The translations under genes and the position numbers were made by a program. The notes under the pieces were generated by a model. The model did no database searches. It saw nothing but the letters and a program-made list of their open reading frames with translations, and was not told the DNA's origin. DNA of 64,000 nt, taken from Taxillus chinensis (lineage: Eukaryota > Streptophyta > Magnoliopsida > Santalales > Loranthaceae). Positions 1 to 64,000 of this stretch are shown piece by piece. Position 1 is the first letter of the stretch. Each line of letters opens with the position of its first letter. The stretch is from NCBI GenBank assembly GCA_023512835.1, contig CM042087.1:11631715-11695714 (forward strand). Reading direction: 5' to 3'.

Positions 1-2
1 TT

Positions 3-1357
3 TCCGGCGTCAATCCTAGCCATCTGGTCGATTGGAGCGCTGTCTCCAACCCTCCGGACTGGTTTTTCCATCTTCGCCCTCTTCTAGAAGCCTCTCACAT
101 ACTCAACTTGGTCTCCAATCCTGTCGATCTTCTTATCGACGACATTCTTGAGTTGTACCAACGGATCCGCTGTACCACCGACTCCATCATCTCCTCTATT
201 CGCGGTGAATCCATCCTGATCAACCCCGTCGTTCTCCGCGCTGCTCTCAATCTACCCCACAGTGAACCACAGTGCCCCGATGCCGATCCCGTGGCGGCTT
301 CTATGGGTTGCACCTATAAAGGCAAGGAATACAAGGTGAAGTCCTTCCAAGGTCGCTATCGCTGTATGGCGGTCATACTGAGTCGATGTTTACTGGCTCG
401 CACTTCCTCTCTGGACTCTGTTTCGTACGATCTTCTACTGGCCATGTACGGTGTTTTCGAAGGTCTTCCGATGGACTGGAGGACATTTTTGTTCCGACTG
501 CTGCAGAATGGACCCAAGAACCATTCCTTCAGGCGCATACTAAGCATTGTCTTCCGGCATCTTCATCCGAACCATTTTGCCCGCTATGATGCTGTTCCAT
601 TTCCTCCGGCTTATTACCTTCGCTATCTTACGCCTGATGGGAACATGATGGCCCGCCGTCCCTCTGTAGCTCTCCGCCTTCTCCCTGCCACGGAACAACA
701 AGGCAGTTCTGTTGGTGACCCCTCTGACAGCCATGCCCCTGATGTCAGCTCTGCTCACTGATCCTCCCGGATTCGGTCCATTGCTGCACCCTCCATTTCT
801 CGGGCCTCCCAGCACAGCATCCGTGCCGAACCATCCGCGGTTGCGGGGCCATCTCGGCGCGGTGTCTCTAAAGCTGTTTCCTCGGCCCCTTCAGTTGCGG
901 ATGTCCCCACTCCCTCCACTTTCGCTGTTGCTACCGCGGTTGATAGCGCCGTTGCTGCCACCATTTCTGATGTCCCGGAATCTATTCCGGAAGCTCTTTT
1001 GCCTCCCCAACCTCAACCCCGAGCCTACCTTGACCATCTCTCCGCCGACACCTTAATGGACCTTTGGCTCCATTTCAGCCTTGCCCACACTGCCTCCATT
1101 CCTGACACCAATCTCTGGGTGTTTTACACTCGCCATACCCAATCCCCGGAGACCATGATCATCTGGAATTTGGACCAAGGCTTTCTTACACCGGCCTCCA
1201 TTCCCGATGTCCTGTTCCCTACCCCCTCCAGCCTGTCCCACGCCGCACGGAGTCCTTCCCCTGCTAAGGCTGGACCTTCTTCTCTTGCTGACGCCATTCC
1301 CGTTGTTGACCTATCTGGTCAAAGCGGGTCAGCTGCTCTGGATGCCTCTGCTGCTCC
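3..1357 (+). pseudogene. Accessory ORF of Copia #1, N-terminal half (plant transposon protein domain-like)
   Basis: The frame is open from base 3 to a stop at 759-761; coding resemblance then continues in another frame to 1357. By comparison with the minus-strand copy starting at 24823, the window begins about eight codons after the start. The first 230 residues hold HLVDW, then a helix-rich stretch with DLLIDDILELYQRI and RAALNLP, then FRHLHPNHFA and YYLRYLTPDGN. This resembles the region annotated in plants as putative plant transposon protein domain (Transposase_32); that family name is from memory. A Pro/Ser/Ala-rich linker follows. The Gypsy insertion falls after the codons for DASAAP, and the same frame resumes at 13306. 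The biochemical role is unknown. The ORF lies where Sireviruses carry their env-like gene, but I see no signal peptide or membrane segment. Confidence 0.75.
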
Positions 1358-1911
1358 TGTAATGACCCGTGTGTAAGAAGTTAACCACAAACACCTTGGA
1401 TGTTGGTGCACAAGTTTGAGGTAAGAGATGAGCCCAAGAGGGGACTTTTGGGAGGTGCATGTGACAAGTGATAACATACATTTATGCCGTAGGAAGATGC
1501 TATGCATATACATGCGGTTTTAAGCTATTTTGGCAGATTTTGGAGCTCACTTTTCGTATAGTAGATAGCCTCAAACAATTGGCGTGCAAGAACAAAAGTT
1601 GCTTAGAATGAGGTCCTCTATCTACCACAGAAATTTCAGAGCATTTGGAGCTGCACGTGAATTCACCCATTTCACGTACAAGCATATTTTTGCTTCTCAG
1701 ACCTCTACAAGATGCAAGGAGGCTTGGGGTGAAGTTTGAGTGCATTCGGAGCTGCACGCCAATTGGGGAATTGGCGTTCAAATTGGCGTGCAGGCATGTT
1801 TTCGCATGGTTACCTTGGTTTTGTCATTCTAATCATCTTTTCCCAAAGGACAATGTTGGAATTGTGAACATTTTGGTGTGTATGGATGTGGGAAGGTCAT
1901 AGCTTGTTCCA

Positions 1912-1988
1912 TCAAAACTACGTCATTTTGATGCTGGGATTCACTTAATCAAAACTACGTCGTTTTGATGTTGTGTTGTCTATATAAG
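1912..1988 (+). promoter_or_regulatory. LTR promoter: two ACTACGTC motifs plus TATA box
   Basis: TCAAAACTACGTCATTTTGA (1912-1931) and TCAAAACTACGTCGTTTTGA (1949-1968) lie 37 bp apart, followed by TATATAAG at 1981-1988. Both motifs are near-palindromic around ACGTC, a core that plant bZIP factors can bind. The same arrangement is in the 3' LTR (12048-12124) and the nested reversed LTR. That this is the transcription start region is inferred from the TATA box and its position. Confidence 0.6.
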
Positions 1989-2040
1989 GAGGAGAAGCCC
2001 CTCTGTTTTAGGTTTAGGGTTTGTTGCTCCACTAGCCGTC

Positions 2041-2042
<2 letters not shown>

Positions 2043-2080
<38 letters not shown>
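2043..2080. repeat. (AG)n microsatellite in the 5' LTR leader
   Basis: About 19 AG dinucleotides followed by a G run, just downstream of the TATA box. The 3' LTR has a shorter run at about 12178-12204, and the nested reversed LTR has a CT run at about 8841-8882. Confidence 0.95.
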
Positions 2081-2086
<6 letters not shown>

Positions 2087-2540
2087 AAAGAGAGCTTCTG
2101 GTGGCTGCCGGAGCGTCTTGCGTGGGTGGTCGGAGTCTTGCGTGGAAGCGGGAGCAGGAGAACATACAAGGTAGGGGTTCTATTCTTCCTAAATCCTCCT
2201 CTGTTCTAGGGTAGATTATGGATTATATCTGTTTATATATATATATATATGTAATCCATATAGGTGTGATCTCCTATATGGATGTTGGCCTTCAATGGCA
2301 TTTTGGTGTGATTCGTTGTTGCATGCTATATGTTCGATGAAATGCCGGTGTGAATATAGCTGTGTGTATATGCCTATTTCATGTTTGGTAATATGCCTGT
2401 GTGGCTGGACTTGTGATTTGGTGTATGTATGCATGCTGGGTGTTTGTTCTATTGCCTGAATGGCTGGGTTTGTGCACTTGTGAATGGGTGCACACCAAGT
2501 GTTTGGTTTCATGCTTAAGTGACCGTAGTGTGTATTGTGT

Positions 2541-2700
2541 GCATGACTGTGGTATCTGGCCTGATGAGGCGGTTAAATTACTTTGCCTGGGAGGTGGTTA
2601 AACCAGTGGCCTGAAGAGGCGGTTAAACTACTTTGCCTGAGAGGCGGTTAAATCAATGGCCTAAAGAGGCGGTTAAATTACTTGCTTGAAATGTGGTTTG
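2541..2700 (+). repeat. Short tandem motif array (GGCGGTTAAA) in the LTR
   Basis: Several imperfect copies of a unit containing GGCCTGAAGAGGCGGTTAAA, alternating with TTTGCCTGAGAGGCGGTTAA. The array recurs at 12660-12790 and, in clean 34-bp units on the other strand, at 8093-8240, so it is a family trait of this LTR. Confidence 0.8.
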
Positions 2701-3214
2701 TTAGCCAGGTGTGGGCTGGGGCTGGGGTTACGCCCGCTTGTGTGGAATGTTTTATTTTCTTTTTCCTAATACTGCCATGTCACTACACCTGTGCACATGC
2801 ATGTAGTCGCTAGGAACATGGGAAGGGTTGGGGAGACTTGATCCCTACTGAGCTGTGGTTGCTCACCCCTCCTACTGTGTTTGCTTGTTTTCCAGGGACT
2901 TACAGGCGTTAGGTGGATACACCAAGGTAGAAGACCATCTTCATTTTATTGTTCAGTTCAGTAATGTAATTTTATAATTTATGTAACCCCAAGGGGGGGG
3001 GGGAAATGTAATAAGGGATTGAACTGTAGTATGGAACATGGTTGGTTTGTGACCCCTTTGATGTTTGAAATTAAATAAAGATGTGGCTTGTTTGTTTATT
3101 GTAATTGTTAGTTTTGCTCGTGTGGCATCCAGTAATCCAACCCCTTTACCCTCCGTGTGGGTGAACGGGGAGTCACGTACCGGTTTCCCCGGGTCGGAAA
3201 TCCGGGGCGTGACA

Positions 3215-3509
3215 GTATGGTATCAGAGCCAGACCCGGAGCAGTGTGCCATGGTCCCACGGGGACGTGGGCCTCTTAAGGGGGGGTGGATTGTAACGACC
3301 CATGAGTGGGTGTTAGTCCCACATTGCTTGGTGAGGAGAACAAAGTCCGCCTTATAGGAGGGGATGGATACCTCACCTCACAGGGACGCGTTTTGGGTGA
3401 GGCCCAAAGACAAAACCATGCGGAGCAGGCCATGAGGGCGAGGCCCAATACTGGTTGGCCAAAGTGGACAAAATTCTTGTGACGGGTATGGGCTGGGCTA
3501 TCTCGGATG
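3215..3509 (+). mobile_element. TRIM-derived segment: short internal region plus one short terminal repeat (S)
   Basis: Right after the long LTR comes a 76-bp stretch with a primer-like site (TGGTATCAGAGCC at 3218) and a polypurine stretch (AAGGGGGGGTGGAT at 3277-3290). Next is a 219-bp block starting TGTAACGACCC at 3291. The same internal stretch and block occur in reverse at 9573-10082 as S-internal-S, the layout of a terminal-repeat retrotransposon in miniature. Here only internal-S is present, placed between the 5' LTR and gag. It was probably acquired by recombination or template switching during reverse transcription. Confidence 0.75.
3218..3235 (+). promoter_or_regulatory. Primer binding site next to the 5' LTR (tRNA-iMet type)
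   Basis: TGGTATCAGAGCC begins 3 bp after the LTR end. It is complementary to the 3' end of plant initiator methionine tRNA, the usual primer for this lineage. Confidence 0.88.
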
Positions 3510-3519
3510 GTATCAGAGC
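3508..3519 (+). promoter_or_regulatory. Second tRNA-iMet-type primer binding site, next to the S repeat
   Basis: TGGTATCAGAGC directly follows the S block (CTATCTCGGA). One element thus has two primer-like sites about 290 bp apart, each immediately downstream of a different terminal repeat. This one leads into the gag leader, so it is probably the original site of the gag-pol lineage. Confidence 0.75.
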
Positions 3520-3923
3520 ATGGTCTAGCTGGCCTAGGGTAGTGGGCAGACCTGGTTATCCTAAGTCCTTTGGAGGAGCCTGGAGGGAGATGCCTGATCA
3601 ACATGGTCCTCTTTGAGCCTCCAAGGTGTACTTAGGGTAGTCCAGTCTTGTGGTAGGATTTGGATGCATTGGCATTAGGGCACTAGTTGCATTTGCTGTG
3701 AATGTGTGCTAAACTCTAGAAAATGTCGATAAGTTAATATGATTAAGTGTGAAATGTGCAACTCTGATTTGTTTGGCAATGCGTACCGAACTGTAAAATG
3801 TGATTGATACAATGTATGTGTGTAATGTCATGTGATAGTGGGATTGATCAGTGGGGTAGAGGTAGTGACGCGATAGATTATAAATTCGTTTCGACGTTTG
3901 TGCTTCTTACTTCGTGTAGTAAG

Positions 3924-5090
3924 AATGCTGCCGAGGAGAGGGACACGTGCGTCCGGGGCAGTGGCTGATGAGTCATCTGCCCATGAGGGTCCGGGTGCGG
4001 GATAGTCCGTTGGAGGGCATGCGTTGTTGCTGGCACAGCTACGAGAAGGCATCCGGCTGGAGGTACGAGAGCTACGGGAGGGACTCCGGCAGGAGGTTCG
4101 GGAGGAGGTGCGCCGTGAGATGGCAGCACAGCAGGTGGTACCACCACCACCACCACCAGTAGGGGAGCTGCCTCGTGAGCGTGAGAGTTCGCTGGGTGGT
4201 GTTCCGACTCGTGCAGAGGATGACGTGGTGACACGGTTCCGAAGGAACAACCTCCGCGATTCAAGGGGGAAGAAGATCCCGTGGTAGCTGAGCAGTGGTT
4301 GAGGCAGATCGAGCATGTGTTCTCCTTTCTCCTGCCCCGGAAAGAGGATAAGGTGGGACTGGCCATTCGGCAGCTGGAGGGGATGCTTTGGAGTGGTGGA
4401 CGAGTGTCGTGGGGAGCTGTGCGGTACAACTCATGCTTTGGGAGGAGTTCTTGCAACTCTTCCATGATGAGTTCTTCCCGGAATCACTGAGATGGCAGAA
4501 GAGGGAAGAATTCGGCAGCTTGAAGCAGGGATCCAGGACGGTACCTGAGTATGAGCGGGAGTTCCGAGCTTGAGTAGGTTTGCTCCTGAGACCGTGGCAA
4601 GGGGAGGACCTGAAGGCCCACAAGTTCACTTTGGGCCTTAGGCCAGCCCTTAGGCAGAGGGTGGCAATTCTACGCTTGAGGACCTATGCTGAGGTTGTGG
4701 AGACGGCCCGTATAGCCGAGAGAGAGCTGGATGATGGGAGGCAGGCCCATCAGGGTCGCCAGTTGCAGAGTGGGCCTGACTGAGATGCAGGGCCCAAGAG
4801 GCTCAAGACGGAGGAGAGGGATAGCAGTCCTTTTGCGGTCGGGGTCGGACATCCGTGAACCCTGGGAGGTTCACCTCGATGGCGGAAGACAGGGGTGGTC
4901 CATCTAGGGGTCTACCTAGCGATTGTCATCACGCTATGGAGAGCAGGGTCACTTCAAGGGGGAGTGCCCCAAGAAGGACTGGCGCTGCAACAACTGTGAA
5001 CGAGAGGGCCATTTGCGCCGGGTTTGCAGGAGTGGCAATAGGGGAGCGGGGGGCGTGGCATCCAGCGTGAGGAGTGATGCTAGCTTTCGT
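3924..5090 (+). pseudogene. gag: gag of the Tekay-like element, broken
   Basis: A likely start ATG is at 3924 (MLPRRG...). Coding resemblance jumps between frames: a coiled-coil-like stretch rich in Arg and Glu (about 4024-4130), the core gag region with VAEQWLRQIEHVF (about 4281-4380), then FHDEFFPE and YEREFRA (about 4450-4575), then HKFTLGLRPALRQRV (about 4615-4665). Two zinc knuckles lie at about 4940-5035. The first has lost its second Cys (Tyr in place of Cys before GEQGHFKGEC); the second, CNNCEREGHLRRVC, is intact. Gag would package the element's RNA in a virus-like particle. Stops at several points show it is dead. Confidence 0.85.
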
Positions 5091-5660
5091 GCACCAGTGA
5101 GAGACCGCTCGTCGGTGGCGGGCCAGCCAGGCAGGATCCGGTCGGACCCGATCTCAGGGGGAGGCCAGGAGCGACAAGCAGGCGATACTAGAGGCGATCA
5201 GGAAGGGAGCCGCCCGGTGAGTGAGCCGCCCGGTGGCACGGGCCAAGGGGGGGTGTTTGCACTGAATGCGACACCCCAGGAGGAGGCTGAGCTACCACCT
5301 TCACCGGCAGAGGAGGGAGTAGGACCATCGATGGTTAAAGGTACTCTTTTGATCTCCCACATGCTTGCTTCTGTTCTTTTCGATACGGGTGCATCGCGTT
5401 CTTTTATTGCTGAGCTTATAGTTGAGGGCTTGGGGTTAACATGTGTTGAGGCGAAGAGGCCCTTAGTTGTAGAGTCTCCGGTGGGAGGTATGATTGAGGT
5501 GCGACATGTTTGACACGGTTGTGTGTTAACCATGGGTGATGTGGAACTGAGCTTCGACTTGCATGTGATGCCTTTGCGTACTTTTGATCTGATCTTGGGT
5601 ATGGATTGGCTTATGGCTTTCCAGGCCAAGATAGACTATTACCGGCGGTGTGTATCCTTC
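5091..5660 (+). pseudogene. pro: Protease region of the Tekay-like element
   Basis: An Asp protease motif is visible in LFDTGASRSFIA at about 5378-5413. A stop at 5511-5513 cuts the frame, after which [18 protein letters not shown] (about 5584-5637) continues in the next frame. The second motif (LILGMDWL) is the usual flap and C-terminal part of this protease family, which matures the Gag-Pol polyprotein by acting as a dimer. It lies between gag and RT, as expected. Inactive here because of the stop and frame change. Confidence 0.85.
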
Positions 5661-5799
5661 GTGTCACCCGCAGGAACCTCTTGTACCCTGCAAGGGGAGT
5701 GGGATCGTGAGGCGAGTCGAGCCAGGCCAGTGTTGGACCAGTGGGGTGCCATTACCCACAGGTTGGCGGCCCTGACCTTTGCTGAGGAGGGGAAGGTGG

Positions 5800-7134
5800 A
5801 AAAGAGGGTGTGGCTTGCTGTTGTGGACCAATTTCAGGATGTTTTTCCCGAAGAGTTGAGGAGTTTGCCACCTAAGAGGAGTGTGGAGTTGACCATTGAG
5901 TTGGTGCCGGGGACGGGTCTGATTTCCCAAGTAGCGTATCGTATGGGGCCATCCGAGCTGAGGGAGCTGCAGAGGCAAATCGAGGAGTTGGGGGACCAGG
6001 GGTATATCAGACCGAGTACCTCACCTTGGGGTGCTCCGGTGCTCTTTGCTAAGAAGGCTGATGGCACGCTTCGTCTCTACATTGACTACAGGAAAGCCGA
6101 ATTCAGGATGGTGAAGAACAAGTACCCGTTGCCTCGGATAGATGACCTGTTTGACCAATTGAGTGGGGCCCAGGTGGTTTTCCAAAATAGATTTACGGTC
6201 GGGGTATCACCAGCTCAGGGTTAGGGAGGAGGACATCCCTAAGACGGCTTTTCGGTGCAGGTATGGGCATTATGAGTGGGTAGTGATGCCTTTCGGGCTC
6301 ACTAATGCGCCAGCGGTGTTCATGCATTTAATGAACCAGGTCTTTGCTCCATACTTGGATTCGTTTGTGGTGGTGTTTATTGATGATATCTTGGTGTATT
6401 CCAAGACCGAAAAGGAGCATGTGGAGCACTTGGCAACAGTGTTGCAAACCTTGAGGGACCAGCAGCTGTTTCCTAAGTTTAGCAAGTGTGAGTTTTGGCT
6501 GCAGGAGGTTCACTTTCTTGGCCATGTGGTGTTAGCTGAGGGAGTTAGGGTGGACCCAGCCAAGATTGAGGCTGTGGCATCGTGGGCGAGGCCAACCAAC
6601 ATTTTTGAGATTCGTAGTTTTCTTGGCTTGGCAGGCTATTACCGTCGTTTTGTAGAGGGATTCTCCCGTTTGGCAGCTCCTATGACGGCGTTGACTCGGA
6701 AGGGAGTGAAGTTTGAGTGGACGGACAAGTGCCAGCAGGCGTTTGAGGCTCTCAAAACTTGTTTGACCACTGCACCTGTGTTGAGGTTGCCTATGGAGGA
6801 TATTCCGTATGAGGTATTTTGCGATGCGTCCAGGGTTGGTTTGGGGTGTGTGCTTATGCAGGAGCACAGTGTGGTAGCTTATGGGTCAAGGCAGCTGAAG
6901 CCTCATGAGCAGAATTACCCTACCCATGATCTTGAGTTGGCAGCTGTCATCTTCGCCTTGAAGAGTTGGCAACATTACCTTTTGGGGGAGAAGTTCGTGG
7001 TGTTCTCAAATCACAAGAGCCTTCAGTACATCTTTACCTTTTGGGTGGAGTATTTGCAGACCTTTGACTTTACTCTTGCCTATAACCCGGGCAAGGGTAA
7101 TGTTGTGGCTGACGCGTTGAGCAGAAAAGGGAAA
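5800..7134 (+). pseudogene. pol: Reverse transcriptase and RNase H of the Tekay-like element
   Basis: RT starts near [12 protein letters not shown] (about 5838) and continues through [14 protein letters not shown] and LYIDYR. A frameshift near 6175-6195 moves coding into the frame with [13 protein letters not shown] and [12 protein letters not shown]. The catalytic FIDD is at about 6377-6388. RNase H follows with FCDAS (first Asp) near 6815-6830 and continues to VVADALSRK near 7130. The enzyme would copy genomic RNA into DNA and degrade the RNA strand. Domain order and spacing are normal. The frameshift inside the RT fingers and palm makes the copy non-functional. Confidence 0.92.
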
Positions 7135-7592
7135 GCTGAGGTGGCCATGAGAGAGTGGAAGCTGATGGAGCAGTTGGCGATGTTGCAGCTGCAACCTGTT
7201 GTTCATGATGGTGGGACAGTCCTGAGTCCTTTAGTGGTTGTGCCTGAGTTGTACCAGCGCGTCCGGGAGGAACAGTTGGGTGACATTGAGTGTGAGGTTC
7301 TCCGTGCCCGTATTGAGGCTGGGGAGCTATCTGAGGACTGGACAGAGGGTCCTGAGCATGAGTTGTCTTTTCAGGGGCGGTTGGTAGTGGCTTCTTCCCT
7401 CAGGGATGAGGTGATGAGGGAGTTTCACCAGTCTAGAGTTGCTGTGCATCTAGGGGGTATGAAGATGTACCATGCGCTTCGAGGACATTTTTGGTGGCCT
7501 AGGATGAAACGCGATGTGGCTGCTTTTGTTTCGCGGTGCCTTACGTGTCAGCAGGTGAATGCTGAGCATCAGCGTCCAGCGGGCATGTTACA
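7135..7592 (+). pseudogene. pol: Integrase N-terminal part (zinc-binding) of the Tekay-like element
   Basis: Continues from RNase H in the same frame. The HHCC zinc-binding domain is seen as [13 protein letters not shown], then [12 protein letters not shown] at about 7540-7572. Coding stops where the reversed insertion begins at 7593, immediately after the codons for RPAGML. The frame continues at 10088 with PLPIAEWKWDHI. Joined across the TTACA target, the reading makes sense, which supports the insertion boundaries. Confidence 0.9.
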
Positions 7593-8092
7593 TGTCACGC
7601 CCCGGTTTTCCAACCCGAGGAGACCGGAATGTGACCCTCCCTTTACCCGGGTTTGGATAAAGGGGTAGGATACAACATACACTTCACATTTTATTTTCAG
7701 AGACCAAAATCACATAATTATTAAATTCAAACCACATGCCTTTATTATGTTTCAAACTTCATTACAAAATCTCCCCGCTAGGGTTACAAGGCCTCAACGA
7801 AATTACATAACACAAATTACATAACATAAAACAAAGCCACAAAACGGAACTCCTCCACCTAGGTGTTCCCACCTAACGCCTGTAGATTCCTGCAAGAAAA
7901 CACACCATAGTAGGAGGGGTGAGCAACCACGGCTCGGTAGGGATCATGTCTCCCCAACCCATCCCATGCTCCTAGCATCTACATGACATGTGTACGAGTG
8001 CGGTGTCGTGATACATTCCAACAGATATAATAACAAACCACCAGCAAATACAATCATTTCTACAATCACACAGGCTAACACTTTAACCACAA

Positions 8093-8265
8093 GTGATTTA
8101 ACCGCCTCTTCAGGCCAATGATTCAAGTGATTTAACCGCCTCTTCAGGCCAATGATTCAAGTGATTTAACCGCCTCTTCAGGCCAATGATTCAAGTGATT
8201 TAACCGCCTCTTCAGGCCAATGATTTAACCGCCTCTCAGGCAAATAGTTTAACCGCCTCTCAGGC
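8093..8265 (-). repeat. Tandem array of 34-bp units in L'
   Basis: Four near-perfect copies of a 34-bp unit containing AACCGCCTCTTCAGGCCAAT, then shorter AACCGCCTCTCAGGC copies. It is the reverse complement of the GGCGGTTAAA array in the 1358 and 11494 LTRs, but more regular, suggesting recent expansion or homogenisation. Confidence 0.88.
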
Positions 8266-8838
8266 ATAGTTTCCACGACCTCACAAGGCTAACACAAAAC
8301 AGTCCCGGGCTTCCACGGCCACCGGGTGTACAAGCAAGCACGCAGGCACATAAGGCCATACAGGCATAACATCAAACACTTAATATGCTTAGTCACACGG
8401 GAATAACGTCGAACACTTAGCATGCATATATTCACAAGGCTCACAAACCCGGCCACACAGATATTATTTCAAACACATAATATGCATAGCCTCATAGGCA
8501 TTATTTCAAACACATTCCGAGCATACACACAGGCATATTCACACAGGCATTTTATCGAACACTTAACATGCACTAACCACCCAACCTCGAGATCACACCA
8601 AAATGCCATTGAAGGCCAACATTCGTATAGGAGGTCACACCTATATGAATTTACATATAAATAATATAACAATAACAATAGAAACTCGAGAAACCCTCTA
8701 CACAGGGGCCTAACCCCGGAACGACCAGGTGAGACAGAACCCCTACCTTGAAAACATCCTCCAGCTCTTGCTTCCACGCTAGACGTTGTCTTCCCCACGC
8801 ACGACGCTCCGGCAAAGAAGCCGGCAGCTCTCCTTCCT

Positions 8839-8840
<2 letters not shown>

Positions 8841-8882
<42 letters not shown>
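8841..8882. repeat. (CT)n microsatellite in L'
   Basis: About 20 CT dinucleotides, the reverse-strand equivalent of the GA run in the other two long LTRs. Confidence 0.95.
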
Positions 8883-8884
<2 letters not shown>

Positions 8885-9572
8885 ACGGCCGAAAAGAACC
8901 CTAACCCTAGAACAAGGAGTCTCCTCATCCTTATATAGACCTCCCATTATCAAAACGACGTAGTTTTGATTAAGTGAAACCCAGGATCAAAACGACGTAG
9001 TTTTGATTACACAAGCTACCACCTTCTCGCTTCCATACACGCCAAAATATCCACAATTCCAACATGGTCCTTTGGGAAAAGATGATTAGAACGACAAAAC
9101 CAAGGTAACCATGCAAAAACATGCCTGCACGCCAATTTGAATGCCAATTCCCCAAATGGCGTGCAGCTCCAAATGCAGTCAAACTTCACCCCAAGCCTCT
9201 CTTGCATCTTGTAGAGGTCTAGGAAGCAAAAATATGCTCGCACGTGAAATGGGTGAATTCACGTGCAGCTCCAAATACTCTAAAATTTCTGTGGTAGGTA
9301 GAGGACCTCATTCTAAGAAACTTTTGTTCTTGCACACCAATTGTTTGAGGCCATCTACCCTATCAAAAGTGAGCTCCAAGATCAGCCAAAACAACTTAAA
9401 ACCGCCTGTATACGCATAGCATCTTCCTAGGGCATAAAGGTACGTTATCACTTGTCACATGCACCTCCCAAAAGTCCCCTCTTGGGCTCATCTCTTACCT
9501 CAAACTTGTGCACCAACATCCAAGGTGTTTGTGGTTAACTTCTTACACACGGGTTACACACGGGTCATTACA

Positions 9573-10082
9573 TCCATCCGAGATAGCCCAGCCCATACCC
9601 GTCACAAGAATGTTGTCCGCTTTGGCCAACCAGTCTTAGGCCTCGCCCTCATGGCCTGCTCTGCACGATTTTGTCTTTGGGCCTCGCCCAAAATGCGTCC
9701 CTGTGAGGTGAGGTATCCATCCCCTCCTATAAGGCGGACTTTGTTCCCCTCACCAAGCAATGTGGGACTAACACCCACTCATGGGTCATTGCAATCCACC
9801 CCCCTTAGGAGGCCCACGTCCCCGTGGAACCATGGCACACTGCTCCGGGTCTGGCTTTGATACCATCCGAGATAGCCCAGCCCATACCCGTCACAAGAAT
9901 TTTGTCCGCTTTGGCCAACCAGTCTTGGGCCTCGCCCTCATGGCCTGCTCCGCACGATTTTGTCTTTGGGCCTCACCCAAATCGCGTCCCTGTGAGGTGA
10001 GGTATCCGTCCCCTCCTATAAGGCGGACTTTGTTCCCCTCACCAAGCAATGTGGGACTAACACCCACTCATGGGTCGTTACA
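9573..10082 (-). mobile_element. TRIM-like miniature retrotransposon (S-internal-S)
   Basis: Two direct copies of a roughly 220-bp block (9573-9793 and 9863-10082) surround about 70 bp. On the minus strand each block begins TGTAACGACCC or TGCAATGACCC. The middle has a primer-like site (TGGTATCAAAGCC) and a polypurine stretch (TAAGGGGGGTGGAT). Blocks share the sequence up to CTCGGATGG. TTACA lies on both sides (9568-9572 and 10083-10087), though the first copy is also the terminal pentamer of L'. It carries no ORF and would need proteins from another element to move. Confidence 0.8.
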
Positions 10083-10087
10083 TTACA

Positions 10088-11180
10088 GCCCTTGCCCATA
10101 GCGGAGTGGAAGTGGGACCACATAGCGATGGATTTTGTGGATCGGTCTTCCACCCACCACAGGGAGGAAAGATATGATTTGGGTGATTGTGGATCGACTC
10201 ACAAAGTCTGCCCATTTCTTGGCTGTTCGCGAGCGGGACTCTATTGGGACCTTGAGTTATCTATACATGAACGAGATTGTGAGACTACATGGAGTACCAT
10301 CATCGGTTGTCTCTGATCGGGATTCGAGGTTCACTTCCCGTTTCTGGGCAGGTTTGCAGGAGGCTATGGGGACCAAACTTCACTTGAGTACAGCCTTTCA
10401 CCCTGAGACTGATGGCCAGACAGAGAGGACGAATCAGACTTTGGAGGACATGTTACGGGCCTGTGTGTTAGATTTTGGGGCTTCGTGGGCGACTCACCTT
10501 CCTTTGGTAGAGTTTGCCTACAACAACAGTTATCAGGCATCCATTGGGATGGCTCCTTTTGAGGCGTTGTATGGGCGGCCGTGTCGATCACCTTTGTGTT
10601 GGACCAAGGTGGGGGAGACAGCTCTCTTGGGACCACAGTTGGTTTAAGAGGCTACCGAGAAGGTTAAGTTGATTCGTCAGCGTTTGTTATCAGCTCAAAG
10701 TCGGCAGAAATCTTATGCGGATCAGCGGCGGCGACCTTTGGAGTTTTCTGTTGGTGATCATGTGTTTCTTCATGTTTCTCAACGTCGTGGACATCGACGG
10801 TTTGGGCGAGGTTCCAAGCTATCTCCGCGGTTTATTGGTCCTTTTGAGATTCTAGATCGTGTGGGGCCTGGGCCTACCGGTTAGCGTTACCACCGCGGCT
10901 AAGTCGAGTGCACAACGTGTTTCACGTGTCCCAGTTGCGGAAGTATCACCCTGACCCCACTCATGTGATCGATTGGGCGACATTAGACATTGAGGATGAC
11001 ATGTCCGTTGTTGAGGCCCCTATCCGTATCCTAGATCGGCGAGAGAAGCTTTTGCGTGGTCGTGCTATTCCTTTGGTTCGCGTGCTGTAGCAGCACCGTG
11101 GCATTGAGGAGGAGACATGGGAATGTGAGTCCGGGATGCGTGAGCAGCACCCAGAATTGTTCAAGGACGAACAATCTTAA
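10088..11180 (+). pseudogene. pol: Integrase catalytic core and chromodomain-like tail of the Tekay-like element
   Basis: Coding resumes with WDHIAMDFVD (first Asp of DDE), shifts frame near 10165, and runs on through VIVDRLTKSAHFLAV, SDRDSRFTSRFW (second Asp) and DGQTERTNQ (Glu). A TAA at 10645-10647 and a stop near 10882 break the frame. The tail reads SVGDHVFLHV, KLSPRFIGPFEIL, then HNVFHVSQLRKYHPDP and EETWECESGMREQHPELF, ending at TAA 11178-11180. The tail matches the chromodomain-bearing C-terminus of Del/Tekay chromoviruses, which is thought to steer integration to heterochromatin. That role is known from the family, not shown here. Confidence 0.9.
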
Positions 11181-11480
11181 GCGTGGGAGGTGGTTGTTGG
11201 CCAAGGGATAGTGATGTGTTTTCTTGTATTAGTTGTATGATTTGGTGTATTTGTATTGTCTTTTAGACATGTGTTCATATTTGTGATGTGTTTTGAGATG
11301 TGTATTTGTGACATGCGGATATGTGTTGTTATGGATTATGGTGGTACCTTGTTATGTCTTTGTTATGTCTTTGTGCGCGCGTGTATGACCCATTTGGGTG
11401 TTGTGGCTCGCCGTGTGGCAAATGGGTAACTTGTGTTTGTTTTCCTCGTATGTCATTTCTTTTCGAGGACAAAAAGTCTT
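11181..11480 (+). other. Non-coding 3' leader between pol and polypurine tract
   Basis: T/G-rich stretch with no credible ORF. It ends in TTTCGAGGACAAAAAGTCTT, a sequence type common just before the polypurine tract of this lineage. Confidence 0.7.
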
Positions 11481-11493
11481 AAGGGGGAGAGGA
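11481..11493 (+). promoter_or_regulatory. Polypurine tract of the Tekay-like element
   Basis: AAGGGGGAGAGGA directly precedes the TG of the 3' LTR. This is the expected primer for plus-strand DNA synthesis. Confidence 0.92.
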
Positions 11494-13300
11494 TGTAATG
11501 ACCCGTGTGTAAGAAGTTAACCACAAACACCTTGGATGTTGGTGCACAAGTTTGAGGTAAGAGATGAGCCCAAGAGGGGACTTTTGGGAGGTGCATGTGA
11601 CAAGTGATAACGTACATTTATGCCCTAGGAAGATGCTATGCATATACATGCGGTTTTAAGCTGTTTTGGCAGATTTTGGAGCTCACTTTTGGTATAGTAG
11701 ATGGCCTCAAACAATTGGCGTGCAAGAACAAAAGTTGCTTAAAATGCGGTCCTCTATCTACCACAGAAATTTCAGAGCATTTGGAGCTGCACGTGAATTC
11801 ACCCATTTCACGTGCAAGCATATTTTTGCTTCTCAGACCTCTACAAGATGCAAGGAGGCTTGGGGTGAAGTTTGAGTGCATTTGGAGCTGCACGCCAATT
11901 GGGGGATTGGCGTTCAAATTGGCGTGCAGGCATGTTTTTGCATGGTTACCTTGGTTTTGTCATTCTATTCATCTTTTCTCAAAGGACCATGTTGGAATTG
12001 TGAACATTTTGGTGTGTATGGATGTGGGAAGGTCATAGCTTGTTCCATCAAAACTACGTCATTTTGATGCTGGGATTCACTTAATCAAAACTACGTCGTT
12101 TTGATGTTGTGTTATCTATATAAGGAGGAGAAGCCCCTCTGTTTTAGGTTTAGGGTTTGTTGCTCCACCAACCATCGCAGAGAGAGAGAGAGAGAGAGAG
12201 AGAGGGAAGGAGAGCTTCTGGTGGCTGCCGGAGCGTCTTGCGTGGGTGGTCGGAGTCTTGCGTGGAAGCGGGAGCAGGAGAACATACAAGGTAGGGGTTC
12301 TGTTATTCCTAAATCCTCCTCTGTTCTAGGGTTCTAGGGTAGATTATGGATTATATCTCGTTTATATATATATATATATATATATATATGTAATCCATAT
12401 AGGTGTGATCTCCTATATGGATGTTGGCCTTCAATGGCATTTTGGTGTGATTCTGTTGTTGCATGCTATATGTTTGATGAAATGCCGGTGTGAATATAGC
12501 TGTGTGTATATGCCTATTTCATGTTTGGTGTATGTATGCATGCTGGGTGTTTGTTCTATTGCCTGAATGGCTGGGTTTGTGCACTTGTGAATGGGTGCAC
12601 ACCAAGTGTTTGGTTTTATGCTTAAGTGACCGTAGTGTGTGTTGTGTGCATGACTGTGGTATCTGGCCTGAAGAAGCGGTTAAACTACTTTGCCCGGGAA
12701 GCGGTTAAACCAGTGGCCTGAAGAGGCGGTAAAACTACTTTGCCTGAGAGGCGGTTAAATCAGTGGCCTGAAGAGGCGGTTAAATTACTTGCTTGAGATG
12801 TGGTTTGTTAGCCAGTGTGGCTGGGGCTGGGGTTACGCCCGCTTGTGTGGAATGTTTTATTTTCTTTTTCCTAATACTGCCACGTTATTACACCTGTGCA
12901 CATGCATGTAGCCGCTAGGAACATGGGAAGGGTTAGGGAGACTTGATCCCTACTGAGCTGTGGTTGCTCACCCCTCCTACTGTGTTTGCTTGTTTTCCAG
13001 GGACTTACAGGCGTTAGGTGGAAGACCATCTTCATTTTATTGTTCAGTTCAGTAATGTAATTTTATAATTTATGTAACCCCAAGGGGGGGAATGTAATAA
13101 GGGATTGAACTGTAGTATGGAACATGGTTGGTTTGTGACCCCTTTGATGTTTGAAATTAAATAAAGATGTGGCTTGTTTGTTTATTGTAATTGTTAGTTT
13201 TGCTCATGTGGCATCCAATAATCCAACCCCTTTACCCTCCGTGTGGGTGAACGGGGAGTCACGTACCGGTTTCCCCGGGTCGGAAATCCGGGGCGTGACA
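11494..13300 (+). repeat. 3' LTR of the Tekay-like element (1807 bp)
   Basis: Direct repeat of 1358-3214, with the same TGTAATGACCC start and GGGGCGTGACA end. It carries the paired motifs (12048-12067, 12085-12104), TATA box (12117-12124), a GA run and a longer TA run (about 12363-12390). The target duplication GCTCC follows at 13301-13305. Confidence 0.95.
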
Positions 13301-13305
13301 GCTCC

Positions 13306-14655
13306 GAATGCCCCTTCTGCTGCTGCTGCTGATACTCCTACGGACTCCTCTGCCCAGCGCACTCCTGCTCCTGTTCATGCGGGGGAGTCCTCCAAAGCTC
13401 CAGAGTTGGCCCTTGGGCGTGCTTCTTTTGGCACGGTCCACTCCGACGCTGTGCTCTCCGCCCAGCTGGACCGCCACGCCCAAGCTCATAGCACCCAAAT
13501 ATCCGCCATCGCCGCCAAGGTTGATGCTCTTGGCGCCCAACTCCTCTCCGCCCTCACCGACTCCTCCACTTCCATGGAATAGAAGATGGACCTAGTCGCC
13601 TCGTCCGTCCACTCCTTGTCTACCTCCTTCGCGGACCTGGCGCACACGATGGCTCGCCCTCCCGTTGCTCCCCGGCGATCTACCAAACCGGGGGAGAGAG
13701 TGTCATCTAATCATTCTGCTCCTCCTGCATCACATTCATCCACTCGTGCTGAGAAGTGGCCTGCCTCTTCATTGCTTCAGGGAGTTCAAATCCCCAAACG
13801 TAGCCGCTTCTCTCAGCCAAGCTCCTCGACTGCAGCTCTTCCTCCATCCTCTCCATCCGCAGCTGACACCTTCCTCCCATCATACGCGGCGTATGACCCT
13901 CTTGATGCGGATGGAAGCATGCGTAAGGCAATGATGTCCTATGCTGCGTCTTCTGCCGAGAGAAGATGTCTCTCTGACCTGTACCCCTTCTCCCTGGATG
14001 ACATTCGGACCCTTTGTTCGGAGAAAGGCCTCTTTACAACAGAAGACATTGACAACTTCTCTAGGGCTGCTAAAATGGAGATGAGGCTGTTTCCATCTCT
14101 GTACAAGGACGGCCACTTGTTTGAAGTTCTGCCGTGCTGGAATGAGGGCTATCTTCCCAATATAGATCTCATTCAGTCCTTTATCGACGGAACTGCTGAG
14201 GATAGCAAGCCATGGAGAACTCTCTCAACTATCCTCATTCCGTACCGGATCATGTCGCCGCATTTCATGATGACTGTCTTCATGATTCAGTCCAAACAGA
14301 TGATTCTGATTGATTCTCATCAGATTGTAGAGCAGAATGTAAGAAAGAATCAATGGGAACCACTGTGTCTCAGGTTGACTGAAGCTGTGAAGAAAGCCGG
14401 ATTATATGAAGAGTTGGGCATCACTCCTTTGAGTCCAACTAAGAAGCTGAAGGCGACATTCCGGGGCAAGAAGCAAGTGCCACAATAGCCAGATGGAGAT
14501 ATGCGCAGGCCTTTATCCGTTACTTCATCAAGTCATTCTTAAGTGTGGACAAATCTTGGAGCCAACACACCACTTATTCGATGAAGCGGACAATGGAGCT
14601 TAGAGAAAAAGCAAGAACAATGATCTTCAAGTATAGTAAGCCTTATGCACCTTAA
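13306..14655 (+). pseudogene. Accessory ORF of Copia #1, C-terminal half: coiled coil plus Ulp1/C48-like peptidase
   Basis: Frame continues from 1357. A heptad-rich stretch (QISAIAAKVDALGAQLLSAL, then VHSLSTSFADLAHTMA) looks like a coiled coil, with a TAG between its halves at 13580-13582. A basic patch PKRSRF follows near 13790. The C-terminal 260 residues resemble a Ulp1 (C48) cysteine peptidase: His in SPHFMM (14261-14263), Asp in LIDSHQ (14312-14314), a VPQ segment, then TAG at 14486-14488. The Cys region is wrecked: compared with Copia #2, small indels near 14500 shift the frame and the second Cys is Arg. Coding resemblance ends YSKPYAP at TAA 14653-14655. Such enzymes cleave SUMO-type conjugates in the host; the substrate here is unknown. 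Confidence 0.78.
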
Positions 14656-14781
14656 TGAAAATCTTGTATAAAGGCTGAATTGTATTCATTGCTGATAAAT
14701 GAAAATGGTTGTGATTTGTATTCGTATGTTATCTTTTTATGTGCTTACCAGATCAAATTACAAAGTGCTGGCATATGCATA

Positions 14782-14793
14782 ATTGGGGGAGAT
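14782..14793 (+). promoter_or_regulatory. Polypurine tract of Copia #1
   Basis: ATTGGGGGAGAT immediately precedes the LTR start TGTTGGATC. The same sequence in reverse flanks the 3' LTR of Copia #2 at 21928-21940. Confidence 0.9.
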
Positions 14794-16152
14794 TGTTGGA
14801 TCAACCCCAGAATTTGGATAATGTTGATAAAGCCCTATGTAATTTGATTTGAGATCTTTTGTGTTTCTTTGATCATTGCAGAAGATATGTTATCAATCCG
14901 GAGATAAACTCGTGAGAGCAAAGCTAAGGACAGGATACATAATCCTGATCCGGGCAAGAGTGAGTGTCGTCAAAGACTTGGTAAATAACCAAGTCACCAA
15001 ACGGAATAAGGAACATTCGTACGGACTAAGAACTTAAAAGCTATGGATTACGGAATCTGTTCTTAATATCTCAAACGGACTAAGTCAAACTGATGCGGAG
15101 TAAGAATCTTGGTCTACAAGGTCGCACGAAGTAAAAGAGTCGACACGGAGCTAAAAAGTTAAGTCTTCCATTCAAGTGAACTAAAGTAAAGAAGACACGG
15201 AGTAAGGCATCCGAGTCTTCCATACATACGGAGTAAAGAAGTACTGATGCGGAATAAGGACCCGAGTCTTTATTCGCATGGAGTAAGGAAACCAGATGCG
15301 GAGTAAGGAATCCTGACCACTCACTCATGCGGAGTAAGGATGTGCTAGTACGGAGTAAGCCATCCGATCCTTTAGACTCACACAGAGTAAGGAACTTACA
15401 TACGGAGTAAGGAACTTACATACGGAGTAAGGAAGCGCTGACACGGACTAAGGATTCCAATACCAAATAGATACAGAGTAAGCAACCACTGACACGGAGT
15501 AAGGTTCCGAGCTTCATTAGCAACGGAGTAAGGAAAATTACACTGGACCAAGAAGATGCTACTTCAACTTACCGCATTTAAAGTTATCAGCTCGTGGTGT
15601 CCCGATGTAAAACAAACTCATTGAGAACATGAAGAATCTTACACGTGGATCACCCGGATATGTGGACACAACTTTAATTATACTTGGGAACTCACAAAGG
15701 CACTTATACTCTTCAAACCCAAGATCGTGATCTCCACAAACCACAGCAGTCAAGGCAGAGAGATTACCGAGAAATAGTTAGTGCTGAACGCATTCCGGAA
15801 CTACAAGTTCCAAGGTTGTCTTTTAGGAATGTTGTTATAAATATTCATACTTGTACATTTGAAAAAGTGTGTGTGTGTGCGAGCGAGCGAGCCTGAATCA
15901 ACCCTGTGCATGCACAAGAGTTCAAAGAGATAATATAGGCTAGTGTGTGAATCCTTTTGTAAACATAGTGTAAAAGAGTCTTGCTTCTATTTTGTTGTAT
16001 TTATCTTTTGATAATAAAACAAAATACTTCCACTATCTGGTTATCTTCCGCAGTGATTCTATCACTTAACTAGATAAGTGTTGTGTCATAAGAGAATAAA
16101 AGAGTTTCGATAAGAGCCTATTCACCCCCCTCCAGGCTCCAAGGGACCATCA
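14794..16152 (+). repeat. 3' LTR of Copia #1 (1359 bp)
   Basis: Starts TGTTGGATCAACCC, ends GGCTCCAAGGGACCATCA. It is homologous to the two LTRs of Copia #2, the solo LTR at 47169-48439 and the partial LTR at 50143. The first half holds about 15 scattered, irregularly spaced copies of CGGAGTAAG (15110-15540), the degenerate counterpart of the clean 20-bp array in Copia #2. TATAAATA lies at 15836-15843. Confidence 0.93.
15836..15843 (+). promoter_or_regulatory. TATA box in the Copia #1 LTR
   Basis: TATAAATA, conserved at the matching place in both Copia #2 LTRs (minus strand, 20925-20932 and 32609-32616). Likely start of the R region. Confidence 0.6.
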
Positions 16153-16232
16153 AAAACAAAACTAAGCAAAAGCTTGGGTTGCCTCCCAACAAGCGCTTTA
16201 TTTAAAGTTTGTAGCTAGACTGCGAAATGTGA

Positions 16233-16990
16233 TCATAAAGGTGTAAAGGAAAGGGAATCAACAATCTCCCTTTGAGCTGGGTCATAATATGGTTTTAATC
16301 TACCTCCATTGACCCAAAATTTCTTGCCATCTACAGCTTGGAGCTCAAAGCTCCCACATGGCTTCTTATCAATTATCACAAAAGGTCCCATCCATTTGGA
16401 CCTTAATTTTCCAGGAAATAACCTCAACCTTGTGTTAAATAAAAGTACTTTCTGCCCCAGGGTTAAAGATTCATTGTTTAGTTGCCTATCATGCCATTTC
16501 TTGGTTCTTTCTTTATAAATTTTAGCACTGTCATAGGCATCCATCTTGAACTCATCTAACTCAAGTAATTGAGTCATCCTCAGCTCCTTGGTCTCTTCTG
16601 GGCCAAAATTTAACTTCCTCAAGGCCCATTGAGCCTTATGTTCTAATTCCACGGGCAAGTGACATGCCTTCCCATAAAGAATACCGTGGGGTGACATCCC
16701 AATGGGATTTTTATAGGCTGTCTTATATGCCCATAAGGCTTCATCAAGCCTTTGAGACCAATCTTTCCTGTTTCCTCCAACAGTCTTCTCTAAAATGGCT
16801 TTAATCTCTCTGTTGGACACTTCTGCTTGTCCATTAGTTTGTGGGTGATAAACTAAAGCCTTCCTATGAGTTACTCCATATTTGGTCAACAACTTGTCAA
16901 ACAATTTATTGCAGAAGTGACTACCTTCATCACTAATTATAGCCCTTGGTGTCCCAAAATGGCGCCAATTTGATGAACAACTTTTTCATA
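16233..16990 (-). pseudogene. pol: Integrase fragment of Athila #1
   Basis: Open from 16904 to the stop at 16233, with upstream codons [12 protein letters not shown] adding residues back to about 16985 after a frameshift. It carries the second catalytic Asp region ([11 protein letters not shown]), the Glu in TNGQAEVSNREIK, then the Athila-typical [20 protein letters not shown] and [15 protein letters not shown], and a C-terminal domain with RLFPGKLRSKWMGPF. The first Asp and the zinc domain are absent. The catalytic Glu is kept here, unlike in Athila #2 where it is Lys. It would have inserted element DNA into chromosomes. Confidence 0.9.
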
Positions 16991-16997
16991 GCTTCAC

Positions 16998-18502
16998 TGA
17001 ATTAGTTCAGCTTTTGTCGTTTAAATTGTCCTTCTAAATATTATTTTGATTCCCTTAATGTAACTACTCAGTATAGCAGCATGAAAGGGGTCGAACCCAT
17101 AGGGATTAACCAAGCTTTTACAGTTCTGTTTCAAATCACCTATTTACTCTAGTCCTAGAGAATGCTTTAGCTTACTATTTTGTATTTTTTTCTCAAATTA
17201 TAAACTCTTGTCTCTTAAATTACTAAGTTGAAGGTTCTGGATTAAATTTCAGAATTAAGACATCTAGGGTTACAACTTCGCCATCCCTGCACTATTTTTA
17301 CTAACTCGAGTGCTCTTAGGTTTGTTTTAAGCTACGCATGCTATTTATCAACCAAGGTTTGGCAAATGGTCATTGTCAGACCTTCTAAGCGCTTACTGCA
17401 TGAATGGTCATCAATACAGCAGCTTCACAGCTAATAAATCACACACATGCAAGGATAATGGTCACACCAAGCATATGCATGTCAAGAATCATGAGTTCTG
17501 GCCCCGACTAGGACTAAGGAATCCAGAAGTGCACAATCCAGGTTATAAAATAATGATAAGATCCTTAAAACATGCAAGTTTCACATAGACAAACCCAGAA
17601 TTCACTCATCATCAATATTATAGCATAGGGGGCTACATTGCTCCCCTAGAAAATAGAAACTACTCACTCATATTGAAGATTACACCAGAATCCATAAAAT
17701 ACAGCATTCAGACCTAGGTACGGGAGAGAAAGTGTGCTCTCAGGTGGCTTCCTTCCTCAAGGTGCGAGATAATTCCCAAATCCTAGCTCCGATCTTCAAT
17801 TCCAGTAGCAATCCACACCTCCAGGTCTGCTAGGGTTTCCGGCAAGTCGGCCCTTTTTCTCGGATGTTGAGTTATATGGATGGTGGATGTGTTTTTTCCC
17901 TTTATATAGGGCTGCAAGTCCAGCTAAAGATGTGCCCTAGCCCACAACTGACAGCCCATTAGCAAAACTACGTCGTTTTGCTTAATGACCGAAAATCCAT
18001 CTTGAAGTTACAATAATGCTCAAACCAAGCAGATTTAAACCAAGGTTCTTAGGAGAAAAGTCTTTAAAATATTAAACCAAAGTGAACTATGCAAAAATAC
18101 AGGTGCACGTCATATTGCATGTCATATCCTCATATGACGTGCGGCTCCAAATGACCTTAAATTGCTCCCCAAGCTTCACGGCGTCGTGTAAAGGCAGGAC
18201 TATAATTATCTCCTTGCACATGACAATGGTCCATGTGACGTGTAGTCATGTTTTGCCTTATTAGGTTGCCTTCTTTTGCCACAAGTTCCTTCTTTGGTAC
18301 ATGAAGTGATTTGGCTGATGTCCATGAGATGAAATTGCCTAAAAACCGCCAAAACGACTCAAAAACACATATATAGGCCAAACAATGTCTTCCTAAGGTA
18401 TTAAAGCAAATATCAGAGCAATATGGATAAATTAAGCTCTAGTTATGCTCTTTAATGTCCTAAATATATATTAGAATAACACCATAAATGCACGTTATCA
18501 GT
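16998..18502 (-). repeat. LTR of Athila #1
   Basis: On the minus strand it begins TGATAACGTGCATTTATGG, as does the Athila #2 LTR, and probably ends near CTAATTCA at 16998. The inner boundary is less certain. It contains CAAAACTACGTCGTTTTG (17963-17980) and, 53 bp downstream on the minus strand, a TATA box (17901-17910). Confidence 0.78.
17901..17980 (-). promoter_or_regulatory. Promoter region of the Athila #1 LTR
   Basis: CCTATATAAA on the minus strand (17901-17910) with CAAAACGACGTAGTTTTG upstream (17963-17980). The motif matches the one in the unrelated Tekay-like LTRs. Confidence 0.55.
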
Positions 18503-19982
18503 GTCATGTTGGCGGATCTATTTATTATGATATATCTTATTAATATTATCAATTGCTCTGTGGTTATCAACCTTGCCTTATTCTTCCGTTCACGAGGGAC
18601 CAGACTGTCGAATCAGGTGTGGAAGGGTCTGACTTTGCTGCGTTGAGGTGTAAAGGGAGAGGTTGTTGTCCCGTGTGATGAAACACGCTTGGCGTGATGC
18701 TGTCCCCGTGTGAAGAAGCAGCTTGGCATGATGTTGTCCTTGTGTGTCGAAGCACGTTTGACGACAGGGCTTAACCCTGCTGCGCTGGAGTGGAATGGGA
18801 GGGGGGGGTGGCGTCTGCCATCCCCATAATCCTCCGCCACCCCTTTGGCCTGGTGTGTTTGGGCCGGTCCTTGTCCACTGTTTTGGAATAATAATAATAA
18901 TAGTAATAAATAATGGAGATGAGATAAAAATAAAACAGAATATGTAGTTTTATTTATGTTGTTATTTGGCTTTTAAATATTGATTTGACTGAATATTAAT
19001 GCTATAGGTACATGTGTATATTTAAATAATTACTAAGCTGTTATTTATAACTTTAAATACTAACGGTGGTTCAATATTAACTGTTTAGTGAACTTATATA
19101 GATGAATATACACATTTATGTACACGGATATCCGTTATGGCTTGTTATTGTCAGATGGCTGATTTACATGTTTTGTAATGTTGTTGTATTGTGTATTTAA
19201 TTGGAAATATCTTGTTTCTTGATTATGTGTAAATTTGGTGGTGGAGCTGGTTGGGTCAATTGCAGGTTCCACCTAGAGTGGCAAAAGGCCGCAGATCCCC
19301 TATATGGTGGTGTCCCAGGTCACATATGTGGTGGTGACCCGGATCACATATGTGGTGGTTGTCGTTTGGGACACCGTGGGTCCCACAAATGGCTGTCTAG
19401 TAATAATTTGAATTCCCAAAGTTGGTGGGGGGAAATTCTATGGATGGTTAGGTTATCGGTGTGAGATCTTTAATGATTGAAATGTGATGTGATGTCTTGA
19501 TTGTGATTGAATGAAATTTAATTGTGTTAGAATGTGACAATACTATCACAAGCATACACTATTCATATAGACCTAGGAGTTTATGTAGGAGAATAGTGGA
19601 GATGGGGTCACCTACTGGGCACTCGTGCTCACCCTACTATATTTCTATTTTTCCTATAGATTGTAGGGGGCAGTTATGGAAGCCGTTGCAGAGCAGGTCG
19701 GGACAGTTTTGTGTAGGATATTCTATGGACATGTTATTTATTCCTTATTATATTTTATTTCCAGACTTGGGTCCGTGACAGTTGTATGAATCCCTTTTTG
19801 GTGGGACTACTTATGAGATTTTGTGTGTGTTGCACATTTATATGGATTGATGCACTGTCATACTATTTATTTTGTGGAGTTGTACATGATTCGGGTTGGC
19901 CACAAATCCCCTCGACCCCTCTAGTGGGCGTGGGAAGGTCACGTTCCTAGTTTTGTTGTATTTAGAATTTGGGGGCGTGACA
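18503..19982 (+). repeat. Gypsy-type LTR fragment (3' part), element unknown
   Basis: No ORF. It ends TTTGGGGGCGTGACA, an ending shared with several Gypsy LTRs including the Tekay-like one, directly against Tat coding sequence. Its left end is cut by Athila #1. A small triple repeat containing CATATGTGGTGGT sits at about 19295-19360. Orientation is inferred from the terminal sequence. Without a start and a target duplication it could be a solo LTR or the end of a larger element. Confidence 0.5.
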
Positions 19983-19994
19983 ATTGGCTTTCCA

Positions 19995-20630
19995 GATGAA
20001 CACATCAACATCATTATAGCCGAAGTGTCAGACATGTGGACTATGTGGTTTGATGGAGTTTCCAGTCTTTTGGGACACGGTGTCGGGGCCATCCTGATAT
20101 CTCCGAAAGGCGAACATTTCCCAATGGCGGCAAAGTTAACCTTCCCTTGTACCAACAATGTAGCGGAATATGAGGCCTGTGTGATGGGACTTCAAGAAGC
20201 AATTAGAAACAGAATAAAAAAATTACGAGTGTTTGGTGATTCTGCGCTTATCATTTTTCAAGTAAGGGGAGAATAGGAGACTCGAAACCACAAATTAATC
20301 CCATATCGGAAGTATGTTGTAGAGTTAGCTGAGCAGTTTGAAGACATTACATTTGAGCATATGCCCAGGGAGTACAATCAGATTCCCGACGCGCTTGCAA
20401 CTTTAGCCTCCCTCCTTCGGGTAGACACAAAGTTGGAAGTTCAGTCTTTCGATATTTGCATACAAGATACTCCTTCACATTGTATGGCCATCGAAGGAAA
20501 TACTAAGGAAAAGCCCTGGTATGATGACATCAGACAGTATTTGTTCAAGCAAGAATACCCAGCAGAGGCCTCTGAGTCTGATAAAAGAAATATCCGAAGA
20601 TCGGCATCCAATTATTACCTTGATGGTCCC
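19995..20630 (+). pseudogene. pol: Archaeal-type RNase H of the Tat element
   Basis: Reads MWTMWFDGVS (first Asp), GAILISPKGE, NNVAEYEACVMGLQ (Glu), VFGDSALIIFQV (Asp), then a TAG at 20274-20276 in place of an expected Trp codon, then HMPREYNQIPDALATLAS (last Asp). The domain follows the polyprotein's own RNase H in Tat elements and helps remove RNA from the RNA-DNA hybrid. The Trp-to-stop change fits C-to-T deamination at methylated CHG. Copia #2 breaks the coding region just after YYLDG. Confidence 0.85.
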
Positions 20631-21927
20631 TGATGGTCCCTTGGAGCCTAAAGGGGGGGGGGTGAATAGGCTCTTATTCGAACTCTTTCTTTTCTCTCAA
20701 GACACAAAGACTTATCTAGTTTAAGTGATAATATCACTGCGGAAGATAACCAGATAGTGGAAGTATTTTGTTTTATTATCACAAAGTGATTACAACAAAA
20801 TAGAAGCAAACACTCTCTTACACTCTGTTTACAACTTTGAATTCACACACTAGCCAAGTGCCTTTTCTATTTTTGCACTTCTTCGCTCTAGCTCTCTCTT
20901 TTTTACAAGAAGTATAAGTATGAATATTTATACAAAACATTCCTAAGAGACAACCTTGGAACTTGAAGTTCCAGAATGCGTTCCGCACTAACTATCCCTT
21001 GGTAATCTATCTGCCTTGACTGCTGCGGATTGTGGAGCTCAAGATCTTGGATTCGAAGAGTATAAGTGTCTTTGTGAGTTCCGAGATACAATTAAGGTTG
21101 TGTCCACATATCCGGATGATCCACGTGTAAGATTCTTCTTGTTCTAAATGCATTCTTCTTACATCGGGACAGCACGAGCTGATAACTTTAAATGCGGTTT
21201 CATTTGAGCAGTGTCTTCTTGGTCCGGTGTAATTTTCCTTACTCCGTAGTTAATGAAGCTCGGAACCTTACTCCGTGTCGTTGGTTGCTTATTCCGTATC
21301 TATTCGGTACTAGAATCCTTAGTCCGTGTCGTGCTTCCTTACTCCGCATGTAAGTTCCTTACTCCGTATGTAAGTTTCTTACTCCGTATGTAAGTTCCTT
21401 ACTCCGTGTGTAAGTTCCTTACTCCGTGTGTAAGTTCCTTACTCCGTATGTAAGTTCCTTACTCCGTGTGTAAGTTCCTTACTCCGTGTGTAAGTTCCTT
21501 ACTCCGTGTGTAAGTTCCTTACTCCGTATGTAAGTTCCTTACTCCGTATGTAAGTTCCTTACTCCGTGTGTAAGTTCCTTACTCCGTATGTAAGTTCCTT
21601 ACTCCGTATGTAAGTTCCTTACTCCGGGCGAGTAATAAGTCCGGATTCCTTACTCCGCATCTATTTTCCTTACTCCGCACTTATTTTCCTTACTCCGCAC
21701 TTATTTTCCTTACTCCGCACTTATTGTTACTTGGTTATTTACCAAGTGTTTGACGACACTAACTCTTGTCCGGATCAGGATTATGTATCCTGTCCTTAGC
21801 TTTGCTCTCACGAGTGCATCTTTGGATTAGTGACATACCTTCGCAATGATCAAATAAACACAAAAGATCTCGAGATCAAATTACATAAGGCTTTAACGGC
21901 ATTATCCAAATTGGGTTTGATCCAACA
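20631..21927 (-). repeat. 3' LTR of Copia #2
   Basis: Minus-strand LTR TGTTGGATC...GGGACCATCA, 1297 bp. Contains TATAAATA (20925-20932, minus) and the 14-unit 20-bp array (21339-21618). Confidence 0.95.
21339..21618 (-). repeat. 14 x 20-bp tandem array in the Copia #2 3' LTR
   Basis: Unit TTACTCCGTATGTAAGTTCC with T/C or A/G variants; 280 bp, exactly 14 units. It is flanked by irregular copies of the TTACTCCG core. Confidence 0.95.
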
Positions 21928-21940
21928 ATCTCCCCCAATT
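21928..21940 (-). promoter_or_regulatory. Polypurine tract of Copia #2
   Basis: On the minus strand AATTGGGGGAGAT directly precedes the 3' LTR. Confidence 0.92.
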
Positions 21941-22070
21941 ATGGATATGCCTAAACCCTTTGTAATCTGATCTGGTAAGCGATGCAAACGAATATCATAC
22001 AGAATATACACCACAACCAATTTCATTGATCAGCAACTAAATACAAATCAGCCTTAATACAGATTTTTCA

Positions 22071-24823
22071 CTAAGGTACATAAGGCTTACTATACTTGAA
22101 GATCATAGTCTTGCCGCTTCTCTCTTAGCTCCATTGTCTGCTTTGCATCGTAAAGGTGGAGTGTTGGCTCCAATGTTTGTCCACGATTAAGAACGATTTG
22201 ATGAAATGACAAACAAAGGCTCCGCAGCTATCTCCATCCCATTTGTTGTGGCACTTGCTTCTTGCCCCGGAATGTCGCCTTGAGTTTCTCAGAGAGCGCG
22301 GGGGTGTGATACCCAACTCTTCGTATAGTCCGGCTTTCTTCACGGCTTCGGTTAGTCCGAGACAAAGAGGTTCCCATTGATTCTTCCTAACGAAGTGCTC
22401 CACAATCTAATGAGAATCAATGAGAATCATCTCGCTTGGATTGAATCATGAAGACAGCCATCATGAAGTGTGGCGACATGATCCGGTACGGAATGAGGAT
22501 GGTTGAGAGAGTTTTCCATGGCTTGCTATCTTCGCGATTCCGTCGATGTAAGTCTGAATTAACTCCACACCGGGAAGATAGCCCTCATTCCAACATGGCG
22601 AACTTCAAACAAGTGCCCATCTTCGTAAAGAGATGGAAACGACCTCATCTCCATCTTAGCAGCCCTCGAGAAGTTGTCAATGTCTTCCGTAGTAAAGAGT
22701 CCTTTCTCCGAACAAAGAGTCCGAATGTCGGCCGGAGAGAAAGGATACATTTCGAAAAGACATCTTCTCTCAAGAAGACGCAGCATAGGCTTTCATTGCC
22801 TTGCAAGCTTCCATCCGCATCGGAGGGGTCAAACTCCGCATAGGATGGGAGGAAGGTATTAGGCTCAGGATGAGGAGGATGGAGGAGGAGCCGAAGGTGC
22901 AATAGAGGAGCTTGGTTGAGAGAAGCGGCTTCGTTTGGGAATTTGAACTCCCTGAAGCTGAAGTGGCAGGCCGCTTCTCGGTCCGGGATGATGGTTGTGG
23001 GGCGAAGGAGTAGACGGATCAGATGACACTTTCTCCCCCGGTTTGGCGGATCGCCGGGAAGCAACGGGAGGACGAGCCATCGTATGCGCCAGATCCGCGA
23101 AGGAAGTAGAGAGTGAATGAACGGAGGTGGCGACAAGATCCATTTTCCGCTCAATGGAAGTGGAGGAGTCGGTGAGGGCGGAGAGTAGTTGGGCGCCGAG
23201 GGCATCAACTTTGGCGGCGATGGCGGAAATTTGGGCGCTTTGAGCGTGAGCATGGCGGTCCCGGTGAGCGGAAAGCACAGCATCGGAGTGGACCGTGCCA
23301 AAAGAGGCACGCCCAAGGGCTAACTCGGGAGCTTTGGAGGACTCCCCCGCATGAACGGGAGCAGGAGTGCGGTGGGCGAGAGGAGTCCGCAGGAGTAGAA
23401 GCGGCAGCGAGGAGCATCCGGAGCATCAGAGGCATCCGGAGCTTCGGAGGCATCCGAGCATTGGAGGCATCCGGAGCAAGAGACCCGCTTTGACCGGACA
23501 AGTCAACTACGGGAATCGCGGCGGCAGGAGAAGAGGGCCCAACCTTAGCGGTAGAGGGACTTCGGGTAGCGGGGACCGGGCCGGAGGGTGTAGGGAACGA
23601 CACATCGGGAATGGCACCCGGCGTAAGAAAGCCGTGGTCCGGATTCCGGATGATCATAGTCTCCGGGGATTGGGTATTGCGGGTGTAAAATACCCGGAGA
23701 TCGGTGTCGGGAATGGAAGAGGTGTGGGCTAGGCTGAAACGGAGCCAGAGGTCCGTTAAGGTGACGGCGGAGAGATGGTCAAGGTAATCTCGGGGTTGAG
23801 GTAGAGGAGGCAAGGGGGCTTCAGGAGAAGCAGCCGGGACATCAGCGGTGGCGGCGGCAACAGCGGTATCAACCGCAGCGGCTATAGCGGATGTGGAGGG
23901 AGTGGGGACATCGCAGCAGAGGGGCCGAGGAAACAGCTCTCGACGCACTGCGCCGAGAGGGCCCCGCAACCTCGGACGGTTCAGCACGGACGCTTGGCTG
24001 GGAAGCCCGTGAGTGGGAGGCGCGCAGCTACGGACCGAATCCGGGAGGATCGGTGTACGTAAGCGACTCGGGGGCTTGGGCGTCGGAGGGGTCACCAACA
24101 GAGCTGCCTTGTTGTTCCGCGCAGGGAGAGTGCGGAGAGCTACGGTGGGTCGGCGGGCAGTCATGTTTCCATCCGGCGTAAGGTGACGAAGATAAAGAGC
24201 CGAGGGAAACGAGACAGCATCAACTTGGGCGAAATGGTCCGGACGAAGATGCCGGAAGACAATGCGAGGATGCGCCCATAGGAATGGTTTTTGTGACCGA
24301 CCAGCAGCAAGCGAAATAAGAACATCCCCAATCCATTGGAAGACCTTCAAAGACGCCGTACATGGCCGGTAGAAGATCATACGGAACCGAGTCCGGGCGA
24401 TGTGCGAGCCAGGAGGCATCGACTTAGAATAGTCGCCATACATCGATAGCGACCCTGGAAGGATTTCACCTTGTATTCCTTCCCCTTGTTCGTGCACCCA
24501 TAGAAGCCGCCATCGGATCGGCATCCGGACCTGTGGTTCACCAAGAGGAAGGTGGAGAGCAGCGCGGAGAACAGCCGGAGTGATGACGATGGATTCACCG
24601 CGGACATAAGAGGTTATGGAATCTTTGGTGCAGCGAATCCGTTGGTAATACTCAAGAATGTCATCGATAAGAAGATCGATGGGATTGGAGACCAGGTTGA
24701 GTATGTGCGAGGCTTCAAGAAGAGGGCGAAGGCTGGAGAAACCAATCCGGAGGATCGGAAACAAGCATTCCAATCAACTAGATGGCCGGGAGTAACGCCG
24801 GAAAGAAAGATTCTGGGTGCCAT
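22071..24823 (-). pseudogene. Accessory ORF of Copia #2: plant transposon protein domain-like, coiled coil, Ulp1/C48-like peptidase
   Basis: Likely start MAPRIFLSG at 24823; a stop equivalent to that of Copia #1 is at 22071-22073, giving about 917 codons. N-terminal region: GHLVDW, DLLIDDILEYYQRI, RAALHLP, FRHLRPDHFA, YLRHLTPDGN. A Pro/Ala/Ser-rich linker follows, then heptads (QISAIAAKVDALGAQLLSAL and VHSLSTSFADLAHTMA), the basic PKRSRF, and the peptidase domain: His in SPHFMM near 22470, an LIDSH-like segment, and DSCGAFVC with Cys at 22224-22226. The catalytic Cys and its CGAFVC context are intact, unlike Copia #1, but frameshifts lie nearby and a stop follows SH. It sits where Sireviruses have an env-like gene. 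A SUMO- or ubiquitin-like protease activity is inferred from the fold family only. Confidence 0.82.
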
Positions 24824-24866
24824 GGCAGATTTGATGGGAAGGAAAAGAGGAAAGGTGAGGTCTTGA

Positions 24867-26482
24867 CAAGAGAAGGAGCAACGAGAGGGTTAGGGATTTG
24901 AAATGAGCAATACTCGTGCTTCGCAGAATGATCGGAACATATAAGACCGAGTCCGCAAATGTCGGCGGGTCCAGGAATGTGGGAGTGAGGTGGGGACCCG
25001 CGCGACATGCCGATGTCATTTGTCTGGATATCGAGGCGTCTCCGAATAAAACGATGTCGTGGAGACCGCATGACCAAGTAGAGATTACAACTGGTTGCCA
25101 TCCAGAGAAGTGTGTGTGCAACCCGAGATAGCGCATTTAATGAATCATCATTATTCCTCCTCAAAAGCATGCGACATATGAGTATACGTGGATTGTCACA
25201 ATTGAACAAAGTCAGAGTCCGGAGGAAAGAGCCGACACTCATCCGGAGTTAATAATATTCGTGAAAGAGTATCCGGATGAATAATAGACCTTGTCCGTCG
25301 TAAACGAGTTTGGTGAGAATGTAGAGTAGATTCCTTTGCGATCAATAAGTCAAAGAGAAGAGAAGTACCACAACACTTCAAATCCGAGACTATGGACTGG
25401 ATTTATCAATATGGTTGCAAAGAAAATCTGAACCTCGTAGCTAAATAAAGATATACGAAAATACAAAAGCTTAACAGGCAAGGATTAGTACGGATTAGAG
25501 AAGATAATCAGTGAAAAACAACATAATCCGAACTAATAAGAAACAGAACTCATGCATGGCTAAGAATGTAGTAGACGTACGCAACGTGAAAGTGATCAAT
25601 ATTACCAATCGGGGCATATGTCGGATAAAGAATACACAAGTTCATATAGGTCAACATAGCGAAACCGTCTTGCTGAACAGCGTAGCTAAGATTAATTAAA
25701 GGTCAAATGATTTGGCTTCATTAGGATTCATGAGTGTGAGATGAAAAGGTGAACACATGTCAAAAGAATGCAGATGATTAATCGATTAAAATGCATGGTT
25801 GAAGGAAGAACATACATCCACACATGCCACTTTTCCGATTTAAAACAGCATGTCCAATCGATCCGGAAGTAATAGCGTAGAGAAGGGAGAATCCGAGACA
25901 TATTAGGGGTTCATTGCTGCTCCCCGTAGATCATTTAATCCTCTCAATGAAAAGCTCCCCCTCAGATAGACAGTCAAGGAAAAAGGTCATGAGACATATA
26001 CGGGGGGTATTCTTGAATAAAATATAAAGCATTTTCTCCCCGTAGATTGTGCAATCCTCTCGGTTGACCGTTCCAATTTGTAGTTCAGCACAGTTTATCT
26101 TATTAGAAGACTATACTTGTGAAGCTGATCAGAATGCGTTTGTGTATTCATCCACCAGGCATTCCAAGCTAGCCCATTTCACTCCTTCAACTATGCACGT
26201 TAATGGAGTAATCTAAATGAACATGCTTTGATCATGTGGTGATTAATGGATATGAAGATCATGAATCCGATCGAGGTAAATCATATAAACTATAATTATG
26301 TTAGCTTTAAACGACTGTCAGGAAACGCAAGCATCCTCCCATTATGAGGTTGAGATTAACATCGAAACATGGAACCGTGGAGTCGGTAAGTATGATCAGC
26401 AATGCAGTCTTTCTACTACTTTCAAGAACATACAATGCATGGTTTGTGAGAGAATATCCTGTTGTGAAATTTAAATGAGAAA
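24867..26482 (-). other. Non-coding gap between pol and accessory ORF in Copia #2
   Basis: No ORF with family resemblance on either strand. If the downstream ORF is expressed from a spliced RNA, as proposed for env-like genes in related elements, an acceptor site would lie near its left end; I cannot pick one from sequence alone. Confidence 0.6.
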
Positions 26483-29400
26483 CTATGCAGAGAAGTCGAG
26501 CATACCTAGTTGGAAGAGTAGTTCAGAAAACCTCGCATCGGGAGAGGCTTTGTAAATATGTTGCTAATTGATCTTGAGTGGCAACATGTTCGATGAAATA
26601 TGCTTTTTAAGAACATGATCGCGTATGAAGTGATACCTGACCTCAATGTGCTTCGTCTTAGGATGCATGACGAGGATTGTTGCTGATGGCAATTGCACTA
26701 GTGTTGTCACAGTAAAGTGGAATAGAGGACATGTTGAATCCGTAGTCGGTAAGTTGACTTTGCATCCAAAGTAGGCGTGCGCAAAGCAACTTCCAAGACG
26801 ATATATTCCGCCTAAGCAGTAGAGGTTGATACGAATTCGCTTCTTACTGAACCATGAGATCAATCTATTTCCAAGAAACCGACACGTACCGCTTGTGCTT
26901 TTCCCGTCGATGCGACATCCAGCGAAGTCGGCATCGAGTACCCCGATAAGGTGAAGTTGGACTCCTTTGAGTACCAGGAGTCCCAAATTCATCGTCCCTT
27001 TGAGATACCTTAAGATCCGTTTTACATGTAGCATATGTGACTCCTTGGGATTCGCCTGATATCGTGCACAAATGCAAGTTGCAAACATAATGTCTGGGCG
27101 ACTTGTTTGTAAGATGAGAGCAAGGATCCGATCATCCCTCTGTAGGTCACATTTACCGATATGCCGTCCATATCCGGATCTAACTTGGCACCGACAGGCA
27201 TTGGAGTTTTGACGGAGATGAACCTTCCATACCAAACTTCTTAATAAGATCGCGAGTGTACTTAGCCTGATTGATAAAGATTCCTTCCTTTAATTGTTTG
27301 ACTTCAATTCCAAGGAAGTAGGATAGTTCTCCCATCATGCTCATTTCAAACTTGCCTGTCATCAACTTAGCAAACTCTTCACAAAGCTTCGGATTTGTTG
27401 ATCCGAAAATGATATCGTCCACGTATATTTGTACGATCGAGTGTGTCCTTTCTCTTGTCGTAGAAATAGGGTGGTATCTATCTTCCCTTTTTGGAAGTTA
27501 TGAGCAAGTAGAATTTCGACCGGTGTGTCGTACCAGGCTCGGGAGCTTGCTTCAAACCATATAGAGCTTTCAAGTTTGTAGACAAGATGTCCCGCCTTAG
27601 GTTCAATGGGCCGGGAGGTTGTTCAACATACACCTCCTCTTGAAGGTCTCCATTCAGGAATGCGCTCTTGACGTCCATTTGATAAACTATGAAGTTTTCA
27701 TATGAAGCATACGCGTAAACATTCGGATTGCCTCAAGTCTTGCGCCAGGAGCAAAGGTTTCATCATAATCTATTCCCTCTTCTTGACGATATCCTTTGGC
27801 TACCAGCTGGCTTTGTTCCGGATTACTATTCCATCCGTATCAAGTTTGTTCGGAACACCCATTTAACGCCAATGACTTATCGAGACTTAGGCCTTGGTAC
27901 TAAGGTCCACACATTATTTCTCTTAAATTGATTCAGCTTCTTCTTGCATGGCTTCTATCCAGTTTGAATCCTGAAGAGCTTCATCTACCACCTTTGGTTC
28001 TATTTGAGATAGAAAGCATGAGTGAAGACTCATGTTTGAGGTGGCTGCTCTTGTTCTTACACCAACGGTAGGATCACCAATCACTTGATCCGAGGGATGG
28101 TTTCGAGTCCATCTATAATTCCGTGCGTGTGTTGGTTGTCCTTGAACAATTTGAAGCTCTTCCAGATTGGGTGGTTCAGTTGTATCAACTGGTTAGGCTT
28201 CGTCCGGAGTAGATGTTTCCGTATTTAGAGGTACGGATGAACCGATTGGTTCTTCAACACTGTTTCTTTCGAGTGTTAACTAGTCCGGACGGACTTGAAG
28301 GTGCTCCGGAATTTTGTGTATCTGCAGGAGTTTGTCCCCGGAGCTAAGTGGTAGTCCGGAGTTAAGTGGTAGTCCGGAGCTAAGTGGTAGTCCGGAGCTA
28401 AGTGGTAGTCCGGAGTTAAGTGGTAGTCCGGAGCTAAGTGGTAGACCGGAGCTAAGTGGTAGTCCGGAGTCCGAGTCATCCGTAGCATCATCCACAAAAT
28501 TCCGTTGTGTTTCGCGGATGCCACGTGGTTGGTCAGGATACCGGCCAGGATGTGTGGCAGGAATATTCATAAACTTTGAGTAATCGACGTTTCGTTTATG
28601 ACCTGCTGATTAGAATTTGAAGGACCGACTTTTGACCAATCGAGATTAGCTTCATCAAAGGTTACATGGATAGATTCTTCAACTTTAGAAAGTTTTCTAT
28701 TAAGACCCGATAAGCCTTGCTATGAAGTGAGTACCCGACAAAAATCCCATCATCGGATTTTGGTTCAAATTTATTTCGGGTCTCTTTGACATTGATCAAG
28801 ATATAGCAAGTACATCCGAAGGCTCTGAAATGTGAAATTGAAGGTTTTCGACCTCTCCACATCTCATAGGGTGTTTTCATGGTAGATTTATTTATTAGAG
28901 TTCTGCTCGAACATAGCAGAGCGTGGACACAACTTCACCCATAGACCGAGAGGAAGCATTGCCCCCTGCTAACATGGATCTACCAGCTTCAACTAAAGTT
29001 CGATTCTTGCGCTCAGTTACCCCATTTTGTTGTGGGGTTCTGGCGCAGAAAAGTCATGTTGTATGCCCTGTTCGAACAATATGATCTCATTTCGGAAAAA
29101 TCAAATTCTCGTACCATGATCACTCCTAATGCATTTAATGCTCGGTCCTTGTGAGTTGCTTATCCAGTTGAAGAGATCTACAAGATGTTCAAAAGTTTGA
29201 TCCTTTGATTTCAAGAACATCACCCATGTGTATCTGGTGAAATCATCGATAACCACAAGGGTATATCTCGCACCAGCCTAGTGATGAAAAGATATAGGAC
29301 CACATAGGTCCATACGAAGAAGTTGCAGAGGAGCAGCTATTGAGTTAATCGATTTGCTCTTAAAGCCGTGTTTGGTCCGTTTACCAAGTTGGCATTCTCG

Positions 29401-29990
29401 ACGAGAGTGTCTCTGGAGAACTTGAGTTTGGGTAGACCGGTGACAAGATCAAGTGATGCTAATTTAGACAAAGTCTTAAAGTTCAAATGTGCGCAACGCT
29501 TGTGCCATAACCAACTATCTTCATCTGTTGCTTTCGTGAGGAAACATACAGGGTCGAAGAATTATTTCTTAAGACCATCGAGTATATGTCCCCATCTCTT
29601 GATCCGGATAACTTAACATCTCCGGATAAGTTTTCTCTTCTTGTCTGGTGTTGGACAAAAAGGAAAACAAGAAATCCTTTGTCACATAGTTTATCGACAC
29701 TTAGCAAATTATGCTTTAAACCTTCGACTAGTGCAACTTTAGTGATTGATACACGCCGTTAGTTAAAGTGCCATACCTTGACAGTCTTACCTTTGGTTGT
29801 TGTCGCCATATGAGACGGATGGACCTTGTTTATCATTAACTTCTACAAGTAGAGTCTGGTCACCCGTCATATGTCCGGAGCATCCACTATCAAGGATCCA
29901 CTTGCTTTGATTTATCTTTAACTTCAAGTGATCCGGCAATTCATTCCAGAGATGCTCCCGAAAGACAACAATTTACACTTTTGGTGCCCA
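26483..29990 (-). pseudogene. pol: pol of Copia #2: protease, integrase, reverse transcriptase, RNase H
   Basis: In Copia order. Protease: LDSGCSGHMTGDQ with the DSG codons at 29883-29891. The integrase zinc domain lies near 29500 (a GTSVAHI-type stretch, frame-shifted). The integrase core is degraded; its C-terminal part is visible as MKTPYEMWRGRKPSISHF and GIFVGYSLHSKAYRV (28880-28720). A linker contains an 18-bp minisatellite (28338-28463). RT: MDVKSAFLNGDLQEEVYVEQ (27678), YGLKQAP, then YVDD at 27414-27425 and LSYFLGIEVKQ. RNase H: DADFAGC, then KTKHIEVRYHFIRDHVL, ending at TAG 26483-26485. Single-base indels break the frame at many points. Domain order with integrase ahead of RT is the hallmark of Copia. 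Confidence 0.92.
28338..28463. repeat. 18-bp minisatellite in the Copia #2 pol linker
   Basis: Seven full copies of CCGGAGCTAAGTGGTAGT (variants with GTTAAG) plus a partial eighth. On the minus strand it encodes a six-residue repeat (SGLPLS/N) between integrase and RT. The length is a multiple of three, so copy number can vary without shifting the frame. Confidence 0.93.
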
Positions 29991-29999
29991 AACTTGTTT

Positions 30000-32261
30000 C
30001 GGGCGGTTAGAGTGAGCAAAGATATTGTCAACATTTACGGATTTGATTTTGTTAGGACTCTTAGCTTTCCAAGTTGACATTAACTTGTTAGTTTCAGTTC
30101 TTCTTTTATTTGGGATTTCTTGGGAGAGACACTCCTTTTAGATTTAGATTTTGTTTTGCTCGAAGAACCCCTTTTATAAAACTGATCTTTATTTGATTGA
30201 AATTGATTACAAAGCCAGCCTATCGGATAAACTCCAACATTCATAGTGATAATGACCCATTTCCCTAGGATGGAACGGACACTATAATGTGAAGTACAAA
30301 CAGGGGATACAGTCTCTTAGATTTTTCTGCATTTTCTACTGCTCCACGTGGCCTAGTCCATTACGTTTGGGTGACGCGCTTGGCCCTAAATGCGTCAGCC
30401 TTAGCCTTGTCTTTCTTTTTGGGTGCTACGGTTTTGGCTTTAACTCGCAGGCCTTCCCTTCATCTTTAGTTACGGGTGCTCGTTTTAGGGAAGTGCAATA
30501 ACAGCCTCGGTTCACAATCATAAACTATGGTGCCACCTGAAATGAAACCATCCAACGGTTTAGATGTACTAACAGGATATAAGTTGGTTAGTTTAGGAGT
30601 GAAATCCGGAGGACACTCGGTGGCTTTAGCTATGGAGGTTGATGGTTCGTAACCTAGACCAGGTTTGACTCGAATGTCGTCGGGATCGATCCCAAAGGTA
30701 GAGGCTATTTCCCCGGATTTTAGCCACTTACGATTTATTTCTTTTTCCCTGTTCCAATTCATTTTCGAGTCTTTTAACTATAACTTTTAGGCCTGAGAGA
30801 TTGGTATTTAAGAGATGATTTTCAGCTCTTAGATCATGATACCAAGCTTCCTTTCCCCCAAGTCGACGACGTCCTTTTCGAGTCTATTAATGGTAAATTC
30901 GAGACGTTTATTCGACTTTCCATATCTTTGTACATTTGAGTTATTATTAGTCTCTCATTCTTTTCATGATCACATGCAATAGTAAGAGATTCTAATTTAC
31001 TCGGAGCTCAGAGAGTAGAAGGTACCTCGATTTGCCATGAGGCGACGTTCGGCTTAATGGTCGGCTCATCATCCGAGGATTCCTCCTCTTCTTCCGAGCC
31101 ACTCATGTATTTTGTCACGAGCGCCTTTCTCTTGCTCTCTTTGTTATCCGAGGTGGAGCGGCGAGAATTTACCTTGTCACTTTTCTCGGCCACCTTTGCT
31201 TTGGACCTGCATTCCTTGGCCCAGTGACTAGTTTTCCCACGTTGAAACATTCCTGGGAACTAGACTGGGTCGCTCCTTCCGTTGGAACGATGATGATGAG
31301 CGTCTTCGACCCCTTTTCTCGTTTTCGGTAGGAATCGCTCAAAGGATTTGACAAGAAGGGCTATCTCCTCCTCCTCGTCGGAATCGAATTGTCGGATACG
31401 TCCGTATCATCATTCCTCGCATGTTTAGACATTCAGTAGCTTTGAGAGCTACCCCCTTTTCTTTCCGAGCTATTTTTTCATCTCTCGTCGTAGTACTTAA
31501 ACCCGACTTCGTGAGTCCGTGACTCTCCATATAGTTCTTCAAGGGGAACATATCGCGTTTTTGTCCGATTGCATCCGGAGTTGTTTGGAGTAGTAGCGAT
31601 CCGGCAAGGAGCGAAAGAACTTGTCATTGATCTGGGATTGAGAGTAATGCTCATTGACGGTCTTCGGTTCAAGTATGAGCTTGCCGAATCTCCGATAGAT
31701 GCTTTCAAGTGATTCGCCCGGTTTATGATTAAAACTCTCAAAGTTCTCGTTCGAGAGTAGCGATCACATTCTCGTATCGGGGACCGACTCCCCTCATAGA
31801 GGATTGTCGTTTGTCCCAAACAGCTTTCGCCGTCGTGCAGCCCTGGACGTCTCGTGGAAAGCTTCGGAATCCAAGGACGATGTAACATAAGCCTGAGCCT
31901 TTTCACTAGCGCATTGCCAGGCTCTTTCATCGTTGGTAAGTTCAAAGATCGCCTTTGGCCTCCTTACTCCATGTTCTCCGATAGTCATCGGAATTGGAAT
32001 CTCCTGATGAAGACATGGCCACATAAGATGATCATGGCAAACCATAAACATCTTCATGCGAGCTTTCCACCGGGGAGAAAAGCTCAGGTGTGAATTTGGG
32101 CGGTTTCGTTAGAGTAAACCCGAACTCCCGTGGTTGAGAAGCGGTGGCAGCAGCAGGTTGTGGTGGATCGACATTTTCACCGCTGCTTCGATTCGGGATG
32201 GGCTCCCGTGCACCTCCGGAGTTAAGGCGAGTGTTGAAAAGCATCCGCTTTCTTCGGCCAT
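30000..32261 (-). pseudogene. gag: gag of Copia #2
   Basis: Start ATG at 32261-32259 (MAEESGCF...), about 50 bp after the primer site. Recognisable pieces in shifting frames: PPKFTPELFSP and WKARMKMFMVCHDH (about 32110-32030), ELTNDERAWQCASEKAQAYV (about 31950), VPLEELYGESRTHEVG (about 31540). A zinc knuckle at 31205-31250 reads C-F-N, then frameshifts into GKTSHWAKEC: a base is missing where the second Cys codon should be. A second knuckle, better preserved in Copia #3, lies near 30270. Gag forms the particle and binds RNA. Broken here. Confidence 0.82.
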
Positions 32262-32307
32262 TTCGAGATTGAAAGAGTGGGATCTCTACTAGAACGAAGT
32301 AGAACTT

Positions 32308-32318
32308 GCTCGATACCA
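32308..32318 (-). promoter_or_regulatory. Primer binding site of Copia #2, one base short
   Basis: On the minus strand TGGTATCGAGC, next to the 5' LTR end. The usual initiator-Met site is TGGTATCAGAGC, so one base is missing from CAG. Confidence 0.85.
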
Positions 32319-32319
32319 C

Positions 32320-33613
32320 TGATGGTCCCTTGGAGCCTAAAGGGGGGGGTGAATAGGCTCTTATTCGAACTCTTTCTTTTCTCTCAAGACACAAAGACTT
32401 ATCTAGTTTAAGTGATAATATCATCGGAAGATAACCAGATAGTGGAAGTATTTTGTTTTATTATCACAAAGTGATTACAACAAAATAGAAGCAAACACTC
32501 TCTTACACTCGTTTACAACTTTGAATTCACACACTAGCCAAGTGCCTTTTCTATTTTTGCACTTCTTCGCTCTAGCTCTCTCTTTTTTACAAGAAGTATA
32601 AGTATGAATATTTATACAAAACATTCCTAAGAGACAACCTTGGAACTTGAAGTTCCGGAATGCGTTCCGCACTAACTATCCCTTGGTAATCTATCCGCCT
32701 GTGACTCGCTGCGGATTCTGGAGCTCAAGATCTTGGATTCGAAGAGTATAAGTGTCTTTGTGAGTTCCGAGATACAATTAAGGTTGTGTCCACATATCCG
32801 GATGATCCACGTGTAAGATTCTTCTTGTTCTAAATGCATTCTTCTTACATCGGGACAAGACGAGCTGATAACTTTAAATGCGGTTTCATTTGAGCGATGT
32901 CTTCTTGGTCCGTGTAATTTTCCTTACTCCGTAGTTAATGAAGCTCGAACCTTACTCCGTGTCGTGGTTGCTTATTCCGTATCTATTCAAGTACTAGAAT
33001 CCTTAGTCCGTGTCGCGCTTCCTCACTCCGCATGTAAGTTCCTTACTCCGTATGTAAGTTTCTTACTCCGTATGTAAGTTCCTTACTCCGTGTGTAAGTT
33101 CCTTACTCCGTGTGTAAGTTCCTTACTCCGTATGTAAGTTCCTTACTCCGTGTGTAAGTTCCTTACTCCGTGTGTAAGTTCCTTACTCCGTGTGTAAGTT
33201 CCTTACTCCGTATGTAAGTTCCTTACTCCGTATGTAAGTTCCTTACTCCGTGTGTAAGTTCCTTACTCCGTATGTAAGTTCCTTACTCCGTATGTAAGTT
33301 CCTTACTCCGGGCGAGTAATAAGTCCGGATTCCTTACTCCGCATCTATTTTCCTTACTCCGCACTTATTTTCCTTACTCCGCACTTATTTTCCTTACTCC
33401 GCACTTATTGTTACTTGGTTATTTACCAAGTGTTTGACGACACTAACTCTTGTCCGGATCAGGATTATGTATCCTGTCCTTAGCTTTGCTCTCACGAGTG
33501 CATCTTTGGATTAGTGACATACCTTCTGCAATGATCAAATAAACACAAAAGATCTCAGATCAAATTACATAAGGCTTTAACGGCATTATCCAAATTCTGG
33601 GTTTGATCCAACA
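32320..33613 (-). repeat. 5' LTR of Copia #2
   Basis: 1294 bp, matching 20631-21927 except at a limited set of sites, most of them CAG, CTG or G-run positions. TATAAATA is at 32609-32616 (minus). The 20-bp array is at 33023-33302. Confidence 0.95.
33023..33302 (-). repeat. 14 x 20-bp tandem array in the Copia #2 5' LTR
   Basis: Same unit and same count (14) as 21339-21618, with the variant units in the same order. The array therefore predates this insertion. Confidence 0.95.
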
Positions 33614-33618
33614 GTCCC

Positions 33619-34745
33619 ATTCTATATAAGCGAAATCATGACATGGTGTTATTGCGATGTGTGGCAAAAGAAGAGTCAACACAGATAATGAAAGAAGTGC
33701 ACGAAGGGGAATGCGGTTCACATGCAAATGGACATGTATTAACAAGACAAATCATGTAAATGGGCTATTATTGGGTCACCATGGAAAAAGATTGTACTGA
33801 GTATGTGCGCAAATGCCTCAAGTGTCAAATTTATGGCGATAAGATCCAAGTACCTCCGTCCAAGCTACATGTGATGGTTTCCCCATGGCCCTTCTCGCTC
33901 TGAGGTATCGACGTTATCGGACCAATATTTCCGAAAGCATCCAATGGTCACCGTTTCATCTTAGTGGCCATTGATTATTTCACCAAGTGGGTAGAAGTAA
34001 AGATCATATGCTAATGTCACACAAGATGTGGTGCTTAAATTTCTGTGGAACAACATCATATGTCGATACGGGCTTCCCGAGCAGATCATAAAGGACAATG
34101 CCGCCAATTTGAATAGTCGGATGATGGATAGTTTGTGTGACAAATACAAAATTCAACATCACAACTCGACACCCTATCTTCCCCAAGATGAATGGAGCCG
34201 ATTGAGGCAGCTAATAAGAATATCAAGAATATCATTAGGAAGATGACGGAAACATACAAAGATTTGCACGAGAAACTACCCTATGCTTTGCATGCTTATC
34301 GCACCTCTATACGTACGTCAACCGGGGCCACTCCTTTTTCTTTAGTCTACGTATGGAAGCGCTTTTACCTGTCGAAGTGGAGATACCTTCCCTTCGAGTA
34401 CTCAATGATGCTCGAATCGAAGAAGTAGAGTGGGTCCAAAGCCGTTATGAACAATTGAATTTAATTGAGGGGCAAATGCTCAAGAACCATCCCGCAAAGG
34501 TCGGTTATATCAAGAAAGACAATAAAAAAGGTGAAGCCCAAAAGTTTTCAAACAAGGTGACCTCATCCTCAAGAAGATCTTACCAATTCAACACGACCAT
34601 AGAGGCAAGTGGACTCCCAATTATGAAGGCCCATATGTGGTGAAGAAAGCATTCTCAGGAGGTGCCTTAATCCTTGCCCTGAATGGATGGTGATGAGCTC
34701 CCTAACTCAGTGAATAGCGATGCGGTGAAAAAGTTTTATGCTTAA
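33619..34745 (+). pseudogene. pol: Integrase of the Tat element
   Basis: Zinc-binding part: HEGECGSHANGHV near 33695, then CLKCQIYGD near 33808. Core: GIDVIGPIFPKASNGH (first Asp, near 33910), AIDYFTKWVEV, then frameshifts, IIKDNAANLNSRMMD (second Asp, 34090) and IEAANKNIKNIIRKM (Glu, 34195). C-terminal part: YALHAYRTSIRTSTGATPF and LNDARIEEVEWVQSRYEQL. The end KKFYA with TAA at 34743-34745 is typical for Tat pol. Two stops and several shifts make it inactive. It continues the RNase H frame at 20630 once Copia #2 is removed. Confidence 0.88.
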
Positions 34746-36523
34746 CTCTCTTATCCAAATGGGGAGTTGCCTAATCGTTTTTCCTATACATGGAAGGAAT
34801 AAAGCATGACAGCAATGAGCGGACTTGGTGAAAACCCGAAAGGGCACCAACGGTAAAATATAAAGCTCCAACAATAAACAAAGAAGCGAACAAAGGCGGA
34901 CTTGGTGAAAACCTGAAAGGGCACTAAGGGTAAAATACAAAGCCAAAAACAAATCCTGAAGGGCGAAATCAGTAAGAATCTAGAAAGATCAAGACCACAT
35001 GAAACAGGGTCCTTTGCAAACAATGGAAACAGCACCATCTAAAAACAGCAGTTGCAAACGGTGGAAGACTTGGTCAAACCTGAGGTATACTTGAATCAAA
35101 TTTGTACATTATGTTTTTAAAGACTTGTAATTTTGTTTATCGGATTATAACAAGGGGCACCTTCTATGGTATAAATATGTTTTGTGGAATTAAATCGACA
35201 AAAATCTCTTTTTATTTCCCCTACTCATGTTTCATCGTCTTCATGTCACATTTAATTAGAACATTTTAAATCCCCAAGAGTTACTTTGGTGTTACCTTAT
35301 GAGTAGGGCCAAACTCAAACCTCAAACAAGTTAAACTCCTTAACATAGAGTGCCAATATCTCAACGGAGTACCAACATCCCCAACGGAGTCGTCAAGTCA
35401 TGCTCCTCAATGCAACGGCTAAGTCAAACAAGCCCTCTAGCTAAGAGTACCAAGATCTCCCAAACAAGATGGAAAGGTTTCCTCAACCAAAAAAAAAAGA
35501 GTTCCCTAACAAGTTGGATGTCAGTCAAACTCTCCAGCCATATTGAGAATAAACCCCCAGCCCATATTAGGTCCTTGGCAATACATTTCATTCACTATGC
35601 CTCCCCTGCATACACCACATTGCATTCCATGCATCATTGCATACTTTCAGCATTTTTTGCAATTTCAGGAACATCATCGCCTCTAAAGATCCCAAGAACT
35701 CATCCGCAACAAGCTTCTCATCAAGCCCTACTAGCTTCCTTTGTTTAACTCTACAAGAATTTCTTTACAATTTCCCAAGCTCTAAAAGCACCCTTTGAGA
35801 CTCAAACAAACTTCCTCTCTTTTCGGTAACCTCGTAAGAGCGATCTCATTGAGTGAACTCGTAGAGGGAGCCCATATACCTTCTTCAACAATCATGCACC
35901 CTTGTCTAGGCCTTGGATACCTTTTCAATTCTTGTTAGGCTTCGGAAGCCTTTTCCATTCCTGTTAGGCCTTGGATGCTTTTTCCCATTTTGCTAGGCCT
36001 TGGATGCCTTTTCAATTCGCCAGGCCTTAGACGCCTTTCAATTCTTGATTAGGCCTTAGATGCCTTTTCAATTCATAATAGGCCTTAGTTGCCTTTTCAA
36101 TTTCCTCAGGCCTTAGATGCCTTTTTTAATTTCTATCAAGCCTTAGATGCCTTTTCAATTCTTGTCGGGCCTAGATTCCTATTCAATTCTTGTCACGCCT
36201 TAGATACCCCTTTTAATTTCTATCAGGCCTTAGATGCATTCTCAATTCCTATCAAGCCTTGATGCCTTTTAAATTATGTCAGGCCTTAAATGCCTTTTTA
36301 ATTCGTCGGACGTTAAATGCCTTTTCATTTTCTGGTCAGCCTTAGATGCCCCTTTGAACTCCCATCAAGCCCTATATGCCTTTTTCCATTCCTATTAGGC
36401 CTTAGATGCCTCGTCAAAATTGTTCAAATTCCACCGGCCTTAGAAGCCTCTTTTTTCATTCTTGGGGAGAGACCCAACCATAACTCCCTATTTTTGTACA
36501 CTATTTGTCTACAAACAATGCAC
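34746..36523 (+). other. Tat 3' untranslated region with decayed tandem repeats
   Basis: No ORF. Two copies of GGTGAAAACCCGAAAGGGCA-type sequence (about 34828 and 34900) are a feature I associate with Tat 3' regions. From about 35910 to 36450 there are roughly 15 diverged units of about 35 bp around AGGCCTTAGATGCCTTTTCA. Confidence 0.7.
35910..36450 (+). repeat. Degenerate tandem repeats (about 35 bp) in the Tat 3' region
   Basis: Repeated core AGGCCTTAGATGCCTTTTCA with substitutions and spacing changes between units. Divergence indicates an old array. Confidence 0.82.
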
Positions 36524-36536
36524 AAAGAGGGGCAGC
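36524..36536 (+). promoter_or_regulatory. Polypurine tract of the Tat element
   Basis: AAAGAGGGGCAGC precedes TATTGGATCCC, the altered start (expected TGTTGG) of the LTR. Confidence 0.8.
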
Positions 36537-37855
36537 TATTGGATCCCATTTTGTCCGAGTTGGACATACATATTCATTTTTAGCTTTATATTATTCCATA
36601 TTGGTCATTCATTTTGTATGATAAATAAAGAGATGTGGATCGTTAATTTAAAGGGTGTGACGTTAATTATATAACAAAAAAAGCATAAAATAAGAAAATA
36701 AGAAAATTCCAAAATCAAAAACATTTTTAGAGCCGGTTGTATGTCTACATTTTTATTTTTCAAACAACATTTTCTGCACAAAAAAAAACCAACGGTCACG
36801 GCACTGTTCCAACGGTCATGGTACTGTTCCAACGGTCACGACACTATTTCCAACGGCTATATTCTCTACCAACGACCACTTTTCCACCCTATAAATACAC
36901 CCTCATTCCTCTCCTTCACTCACACAATTTCCACTCTACCACTCCTCAAACTCTCTTCTTCAATTCTCCACGATTTTTGCCTCCTCTTCTGCGAAAATGG
37001 CTAACCGGATGACGTGCGTGTCGACGTGCTAGTGCTGGTGTGCACTATTGTGTATCCTATGATGGGCGGCGCTTTCATACCCTTACTTGCTTTCATCATC
37101 CTCTTGTATGTAATGGCAATAGCTACAGAATATATTTTAGGTTGAACCATATAATATCTCCACCACGGAGTCCTAAATAAATTACAGTTTGCATGTTTTT
37201 GTGTTATATGTGGGTGTATATATATACATATATAGGTTAAATAAATAAATAAAACCATCTTAACGATCATCAGTGGGGAAAAAAAAATGTGAGCAGTACC
37301 ATGACACTATTCAAGTTACTGTTTCCATGAACAATACCCGCACCCTTTATTTGACTTAATAATAATAATAATCATAAAAATAAAAATAGAAGTCTCACAT
37401 TGAAAGTTTTGCAAAAACTTCCTCCCCATGACTCTTATATAAAGGGGTCCTCTCCCCCCTTCCAAAACACCAACACCATCAAATACACATAACTCTAAAA
37501 AAGAGTAGAGTGAAAAATTAACTGCGGCTCTAAAAGAGAATTGCGGTTATAGTCAAATTAATCTTTTTCCTTCTTTTGTAGAAAAGGAGGCATTCGGGAG
37601 AAAGGCGCCCCTGGTCCACTATATTTCAGGTTTTTATTATTATTTTGTGTAGTAAATTAGTAATTAGTTTGTAATTAAATTTAAGATAATTGGTTAGTTA
37701 GTTTTTTTTAAACTTAAGATAATTTCAATTAGTTAATTTTAACATATTTAGTTTCACCCTTATATCCCCTTTTATACTATTCTATTATTAAATTTTTAAT
37801 AATGAATAACAATAATAGGATTAATAATAATAATAATAATAATAATGATACTAAC

Positions 37856-37887
<32 letters not shown>

Positions 37888-40800
37888 TAATAAGCTTTAG
37901 ATATTAAATATATTTACATCAACAATAATCACAATAATAACATTCAATAATTGCATTAATAATAAGAATACTCATAACACAATTATCATAACAATAATAA
38001 TTCAATTACTTAAATAATTGTGTTAATAATATTAACATCATAATTATAAGTAAACTTAAAATATTAAAATAATATTTAATAATAATGACGCGTAGTAAAA
38101 ATCTTAAAATATTAAATTAATAATAATAATAACACAAAACATTAACGCTAAGGTCATGCTACCGAATAGATATTTCTCACTCTATTCGGGGCTAACCTCA
38201 ATCACACAGGTACGGGTCTTTACACAAGTCTAGGCCACCACTCCACCCTCCACCTCAAACCCTAGCTCCCCGCTTATAAAACCCCAACCCTTAATCAATC
38301 AATCTCTCTCCTCTCTCTAGTTAACTCCTCTCGCCCAACAAAAAATCCAGATGCACCACCTTCCTCTTCCTCTCAACTCAATCTCCCCCAAAAATCCAAG
38401 CTCGCCATCCCTCCGGCCGGCCCAAAAACAAAAGTAGATTAACATCGCTTCTTCTCTCTCGTTGGTTCCCCTGGCAGAAAAAAAACTAGAACCCAAACTC
38501 TCCATCCCCCTCCATCCGTAAAAATCTCACCCAAAACCATCCTCCCCTTGGCCGTAACCCACCACCGGCCATCGACCCTTTCTCAATATCACCTCTCCAA
38601 TCAAGCCACCCCTCATCCCTAACCTCCACGTTTAAAGACCCCACCCATGAAGCCCATCACCAAAGCCTTTTCCCACAACGCCGAAAGCAGACACCTCCCC
38701 TTTGTTCCCCTCGACCGGCACCATACTTGCCGGTCACCGTGGAGCGCAGACGCCACCGCCACGGTGTTTGGTTTCATGGTCACCACGGGAAAGGCGGAGG
38801 ACTCCCGGATTCATTCCAAGTCATCACGATAACTAGGCAGAGGCCCCAAGGAGGCATCGAAGACATCTAGAAGACACCGAGGGCACTGTTCGCCATCATC
38901 GTCACTCGGTGGGAAGCCGGCACATAGGACACCCGCCTCATTGACGAGCTCAGTTCGAGGAGGAAGAAGACTTTTCTTTTGAGCGTGGTGGTTTTTTGTT
39001 TGCTTACGTTGTTTTGTCTTTGGATCTTCGTTTTCTCATTGTGTGTCTCGTTCGTTTTGCGAGGATTAGCCTCATCCCTCGTGTGTTATCTTTGCTATGT
39101 ATTGTCTTATTTATGCCGTTTTGTTTTATGGATTCTTGTCTCCGTGTCTATAGGTTCGTTTTTATTACTTCTTTCTTCCCTTTTGAGTACCGTTTTTTAA
39201 TAACAGAAATGGGTATGACTTATCCAAACCGGCTTTCTTGTGTTTCCCCTTTGTTTGTGTTTATGATGTGTTGATTCTCGTGGACAATAGCCATTGGGTA
39301 TGGTCTTTTATCGTTCTTCATATACGTTATGTCATCCGGGTTTGCGTGGTCACTTCGGTGTTCCTTATGGTTTTAAAAGTAAGAGGTTGTTTGTGTGAAT
39401 GTTTGCGTTTGCATTCTCATTAGCCTTTGCCTTCGAGTGCATACTATGTAGTTGGGTTTTGTGTCGAAAAGAAGATCGAGTGATTAGAAGGTTGGGGCTT
39501 ATTTTCTTGTATCGGCATTCGGAGTTTTGGTTTCGGTTTTGCTTCCTTGCCTTCTAGTTTTGTTTTTTTTTTTTTTCGTTTCTTTTGTCATCTCGGGTTT
39601 GTGATTGGGTTTGATGGCCTGATTTGCCCACCCGCTGGTTACGGGGATTACATGATGCGGTTCTAATCTATTTCTTGTCCGGTTTATCAATCTATTTGTT
39701 CAAGACTTTAGCCTATAGTTCGTAGGTCCCTTTTTCCAAGAAAGAAACAAGATCTGGATTTGTTTCTATTTATTCAAAGCAAGTCTTTTTTTTTTTGCAT
39801 CAAAATACCATCTGGGTTTGTTTTTGTTTGTTTCCAACATTGTTGACGGGTTTGGGCGTATCAGTGCAAGTCTCTGTTTGTTTTCTGGTTTATTTTTTTT
39901 TTAGTGTTATTTTTTACTCCGATGGACCATAGGGTGATGTTAGTTTGGTCCATTTGTAATTTTGTAACCGTAAGTGTGTAGCCCAACTGGTGTTGTAATA
40001 TTGTAAATGGATTTTAAAAAAAAAAAAAAAAAAAAAAGAAGGGGAAAGGAAAGAGAGAAAAAGTAGAAAAAAAGAGAGAGCAAAAAAAAGTGAGGATGTT
40101 TTTACTTTGATGTATGTCACAATCACACACAATGCATTTCTGTTTATTTGTTTTTAATTCGTATTTTTTAACACAAAAAAAACCATTTTCCAAATTTTAA
40201 AAAAGAATTTTTTTTCTAAAAATCAAAGAAAAGAAAAAAAAGTTTTCCAAACAAATGAAAATTGCTTAAAAAAACAAATTTTTTCATAAAAACATTTTTT
40301 TCAAGTATGAAAAAAAAAAACTTCTTTTCTTAATTGGACACACTCAAAAACAAAAAAAACAAAATCTTTTCTTAAATACCAAAATGTTTTCTATAACAAA
40401 AAAAACCTTTTTAAACTTAAAACTTTTTTCATTTGCTTAGGATTTTCAAATACTTGGGTTTTTCAACACTTTTGTTTTCTTTTATCATTAGTAGCGTGCG
40501 ATTTAGAAATAAACAAATTCAATTTTGGCCTTTCTTTAGATTTAAGTTTTAGCTTTAAAATTTAGAGTTCCCTTTAGTGGTCGAGAATGAAATTGGGTTT
40601 AATTTTGAACTTTAACAAAGAATGTAGAGAGAAAAAAAAAATTGCTAGAACTCCCTTAGATGCTTAGGACAAATTGAACTTCATTTCAACTTTAACAAAC
40701 AACTTAGAAAATATGTAAATTTTAGATCATATGTAAATTTCACATCACCTAAAACTAGTTAATCTTAAAATAATTTAAACAAATTAGAAACCTCCCAATT

Positions 40801-41026
40801 TTAAGATAGGTACCGAAAGGGCGTCGGGGGTGTTAATTCCTCCCCACGCGTAATAAACTCCCGAGCCCATCCTCTAGCGGCCTTAGATCAATTCTCCTTT
40901 AGGTGGCCAACCGCACTCCAAAACGGTTGGTGGCGACTCCATAATTTTCATTACCATTCGGATGAAGGTTGAGGGGAACCACACCCCAAAAGCGGTTTTC
41001 CTCCCGGACGAAATCCGGTGATGACA
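36537..41026 (+). repeat. 3' LTR of the Tat element (about 4.49 kb)
   Basis: The start TATTGGATCCCATTTTGTCC and end AAATCCGGTGATGACA match the ends of the reversed solo LTR at 44217-47048 and the start of the LTR at 63518. It is AT-rich with a long (AAT)n run (about 37820-37890) and T/A homopolymer stretches near 40000-40400. It has TATA boxes at 36889-36897, 37436-37444 and about 38273-38280, so promoter position is unclear. A 9-bp hairpin is at 38162-38189. Small ORFs inside show no family resemblance. Confidence 0.75.
37820..37890. repeat. (AAT)n microsatellite in the Tat LTR
   Basis: About 20 AAT or near-AAT units, in a stretch from 37620 to 38130 that is almost entirely A and T. Confidence 0.92.
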
Positions 41027-44000
41027 AACCTAGGAAACCTATATCCCCTGTTTGTGCTCCGCATAATAGTGTCTGCTCCATTTGTCGAGAAATAGGCTAT
41101 TATCACTTATGAATGTTGGAGCTATCCGGTGACTAGCTTTGTAATCAAGTTTATTTTAATAAAGATCAGTTCATCAAAAAAGGGTTTTTCAAGCAAATCT
41201 AAATCTAAATATCAAAGGAGTAACTCTCGCAAGAAAACCCAAATAAAGAAGCAACTAACACCAATAAAGTAAAGTCAACTTGGAAAGAAAGTTCCCAACA
41301 AAGCTAAAATCCAGAATTATTGATAACGTTGTTGTTTCTCCTAACCACCAAAAACAAGATTGAGCACCAAAAGTTTAAACTTGTTGTCTTACAGAGCACC
41401 TCTCGAATGCATTGCGGATCACTTGAAGTTAAAGATCAATCAAAGCAAGTGGATCCTCGATAGGGAGGTCACCGGACATATGACGGGTGATCAATCCTTG
41501 CTCGTAGAAGTTTCACGACAAATGAGGCCCATCTATATCATATGGCGACAACAAAGAATGGTAAGATCATAGGGTATGGCACTTTAGCTAACGGTTGTGT
41601 ATCAATTACTAAAGTTGCACTAGTGAAGGTTTAAAGCATGTCTAGTTGAGTGTCAAGAATTTATGTGACAAAGGATTTTGGTCTCCCTTTTATGTCCAAC
41701 ATCTACACAGTTTAGGAAAAACTTATCAGGAGATATTAAGTTATCCGAATTAAGAGATGGGGACATATACTTGGTGGACTTAATAAATAATTCTCTCGAC
41801 CAAGTATGCTTCTCCAACTAAAGCATTAGATTAAGAAAGTTGGCTATGCACAAGCGTTGCAGTTCATTTAAATTTTAAAACGTTATCTAAACTAACATTG
41901 CTTGACTTGGTAAATGGTCTGCTTTAACATAAATACTCGAGACTCGCTGTAACAATGCTAACTCAATAAGCATATCAAACATAGCTAAATACAAATCGGT
42001 TAATTAAATAACCTACACCATTACAACTTCTTCAAATGGACCTTTGTGGTCCCATTTCAGTACTTCTTTCCTAATGCGAGATATACTGAGCTATCAATGA
42101 TTCACCAGGTATACATGGGTTATGTTCCCGAAGTCGAAGGATCAAACCTTTCAACATCTCGTAATCTCTTCAACCTGGACAAAAATTCACAAGGACTAAG
42201 TATTAAATGCATCGTGAGGATCATGGTACGTAATTTGACTTTTCCGATATTATATCATATTATTTTACTCAGGCATTCAGTGATAACTTCACAACATTAC
42301 TCCACAACAAATGAGTTGTCGAGCGTGAAGAATCACACTTTACCGTCGGTGTATCGATGTTAGCAGGGAAAAGCTTCCTCGCCCATAAAATAAGCCAGTC
42401 CACCGCATGCCATGTTCAAAATACTTAACTCTTATCAATAAGTGTTACCGCGAAACACCCTATGAGATATGCAGAGGCAGTAGTTCGTCAATCTCTCATT
42501 TCAAAGCTTTTAGTGTGATCGCTATGTGTTAAACAACGGCAAAGAGGCCTGAGTAGATTTGTTTAATCCAATGATAGGATCTTTCGGATATTCGGACATA
42601 ATGCTGTGCGTTATCGCATCTTCAATAAAAACATTTAACAGCTTGAAGAATCTATCCATGTTGATTTTGATGAATCTAACCTTGATTGGTCAAGTATAAG
42701 ATCTTCAAATTCAAATGTGCAGAAACATACTTGGACAAGCATTGATTATTCTCTACCAACATGTTCCTATTAATACACTTCATTTAATCACTACACCAAA
42801 GAAGCAAGTTAAGAAATGTCACCGATGATGCTTTCAAGATTCTGACTCGGTGGCTTCCACTTAACTTCTGGACAAATTAATACGGACATCCATAACACCT
42901 GAGAACTTTCCAGCCCATCCGGACTAGCGAAAATTACTCGAGTCACACGGCCGGTTAACGCCAAAGTACTTCCTGAACCTGCTCATCATACGTATACAAC
43001 TAGCTCAGAGAAGCCCACCAGCCGGGTACAAGATCCACCCAATCTAGCAGAGCTTCAAATCGTTAACTATTCACCACCACTTGCGCAGAACTATAGGTGG
43101 ACTCGAAACCACCCATCAGATCAAGTGATCGTGATCCTACCTATCGAGTAAAGAACGGTGCGCTACCTCCAACTTCGTGTTCTACTCTTGTTTTTCTATC
43201 ACAGATAGAGCCAAAGGTGATGGATGAAGCCTTCAGATTCAAACTGGATGTACGCCATGAAGAAAGCTTATTCACCAAGAGGAACGTAAGTGTGGACGTT
43301 AAATATTCGAAGGTCGAGGTCGCAACAAGTCATCGGAGTCAAATGAGTGTTCCGAAACAAACTAGATACTAATGGCATAGTAACTGAACAAAGCACGACC
43401 GGTAGCCAAAGGATATCGTCAAGAAGTTAAGGTTTTGATTACGACGAAAGCTTTGCTCCAAAGAAATTTTGCATCGAGGCGATCCGAATGTTCTCGTGTA
43501 CGCTTCATACGAAAACTTCCACAGCCTTATCAATGGACGGCCAAGAGCGCTTTTCTAAATGGAATCTTCAAGAGGAGGCTTTATACGAACAACTCGTGAT
43601 TTGTCAACACAAGCGTTAAACATATATTATAACCACAAGCCTCAGACGGACGTTGTGCTCCAAGAGCCCTGCATTTATTACATTGTCGCACCTTGCTCGA
43701 ACATAATTTTAAAAGGTAAGATAGATACCACATTATTCCTATGGAAAGAGAAGTGGTCATTCTCTCGATCGTACAAATATACGTGGACGATATCATTTTC
43801 GGGATCCCCGAATTCGAAGCTTGTAAGCTAGCTCATGGGGTCGATGACCGGCAAGTTCGAAATGAGCATGATGGGAGTAACTATCATACTTCCTTGGAAT
43901 AGAAGTTAAACAAATGAAGGCCGGAATCTTCATCAACCAAGCTAAGTACACACGAGATTTAATTAAGTTCTAATACAAAATTCAACTCCCCCGAGAAAAC

Positions 44001-44216
44001 TCCCATAACAAGCCAAGCATGGGTTGGGATCCCGATCTTAATCGTAAAACCGCAATGTGATCGAATACATGTGGATGATAGGATCATCGTTGTACCCATG
44101 TTAGCCAAGTCACCCAAATATTATGCTTGTAACTTACATTTGTGTAAGATGACGTTAAATCCCAAAGCAGTCACACACATTGCTCATATAAAACGGATAT
44201 CGTGGGTATCTAAAGG
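41027..44216 (+). pseudogene. Copia #3, gag 3' end through RT, heavily decayed
   Basis: Homologous to Copia #2 but on the plus strand. A zinc knuckle CSICREIGYYH at 41073-41105 continues after a 1-base insertion as YECW. Protease-like stretch: SKWILDREVTGHMTGDQSLL (41435-41500), with Asp kept but the Ser-Gly after it changed. Later pieces include FTRYTWVMFPKSKDQTF-like integrase sequence (about 42095-42150), SGHSFSRSYKYTW-like RT sequence near 43760 and HIKRISWVSKG near 44180, where a solo Tat LTR interrupts it. Frames change constantly. The oldest recognisable element in the window. Confidence 0.75.
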
Positions 44217-47048
44217 TGTCATCACCGGTTTTCGTCCGGGCCCGTTTGGGGTGAGCTCAAACTAGTTCAATGGTGAGAAAAATTTGTAGTCGCCACCAAC
44301 CGTTTTTGGGGTGCACAGCTGGATACCCTCTACTTTGAAAGTAGTTTAAAGGTGCGGTCTCATAAGTATCGTGAGAAGCAGTTCCGGGAGTTTCGGGTTA
44401 CGTGTAGGGAAGGATTAGCACTCCCTATAATGCCCTTTCTGTGATTCATTTTCTCGGAGGAGGAGGTTTTCTATTTTATTTGTAATTGCCACGATCAAGC
44501 TAGATTTCATAAAAAGTCTATAATTTTTATTTAGCTAAGTTATTTATTAAAGTCACTGAAAAAAATGGATTTACCCTAAATTTCTAAAGGGGAATCCTAA
44601 AAGTTTTGGTTTTTTTTTTGTTTTTTGTTTTTGTTTTTGTTTTTGTTTTTTTTTGTTTGAAGTGGAGAATGAGATCCTAGAGGTTTATTTTGGTTTTTGG
44701 TTTTATTTTGGAAATTAAAGTCCTAAAAAATGGAAATATGTTTTTTTTTTATTTTCCTTTTTTTTTTGCTTTCTTTTTAGAAAACATTTTTTCGTTTTTG
44801 TGTTTTGTTAAAAACATTTTGTCTTTGTTTTTGTTTTGTTTTTTGTTTTTTGTTTTTTTCTTTTTTTCGTTTTCTTTGGAAAAACATTATTTTGTTTGTT
44901 TTATTTCGTTTTTTTGTTTCTTTTGCAAACCCCTTTTTTTTGTTTTGTTTTGAAAACCCAAAGTCACGCTTTGTTACAAATGCACATCAAAATAATGAAC
45001 ACAAAAAAATAAACGTGGAGTGTGTGATTATGACATCCATAAACACCAAAAATAAAGCTACTCTTTTCTTCTCTTTCTTTTCATCTCTTTTTAATTTATT
45101 TTTTTCGCGCTTCCTTTTTTTTCTAGCTTTCTCTCTCTCTTTTTCTCTCTCTTTTTTTTTACCTTTTCTTTTATCGGTTTACATATTACAAGTATAACAA
45201 AATACACAAAACAAAACCAGCAAAATAGAAATGATTACAACGCTAAAAGAGAGAAAACAAAAATAAAACGAAATACAAATAAGTCAAAAGGGAAGAGAAA
45301 AACACAAATAGGGTAAGTTGAACCAACTTTTAAAGATCACCACGCTCCGAGCTCTCCCCGTTGGCGTCTGCAGGTCGGGACCTAACCTCCAAATTCTGGA
45401 AGTTCGTGGAACCCGCGCCCGTGTAAGGCGCCAGCTTAGTCTAATTTGAAATCGACGCCGAAGGTGAACTGGAAGCTGGGAAGGATCGGGAGAAAGGCTC
45501 TTGAGATTTTTTTTGGATTTTCGTGGTTTTTTGTAGAGAGATTGGAACGAAGACTCTGGGATTTTCTTTGATTTTCGCGGGTGTTTAATCTCTCGGATAT
45601 TCGTGCGTTTAGGAAGGATCTCGGGCATTTTTTGATGTGAAGACTTTGGGAAAAGGAAGAGCTTCGGCGTAACCTGCTTCTGGTGTAATTCAAGGTTTTC
45701 TTAGAAAGCTTTTTGGTCATGGGAACTCTAGGTGTTCTTTGGGTGAAAAATCGAAGCGTAAATTTTTTGTCAACTCAGTGTTTCCTCTGGCTTTTTTTTT
45801 TTTGGCAGTTTTGTTTTTTTCGATAAGGGAGTCGGGTATGACAAAATGGCAAAAGGATTTTTTGTTCTAGATGAGGGGTCTCTCTTCTTCTTTTTTGCGC
45901 AGGAAGTTAAGTCGGCATTTAATGTTTTTCGACGGAGAGGATACTAGTTTTAAAGAGATTTGGCCGCATCTCATTAATTGTCGCATTTAATGCTTTGTTG
46001 GGTGTATTATGAATCCCAAAGATTATTAATTTCCGCATTCTATGCTTTGTCTCGTGGTTGGATAACCTGTATGTAAAACGGGGTAGCTTGGTGGATTGCT
46101 CTCTTTTCATTCTTTTTTGCATAGCTACGGGTATCCTGACAGCGGCTTAAAAGCATCTTTGACAATTAAGTTAGCAAATAAAAACACATCCTCAGGAGCA
46201 ACCAGCCGTAGAAAGCTGAGAGGGGCCAAACAAATGGGTTGGTCGTAGGTCAAAGGGTCAGAATGTCGGCAGTGGTCGGGCGTCAGCAGTGGTCCAAGCT
46301 CGGTGGGTCGAAGGTCAACGATCAACGAAATGGGCGTCGGTAGGTCGGGCGTCAACGGTCAATCCCGGCCTGTGTGCCGGTCGTAAGCCCGAGTGTCGCA
46401 GATGACAAAGCTTCGAAGCTTCGGGGCTTTGAAAGCCGAGGCTTCAAGCGTCGAGTCCCGAGGCTTCGAGGCTTTCAGTCTTTCGGGAGGCTTCGAGGCT
46501 TCGAGGCTTCGAGTCTTCTAAGCCTGGACCCGCCGAAGACTTCGAGGGCTACGGTACTATTTTTTTTTAACTTTTAATTAGTTTTTTACCCCTACCCAAA
46601 ATGCAAAAATGACGACCTTTCGGGGATTGTTTGGGAGGACCCATATTCAGAAATAGACATTTTGACTATTCTTCACATGCACATTTTCGGGTAGTCTGAT
46701 CTTTAGGGCATTGACTCTGCCTTGGCAAGTTTGACTTTTTCAATGAAAATTGTTTTGGCCATAACTTCTTCTGCTTTTGATCTGAATTGAGCCTGGCTTC
46801 AAGTGCATTATTCTCCAAATTTCCTTCTCCGTCCCCCTGGTATTGGTCTTGGGGTACTCTGTGGACTTGTAGCAAAGGATATCCATTTCTCCTTGGGCTT
46901 CCTGGCTTCATGTCAATGCATCCATCTTAGCTTGAAATCGCAGGAATCTCTAAAGACCTGTTCTAACAAGGTATATGGCACGTGGTAAAAAGATATACAT
47001 ATCAAATGGGGGTTAGTATGTCCAAACTTGACAAAATGGGGTCCAACA
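44217..47048 (-). repeat. Solo Tat-type LTR (2832 bp)
   Basis: Flanked by AAAGG (44212-44216 and 47049-47053), with no internal region. On the minus strand it begins TGTTGGACCCCATTTTGTC and ends ACCGGTGATGACA. It interrupts a Copia RNase H reading frame that rejoins cleanly as YLKG-type then GTKDLGLWYP sequence. TTTTG-rich runs lie at 44600-44950, and a CTTCGAGG-type short repeat at about 46420-46540. Confidence 0.92.
46410..46545. repeat. Short GCTTCGAGG-type tandem repeats in the solo Tat LTR
   Basis: At least eight copies of GCTTCGAGG or near variants with irregular spacing. Confidence 0.8.
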
Positions 47049-47168
47049 AAAGGGACAAAGGATTTGGGACTATGGTATCCAAAGGAGTCTAACTTCTTTA
47101 TCCTGATATTCGATGTTGATTTTGCCGGGTGTTGCATTGACAGGAAGAGCAGTAGCAGTACTTGTCAG
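47049..47168 (+). pseudogene. Copia #3 RNase H fragment between two solo LTRs
   Basis: Reads KGTKDLGLWYPKES, then DVDFAGCCIDRKSSSSTCQ, the Copia RNase H start. Left neighbour is the solo Tat LTR, right neighbour the solo Copia LTR; the frame continues at 48445. Confidence 0.88.
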
Positions 47169-48439
47169 TGTTGGTCCCTTGGAGCCTAGAGGGGGGTAAA
47201 TATGCTTTTATCTAAAACTCTTTTCTCACTCTTTGGCACTACACTTATCTATTTAAGAGATAGAATCAATGCGATAGATAACCAGATAGTGGAAGTATTT
47301 TGTTTTATTATCAAGGGTAAGTACAACAAAATAGAAGCAGATTAAAGCTTATAAAGCCTTTAGATCTACTGCATGACTCTCTTACACTCTGTATACAAGA
47401 TGACTCACACACTAGCCTCTATGATCTTTATGAGCTCTTGTACATATACCAGGTTGTTACTTTTCCATGAACATCAAAAACTGCACACACTCTTTTAATG
47501 TACAAGGTTTACATTATATATATAACACATCTTTGAGAGACAGTCTCGGAACTTGTTGTTCCTGACTATGTGCACATTTACTGTTCCTCGGAATTCTCTT
47601 TGCCTTGAATGCTGCGGATGTGGAGCTCAAGGTCTTGGGTTTGCAAAGCATAAGTGCATTTGTGAGTTCGCAAGATCAGTCAAAGTTGTGTCCATATATC
47701 CGGATGATCCACGTGTAAGATACTTTAGGTTTTCAATGAGTTTGTCTTACATTGGGAAATAGCGAGCTGGTGACTTTAACTATGAAGAGATAAGTTGAAG
47801 CAGTGTCTTCTTAATCCAGTGTAAGGTTCCTTAGTCCGTGTTACTCCGTGTCAGTGATTGCTTACTCCGTATCAATTTAGTAGTGGAATCCTTATTCCGT
47901 GTCAGCGCTTCCTTACTTTGTACGAATGAGAAGGTCGGAGTGCTTACTCCGCATCAGCGCTTTGTTACTCCGTGAGAGTTCCTTACTCCGCGTGAGTTAA
48001 AGGGTCGGATGCCTTACTCCGTATCAGCACATCCTTACTCCGTATGAGTAATAGATTCGGATTCCTTACTCCGCATCTAGTTTCCTTACTCCGTGTGAAT
48101 ATAGACTCGGGTCCTTATTCCGCACAAGTCATTCTTTACTCCACATGTATAGAAGACTCGGATTTCTTACTCCGTGTCTTCCTTTCCTTAGTCCGTAGCT
48201 CTTAGTGATTAGTCCGCATGAAGGATTCTTATTCCGTAAGAAGTAAAGACTTGGTTATATACCATGTATTTGATGACACTCACTCTTGTCCGAATTAGGA
48301 TTATGTATCCAGTCCTTTGCTTTGCTCTGAATTAAGTTCATATCTTCTACAATAACTCAAGATAAAAATCAGCAAACGTCTCAGATCAAATTACATAGAG
48401 TTTTATTAGCATCATCCAAATTCTGGGCTTGATCCAACA
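47169..48439 (-). repeat. Solo Copia LTR (1271 bp)
   Basis: Flanked by GTCAG (47164-47168 and 48440-48444). On the minus strand it begins TGTTGGATC and ends GGGACCAACA. It is a diverged member of the LTR family of Copia #1 and #2, with irregular TTACTCCG copies (47820-48230) but no clean 20-bp array. Confidence 0.95.
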
Positions 48440-48846
48440 GTCAGTTCCTTGGAAACAGATTGATTTCATGGTTCAGTAAGAAGCAGAATTTTGTATCAAC
48501 CTCTACTGCTGAGGCGGAATATATAGCCGCTGGGAGTTGCTGCGCACAGCTTCTCTAGATGCAAAGTCAACTTACTGATTATGGGTACAACATGACATCT
48601 GTTCCACTGTACTGCGACAATACCAGTGCGATTGCCATCAGCACCAATCCTGTTATGCGCCCAAAGACTAAGCACATTGAAGTCAGGTATCACTTCATCC
48701 GAGATCGTGTTCTCAAAAAGCATATATCTCTCGAACATGTTGCTACGGATGATCAACTCACAGACATACTCACCAAGCCCCTACTTGATGCAAGATTTTC
48801 CGAACTACTCCTCAAATTAGGTATGCTTGTGTTATTCCCAATGTGA
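48440..48846 (+). pseudogene. RNase H C-terminal part of Copia #3
   Basis: Reads [20 protein letters not shown] and AEAEYIAAGSC, one TAG where a Trp codon is expected (48556-48558), then [15 protein letters not shown] and HIEVRYHFIRDRVLKKH to LLLKLGML, ending at TGA 48844-48846. The domain removes RNA during reverse transcription. The best preserved part of Copia #3. Confidence 0.92.
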
Positions 48847-48848
48847 GT

Positions 48849-50142
48849 TGTTGAATGTTGGCTTAGTTGATTGTGTTGTCATTGTTGTCAACCATAGTTT
48901 TGTCAATCACAGTCCTTGTTGTAACTTGAAATGACCATAGAGATAGAAATCCATTCAAGACCAAATTACATCATATGAACGAGGAGGTCTAGAGAAACAG
49001 ATTAAGGTGGACAACTCCCAAACCGTGCAACTTGTTATGGATATGTGCAAGAGGTTTTCATCCCCTAATTGTTCCGTCTGAAAGAGGAGATGTAGAAAAG
49101 CAAATTTGGGTGAAAAAGTGTGGACACGTGCAAGAGGTTTTCAGCTTTAAATTGTTCCATCTAAAAGAGGATATCCAAAGAAGCAAATTTGGGTGCAAAT
49201 GGTTGGACACGTGCAACTTAATATGGATACATGCAAGAGTTTTTTAGCTCAGAATGGCACCAAATTTTACCCATGGATAGATAACTTAAACTTCTACAAG
49301 TTTTCTTTTGACCTCGAGTTGTTTTGAGCTCTCTACAGAAAGTTATGAGCAAATTACTAATCCAATACGTGCAGACAGAGTGGTGGACATGTGCATGGAC
49401 ATGTGCAGGCTTTTTTAGCTCAGAATTGCACCAACTTTCACCAGTGGATAGAGGACTTTAATATCTACAACTTTGCTTTTGACCTCAAGTGAATTTGAGC
49501 ACCGTGGAGAAAGTTATGGTTATAATACCAATAGTGCATGCAGAGCATATTTCACCCGATGAAGGGTTGAGATCCATTTATCCTTAAAGAGGTGATCTAA
49601 TGGGTGAGATCTATTCAAGAATAGATCAACGGTGGAGAATGGGATGCTTTATTAGGTTAAGAGAGGCTCTAACCTAGATCCAAGGGCTGAGATTACATCA
49701 AAGAAAGAGATCAACGGCTAGGAGTTGGCTGCTGGCTATTTGGGATGAGATTAGGGTTATATGATAATATATATATACTTGAATTTCATCCTAACCTATG
49801 ATGTGGGAAGATAGAGAGCTCCAAAGAAATTTTATTGATAATATTTGAGACAAAGAGAGCTATAGTGATTGAACATCAATTGAAGATCAAAAATCAGTCA
49901 CAATGGGTATGTTCTGATCATTCAAGAGGTCAGAAGGAGGAACCTTAAAGGAGAGGGATTAGACTTCAACAACAAGAGCTTCAATTTGATTTCTCACAGG
50001 TTAGTGGTTCTATTAGCTTGTGGTTAGGTTGTTGAGACAGTGAGCCTGGTTGTGTTTCAGATTTGAGAAATCATTCTTATACTCTTTGTAAAGCTAGAAC
50101 CAATGAGGTTTAGCTATATTCGTGTTGATTGTAATTGGGTAG
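48849..50142 (+). repeat. Probable 3' LTR of Copia #3, truncated
   Basis: Starts TGTTGAATGTTGG three bases after the RNase H stop. No ORF. It contains a TATATATATA stretch near 49768 and repeated LTR-like phrases (GTGCAAGAGGTTTT, two copies near 49050 and 49130; a GACCTCAAGT-type phrase twice near 49310 and 49480). I see no clear polypurine tract before it and its end is cut by another LTR at 50143, so the call is tentative. Confidence 0.4.
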
Positions 50143-50895
50143 TGTTGGTCCCTTGGAGCCTAGAGGGGAGTGAATAGGCTCTTATCGAAACTCTTTTCTA
50201 ACTCTTTGGCACAACACTTATCTGGTTAAGAGATAGAATCAATGCGGAAGATAACCAGATAGTGAAGTATTTTGTTTTATTATTAGTATGATAAGTACAA
50301 CAAAATGGAAGCAGACTAAAGCTTGAAAGCTTTTAGACCTACTTGGCAACTCTTTAACACTCTGTTTACAATGTACTCACACGCTAGCCTCTATGATCTC
50401 AATGAGCTTTGGTACATACACAAAACTATTACACGCTCACTCACGAACACTTTATAGAGTGTACAAGTGTTGCTATTTATAGAGACATCCAAAAGAGACA
50501 ACCTTGGAACTTGTTGTTCCGGACATTGTGCACATTTATTTTTTCTCGGAAATATCTCTGCCTCAATTGTTGCGGATGTGGTCTTCAAGATATTGGGTTT
50601 GTAACGCATAAGAGTCTTTGTAAATTCCCAAGTGTAGTTGAATTTGTGTCCACATATCCAGATGATCCACGTGTAAGATGTTTTAAGTTCTCAACAAGTT
50701 TGTCTTACATAGGGAAGCAGCGAGCTGGTGACTTTGAATACGAAGAGATAAGTTGAAGTAGCGTCTTCTTGAATCCAGTGTAAGGTTCCTTACTCCGTGT
50801 TAAACTAAGCTCGGATCCTTACTCCGTAATACTGATTGCTTACTCTGTATCAATTTGGTACTGGAATCCTTATTCCGTGTAAGCGCTTGCTAACT
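50143..50895 (-). repeat. Partial Copia LTR (Copia #4), cut by Athila #2
   Basis: Starts (plus reading) TGTTGGTCCCTTGGAGCC like the solo LTR at 47169, and matches it through about 750 bp, including TTACTCCG copies. It breaks at 50895 where the Athila LTR begins. The rest must be to the right of the window. Whether it was solo or part of a full element is unknown. Confidence 0.88.
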
Positions 50896-52693
50896 TGAAT
50901 AAATTGTGTCTATAGGTTTTGCAGCAAGTGCATTGGTCAAGTAATAAAATGGAGTATTATGACTCCGGTTGTCGAACCCACAGGGAGGCAACAATTGTTG
51001 TTAACCAATGAACACTAAGCTAGCAAGTTGAATTTATGTCTGGACAATTGATTTTTGAGTTTTAAATTAAAGTATAAGTCTTGAACATGCAAAATGCAGA
51101 AACTATTGAGATTGTAACACAATTCGAAGATAACAATGAATTAAAGGATCTAGGGTCACAATTTCACCACCCAATGCCTGATAATATTCTGGTTATGGTA
51201 CTTGCTTAAAAACATTTAATTAATTCCAAGTTTATAATGGTCATCACCCACTGCCCTAACACTTGGTCCATGAAAAGGGAAGTTTAAGTCTTTTAAACCA
51301 CTTGGTCCGTGAGAATAAAAGTTTTCAAAGGTAAACAACCAATTCGACAAATACAGACTTGATCCATCATATAATGTCAAATCTAGTTCACCACATTCCA
51401 CCCTAGACAAGGGCTGAAATAGCCTAACCATGCATACATCAGACTTTGCATTAAACCCAAATAAACTAATTAAAAGCCCAGAATTTCATATAATAGCAAG
51501 CAGAATACCAGAACATTACAAGACCTTGGGGGCTACATTGCTCCCCTAGAAATAAGGTTTTACCCCATAATTAAGTTTACAAACCGAGAAAGTTCAAAAT
51601 AAAACATGATTACAGTACCAATAGAGAGAGAGAGAGAGAGGAATAGAGATGATTAACAGCCCCAATACTTCTCCTTCTCTTCGCCAAAGAACCCCTTGCC
51701 GTCAAACTCAAGCGCTGCTTCTAACTCCAAGAACGTCTCTCTCTATCCTCTATCTACGTCTCAGCCTCCAATAATTGATACGTTGCTGCCTCCAAGATCC
51801 CTCCTCTTACAGGGCTGCAGGTATTGTACAAAGTGTGCCCTAATGCTAGCTATTGTCGCTACACAAACGACGTAGTTTTGGTAAGTGACCCTTATTCTTC
51901 ATTCAAACCTTGAAAACACCTTAAACCAAGCAGAATTTGATCAAGCTCCAGAAGAGAAAAATCATCAGCATAACAAAACAAAGGTGACTGTGCAAAAATA
52001 ATCTTGCCCGTGACAAAGGTCATTGTCACGGGAACCTCCATTTGCTCTGAAACTTCACCCAAGACTTTATCACATTATATAGAAGCCTTCCATGCAAAAA
52101 CATCCTTGCCCGTGACAAAGGTCATTATCACGGAAATTTCCATTTGCTCTGAAACGTTTATGAGAGGTAGATGGTATCATTTGGAGCAACTTTTGTTCTG
52201 CATGTGAGAACATATGAAGCCTCCTACTTGGTCAAAAAAATCAAATCCCAATGTCACGTGCAAAATCTTTTGTTGTCCTTTTGCTCTGAAATTTTTATGG
52301 AAGGTAGAGGGCATTGGAGCAACTTTTCCTTCCGCACGTGATATTGTTAAGACCATCTTCATGATCCAAAAAATCAAAACGTGCTTGCTCAGCACTGATA
52401 GTGTGAAGAGACCTCTTGCAGCCTTGTCGCTTGTAGCCTTCAAAATGCCTCATTTTGAGCTCATAAGTTGCCACAAGCTCCCTCTTTAGGAGATAGAGTA
52501 GTCTAGCTGATGACTAGAGAAGAAATCATCCAAAAACCTGCCCAAAATAGCTCAAAAACACATATATAGCACAAATAGTGTCTTTTTAGGGGTTAGAGCT
52601 AATATATATGAAATATGGTACTAAACAAGCTCTAAACATGCTCTTAAATACCCTAAATAGGCTCTAAAATAACGGCATAAATGCACGTTATCA
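50896..52693 (-). repeat. 3' LTR of Athila #2 (1798 bp)
   Basis: Plus reading TGAATAAATTGTG to GCACGTTATCA. It matches 63169-63517 over the length available. It holds CAAACGACGTAGTTTTGG (51864-51881), a GA run (about 51625-51640) and a duplicated CCCGTGACAAAGGTCATT phrase (52008 and 52110). A polypurine-like AAGTGTGGTATATT precedes it on the minus strand (52694-52707). Confidence 0.93.
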
Positions 52694-54058
52694 AATATAC
52701 CACACTTGAACCATTGCTTGTCCTCAAGCAAAAACACAATCAGGCAAAAAAGAAAACAAACACTCATTCAAACATGAAGAAAAATAAAATAACAAACAAA
52801 AGAGTCATGTTTCCTAAGTATGAAACCTTATCATGCTGAAATGGGCATTTTAGTAAGCAAGACGAATTATAATTTAGCTCATTCATGTTCGTACCTCTAA
52901 GTCCAACAACCATGCAGTCTCATTACTGAAAATCAATTATCAATAAGCATTTCATGCTAAAATAGAACTTAGCTACCCTTAAAGTCCTTACCAAGGTCGG
53001 AACGCCTCACTCAAATTTAATTTTTCTTCTCTCTCATGCTCAAGCCCAAGATCAATACCTAACAAAAATAGGGGTAGAAAAACTCCTCACTACATTCTCC
53101 ATTAGCTATTGCTTAAGTTCTTGCCAAGCATACATGGGAGTTCCAAACCGTGCTCATAAAAGAAAACACACACTCTATTCTACTTACTGATAAACACTTG
53201 GAGCTAAAGATTTAAGCTTACACTTTCAAAACAAATTGAAAAACAAAACAACTTAGCCATTATGGCTGCAACACGAAAACAAAAACACATATAAACAGTA
53301 AGCCATTGTGGCTTTTATTCTGGTGAACACTTTTTCTTTTCACACTTCTTTTTAGTAATAACCTTACAAGGTTGCATTTTATGCTCTCCCTTGATGGATT
53401 ATTCACTCTTTTTTCTTTTTTATATACTCACCTGTTATTTAATTTTTTTTATTTGCCTTTTTCTTTGCTGGAAGGAGAGAAAAATGTATCTCAATCCCTT
53501 TATTACATGACACATAAGGCTCTTTGGCCTCTTACGGCACAATGACACCAACACCAAGCACTGAGCACAAATAAGTAGTCATCATGCATACTTAACTCCT
53601 ACCATTAAATAACTAATGTTGAATGCAGAGAGGAGCAAAGCAAACTATTACCCATACCCAAAACTGTCACTCAAGGGCTAGAAAGAGGCTGCTGATCTTA
53701 GTTTTTTGTTGCATTTTCTTTTTCCCTCAACTTTAAAGGCCACTAAGGTTTATCATAATATGTCATGCTCATTTAATATTCAAATGCCAGCTCCACTAAC
53801 ATGGTGATCTCATTCACAAGGTACAGACATGAATAAACCAAATCATAATACACTTTAATTACTTAAATTAAAATTCAGCCAAAAGTGCATACTTTATTAT
53901 CCATGGCTCTCCACATACAAAACACACATTCAAACACGAAAACAATTTACGCAACCATTACACAACCATAAGGACAAGTAAATGGCGCAAGCCACCCCCA
54001 CACCACACTTAAGAAATTGCTATGTCCTCAGAGCGTGGGATAAGGGAAAGGAAGACAC
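52694..54058 (-). other. Athila #2 3' untranslated region
   Basis: AT-rich, no ORF with family resemblance on either strand. The last bases on the minus strand, GAGGACAAGCAATGGTTCAA followed by a short purine-rich stretch, are the usual Athila lead-in to the 3' LTR. Confidence 0.7.
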
Positions 54059-56382
54059 TTACCTTTGAGTGGGTAAGCTGTAAAAGAAGATAACCTCGGC
54101 CACCATACTCCTAAGGCGCGCTACAAATTCAGTAGATCTTTCTCCTGTAAGTGCCCAGGTATCCTTATGCTGCAGCAAAGCTAGCAAATAATAACATACA
54201 AAAATCCCACAACTGAACTTGTCAGGCTGTTGGGGAAGCTCCATTTCATTGAAGTGCACGAGAGGGAACTTGGATGTCAACAACCCCTCTTTCTTGAGTG
54301 CTTCTTTGACCTTTTTCAAGAAACCATGGACTATCTTCTTCTTTCGGGTAGCAAATCCATGCGCTTGGCAAGGATCATACAATACCACATGTCCCACACT
54401 GAGGTCCAACTGAAGAAGCACGAAATGGCGGTCTACTAGGACAGGGATGAGGACCTCTTGCACTTGATGCCAAGAACGATGACCTTCTGCAGCTCCATTT
54501 ATTCTTTGACGAAGAACATGCTCTGCCAGAGGTTGCTCATACAGTTCACACAACATTATGGAAGTGTATTGTGCCATAGGGTAGTCATTAGGTTCTGCCT
54601 CCACTACATGTCGCATGGTTTTGCAAAAAAGATCAACATCGTCAGCACATAAATATTCGTTAGCTAAGATCTGCTGCAGGTAGGACGATGTGAATACTTC
54701 AGAATCCCTAGCAAATCGCGCTTGCCAAGCTCCTCCTTGAAGAAACTGCTCAAATGCTGTCGTGGCCTCAGGAGTTGACAAGGCTGGATTGAGAGTCACA
54801 TATACTAGCTTACCTAATAAATCCTCTTGTGCAGCCTCTGAAGAAACACCAGACCACGATTGAAGAGGCTCAATCAGTGGAATGAGAGCACGAGAAGAAC
54901 TGGAGCCTGCTTGAGGTTCGAATGAAGCTGGTGTTACTGGATGAAAGTATGGCTGATAAGCATGAGTCTCCTCCTCCTGTGGGTAGTGTGGCTACTTAGG
55001 TGTTTCCTTTGTCTGATCAAACTCAGGCTGGGCTGAAGGTACTATCTCTTCAGAAAGATCTACAACTTGTGGTTTTAGAGACTTCTTCTTTTTGCCCAAA
55101 GCTTTCCAAATTTTTCCCAGGAGTCCCTTCACTTCTTTTTGCTCTTTGATTAAGTGGGATTGGCTCTTTTGCAGTTGCCCGATTTGTTGTTTGGTCACTG
55201 CATGTTCTTCTTGAAGTTGATCTGTTCTTCACTTCAGGTCTTCATAAGATGAGCCAAAAGGTCGATCAGGAGCTTCCCATGCTCTTATTGACAGTCATGA
55301 AGTTGTTTGCTGGTCTTGGGATAGAAATTCCGACAACTCCTCTAACTGGATACGAGTTATGTGGCCATTGGTGAAGGCCCAATTTATCACCTCAGCTTCA
55401 CTTATAACCTGCCCACTAATTCCTTGAAAGAAGTTATACACATCTGCCGTATGAACATTATATTGCATGTAGAGAGCAGTCAACTGGTATATATGCTATT
55501 TTCTTGCACTCATGGGAGTATATGTGTCTCTAGAATGTTCAGTAGGCCTTTCCATGTGCACACTTTGCCGTGAGGGCTGTGGTGCAGTGCGAGTACTAAT
55601 GCCCCATTTCCCTCTAAAACTAACCCCTAGAGCCCCTTCGGGTTGAAGGACTCTCAATATCAAATTAGATGGGAAGATGGATGTGTCCATATGAGCACAC
55701 AACTGTGCGTATTGGAATTTAAAGATCATGCTCAGCATCCTACCATACAACTTTTTATTCACCTCTCGTTCCCAAAGATTAAAAATCTCAGTTGCCCAGT
55801 CCACATGAAGTTGATGATCAATGCAGTACATGAATGCAAGATGAGATTTAGGCACTGAATCCATTCCACTAGTTTGCAGCAATAAACATTTTCCGACCAA
55901 GTGAGCAAGGCATCTATATTTCCCCGCAAAGCCATTTTTTCTATACTATCTTCTCCTACCCAAGTCCTAACTAGAGTTGAAAGCTCTATCATAAGCTCCT
56001 AAGCTTAATTTGGGAAATTCATGTGAAGGGGTTGGGAGATCAAAGCAATCTCTAATAATAGCAGGGGAAATATAAACTAGGAATCCTTGCACTTCTCCAA
56101 TCAACTCATCATCATCATCATTTATGTAAACAGAATTGTAGAACTCTTGCATGGCAGGATAGAGTAAATCATTTCTTGCAGAGACTAACCTTTGTTAACC
56201 CAGGGATTCAAGCTTTACTGCTATCTCTTCTACCCAACCGATGTTTGATGCCGCCAGAACATCCCAATCTAAGACATGTCCAATGACAATGTCCTCTTCT
56301 TGACGGAGCTTCTCTTGGTCTGAGGTTGGGGATGAAATTGCTGAGGATCCTGGTCCTTGTATGCCCTTCTTGTTTGCACCAT
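54059..56382 (-). pseudogene. Accessory ORF of Athila #2: plant transposon protein domain-like, coiled coil, Ulp1/C48 peptidase
   Basis: Probable start MVQTRRAYKD at 56382. The N-terminal part (shifted frames) reads GHVLDWDVLAASNIGW, then EFYNSVYINDDDDELIGEVQ and IIRDCFDLP, aligning with HLVDW...RAALNLP of the Copia ORFs. Later DWATEIFNLWEREVNKKLYG. Then heptads (DQLQEEHAVTKQQIGQLQKS) with a KKKK patch. From about 54991 the frame is open to TAA at 54059. Within the last 246 codons: His125 (DRHFVLLQLD), Asp142 (LYDPCQ), Gln190/191 (LPQQPD) and Cys197 (SCGIFVC, codon 54209-54211), the full C48 set. A TAG at 54992-54994 and stops upstream break the whole ORF. Desumoylase-type activity is inferred from the family; target unknown. 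Confidence 0.85.
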
Positions 56383-57553
56383 ATTGCCAAACAAAGCCTT
56401 CTTAGTGCTTGTAGGATGGATAGAGATGAACTGAAATGTTTGTGAGAATTGCAGCTAGGGTTGCTTAACACAATATGAGAATTGAGGAAATTGGTGTGCT
56501 TTTATAGACCCGAAAAACGCCGTCAAATGATGTCACGTGCAGAAGCAATAATGCTCAAAACATGGCCAGCTAGCTACCACAAAACTTTAAGCCCCAAAAG
56601 ACAAGAAACCCACTTGCCCGTGACATCCCATTGTCAGGGGCAAGGCCAATTTGGTCCATATTTTGCCTGCAACCTCCAAATGTACTATAATGCCAGAAAA
56701 GTGTCTGCATGGCACATGGTCAGATGTCACGGGCATCAATTTAAAGCATTAGATGAACTCTAATTTCCTTTAGATTTTTCATGGAAGTGGGTCCCGCTTT
56801 CATGAACAAAACGTGTCAGTTACTTTTCCTAAAATCCAGCCTTGTAACACATCATCTGGGATTTGACCATGTTATAGTGCTCGGAAGATGTCGCGTGTAG
56901 AGTGAAAAATATTCTAGATAGTTCCACCTAGCGACCACCGAAATTTCGGAGCAAAAAGTCAAAAAATCCAATTGCACGTGACATCCCATTGTCACGGGCA
57001 AGGCCAATTTAGTCCAAACTTTGCCATCAAGTCACGGATGAACAGTAGTGCCATAGTAATGCTGCACGCAACAAGTCCTGATGTCACGGGCATCGATTTT
57101 TAGCCTTAAATGAGGTCAAAATATTCTGAATCTTTACAGGCTGGCGGCTCATTCTCCAAGGAACAAAACGTGTCACTTTGTTTGCCTCATATCCAACCGA
57201 ATAATCCCTTAATTCATGTGCTTGATATGTCAACAAAACTTGGTGGGCCCCTTGGATTTTTAATCAATTGGGCTTGGACTTGGACCTTACAATGATTGCC
57301 TAATATCCACATCCAATGGCTCAAGCTATAACAAATGACATTCATCATAGTGAAGCCCAAGACCTCACACCTGCAATCACAGTCAGACGACAACCACATA
57401 CTACTTTAAATAGAACACCCCCTACAAAAGAAATGGTAAAACAAGTAATCTAAATATAAAAACAAAAATAAAAGTGCAAAACTGAAAGGATACACCATGG
57501 GTTGCCTCCCATGAAGCACTTAGTTAAGGTCTTTAGCTTGACCATCCCCTCTG
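56383..57553 (-). other. Non-coding gap between Athila integrase and accessory ORF, with an imperfect duplication
   Basis: No ORF of known type. Two segments (about 56520-56790 and 56880-57160) are imperfect copies, each with TGACATCCCATTGTC and a GATGTCACGGGCATC phrase. Similar CCCGTGACA phrases occur in the LTR. Confidence 0.65.
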
Positions 57554-58690
57554 TCAAGTTGTGCTCAGAGTGAAATGATTAACTTCCTTAACATGGTGCT
57601 GAATGTAGTATGGCTTCACACGTTGACCATTTACTTTGAAGATTTGCCCAGAGGTTGATTGGAGTTCCACACTGCCATATGGGAAAACCTTTATAACAGT
57701 ATAAGGCCCCATCCACTTAGATCGCAGGTTCCCAGTGAAGAGTTTAATTCTGGAATTAAAGGGAATCACCTCTGCCTGGTTCAATGGTAGAGGGGCTGAT
57801 CTTCTTATCATGTCTAAGCTTAGACCTCTCCTTGTACATCTTAGCACTCTCATAGGCATTGAAGCAAAATTCCTCCAACTCATTTAGTTGGTGCAATCTT
57901 AGTTCAGCAGCAACATTGGGATCCATGTTCATCTTTTTAACTGCCCAAAATGCCTTGTGTTCCAATTCAACAGGCAAGTGGCAGGCCTTTCCATACAGTA
58001 GACGATAGGGAGACATTCCAATGGGCATTTTGAATGCTGTGTGCTAAGCCCACAACGCCTCATCGAACTTTAGAGACCAATCTTTTCGGTTGCCTCCCAC
58101 TGTCTTCTCTAAAATTTGCTTGATCTCACGGTTTGAGACTTTAGCTTGGCCGTTTGCTTGTGGATGATAGGCTAAAGTACGCCTATGTTGAACTCCATAT
58201 TTGTTTAAGAGCTTTGCAAAAAGCTTATTGCAGAAGTGACTCCCTTCATCTTTGATAATTGCTCTAGGTGTTCCAAACCTACTGAATATGTTGCGGCGAA
58301 GGAACTTGGTTACCACCTGAGCATCATTCTTCCTAGTGGGTATAGCTTCAACCCACTTTGAGAGGTAATCAACAGCTAGAAGGATTTAGGAAAACCCATC
58401 TGATGGTGGGAAAGGTCCCATGAAGTCGATTCCCTATATATCAAAAAGTACTACTGGCATAATTCCAGTTTGGGGCATCTCTTGCTTCCTTGTAATCCCT
58501 CCTGTTCTTTGACACTGATCACATGACTTAACAAAGGTGTATGTGTCCTCGAACATGGTTGGCCTGTAAAACCCACTTTGTAGGATCTTTGCCAACGTTC
58601 TTTGCATTCCTAAATGGCCAGCATAGTCAAATGAATGACAATGCCTTAGTATGCTGTCCACTTCCTCTTCTGGCACACATTTTCTGATGA
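57554..58690 (-). pseudogene. pol: Integrase of Athila #2, catalytic Glu changed to Lys
   Basis: Zinc domain: LRHCHSFDYAGHLG and CDQCQRTGGI. Core: GIDFMGPFPP (first Asp) after a TAG at 58434-58436, [23 protein letters not shown] (second Asp), then [14 protein letters not shown], where the expected Glu (as in Athila #1 QAEVSN) is Lys, codon 58140-58142. Then [17 protein letters not shown], a stop, and [19 protein letters not shown]. The C-terminal part (LFTGNLRSKWMGPYTV) follows a frameshift near 57780, ending at 57554. The Glu-to-Lys change alone should abolish strand transfer. Confidence 0.92.
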
Positions 58691-58769
58691 TCTGATCAAC
58701 ACATTGCCTATAGATAATAGGCTCATCCCAAATATATCTTCTTGCATTAAAGAGGAAGCTCTTCTTTTG

Positions 58770-60297
58770 CTAATAAGTGAACTCAGTAGGTACATAGTCA
58801 CATGCATGGTAGTTCACTCTATCAGCAAACCATGGCGTCTGTGCTTCAACTACAAAGAGCTGCTCATCAGGGAAGGTGTCAGAAATAGTAGAACCTTTAG
58901 TGCTACCTTCCCCTAACTCCAGCCTCGATAAATGGTCCGCCACAATGTTGGAAGTCCCCTTCAAGTCTTTAATCTCCAGGTCAAACTCTTGGAGTAATAA
59001 AACCCAATTGATCAACCTGGGTTTAGCATCATTCTTGCTAAATAAGTATCTCAAGGCAGCGTGGTCAGTGTAGACAATTACCTTAGTTCCCAATAAATAC
59101 GACCGAAATTTATCACAAGGAAACACCACAGCGAGTAACTCCTTCCCTGTAGTAGTGTAATTGAGCTGGGCCTCATTGAGTGTGCGACTGGCATAATATA
59201 TTGCCCTAAAAACCTTGTCCCACTTCTGCCCAAGCACCGCTTCGACTGCATAGTCGCTGGCATCACACATCAGTTCAAAAGGTTGATTCCAATCTGGAGC
59301 CACAATTACTGGTGCTGAGATTAATCTCTCCTTCAGCTCAGTGAAGGCATGTAGGCAATCCTCAGAAAAAATGAAAGGTGTGTCCTTTTCCAATAGCATG
59401 CTAAGGGGCTTTGCCACTTTAGAAAAATCTCTAATGAAGCGTCGATAAAACCCAGCATGACCCAAGAAGCTTCGGACACCCTTCACATTCAGCGGCGGAG
59501 GTAAACTCTCAATAGTAGAGATTTTTGCTCTATCTACTTCCAGCCCAGCAGTAGAAACTTTATGGCCGAGGACGATACCCTCTTTGACCATAAAATGACA
59601 CTTTTCCCAGTTCAATACCAGGTCTTTTTCCTCACAACGGATTAGTACCGTTTCCAAGTTCTTTAAACATGTGGAGAAGGAAGATCCAAAAATGGAAAAG
59701 TCATCCATAAACACTTCCATTATATCCTCCACTAATCCATGGAAGATCGCCATCATACACCTCTGAAATGTAGCAGGTGCATTACATAGTCCGAACGGCA
59801 TCCTTTTGAAGGCAAACGTGCCAAACAGGCACGTGAACGTTGTCTTCTCCTGATCCTCTGGCGCCACAGCAATCTGATTGTAGCCTGACTAGCCATCGAG
59901 GAAAAGGGTAGCCTGCTAACCGGTCCAGCATTTGATCAATGAAGGGCAGTGGGAAGTGGTCCTTGCGAGTTGCTGTGTTTAATTTGCGGTAGTCAATACA
60001 AACACGCCACCCTGTCATCGTCCGGGAAGGAATGAGCTCATTTTTCTCATTTCTTATAATGGTCATACCTCCCTTCTTTGGAACCACATGCACTGGACTC
60101 ACCCATGGGCTGTCGGAGATAGCAAAGATAATACCAGCTTTTCTCCACTTGAGAATTTCTTTGCCTACAACCTGTTTCATCGCAGGATTAAGCCTGCGCT
60201 GTCGTTCAACAGTGGGCGTGTGAGTCTCCTCCATCAAAATTTTGTGCATGCAAATTGCTAGACTGATCCCTTTAATATCATCAATAGTCCATCCCAA
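58770..60297 (-). pseudogene. pol: Reverse transcriptase and RNase H of Athila #2
   Basis: First part 60297-59860: GWTIDDIKGISLAICMHKI, FAISDSPWVSPVHVVPKKGG, VCIDYRKLNTATRKDHFPLP. A frameshift near 59890 moves coding to the frame with [27 protein letters not shown] and [10 protein letters not shown] (catalytic Asp pair, about 59712-59732). RNase [59 protein letters not shown]. Open to the stop at 58770. Domain order and length are normal for Athila; one frameshift inactivates RT. Confidence 0.93.
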
Positions 60298-60639
60298 AGC
60301 CTTCTTATGACTTCTGAGTACCCTTAACAGTTGTTGGCTTTCTTCAGCAGCTAGTGATACAGTAACTATTACTGGGTACCTTCCTGTTGAATCTAAAAAT
60401 TCATATTTTAGATGTTCAGGGAGTTGTTTCAGTTTTGGAAGTTATTCTTTAAGCGTAGAAGGTTCTTCGGAAGTTGAACGTTGCTCCTCAACTTGATCAA
60501 CCACAGCTTCCAGTTCTTTTTCTGTGCTTAGTTCAACAAATTCAACCTGTTGCAGTTCGTGGTCAAGGCTCTCGGTGACTATGTTCTCTTCAAAGTATTC
60601 TTCGATGAAGTTTGCTATGTCATCCACCCAAAAGTAGCT

Positions 60640-61339
60640 TCAATAGTCATCCTGCCTTCTCATTGATTTCTCCATGTTAAATATCATGGCCTCTTCATCC
60701 ACACGAAGAGTCAGCTCTCCTGAACTCACATCAATGAGTGCACGGCCTGTTCTCAGAAATGGCCTGCCCAAAATGAGCTGCACTCCTCTATCCTCTGCCA
60801 TATCTAGCACTACAAAGTCTACAGGGAAAATGAACTTATCCACCTTCACTAACACATCTTCTATAATCCCCTCCGGCTTCCCAATGGATCGGTCAGCAAA
60901 CTGAAGGGAAATGGATGTATCCTTGCAGGCCTAATTGTCTGTACATTGACTTTGGCATTAAATTTATACTTGCCCCCAAATCGCAAAGAGCTTGCTCCAA
61001 GTGTGAGCTCCTGATTGTGCAAGACAGCGTGAAACTACCCGGATCTTTAAGCTTTGGTGGTAGCTTGTGCTGCACCATAGCACTAATCTCATTGGTCAGT
61101 GCTACCATCTCGCAATCTTCGTAGCGTCTCCTGTTGGACAGCAAGTCTTTTAGGAATTTGACATACTTGAGCATTTGTTCTAAAGCTTCAACGAAGGGAA
61201 TGTTTACTTCTAACTTCTTGAACATCTCCAAAAATTTGCAGAACTGAGTATCCATCTTTTGCTTCCTTAGCCTTTGAGGATAAGGCATAGGAGGCTGATA
61301 AGGTGCTGGCTTTACATTTTTAGGCTGACTAGCTGCCAC
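60640..61339 (-). pseudogene. pro: Protease region of Athila #2
   Basis: Reads RLRKQKMDTQFCKFLEMFKK, then VNIPFVEALEQM, then ALCDLGASINLMPKSMYRQL near 60965-61010 with the DLGAS active-site variant typical of Athila. A frame change follows; FVVLDMAEDRGVQLILGRPF (about 60760-60810) is the C-terminal half. This aspartic protease would mature Gag-Pol. The gap between the two open stretches (about 60856-60900) marks the frameshift. Confidence 0.88.
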
Positions 61340-62973
61340 CTTTTCCTTCTCTTGTTGCCCAGCACTGCTCTCTGCCCTTTCTTCTTCGTTATCCTTTGTT
61401 GATTCTGCCTCAGTATTCTATTCTCCATGATCAATTGAGGTTTCCTCTCTTTCTTTAGGCTGAAGCTCTTTCCCACTTTAGAGCATAATAGCCTTACAAT
61501 GCTCTCTTGGGTTAACTTCAGTGTTGCTTGGGAAACTGTTTGATGAAGAGGGTTTCACTGCATTTGCTAGTTGACCTATTTGCTGTTCTATATTCTTCAT
61601 AGCTGTACCTAGGTCTTGAACAGAGGTGGTAAGGGATTCAATTCGTGTTTCTCCTCTGCTCAACCGGTCAGTTGCCTGCTTAGCAAATTGGTAGAAAAAA
61701 TTCCTTATTTCTTCATCTTTAGCTTTCTCTTTATCCTCCTCTTTCTGCTGTGGAGGTCTTTGAAATCCTGGAGGGAGTTGATTATTAGGTTGAGATCCTT
61801 CACCATAGTGTGGTGCTCCATAGGTTTGAGCTTTGTTCTACTCTGCCATACATATGGTTGCTGAGCACTTCCCTGCCCTTGCTGAGTCTAATAATTATTT
61901 GAGGAGGCAGAATTCTGATATTGGCGCTGATATCCACCTTTGTTTCCAATATACAAAGAGCATCCTCCTGAGCTGGGTCTAATGTGTCATCTCCTCCAGT
62001 ACTTTGCTCTGCTCTCCCTTCCATCCGTATAGACATGACTGACATTTGTTCAGTCAGCATGTTCATCTTTTTGGTTAACTCATCAAGCTTGGTTTGAGTT
62101 AGAAACCGCAGTTATAGACTCTGATTTGGAATGAGTTTTTCTGTCAGTGGACCATTGGTAATTTGACATTGCCATCCTCTCAAGCAACTCCACTGCATTA
62201 GCCGGTTCCATCATCATGAAGGCGCCACCAATTGCTGCATCAACCATGTTTCGGATTGAAGGTTGCAGGCCCATGAAGAAAGACTCTACCTACAGCCATT
62301 CTGGTCTTCCATGGTTAGGACAACGCCTAACTAAGTCCTTAAACTTCTCCCATGCTTCATAGAGAGATTCATCAGTGTGCTGGCTGAATTGGCTTATTTG
62401 GCTCCTCAGGTGCATCACTCTTGTAGGCGGGAAGTATTTGGAAAGAAATTTCTCCACCATTTGATCCCAGGTAGTAATGCTCCCTATTGGTAATGACTGG
62501 AACCAGCCCAGCGCTCTATCCCTCAACGAAAAAGGAAACAGTCGCAGCTTAATCGCGTCATCTGTTACGCCATTGATTTTGATCGTGTCGCATATTTGCA
62601 AGAATCTCACTAGATGAATGTGAGGATCATCCAACGCTGATCCTCGAAATGCTTTGTGCCCAACCATCTGCAGTAATGCAGGCTTCAACTCAAAGTTATT
62701 TGCTTGGACAGGCACCCTTCTAATGCCTGAGTACTCATTTGACAGTACAGGTCTAGCATAATCCACGAAGGTCCAAGGCTGATAACCTCCTTGTCCATTG
62801 TGTCCCTGATCTTCTCTTGCTCTGTTTTCAGCCATAATTTCTTCACACAAGGTATTTAAGCCTTCCAACTGCTGTTCAGCTGCAGCTAACACCCTCTGAG
62901 CCCTTCACTGCTCTCGCAACGTCCGTTCGATTTTGGGATCGTATGGCAGTAACTCTCCTCTGGTGTGACGCAT
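61340..62973 (-). pseudogene. gag: gag of Athila #2
   Basis: Start ATG at 62973-62971 (MRHTRGELLPYDPKIE), in frame with the main ORF after an in-frame TGA at 62905-62907. Core gag domain: FRGSALDDPHIHLVRFLQIC, LFPFSLRDRALGWFQSLP, FLSKYFPPTRVMHLRSQI, DESLYEAWEKFKDLVRRCPN (about 62640-62310). After a stop at 62288-62290 coding resumes with PSIRNMVDAAIGGAFMMM (62270). Farther on, a Gln/Asn-rich stretch and a short coiled coil (ESLTTSVQDLGTAMKNIEQQ, near 61640). Gag forms the particle. Several stops make this copy dead. Confidence 0.88.
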
Positions 62974-63139
62974 ACACAGATGAATTTTCTCAAACACCTA
63001 TGGTGCACCCCTGAAAAATAGCAAAAACAAAGAAATACCAGGTAACACCGCACTAGAAAAATAAAAGAAATTAAAAATCCAGATCACAAATAAACTTAAG
63101 CACCTAATGTCACCTAATCCTAACAACGTTTGGTTTGCC

Positions 63140-63157
63140 TCCCCGGCAACGGCGCCA
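63140..63157 (-). promoter_or_regulatory. Primer binding site of Athila #2 (tRNA-Asp type)
   Basis: On the minus strand TGGCGCCGTTGCCGGGGA, 11 bp from the LTR end. This is the Asp-tRNA site used by Athila and related Gypsy elements. Confidence 0.92.
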
Positions 63158-63168
63158 AAAACTTAACC

Positions 63169-63517
63169 TGAATAAATTGTGTCTATAGGTTTTGCAGCAA
63201 GTGCACTGGTCAGGTAATAAAATGTTGTATTAAGACTCCGGTTCTCGAACCCACAGGGAGGCAACAATTGCTGTTAAGCAATGAACACTAAGCTAGCAAG
63301 TTGAATTTATGTCTGGACAATTGATTTTTGAGCTTTAAATTAAAGTATAAGTCTTAAACATGCAAAATGCAGAAACTGTTGAGATTGTAACGCAATTCGA
63401 AGATAGCAATGAATTAAAGGATCTAGGGTCACGATTTCACCATCCAATGCCTGATAATATTCTGGTTATGGTACTTGCTTAAAAACATTTGATTAATTCC
63501 AAGTTTATAATGGTCAT
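63169..63517 (-). repeat. 5' LTR of Athila #2, inner end only
   Basis: Plus reading from TGAATAAATTGTG, nearly identical to 50896-51243, until interrupted at 63517. The remaining LTR lies beyond the right edge. Confidence 0.93.
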
Positions 63518-64000
63518 TGTTGGAACCCATTTTGTCCGGGTTGGACATACTAACCCCATTTGATATATATGCCTTTTTGCCCATGCCATATACCTTGTTG
63601 AACAGGTCCTTAGAGATTCCCTGCGATTTGCACAAGATGGATGCATTGACATTAACCGGGAAGCCCAAAATTGATAACCTTTGTTGCTAGCCCCTAAAAT
63701 GCCTGAACATCAATGCCGGGTGATAGAGGATGAAATTTGGAGACTAATGCACTTGACCGAGCTCAATTCTGATTTAAAATGAAGAAGTTATGGCCAAAAT
63801 AACTTTCGTTGGAAAAAGTCAAACCTGCCAAAAGACGGTCAATGCCCCTGGTCAAACTGCCCGGAAAAGTGACTGTGTGAAATTCTCCAAAACATCTATT
63901 TAAACAAATACGGGTCTTCTTAAACAATCCCCAAAAGGTCTTCCATTTTTGCATTTTGGGTGGGGGTAAAAAGGTAAAAAAAAAAAAGGAAAACTTGACT
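63518..64000 (+). repeat. Tat-type LTR, start, runs off the window
   Basis: Begins TGTTGGAACCCATTTTGTCC and is homologous in opposite orientation to the solo LTR at 46560-47048. It splits the Athila LTR after GTCAT (63513-63517), the likely target site; the intact sequence is seen at 51237-51250. Confidence 0.88.

Follow-up and report, generated by a model that had tools for sequence, protein, structure and literature searches.

The window, by which we mean the whole 64-kb stretch of DNA analysed here (positions 11631715-11695714 of contig C4 in a 521-Mb assembly), contains nested LTR elements, and three of these, Copia 1, Copia 2 and Athila 2, carry an accessory open reading frame (ORF). The features on which the argument depends are the following.

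3..1357, + strand: Copia 1 accessory ORF, 5′ part, with the N-terminal domain (profile match about 24-647) and a low-complexity linker; in-frame stop at 759-761
1358..13301, + strand: Gypsy-type (RVT_1) LTR element inside Copia 1 and separate from the accessory module; LTRs 1358-3215 and 11494-13301, 93% identical
13306..14655, + strand: Copia 1 accessory ORF, 3′ part beyond the inserted element, with the heptad/basic part and then a C48-like region with H and D (13997-14485)
14794..16152, + strand: Copia 1 3′ LTR, with the junction TGGGGGAG-AT/TG
20631..33613, − strand: Copia 2 element; 5′ LTR 33613-32320 and 3′ LTR 21927-20631, 97.9% identical; GTCCC at 20626-20630 and 33614-33618
22071..24823, − strand: Copia 2 accessory ORF, frameshifted, with N-terminal domain, linker, heptad/basic part and C48-like region with SCGAFVC
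26567..29972, − strand: Copia 2 pol remnants; Pol_BBD 29972-29790, SH3 28934-28665, RVT_2 27497-27183
50891..63517, − strand: Athila 2 element; LTRs 63517-63164 and 51246-50891, 95.2% identical; primer binding site (PBS) TGGCGCCGTTGCCGGGGA at 63157-63140
54059..56382, − strand: Athila 2 accessory ORF, broken; N-terminal pieces 56194-55970 and 55945-55499, heptad part and KKKK 55228-54995, C48 region 54991-54062
57557..62904, − strand: Athila 2 gag and pol; gag 62904-62293, reverse transcriptase (RT)/RNase H 59888-58773, integrase 58385-58047

Elements and accessory ORFs in the window

Both superfamilies of LTR retrotransposon are represented among the carriers. In Copia 2, whose exact LTR ends were set by eye, the GTCCC on either flank is a 5-bp target duplication and an RVT_2 match of 62.1 bits at 27183-27497 identifies a Copia-type RT, while in Athila 2 the RVT_1, RT_RNaseH, rve and Retrotrans_gag matches of a Gypsy element all lie between the LTR pair. 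The Athila 2 PBS is presumably of the tRNA-Asp type, consistent with Athila, the putative lineage name taken over from the first-pass annotation. The LTR pairs, together with the target duplication of Copia 2 and the PBS of Athila 2, therefore place both accessory genes between pol and the 3′ LTR. The gap from pol to the ORF measures 1.2 kb in Athila 2 and 1.7 kb in Copia 2, and from the end of the ORF to the 3′ LTR there are about 140 bp in Copia 1 and Copia 2 and 2.8 kb in Athila 2. Copia 1, whose pol lies outside the window, is a relative of Copia 2, their 3′ LTRs being about 77% alike. Both have TGGGGGAG-AT-TG at the 3′ LTR, a polypurine tract (PPT) octamer followed by AT/TG as in the Sirevirus rules, which passages of PMC2829016 give without the letters of the octamer. 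The Copia 2 LTR also holds 20-bp repeats with CCG that resemble the Sirevirus motifs in passages of the same paper, and its PBS, CA-GTGG-TATCGAGC, is near to the rule (TATCAGAGC after CA/ATTGG or AGTGG) and inexact. Because the several identical upstream octamers that are a further Sirevirus trait are absent, the sense strand of Copia 2 having the terminal one only, we call this element Sirevirus-like, not Sirevirus.

Other features of the window accompany these elements. The element at 1358-13301 (+) contains RVT_1, RNase H and H2C2 domains and, at 8523-9554, an inverted copy resembling its own LTR (84%), and an 18-bp tandem array of 7.3 copies at 28338-28469 (−), one frame of which reads as PLSSGL-like units, lies in Copia 2 pol between the integrase and RT pieces. 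Gypsy integrase fragments occur at 16728-16958 (−) and 33610-34186 (+); because the second directly adjoins the 5′ LTR of Copia 2, that element may itself sit inside a Gypsy element. Further Copia pol fragments and Copia 2-like LTRs (68-80%) are found at 42398-43967 and 48541-48651 (+) and at 47169-48442 and 50143-50895 (−), the last adjoining the Athila 2 3′ LTR, and about 17.7 imperfect 29-bp repeats at 35903-36411 lie away from the described elements. In the Athila 2 spacer immediately 5′ of the accessory ORF there is a 73% direct duplication (56529-56695 and 56887-57053, −), a possible promoter or leader.

The first-pass annotation had read the three accessory regions as ORFs of 770-920 codons with a common order of conserved N-terminal region, low-complexity linker, heptad region with a basic patch, and Ulp1/C48-like peptidase. 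We translated them in six frames, unmended, and compared only the open pieces. Its motifs and coordinates proved correct, with HLVDW...RAALNLP in 3-758 (+), HVLDW in 56401-56198 (−), RDCFDLP in 56194-55970 (−), PQQPDKFSCGIFVC in 54991-54062 (−) and DGDSCGAFVC in 22406-22128 (−), and the layout was recovered. The open frames were not: stops in frame, frameshifts or both interrupt all three ORFs, and the element at 1358-13301 further divides that of Copia 1, so 770-920 codons describes spans, not frames. In the C48-like region of Copia 1 the frame is broken past VPQ and the catalytic cysteine is lost; the Pfam C48 stretch of Athila 2 covers about 54466-54101 (−).

Homology of the accessory gene between Copia and Athila elements

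The two ends of the gene are related across the superfamilies. Copia 1 piece 3-758 aligns with Athila 2 56281-55523 (tblastn E=4e-24, 27% identity, 255 columns), and piece 13583-14485 aligns with the Athila 2 C48 region 54991-54062 (blastp E=7e-7, 23%, 122 columns). When 1000 shuffles were made of each pair, scores of 182 and 86 stood against shuffled maxima of 47 and 59, a second N-terminal piece reached 65 against 50, and short pieces were marginal (50 against a maximum of 50, 50 against 47, 52 against 51). Four of the 11 piece pairs did no better than shuffles, namely the first 68 aa of Athila 2, the mid region and both coil pairs; coil against coil scored 18 with a shuffle mean of 22.8, giving no detectable homology. 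Because the ends beat their shuffles and the coil and mid region do not, we regard both ends as homologous and the middle as alike in type only, and the four-part order proposed earlier is thereby reduced to two homologous domains and a similar layout of linker and heptad part between them.

Profiles led to the same result. A Copia-only profile (six rows) and an Athila-only profile (27 rows for the N-terminal domain, 32 for C48) matched each other at E=1.8e-42 in the N-terminal domain (213 columns, 24% identity) and at E=1.1e-31 in C48 (201 columns, 25%), so the N-terminal regions, whose being unrelated had been named as grounds for dropping the idea of one module, are related by pairwise search and by profile alike. 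Single-family HMMs recovered selected main pieces of the other family at E 4e-25 to 4e-41 (N-terminal domain) and 2e-8 to 6e-35 (C48), values that, like the other cross-family E-values, apply to one comparison or a small set, and the best reversed decoy had E=0.3 or weaker. Chance likeness of motifs was considered and is ruled out by the shuffles, the reversed decoys and the profile comparison. On these alignments it is very probable that one accessory gene, of shared origin, lies between pol and the 3′ LTR of both kinds of element, as the first-pass annotation had proposed.

Substitution patterns bear on whether the gene has been maintained. Copia 1 against Copia 2 gives dN/dS 0.205 (95% range 0.17-0.26; 805 codons), with 0.14-0.33 by part, and the other two frames, used as a control, give 0.93-2.99. 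In the Athila 2 family, with the copy L049 as reference, the ratio is 0.35 for L052, 0.17 for L048, 0.20 for L050 and 0.19 for L051; for 13 further copies synonymous sites are saturated against L049 (dS at least 1.7 or not computable) and the ratios are unreliable. As far as codon comparison can tell, the versions of the accessory gene show purifying selection. Because both ends are homologous and the gene has been under such selection, at least one of the superfamilies acquired it, either from its counterpart or from a shared source.

Within the window the C-terminal domain is identified directly in Athila 2, where the last 310 aa match Peptidase_C48 (PF02902) with 44.6 bits against a cut-off of 20.7. 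Copies outside the window score 50.3 (L018), 52.1 (L019), 52.9 (L020), 49.7 (L022) and 34.9 (L049 and L052). The search against Pfam that had been suggested thus succeeded for Athila 2 and failed for the Copia pieces of the window, which, like the L021 3′ ORF, have no C48 match alone; we assign the Copia regions to C48 because they are homologous to that of Athila 2 and because the open Copia copies L018 and L019 do match. Compared with the PDB by sequence, the Athila 2 domain found SENP1 (E=0.0013); the match was weaker when L049 (E=0.014) or a two-row profile (E=0.2) served as query, and L018 found nothing at E<=0.1. A template-free model built from two sequences was of low confidence (pLDDT 47.5, pTM 0.46). 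Foldseek placed deSUMOylating proteases first among its neighbours (5lnb, SENP5, SENP3, Ulp1; E 5e-5 upward, TM-scores mostly 0.3-0.5), and the model was counted only because these agree with the sequence matches. Structure prediction, another proposed check, therefore yielded a tentative placement nearest to SUMO proteases for C48 and nothing for the N-terminal domain, the model of which (pLDDT 44.4) was too poor and was discarded.

The catalytic residues are largely retained among alignment rows with a letter at the position: H in 40 of 42, D in all 42, C in 37 of 41 and Q at −6 in all 38. Most rows are near copies of one another. All four residues occur together in 32 of 43 rows covering half or more of the columns, two sparser rows having been dropped. 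The cysteine is replaced by tyrosine in four of 31 Athila rows and is gone in Copia 1, and its column is not outstanding, 14% of C48 columns being conserved at least as well. Open copies probably encode an active thiol protease.

The N-terminal domain, of about 215 aa, resembles Transposase_32 (PF20167) weakly: every match falls below the 45-bit cut-off, the best being 33.0 bits (L020), followed by L021 (22.6), L052 (19.8), L049 (19.6), Copia 1 (17.1) and the Athila 2 piece (12.4). At most, this domain would be a distant relative of Transposase_32, not a member.

Genomic copies and possible routes into both superfamilies

A genome search with the Pfam C48 profile yielded 150 scored matches among 4308 candidates. 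Fourteen of the 150 were retrieved, 11 of them with wider flanks (L010, L011/12, L013/14, L015, L016 and L018-L023). With the Athila 2 C48 piece as query, 128 scored matches came out of 7634 candidates, and 32 of the 128, window included, are stop-free within the match. The N-terminal domain lies upstream of C48 (E<=1e-5) in 27 of 30 loci of the Athila 2 family, the window among them, examined with 1.5-kb flanks, which do not take in pol; L031, L038 and L040 have no such upstream domain at that threshold. Among the 11 more widely flanked places, the N-terminal domain precedes C48 on the same strand in nine, with a weak match in L010 and a partial one in L019; at L021 and L023 the C48 copies that were matched have no such domain upstream. 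The search for intact copies called for in the first-pass annotation was productive, yielding open frames with C48. L049 and L052, of the Athila 2 family, each have one unbroken 774-aa frame from stop to stop; both parts also lie in a 1059-aa open frame of L018, downstream of Copia pol, and in a 674-aa one of L020, downstream of Athila-type pol, where the N-terminal domain lacks its first residues. Homology of both ends and their identical order in open copies beside Copia and Athila-type pol bear out the description of a single module. Same-strand Copia pol precedes the module in L018, L019, L014 (pol partly missing) and L011 (5.8 kb off), and same-strand Athila-type pol does so in L020 and L022, while no LTR element could be assigned to the module copies L010, L015 and L016. 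Presence of the module in a chromovirus, so read from the integrase at L016, was considered and rejected, the element's LTRs (592-984 and 5718-6109) stopping short of it. Viral contigs scanned with three window pieces showed no relatives. The highest C48 score of the 150 matches (84 bits) belongs to L001 (G000:C191:93103-96594), which falls in one long open frame, containing acidic and charged stretches, of a small contig; the N-terminal profile was unmatched in the 3.5 kb fetched, and this may be another transposon or a foreign contig.

How the gene came to be in both superfamilies was addressed with two LG+G4 trees, one built from 15 N-terminal rows and the other from 18 C48 rows, all of them module copies from one genome, with the Athila rows reduced to seven and rows of less than half coverage omitted (four N-terminal, two C48). 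Neither tree recovers the Copia copies as one clade. The Copia group of the window sits closer to Athila rows than it does to the remaining Copia groups; support for this placement is weak (57; 65-69) and the branches are long. Forcing a single Copia clade costs 1.1 (N-terminal) and 2.6 (C48) log-likelihood units and is not rejected (AU p 0.38 and 0.16). N-terminal domains from different superfamilies share 24-30% identity, and those from deep groups inside one superfamily 26-32% (Athila 2 with L022, 52%); for C48 the figure is 21-30% in either comparison (Athila 2 with L022, 68%). The RT pieces of L018 and L019 are 57-66% identical to that of Copia 2, those of L020 46-68% to that of Athila 2, and L011 gives 50-60%. 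Because module identities are about as low within as between superfamilies and the RT pieces are more alike, the gene either evolves fast or moves. Its presence in both superfamilies calls for one transfer or more, or else for two captures.

Exchange of one module or repeated capture of one gene had been offered as alternatives; one module is upheld, and the trees do not decide between the routes. That a stand-alone gene with the N-terminal domain and C48, belonging to the host or to a DNA transposon, was captured independently by Copia and Athila lineages would account for the scatter of Copia copies in both trees, for module identities that are similarly low within and between superfamilies where RT is mostly 46-68% identical, and for the three module copies with no assignable LTR element. 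We nevertheless consider it rather unlikely, since one Copia clade survives the AU test, fast evolution by itself yields the same identities, and a stand-alone gene holding both parts was not identified. The frequency of nested insertions in the window, and the chromovirus at L016 found beside the module and not around it, raise the further thought that a third element bearing the ORF landed in unrelated Copia and Athila copies. This is highly improbable, given that the module lies 3′ of pol in several lineages, that the N-terminal domain accompanies C48 in nearly all Athila 2-family loci, and that repeats of at least 100 bp are absent within the 8-kb stretches of L018, L020 and L022.

A candidate protease function

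Overall, the likely explanation is a shared gene for an Ulp1-type protease that works inside the cell and is aimed by its other parts. The protein would be an intracellular, perhaps nuclear, enzyme and not an envelope. Its N-terminal and coiled parts would dock it on chromatin or on element nucleoprotein, where the C48 domain could remove SUMO or a related modifier locally, and removal of the modifier might ease transcription or integration of the element. KKKKK follows the coil in L049 and L052. Because no basic run is present in L018, L019, L020 or the L021 5′ ORF, nuclear import is not a general prediction.

Two other functions have to be weighed against the shared Ulp1-type protease. The C48 domain might mature the element by cutting Gag or another element protein, leaving SUMO untouched, as adenovirus-type proteases do, and weak matches by sequence and by fold do include adenovirus protease (E 0.27, 0.075 and 0.011). 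SUMO proteases are the best matches, however, and LTR elements of such kinds normally already encode an aspartic protease in pol, so that we think this improbable. An envelope-like membrane protein for cell-to-cell spread would suit the position and sense of the gene, which are those of the env-like genes of Athila and Sirevirus elements in the parts of PMC7264820 and PMC2829016 that describe them. Hydropathy shows no clear transmembrane segment, with no Kyte-Doolittle (KD19) window above 1.6 in five of seven proteins and one such window each in the C48 core of L020 and the heptad part of the L021 3′ ORF, and the C-terminus is a protease domain. We accordingly disfavour an envelope protein as very improbable; because of the hydropathy, 'env-like' seems a misnomer, and passages of PMC7264820 already call the ENV-like function controversial.

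A precedent for the shared Ulp1-type protease comes from VANDAL MULEs. According to passages of PMC13317346 and PMC5735166, VANC of VANDAL elements causes sequence-specific hypomethylation and KIU (Kaonashi) versions bear Ulp1, in transposon accessory genes that, like the one here, combine conserved domain(s), variable regions and Ulp1 with long retention; the review (PMC13317346) calls the precise role of the KIU Ulp1 domain unknown. VANDAL elements are DNA transposons, in contrast, and their VANC has DUF1985 and DUF287 in passages of PMC5735166, domains missing from the Pfam matches here; DUF1985, the mark of VANC/KIU, was not among the matches of 19 proteins or pieces at E limits of 1, 0.1 and 1. 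Because VANC and KIU offer this analogy, an anti-silencing role through removal of SUMO or ubiquitin may be entertained, tentatively.

Among LTR elements, the 3′ ORF of sunflower Athila 14 (487 aa, PMC11728184) likewise lies in sense past pol, has partial similarity to Transposase_32, already reported there, and is predicted nuclear; in contrast to our gene, the text of that report has no Ulp1, SUMO or peptidase and its passages make no Copia link. The Sirevirus env-like gene, as described in passages of PMC2829016 and PMC3599292, shares the Copia setting, the sense and the position between pol and the 3′ LTR, but is characterized there as envelope-like and highly variable, whereas the gene here encodes a C48 protein and is homologous to one of Athila type. 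Ulp1 domains of mobile elements are also described in passages on nematode Utopia/NeSL non-LTR retrotransposons (PMC4640811) and Ginger1 transposases (PMC2836005), there within the main element protein, in other element classes and in animals. Bdelloid rotifer ORF3 genes, as described in PMC5408684, are accessory ORF types common to unrelated retroelement classes, as here; theirs are esterase and exonuclease, not Ulp1, and the hosts are animals. A C48/Ulp1 gene in plant LTR elements was not found among the matches listed, in the passages of open PMC full texts or in those of the reviews PMC7264820, PMC11963269, PMC6317226, PMC12786077 and PMC13317346; passages of PMC5821449 list an Arabidopsis 'Ulp1 protease family protein (DUF1985)' separately from its Athila entries.

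Plant env-like genes have long been without an agreed function, and the catalytic domain supplies a testable one. It is conceivable, if doubtful in its full extent, that the 'envelope-like' genes of Sirevirus-like and Athila elements are at least partly one ancient gene, exchanged between superfamilies, for a targeted SUMO protease that lifts host silencing and is convergent with the VANC-Ulp1 of VANDAL. A gene common to Copia and Gypsy elements would mean that accessory genes are shared across superfamilies in plants, as PMC5408684 describes for rotifers. LTR elements would join MULEs as plant mobile elements with an Ulp1-type protease, the second kind to do so, and this would suggest SUMO as a battleground of silencing.
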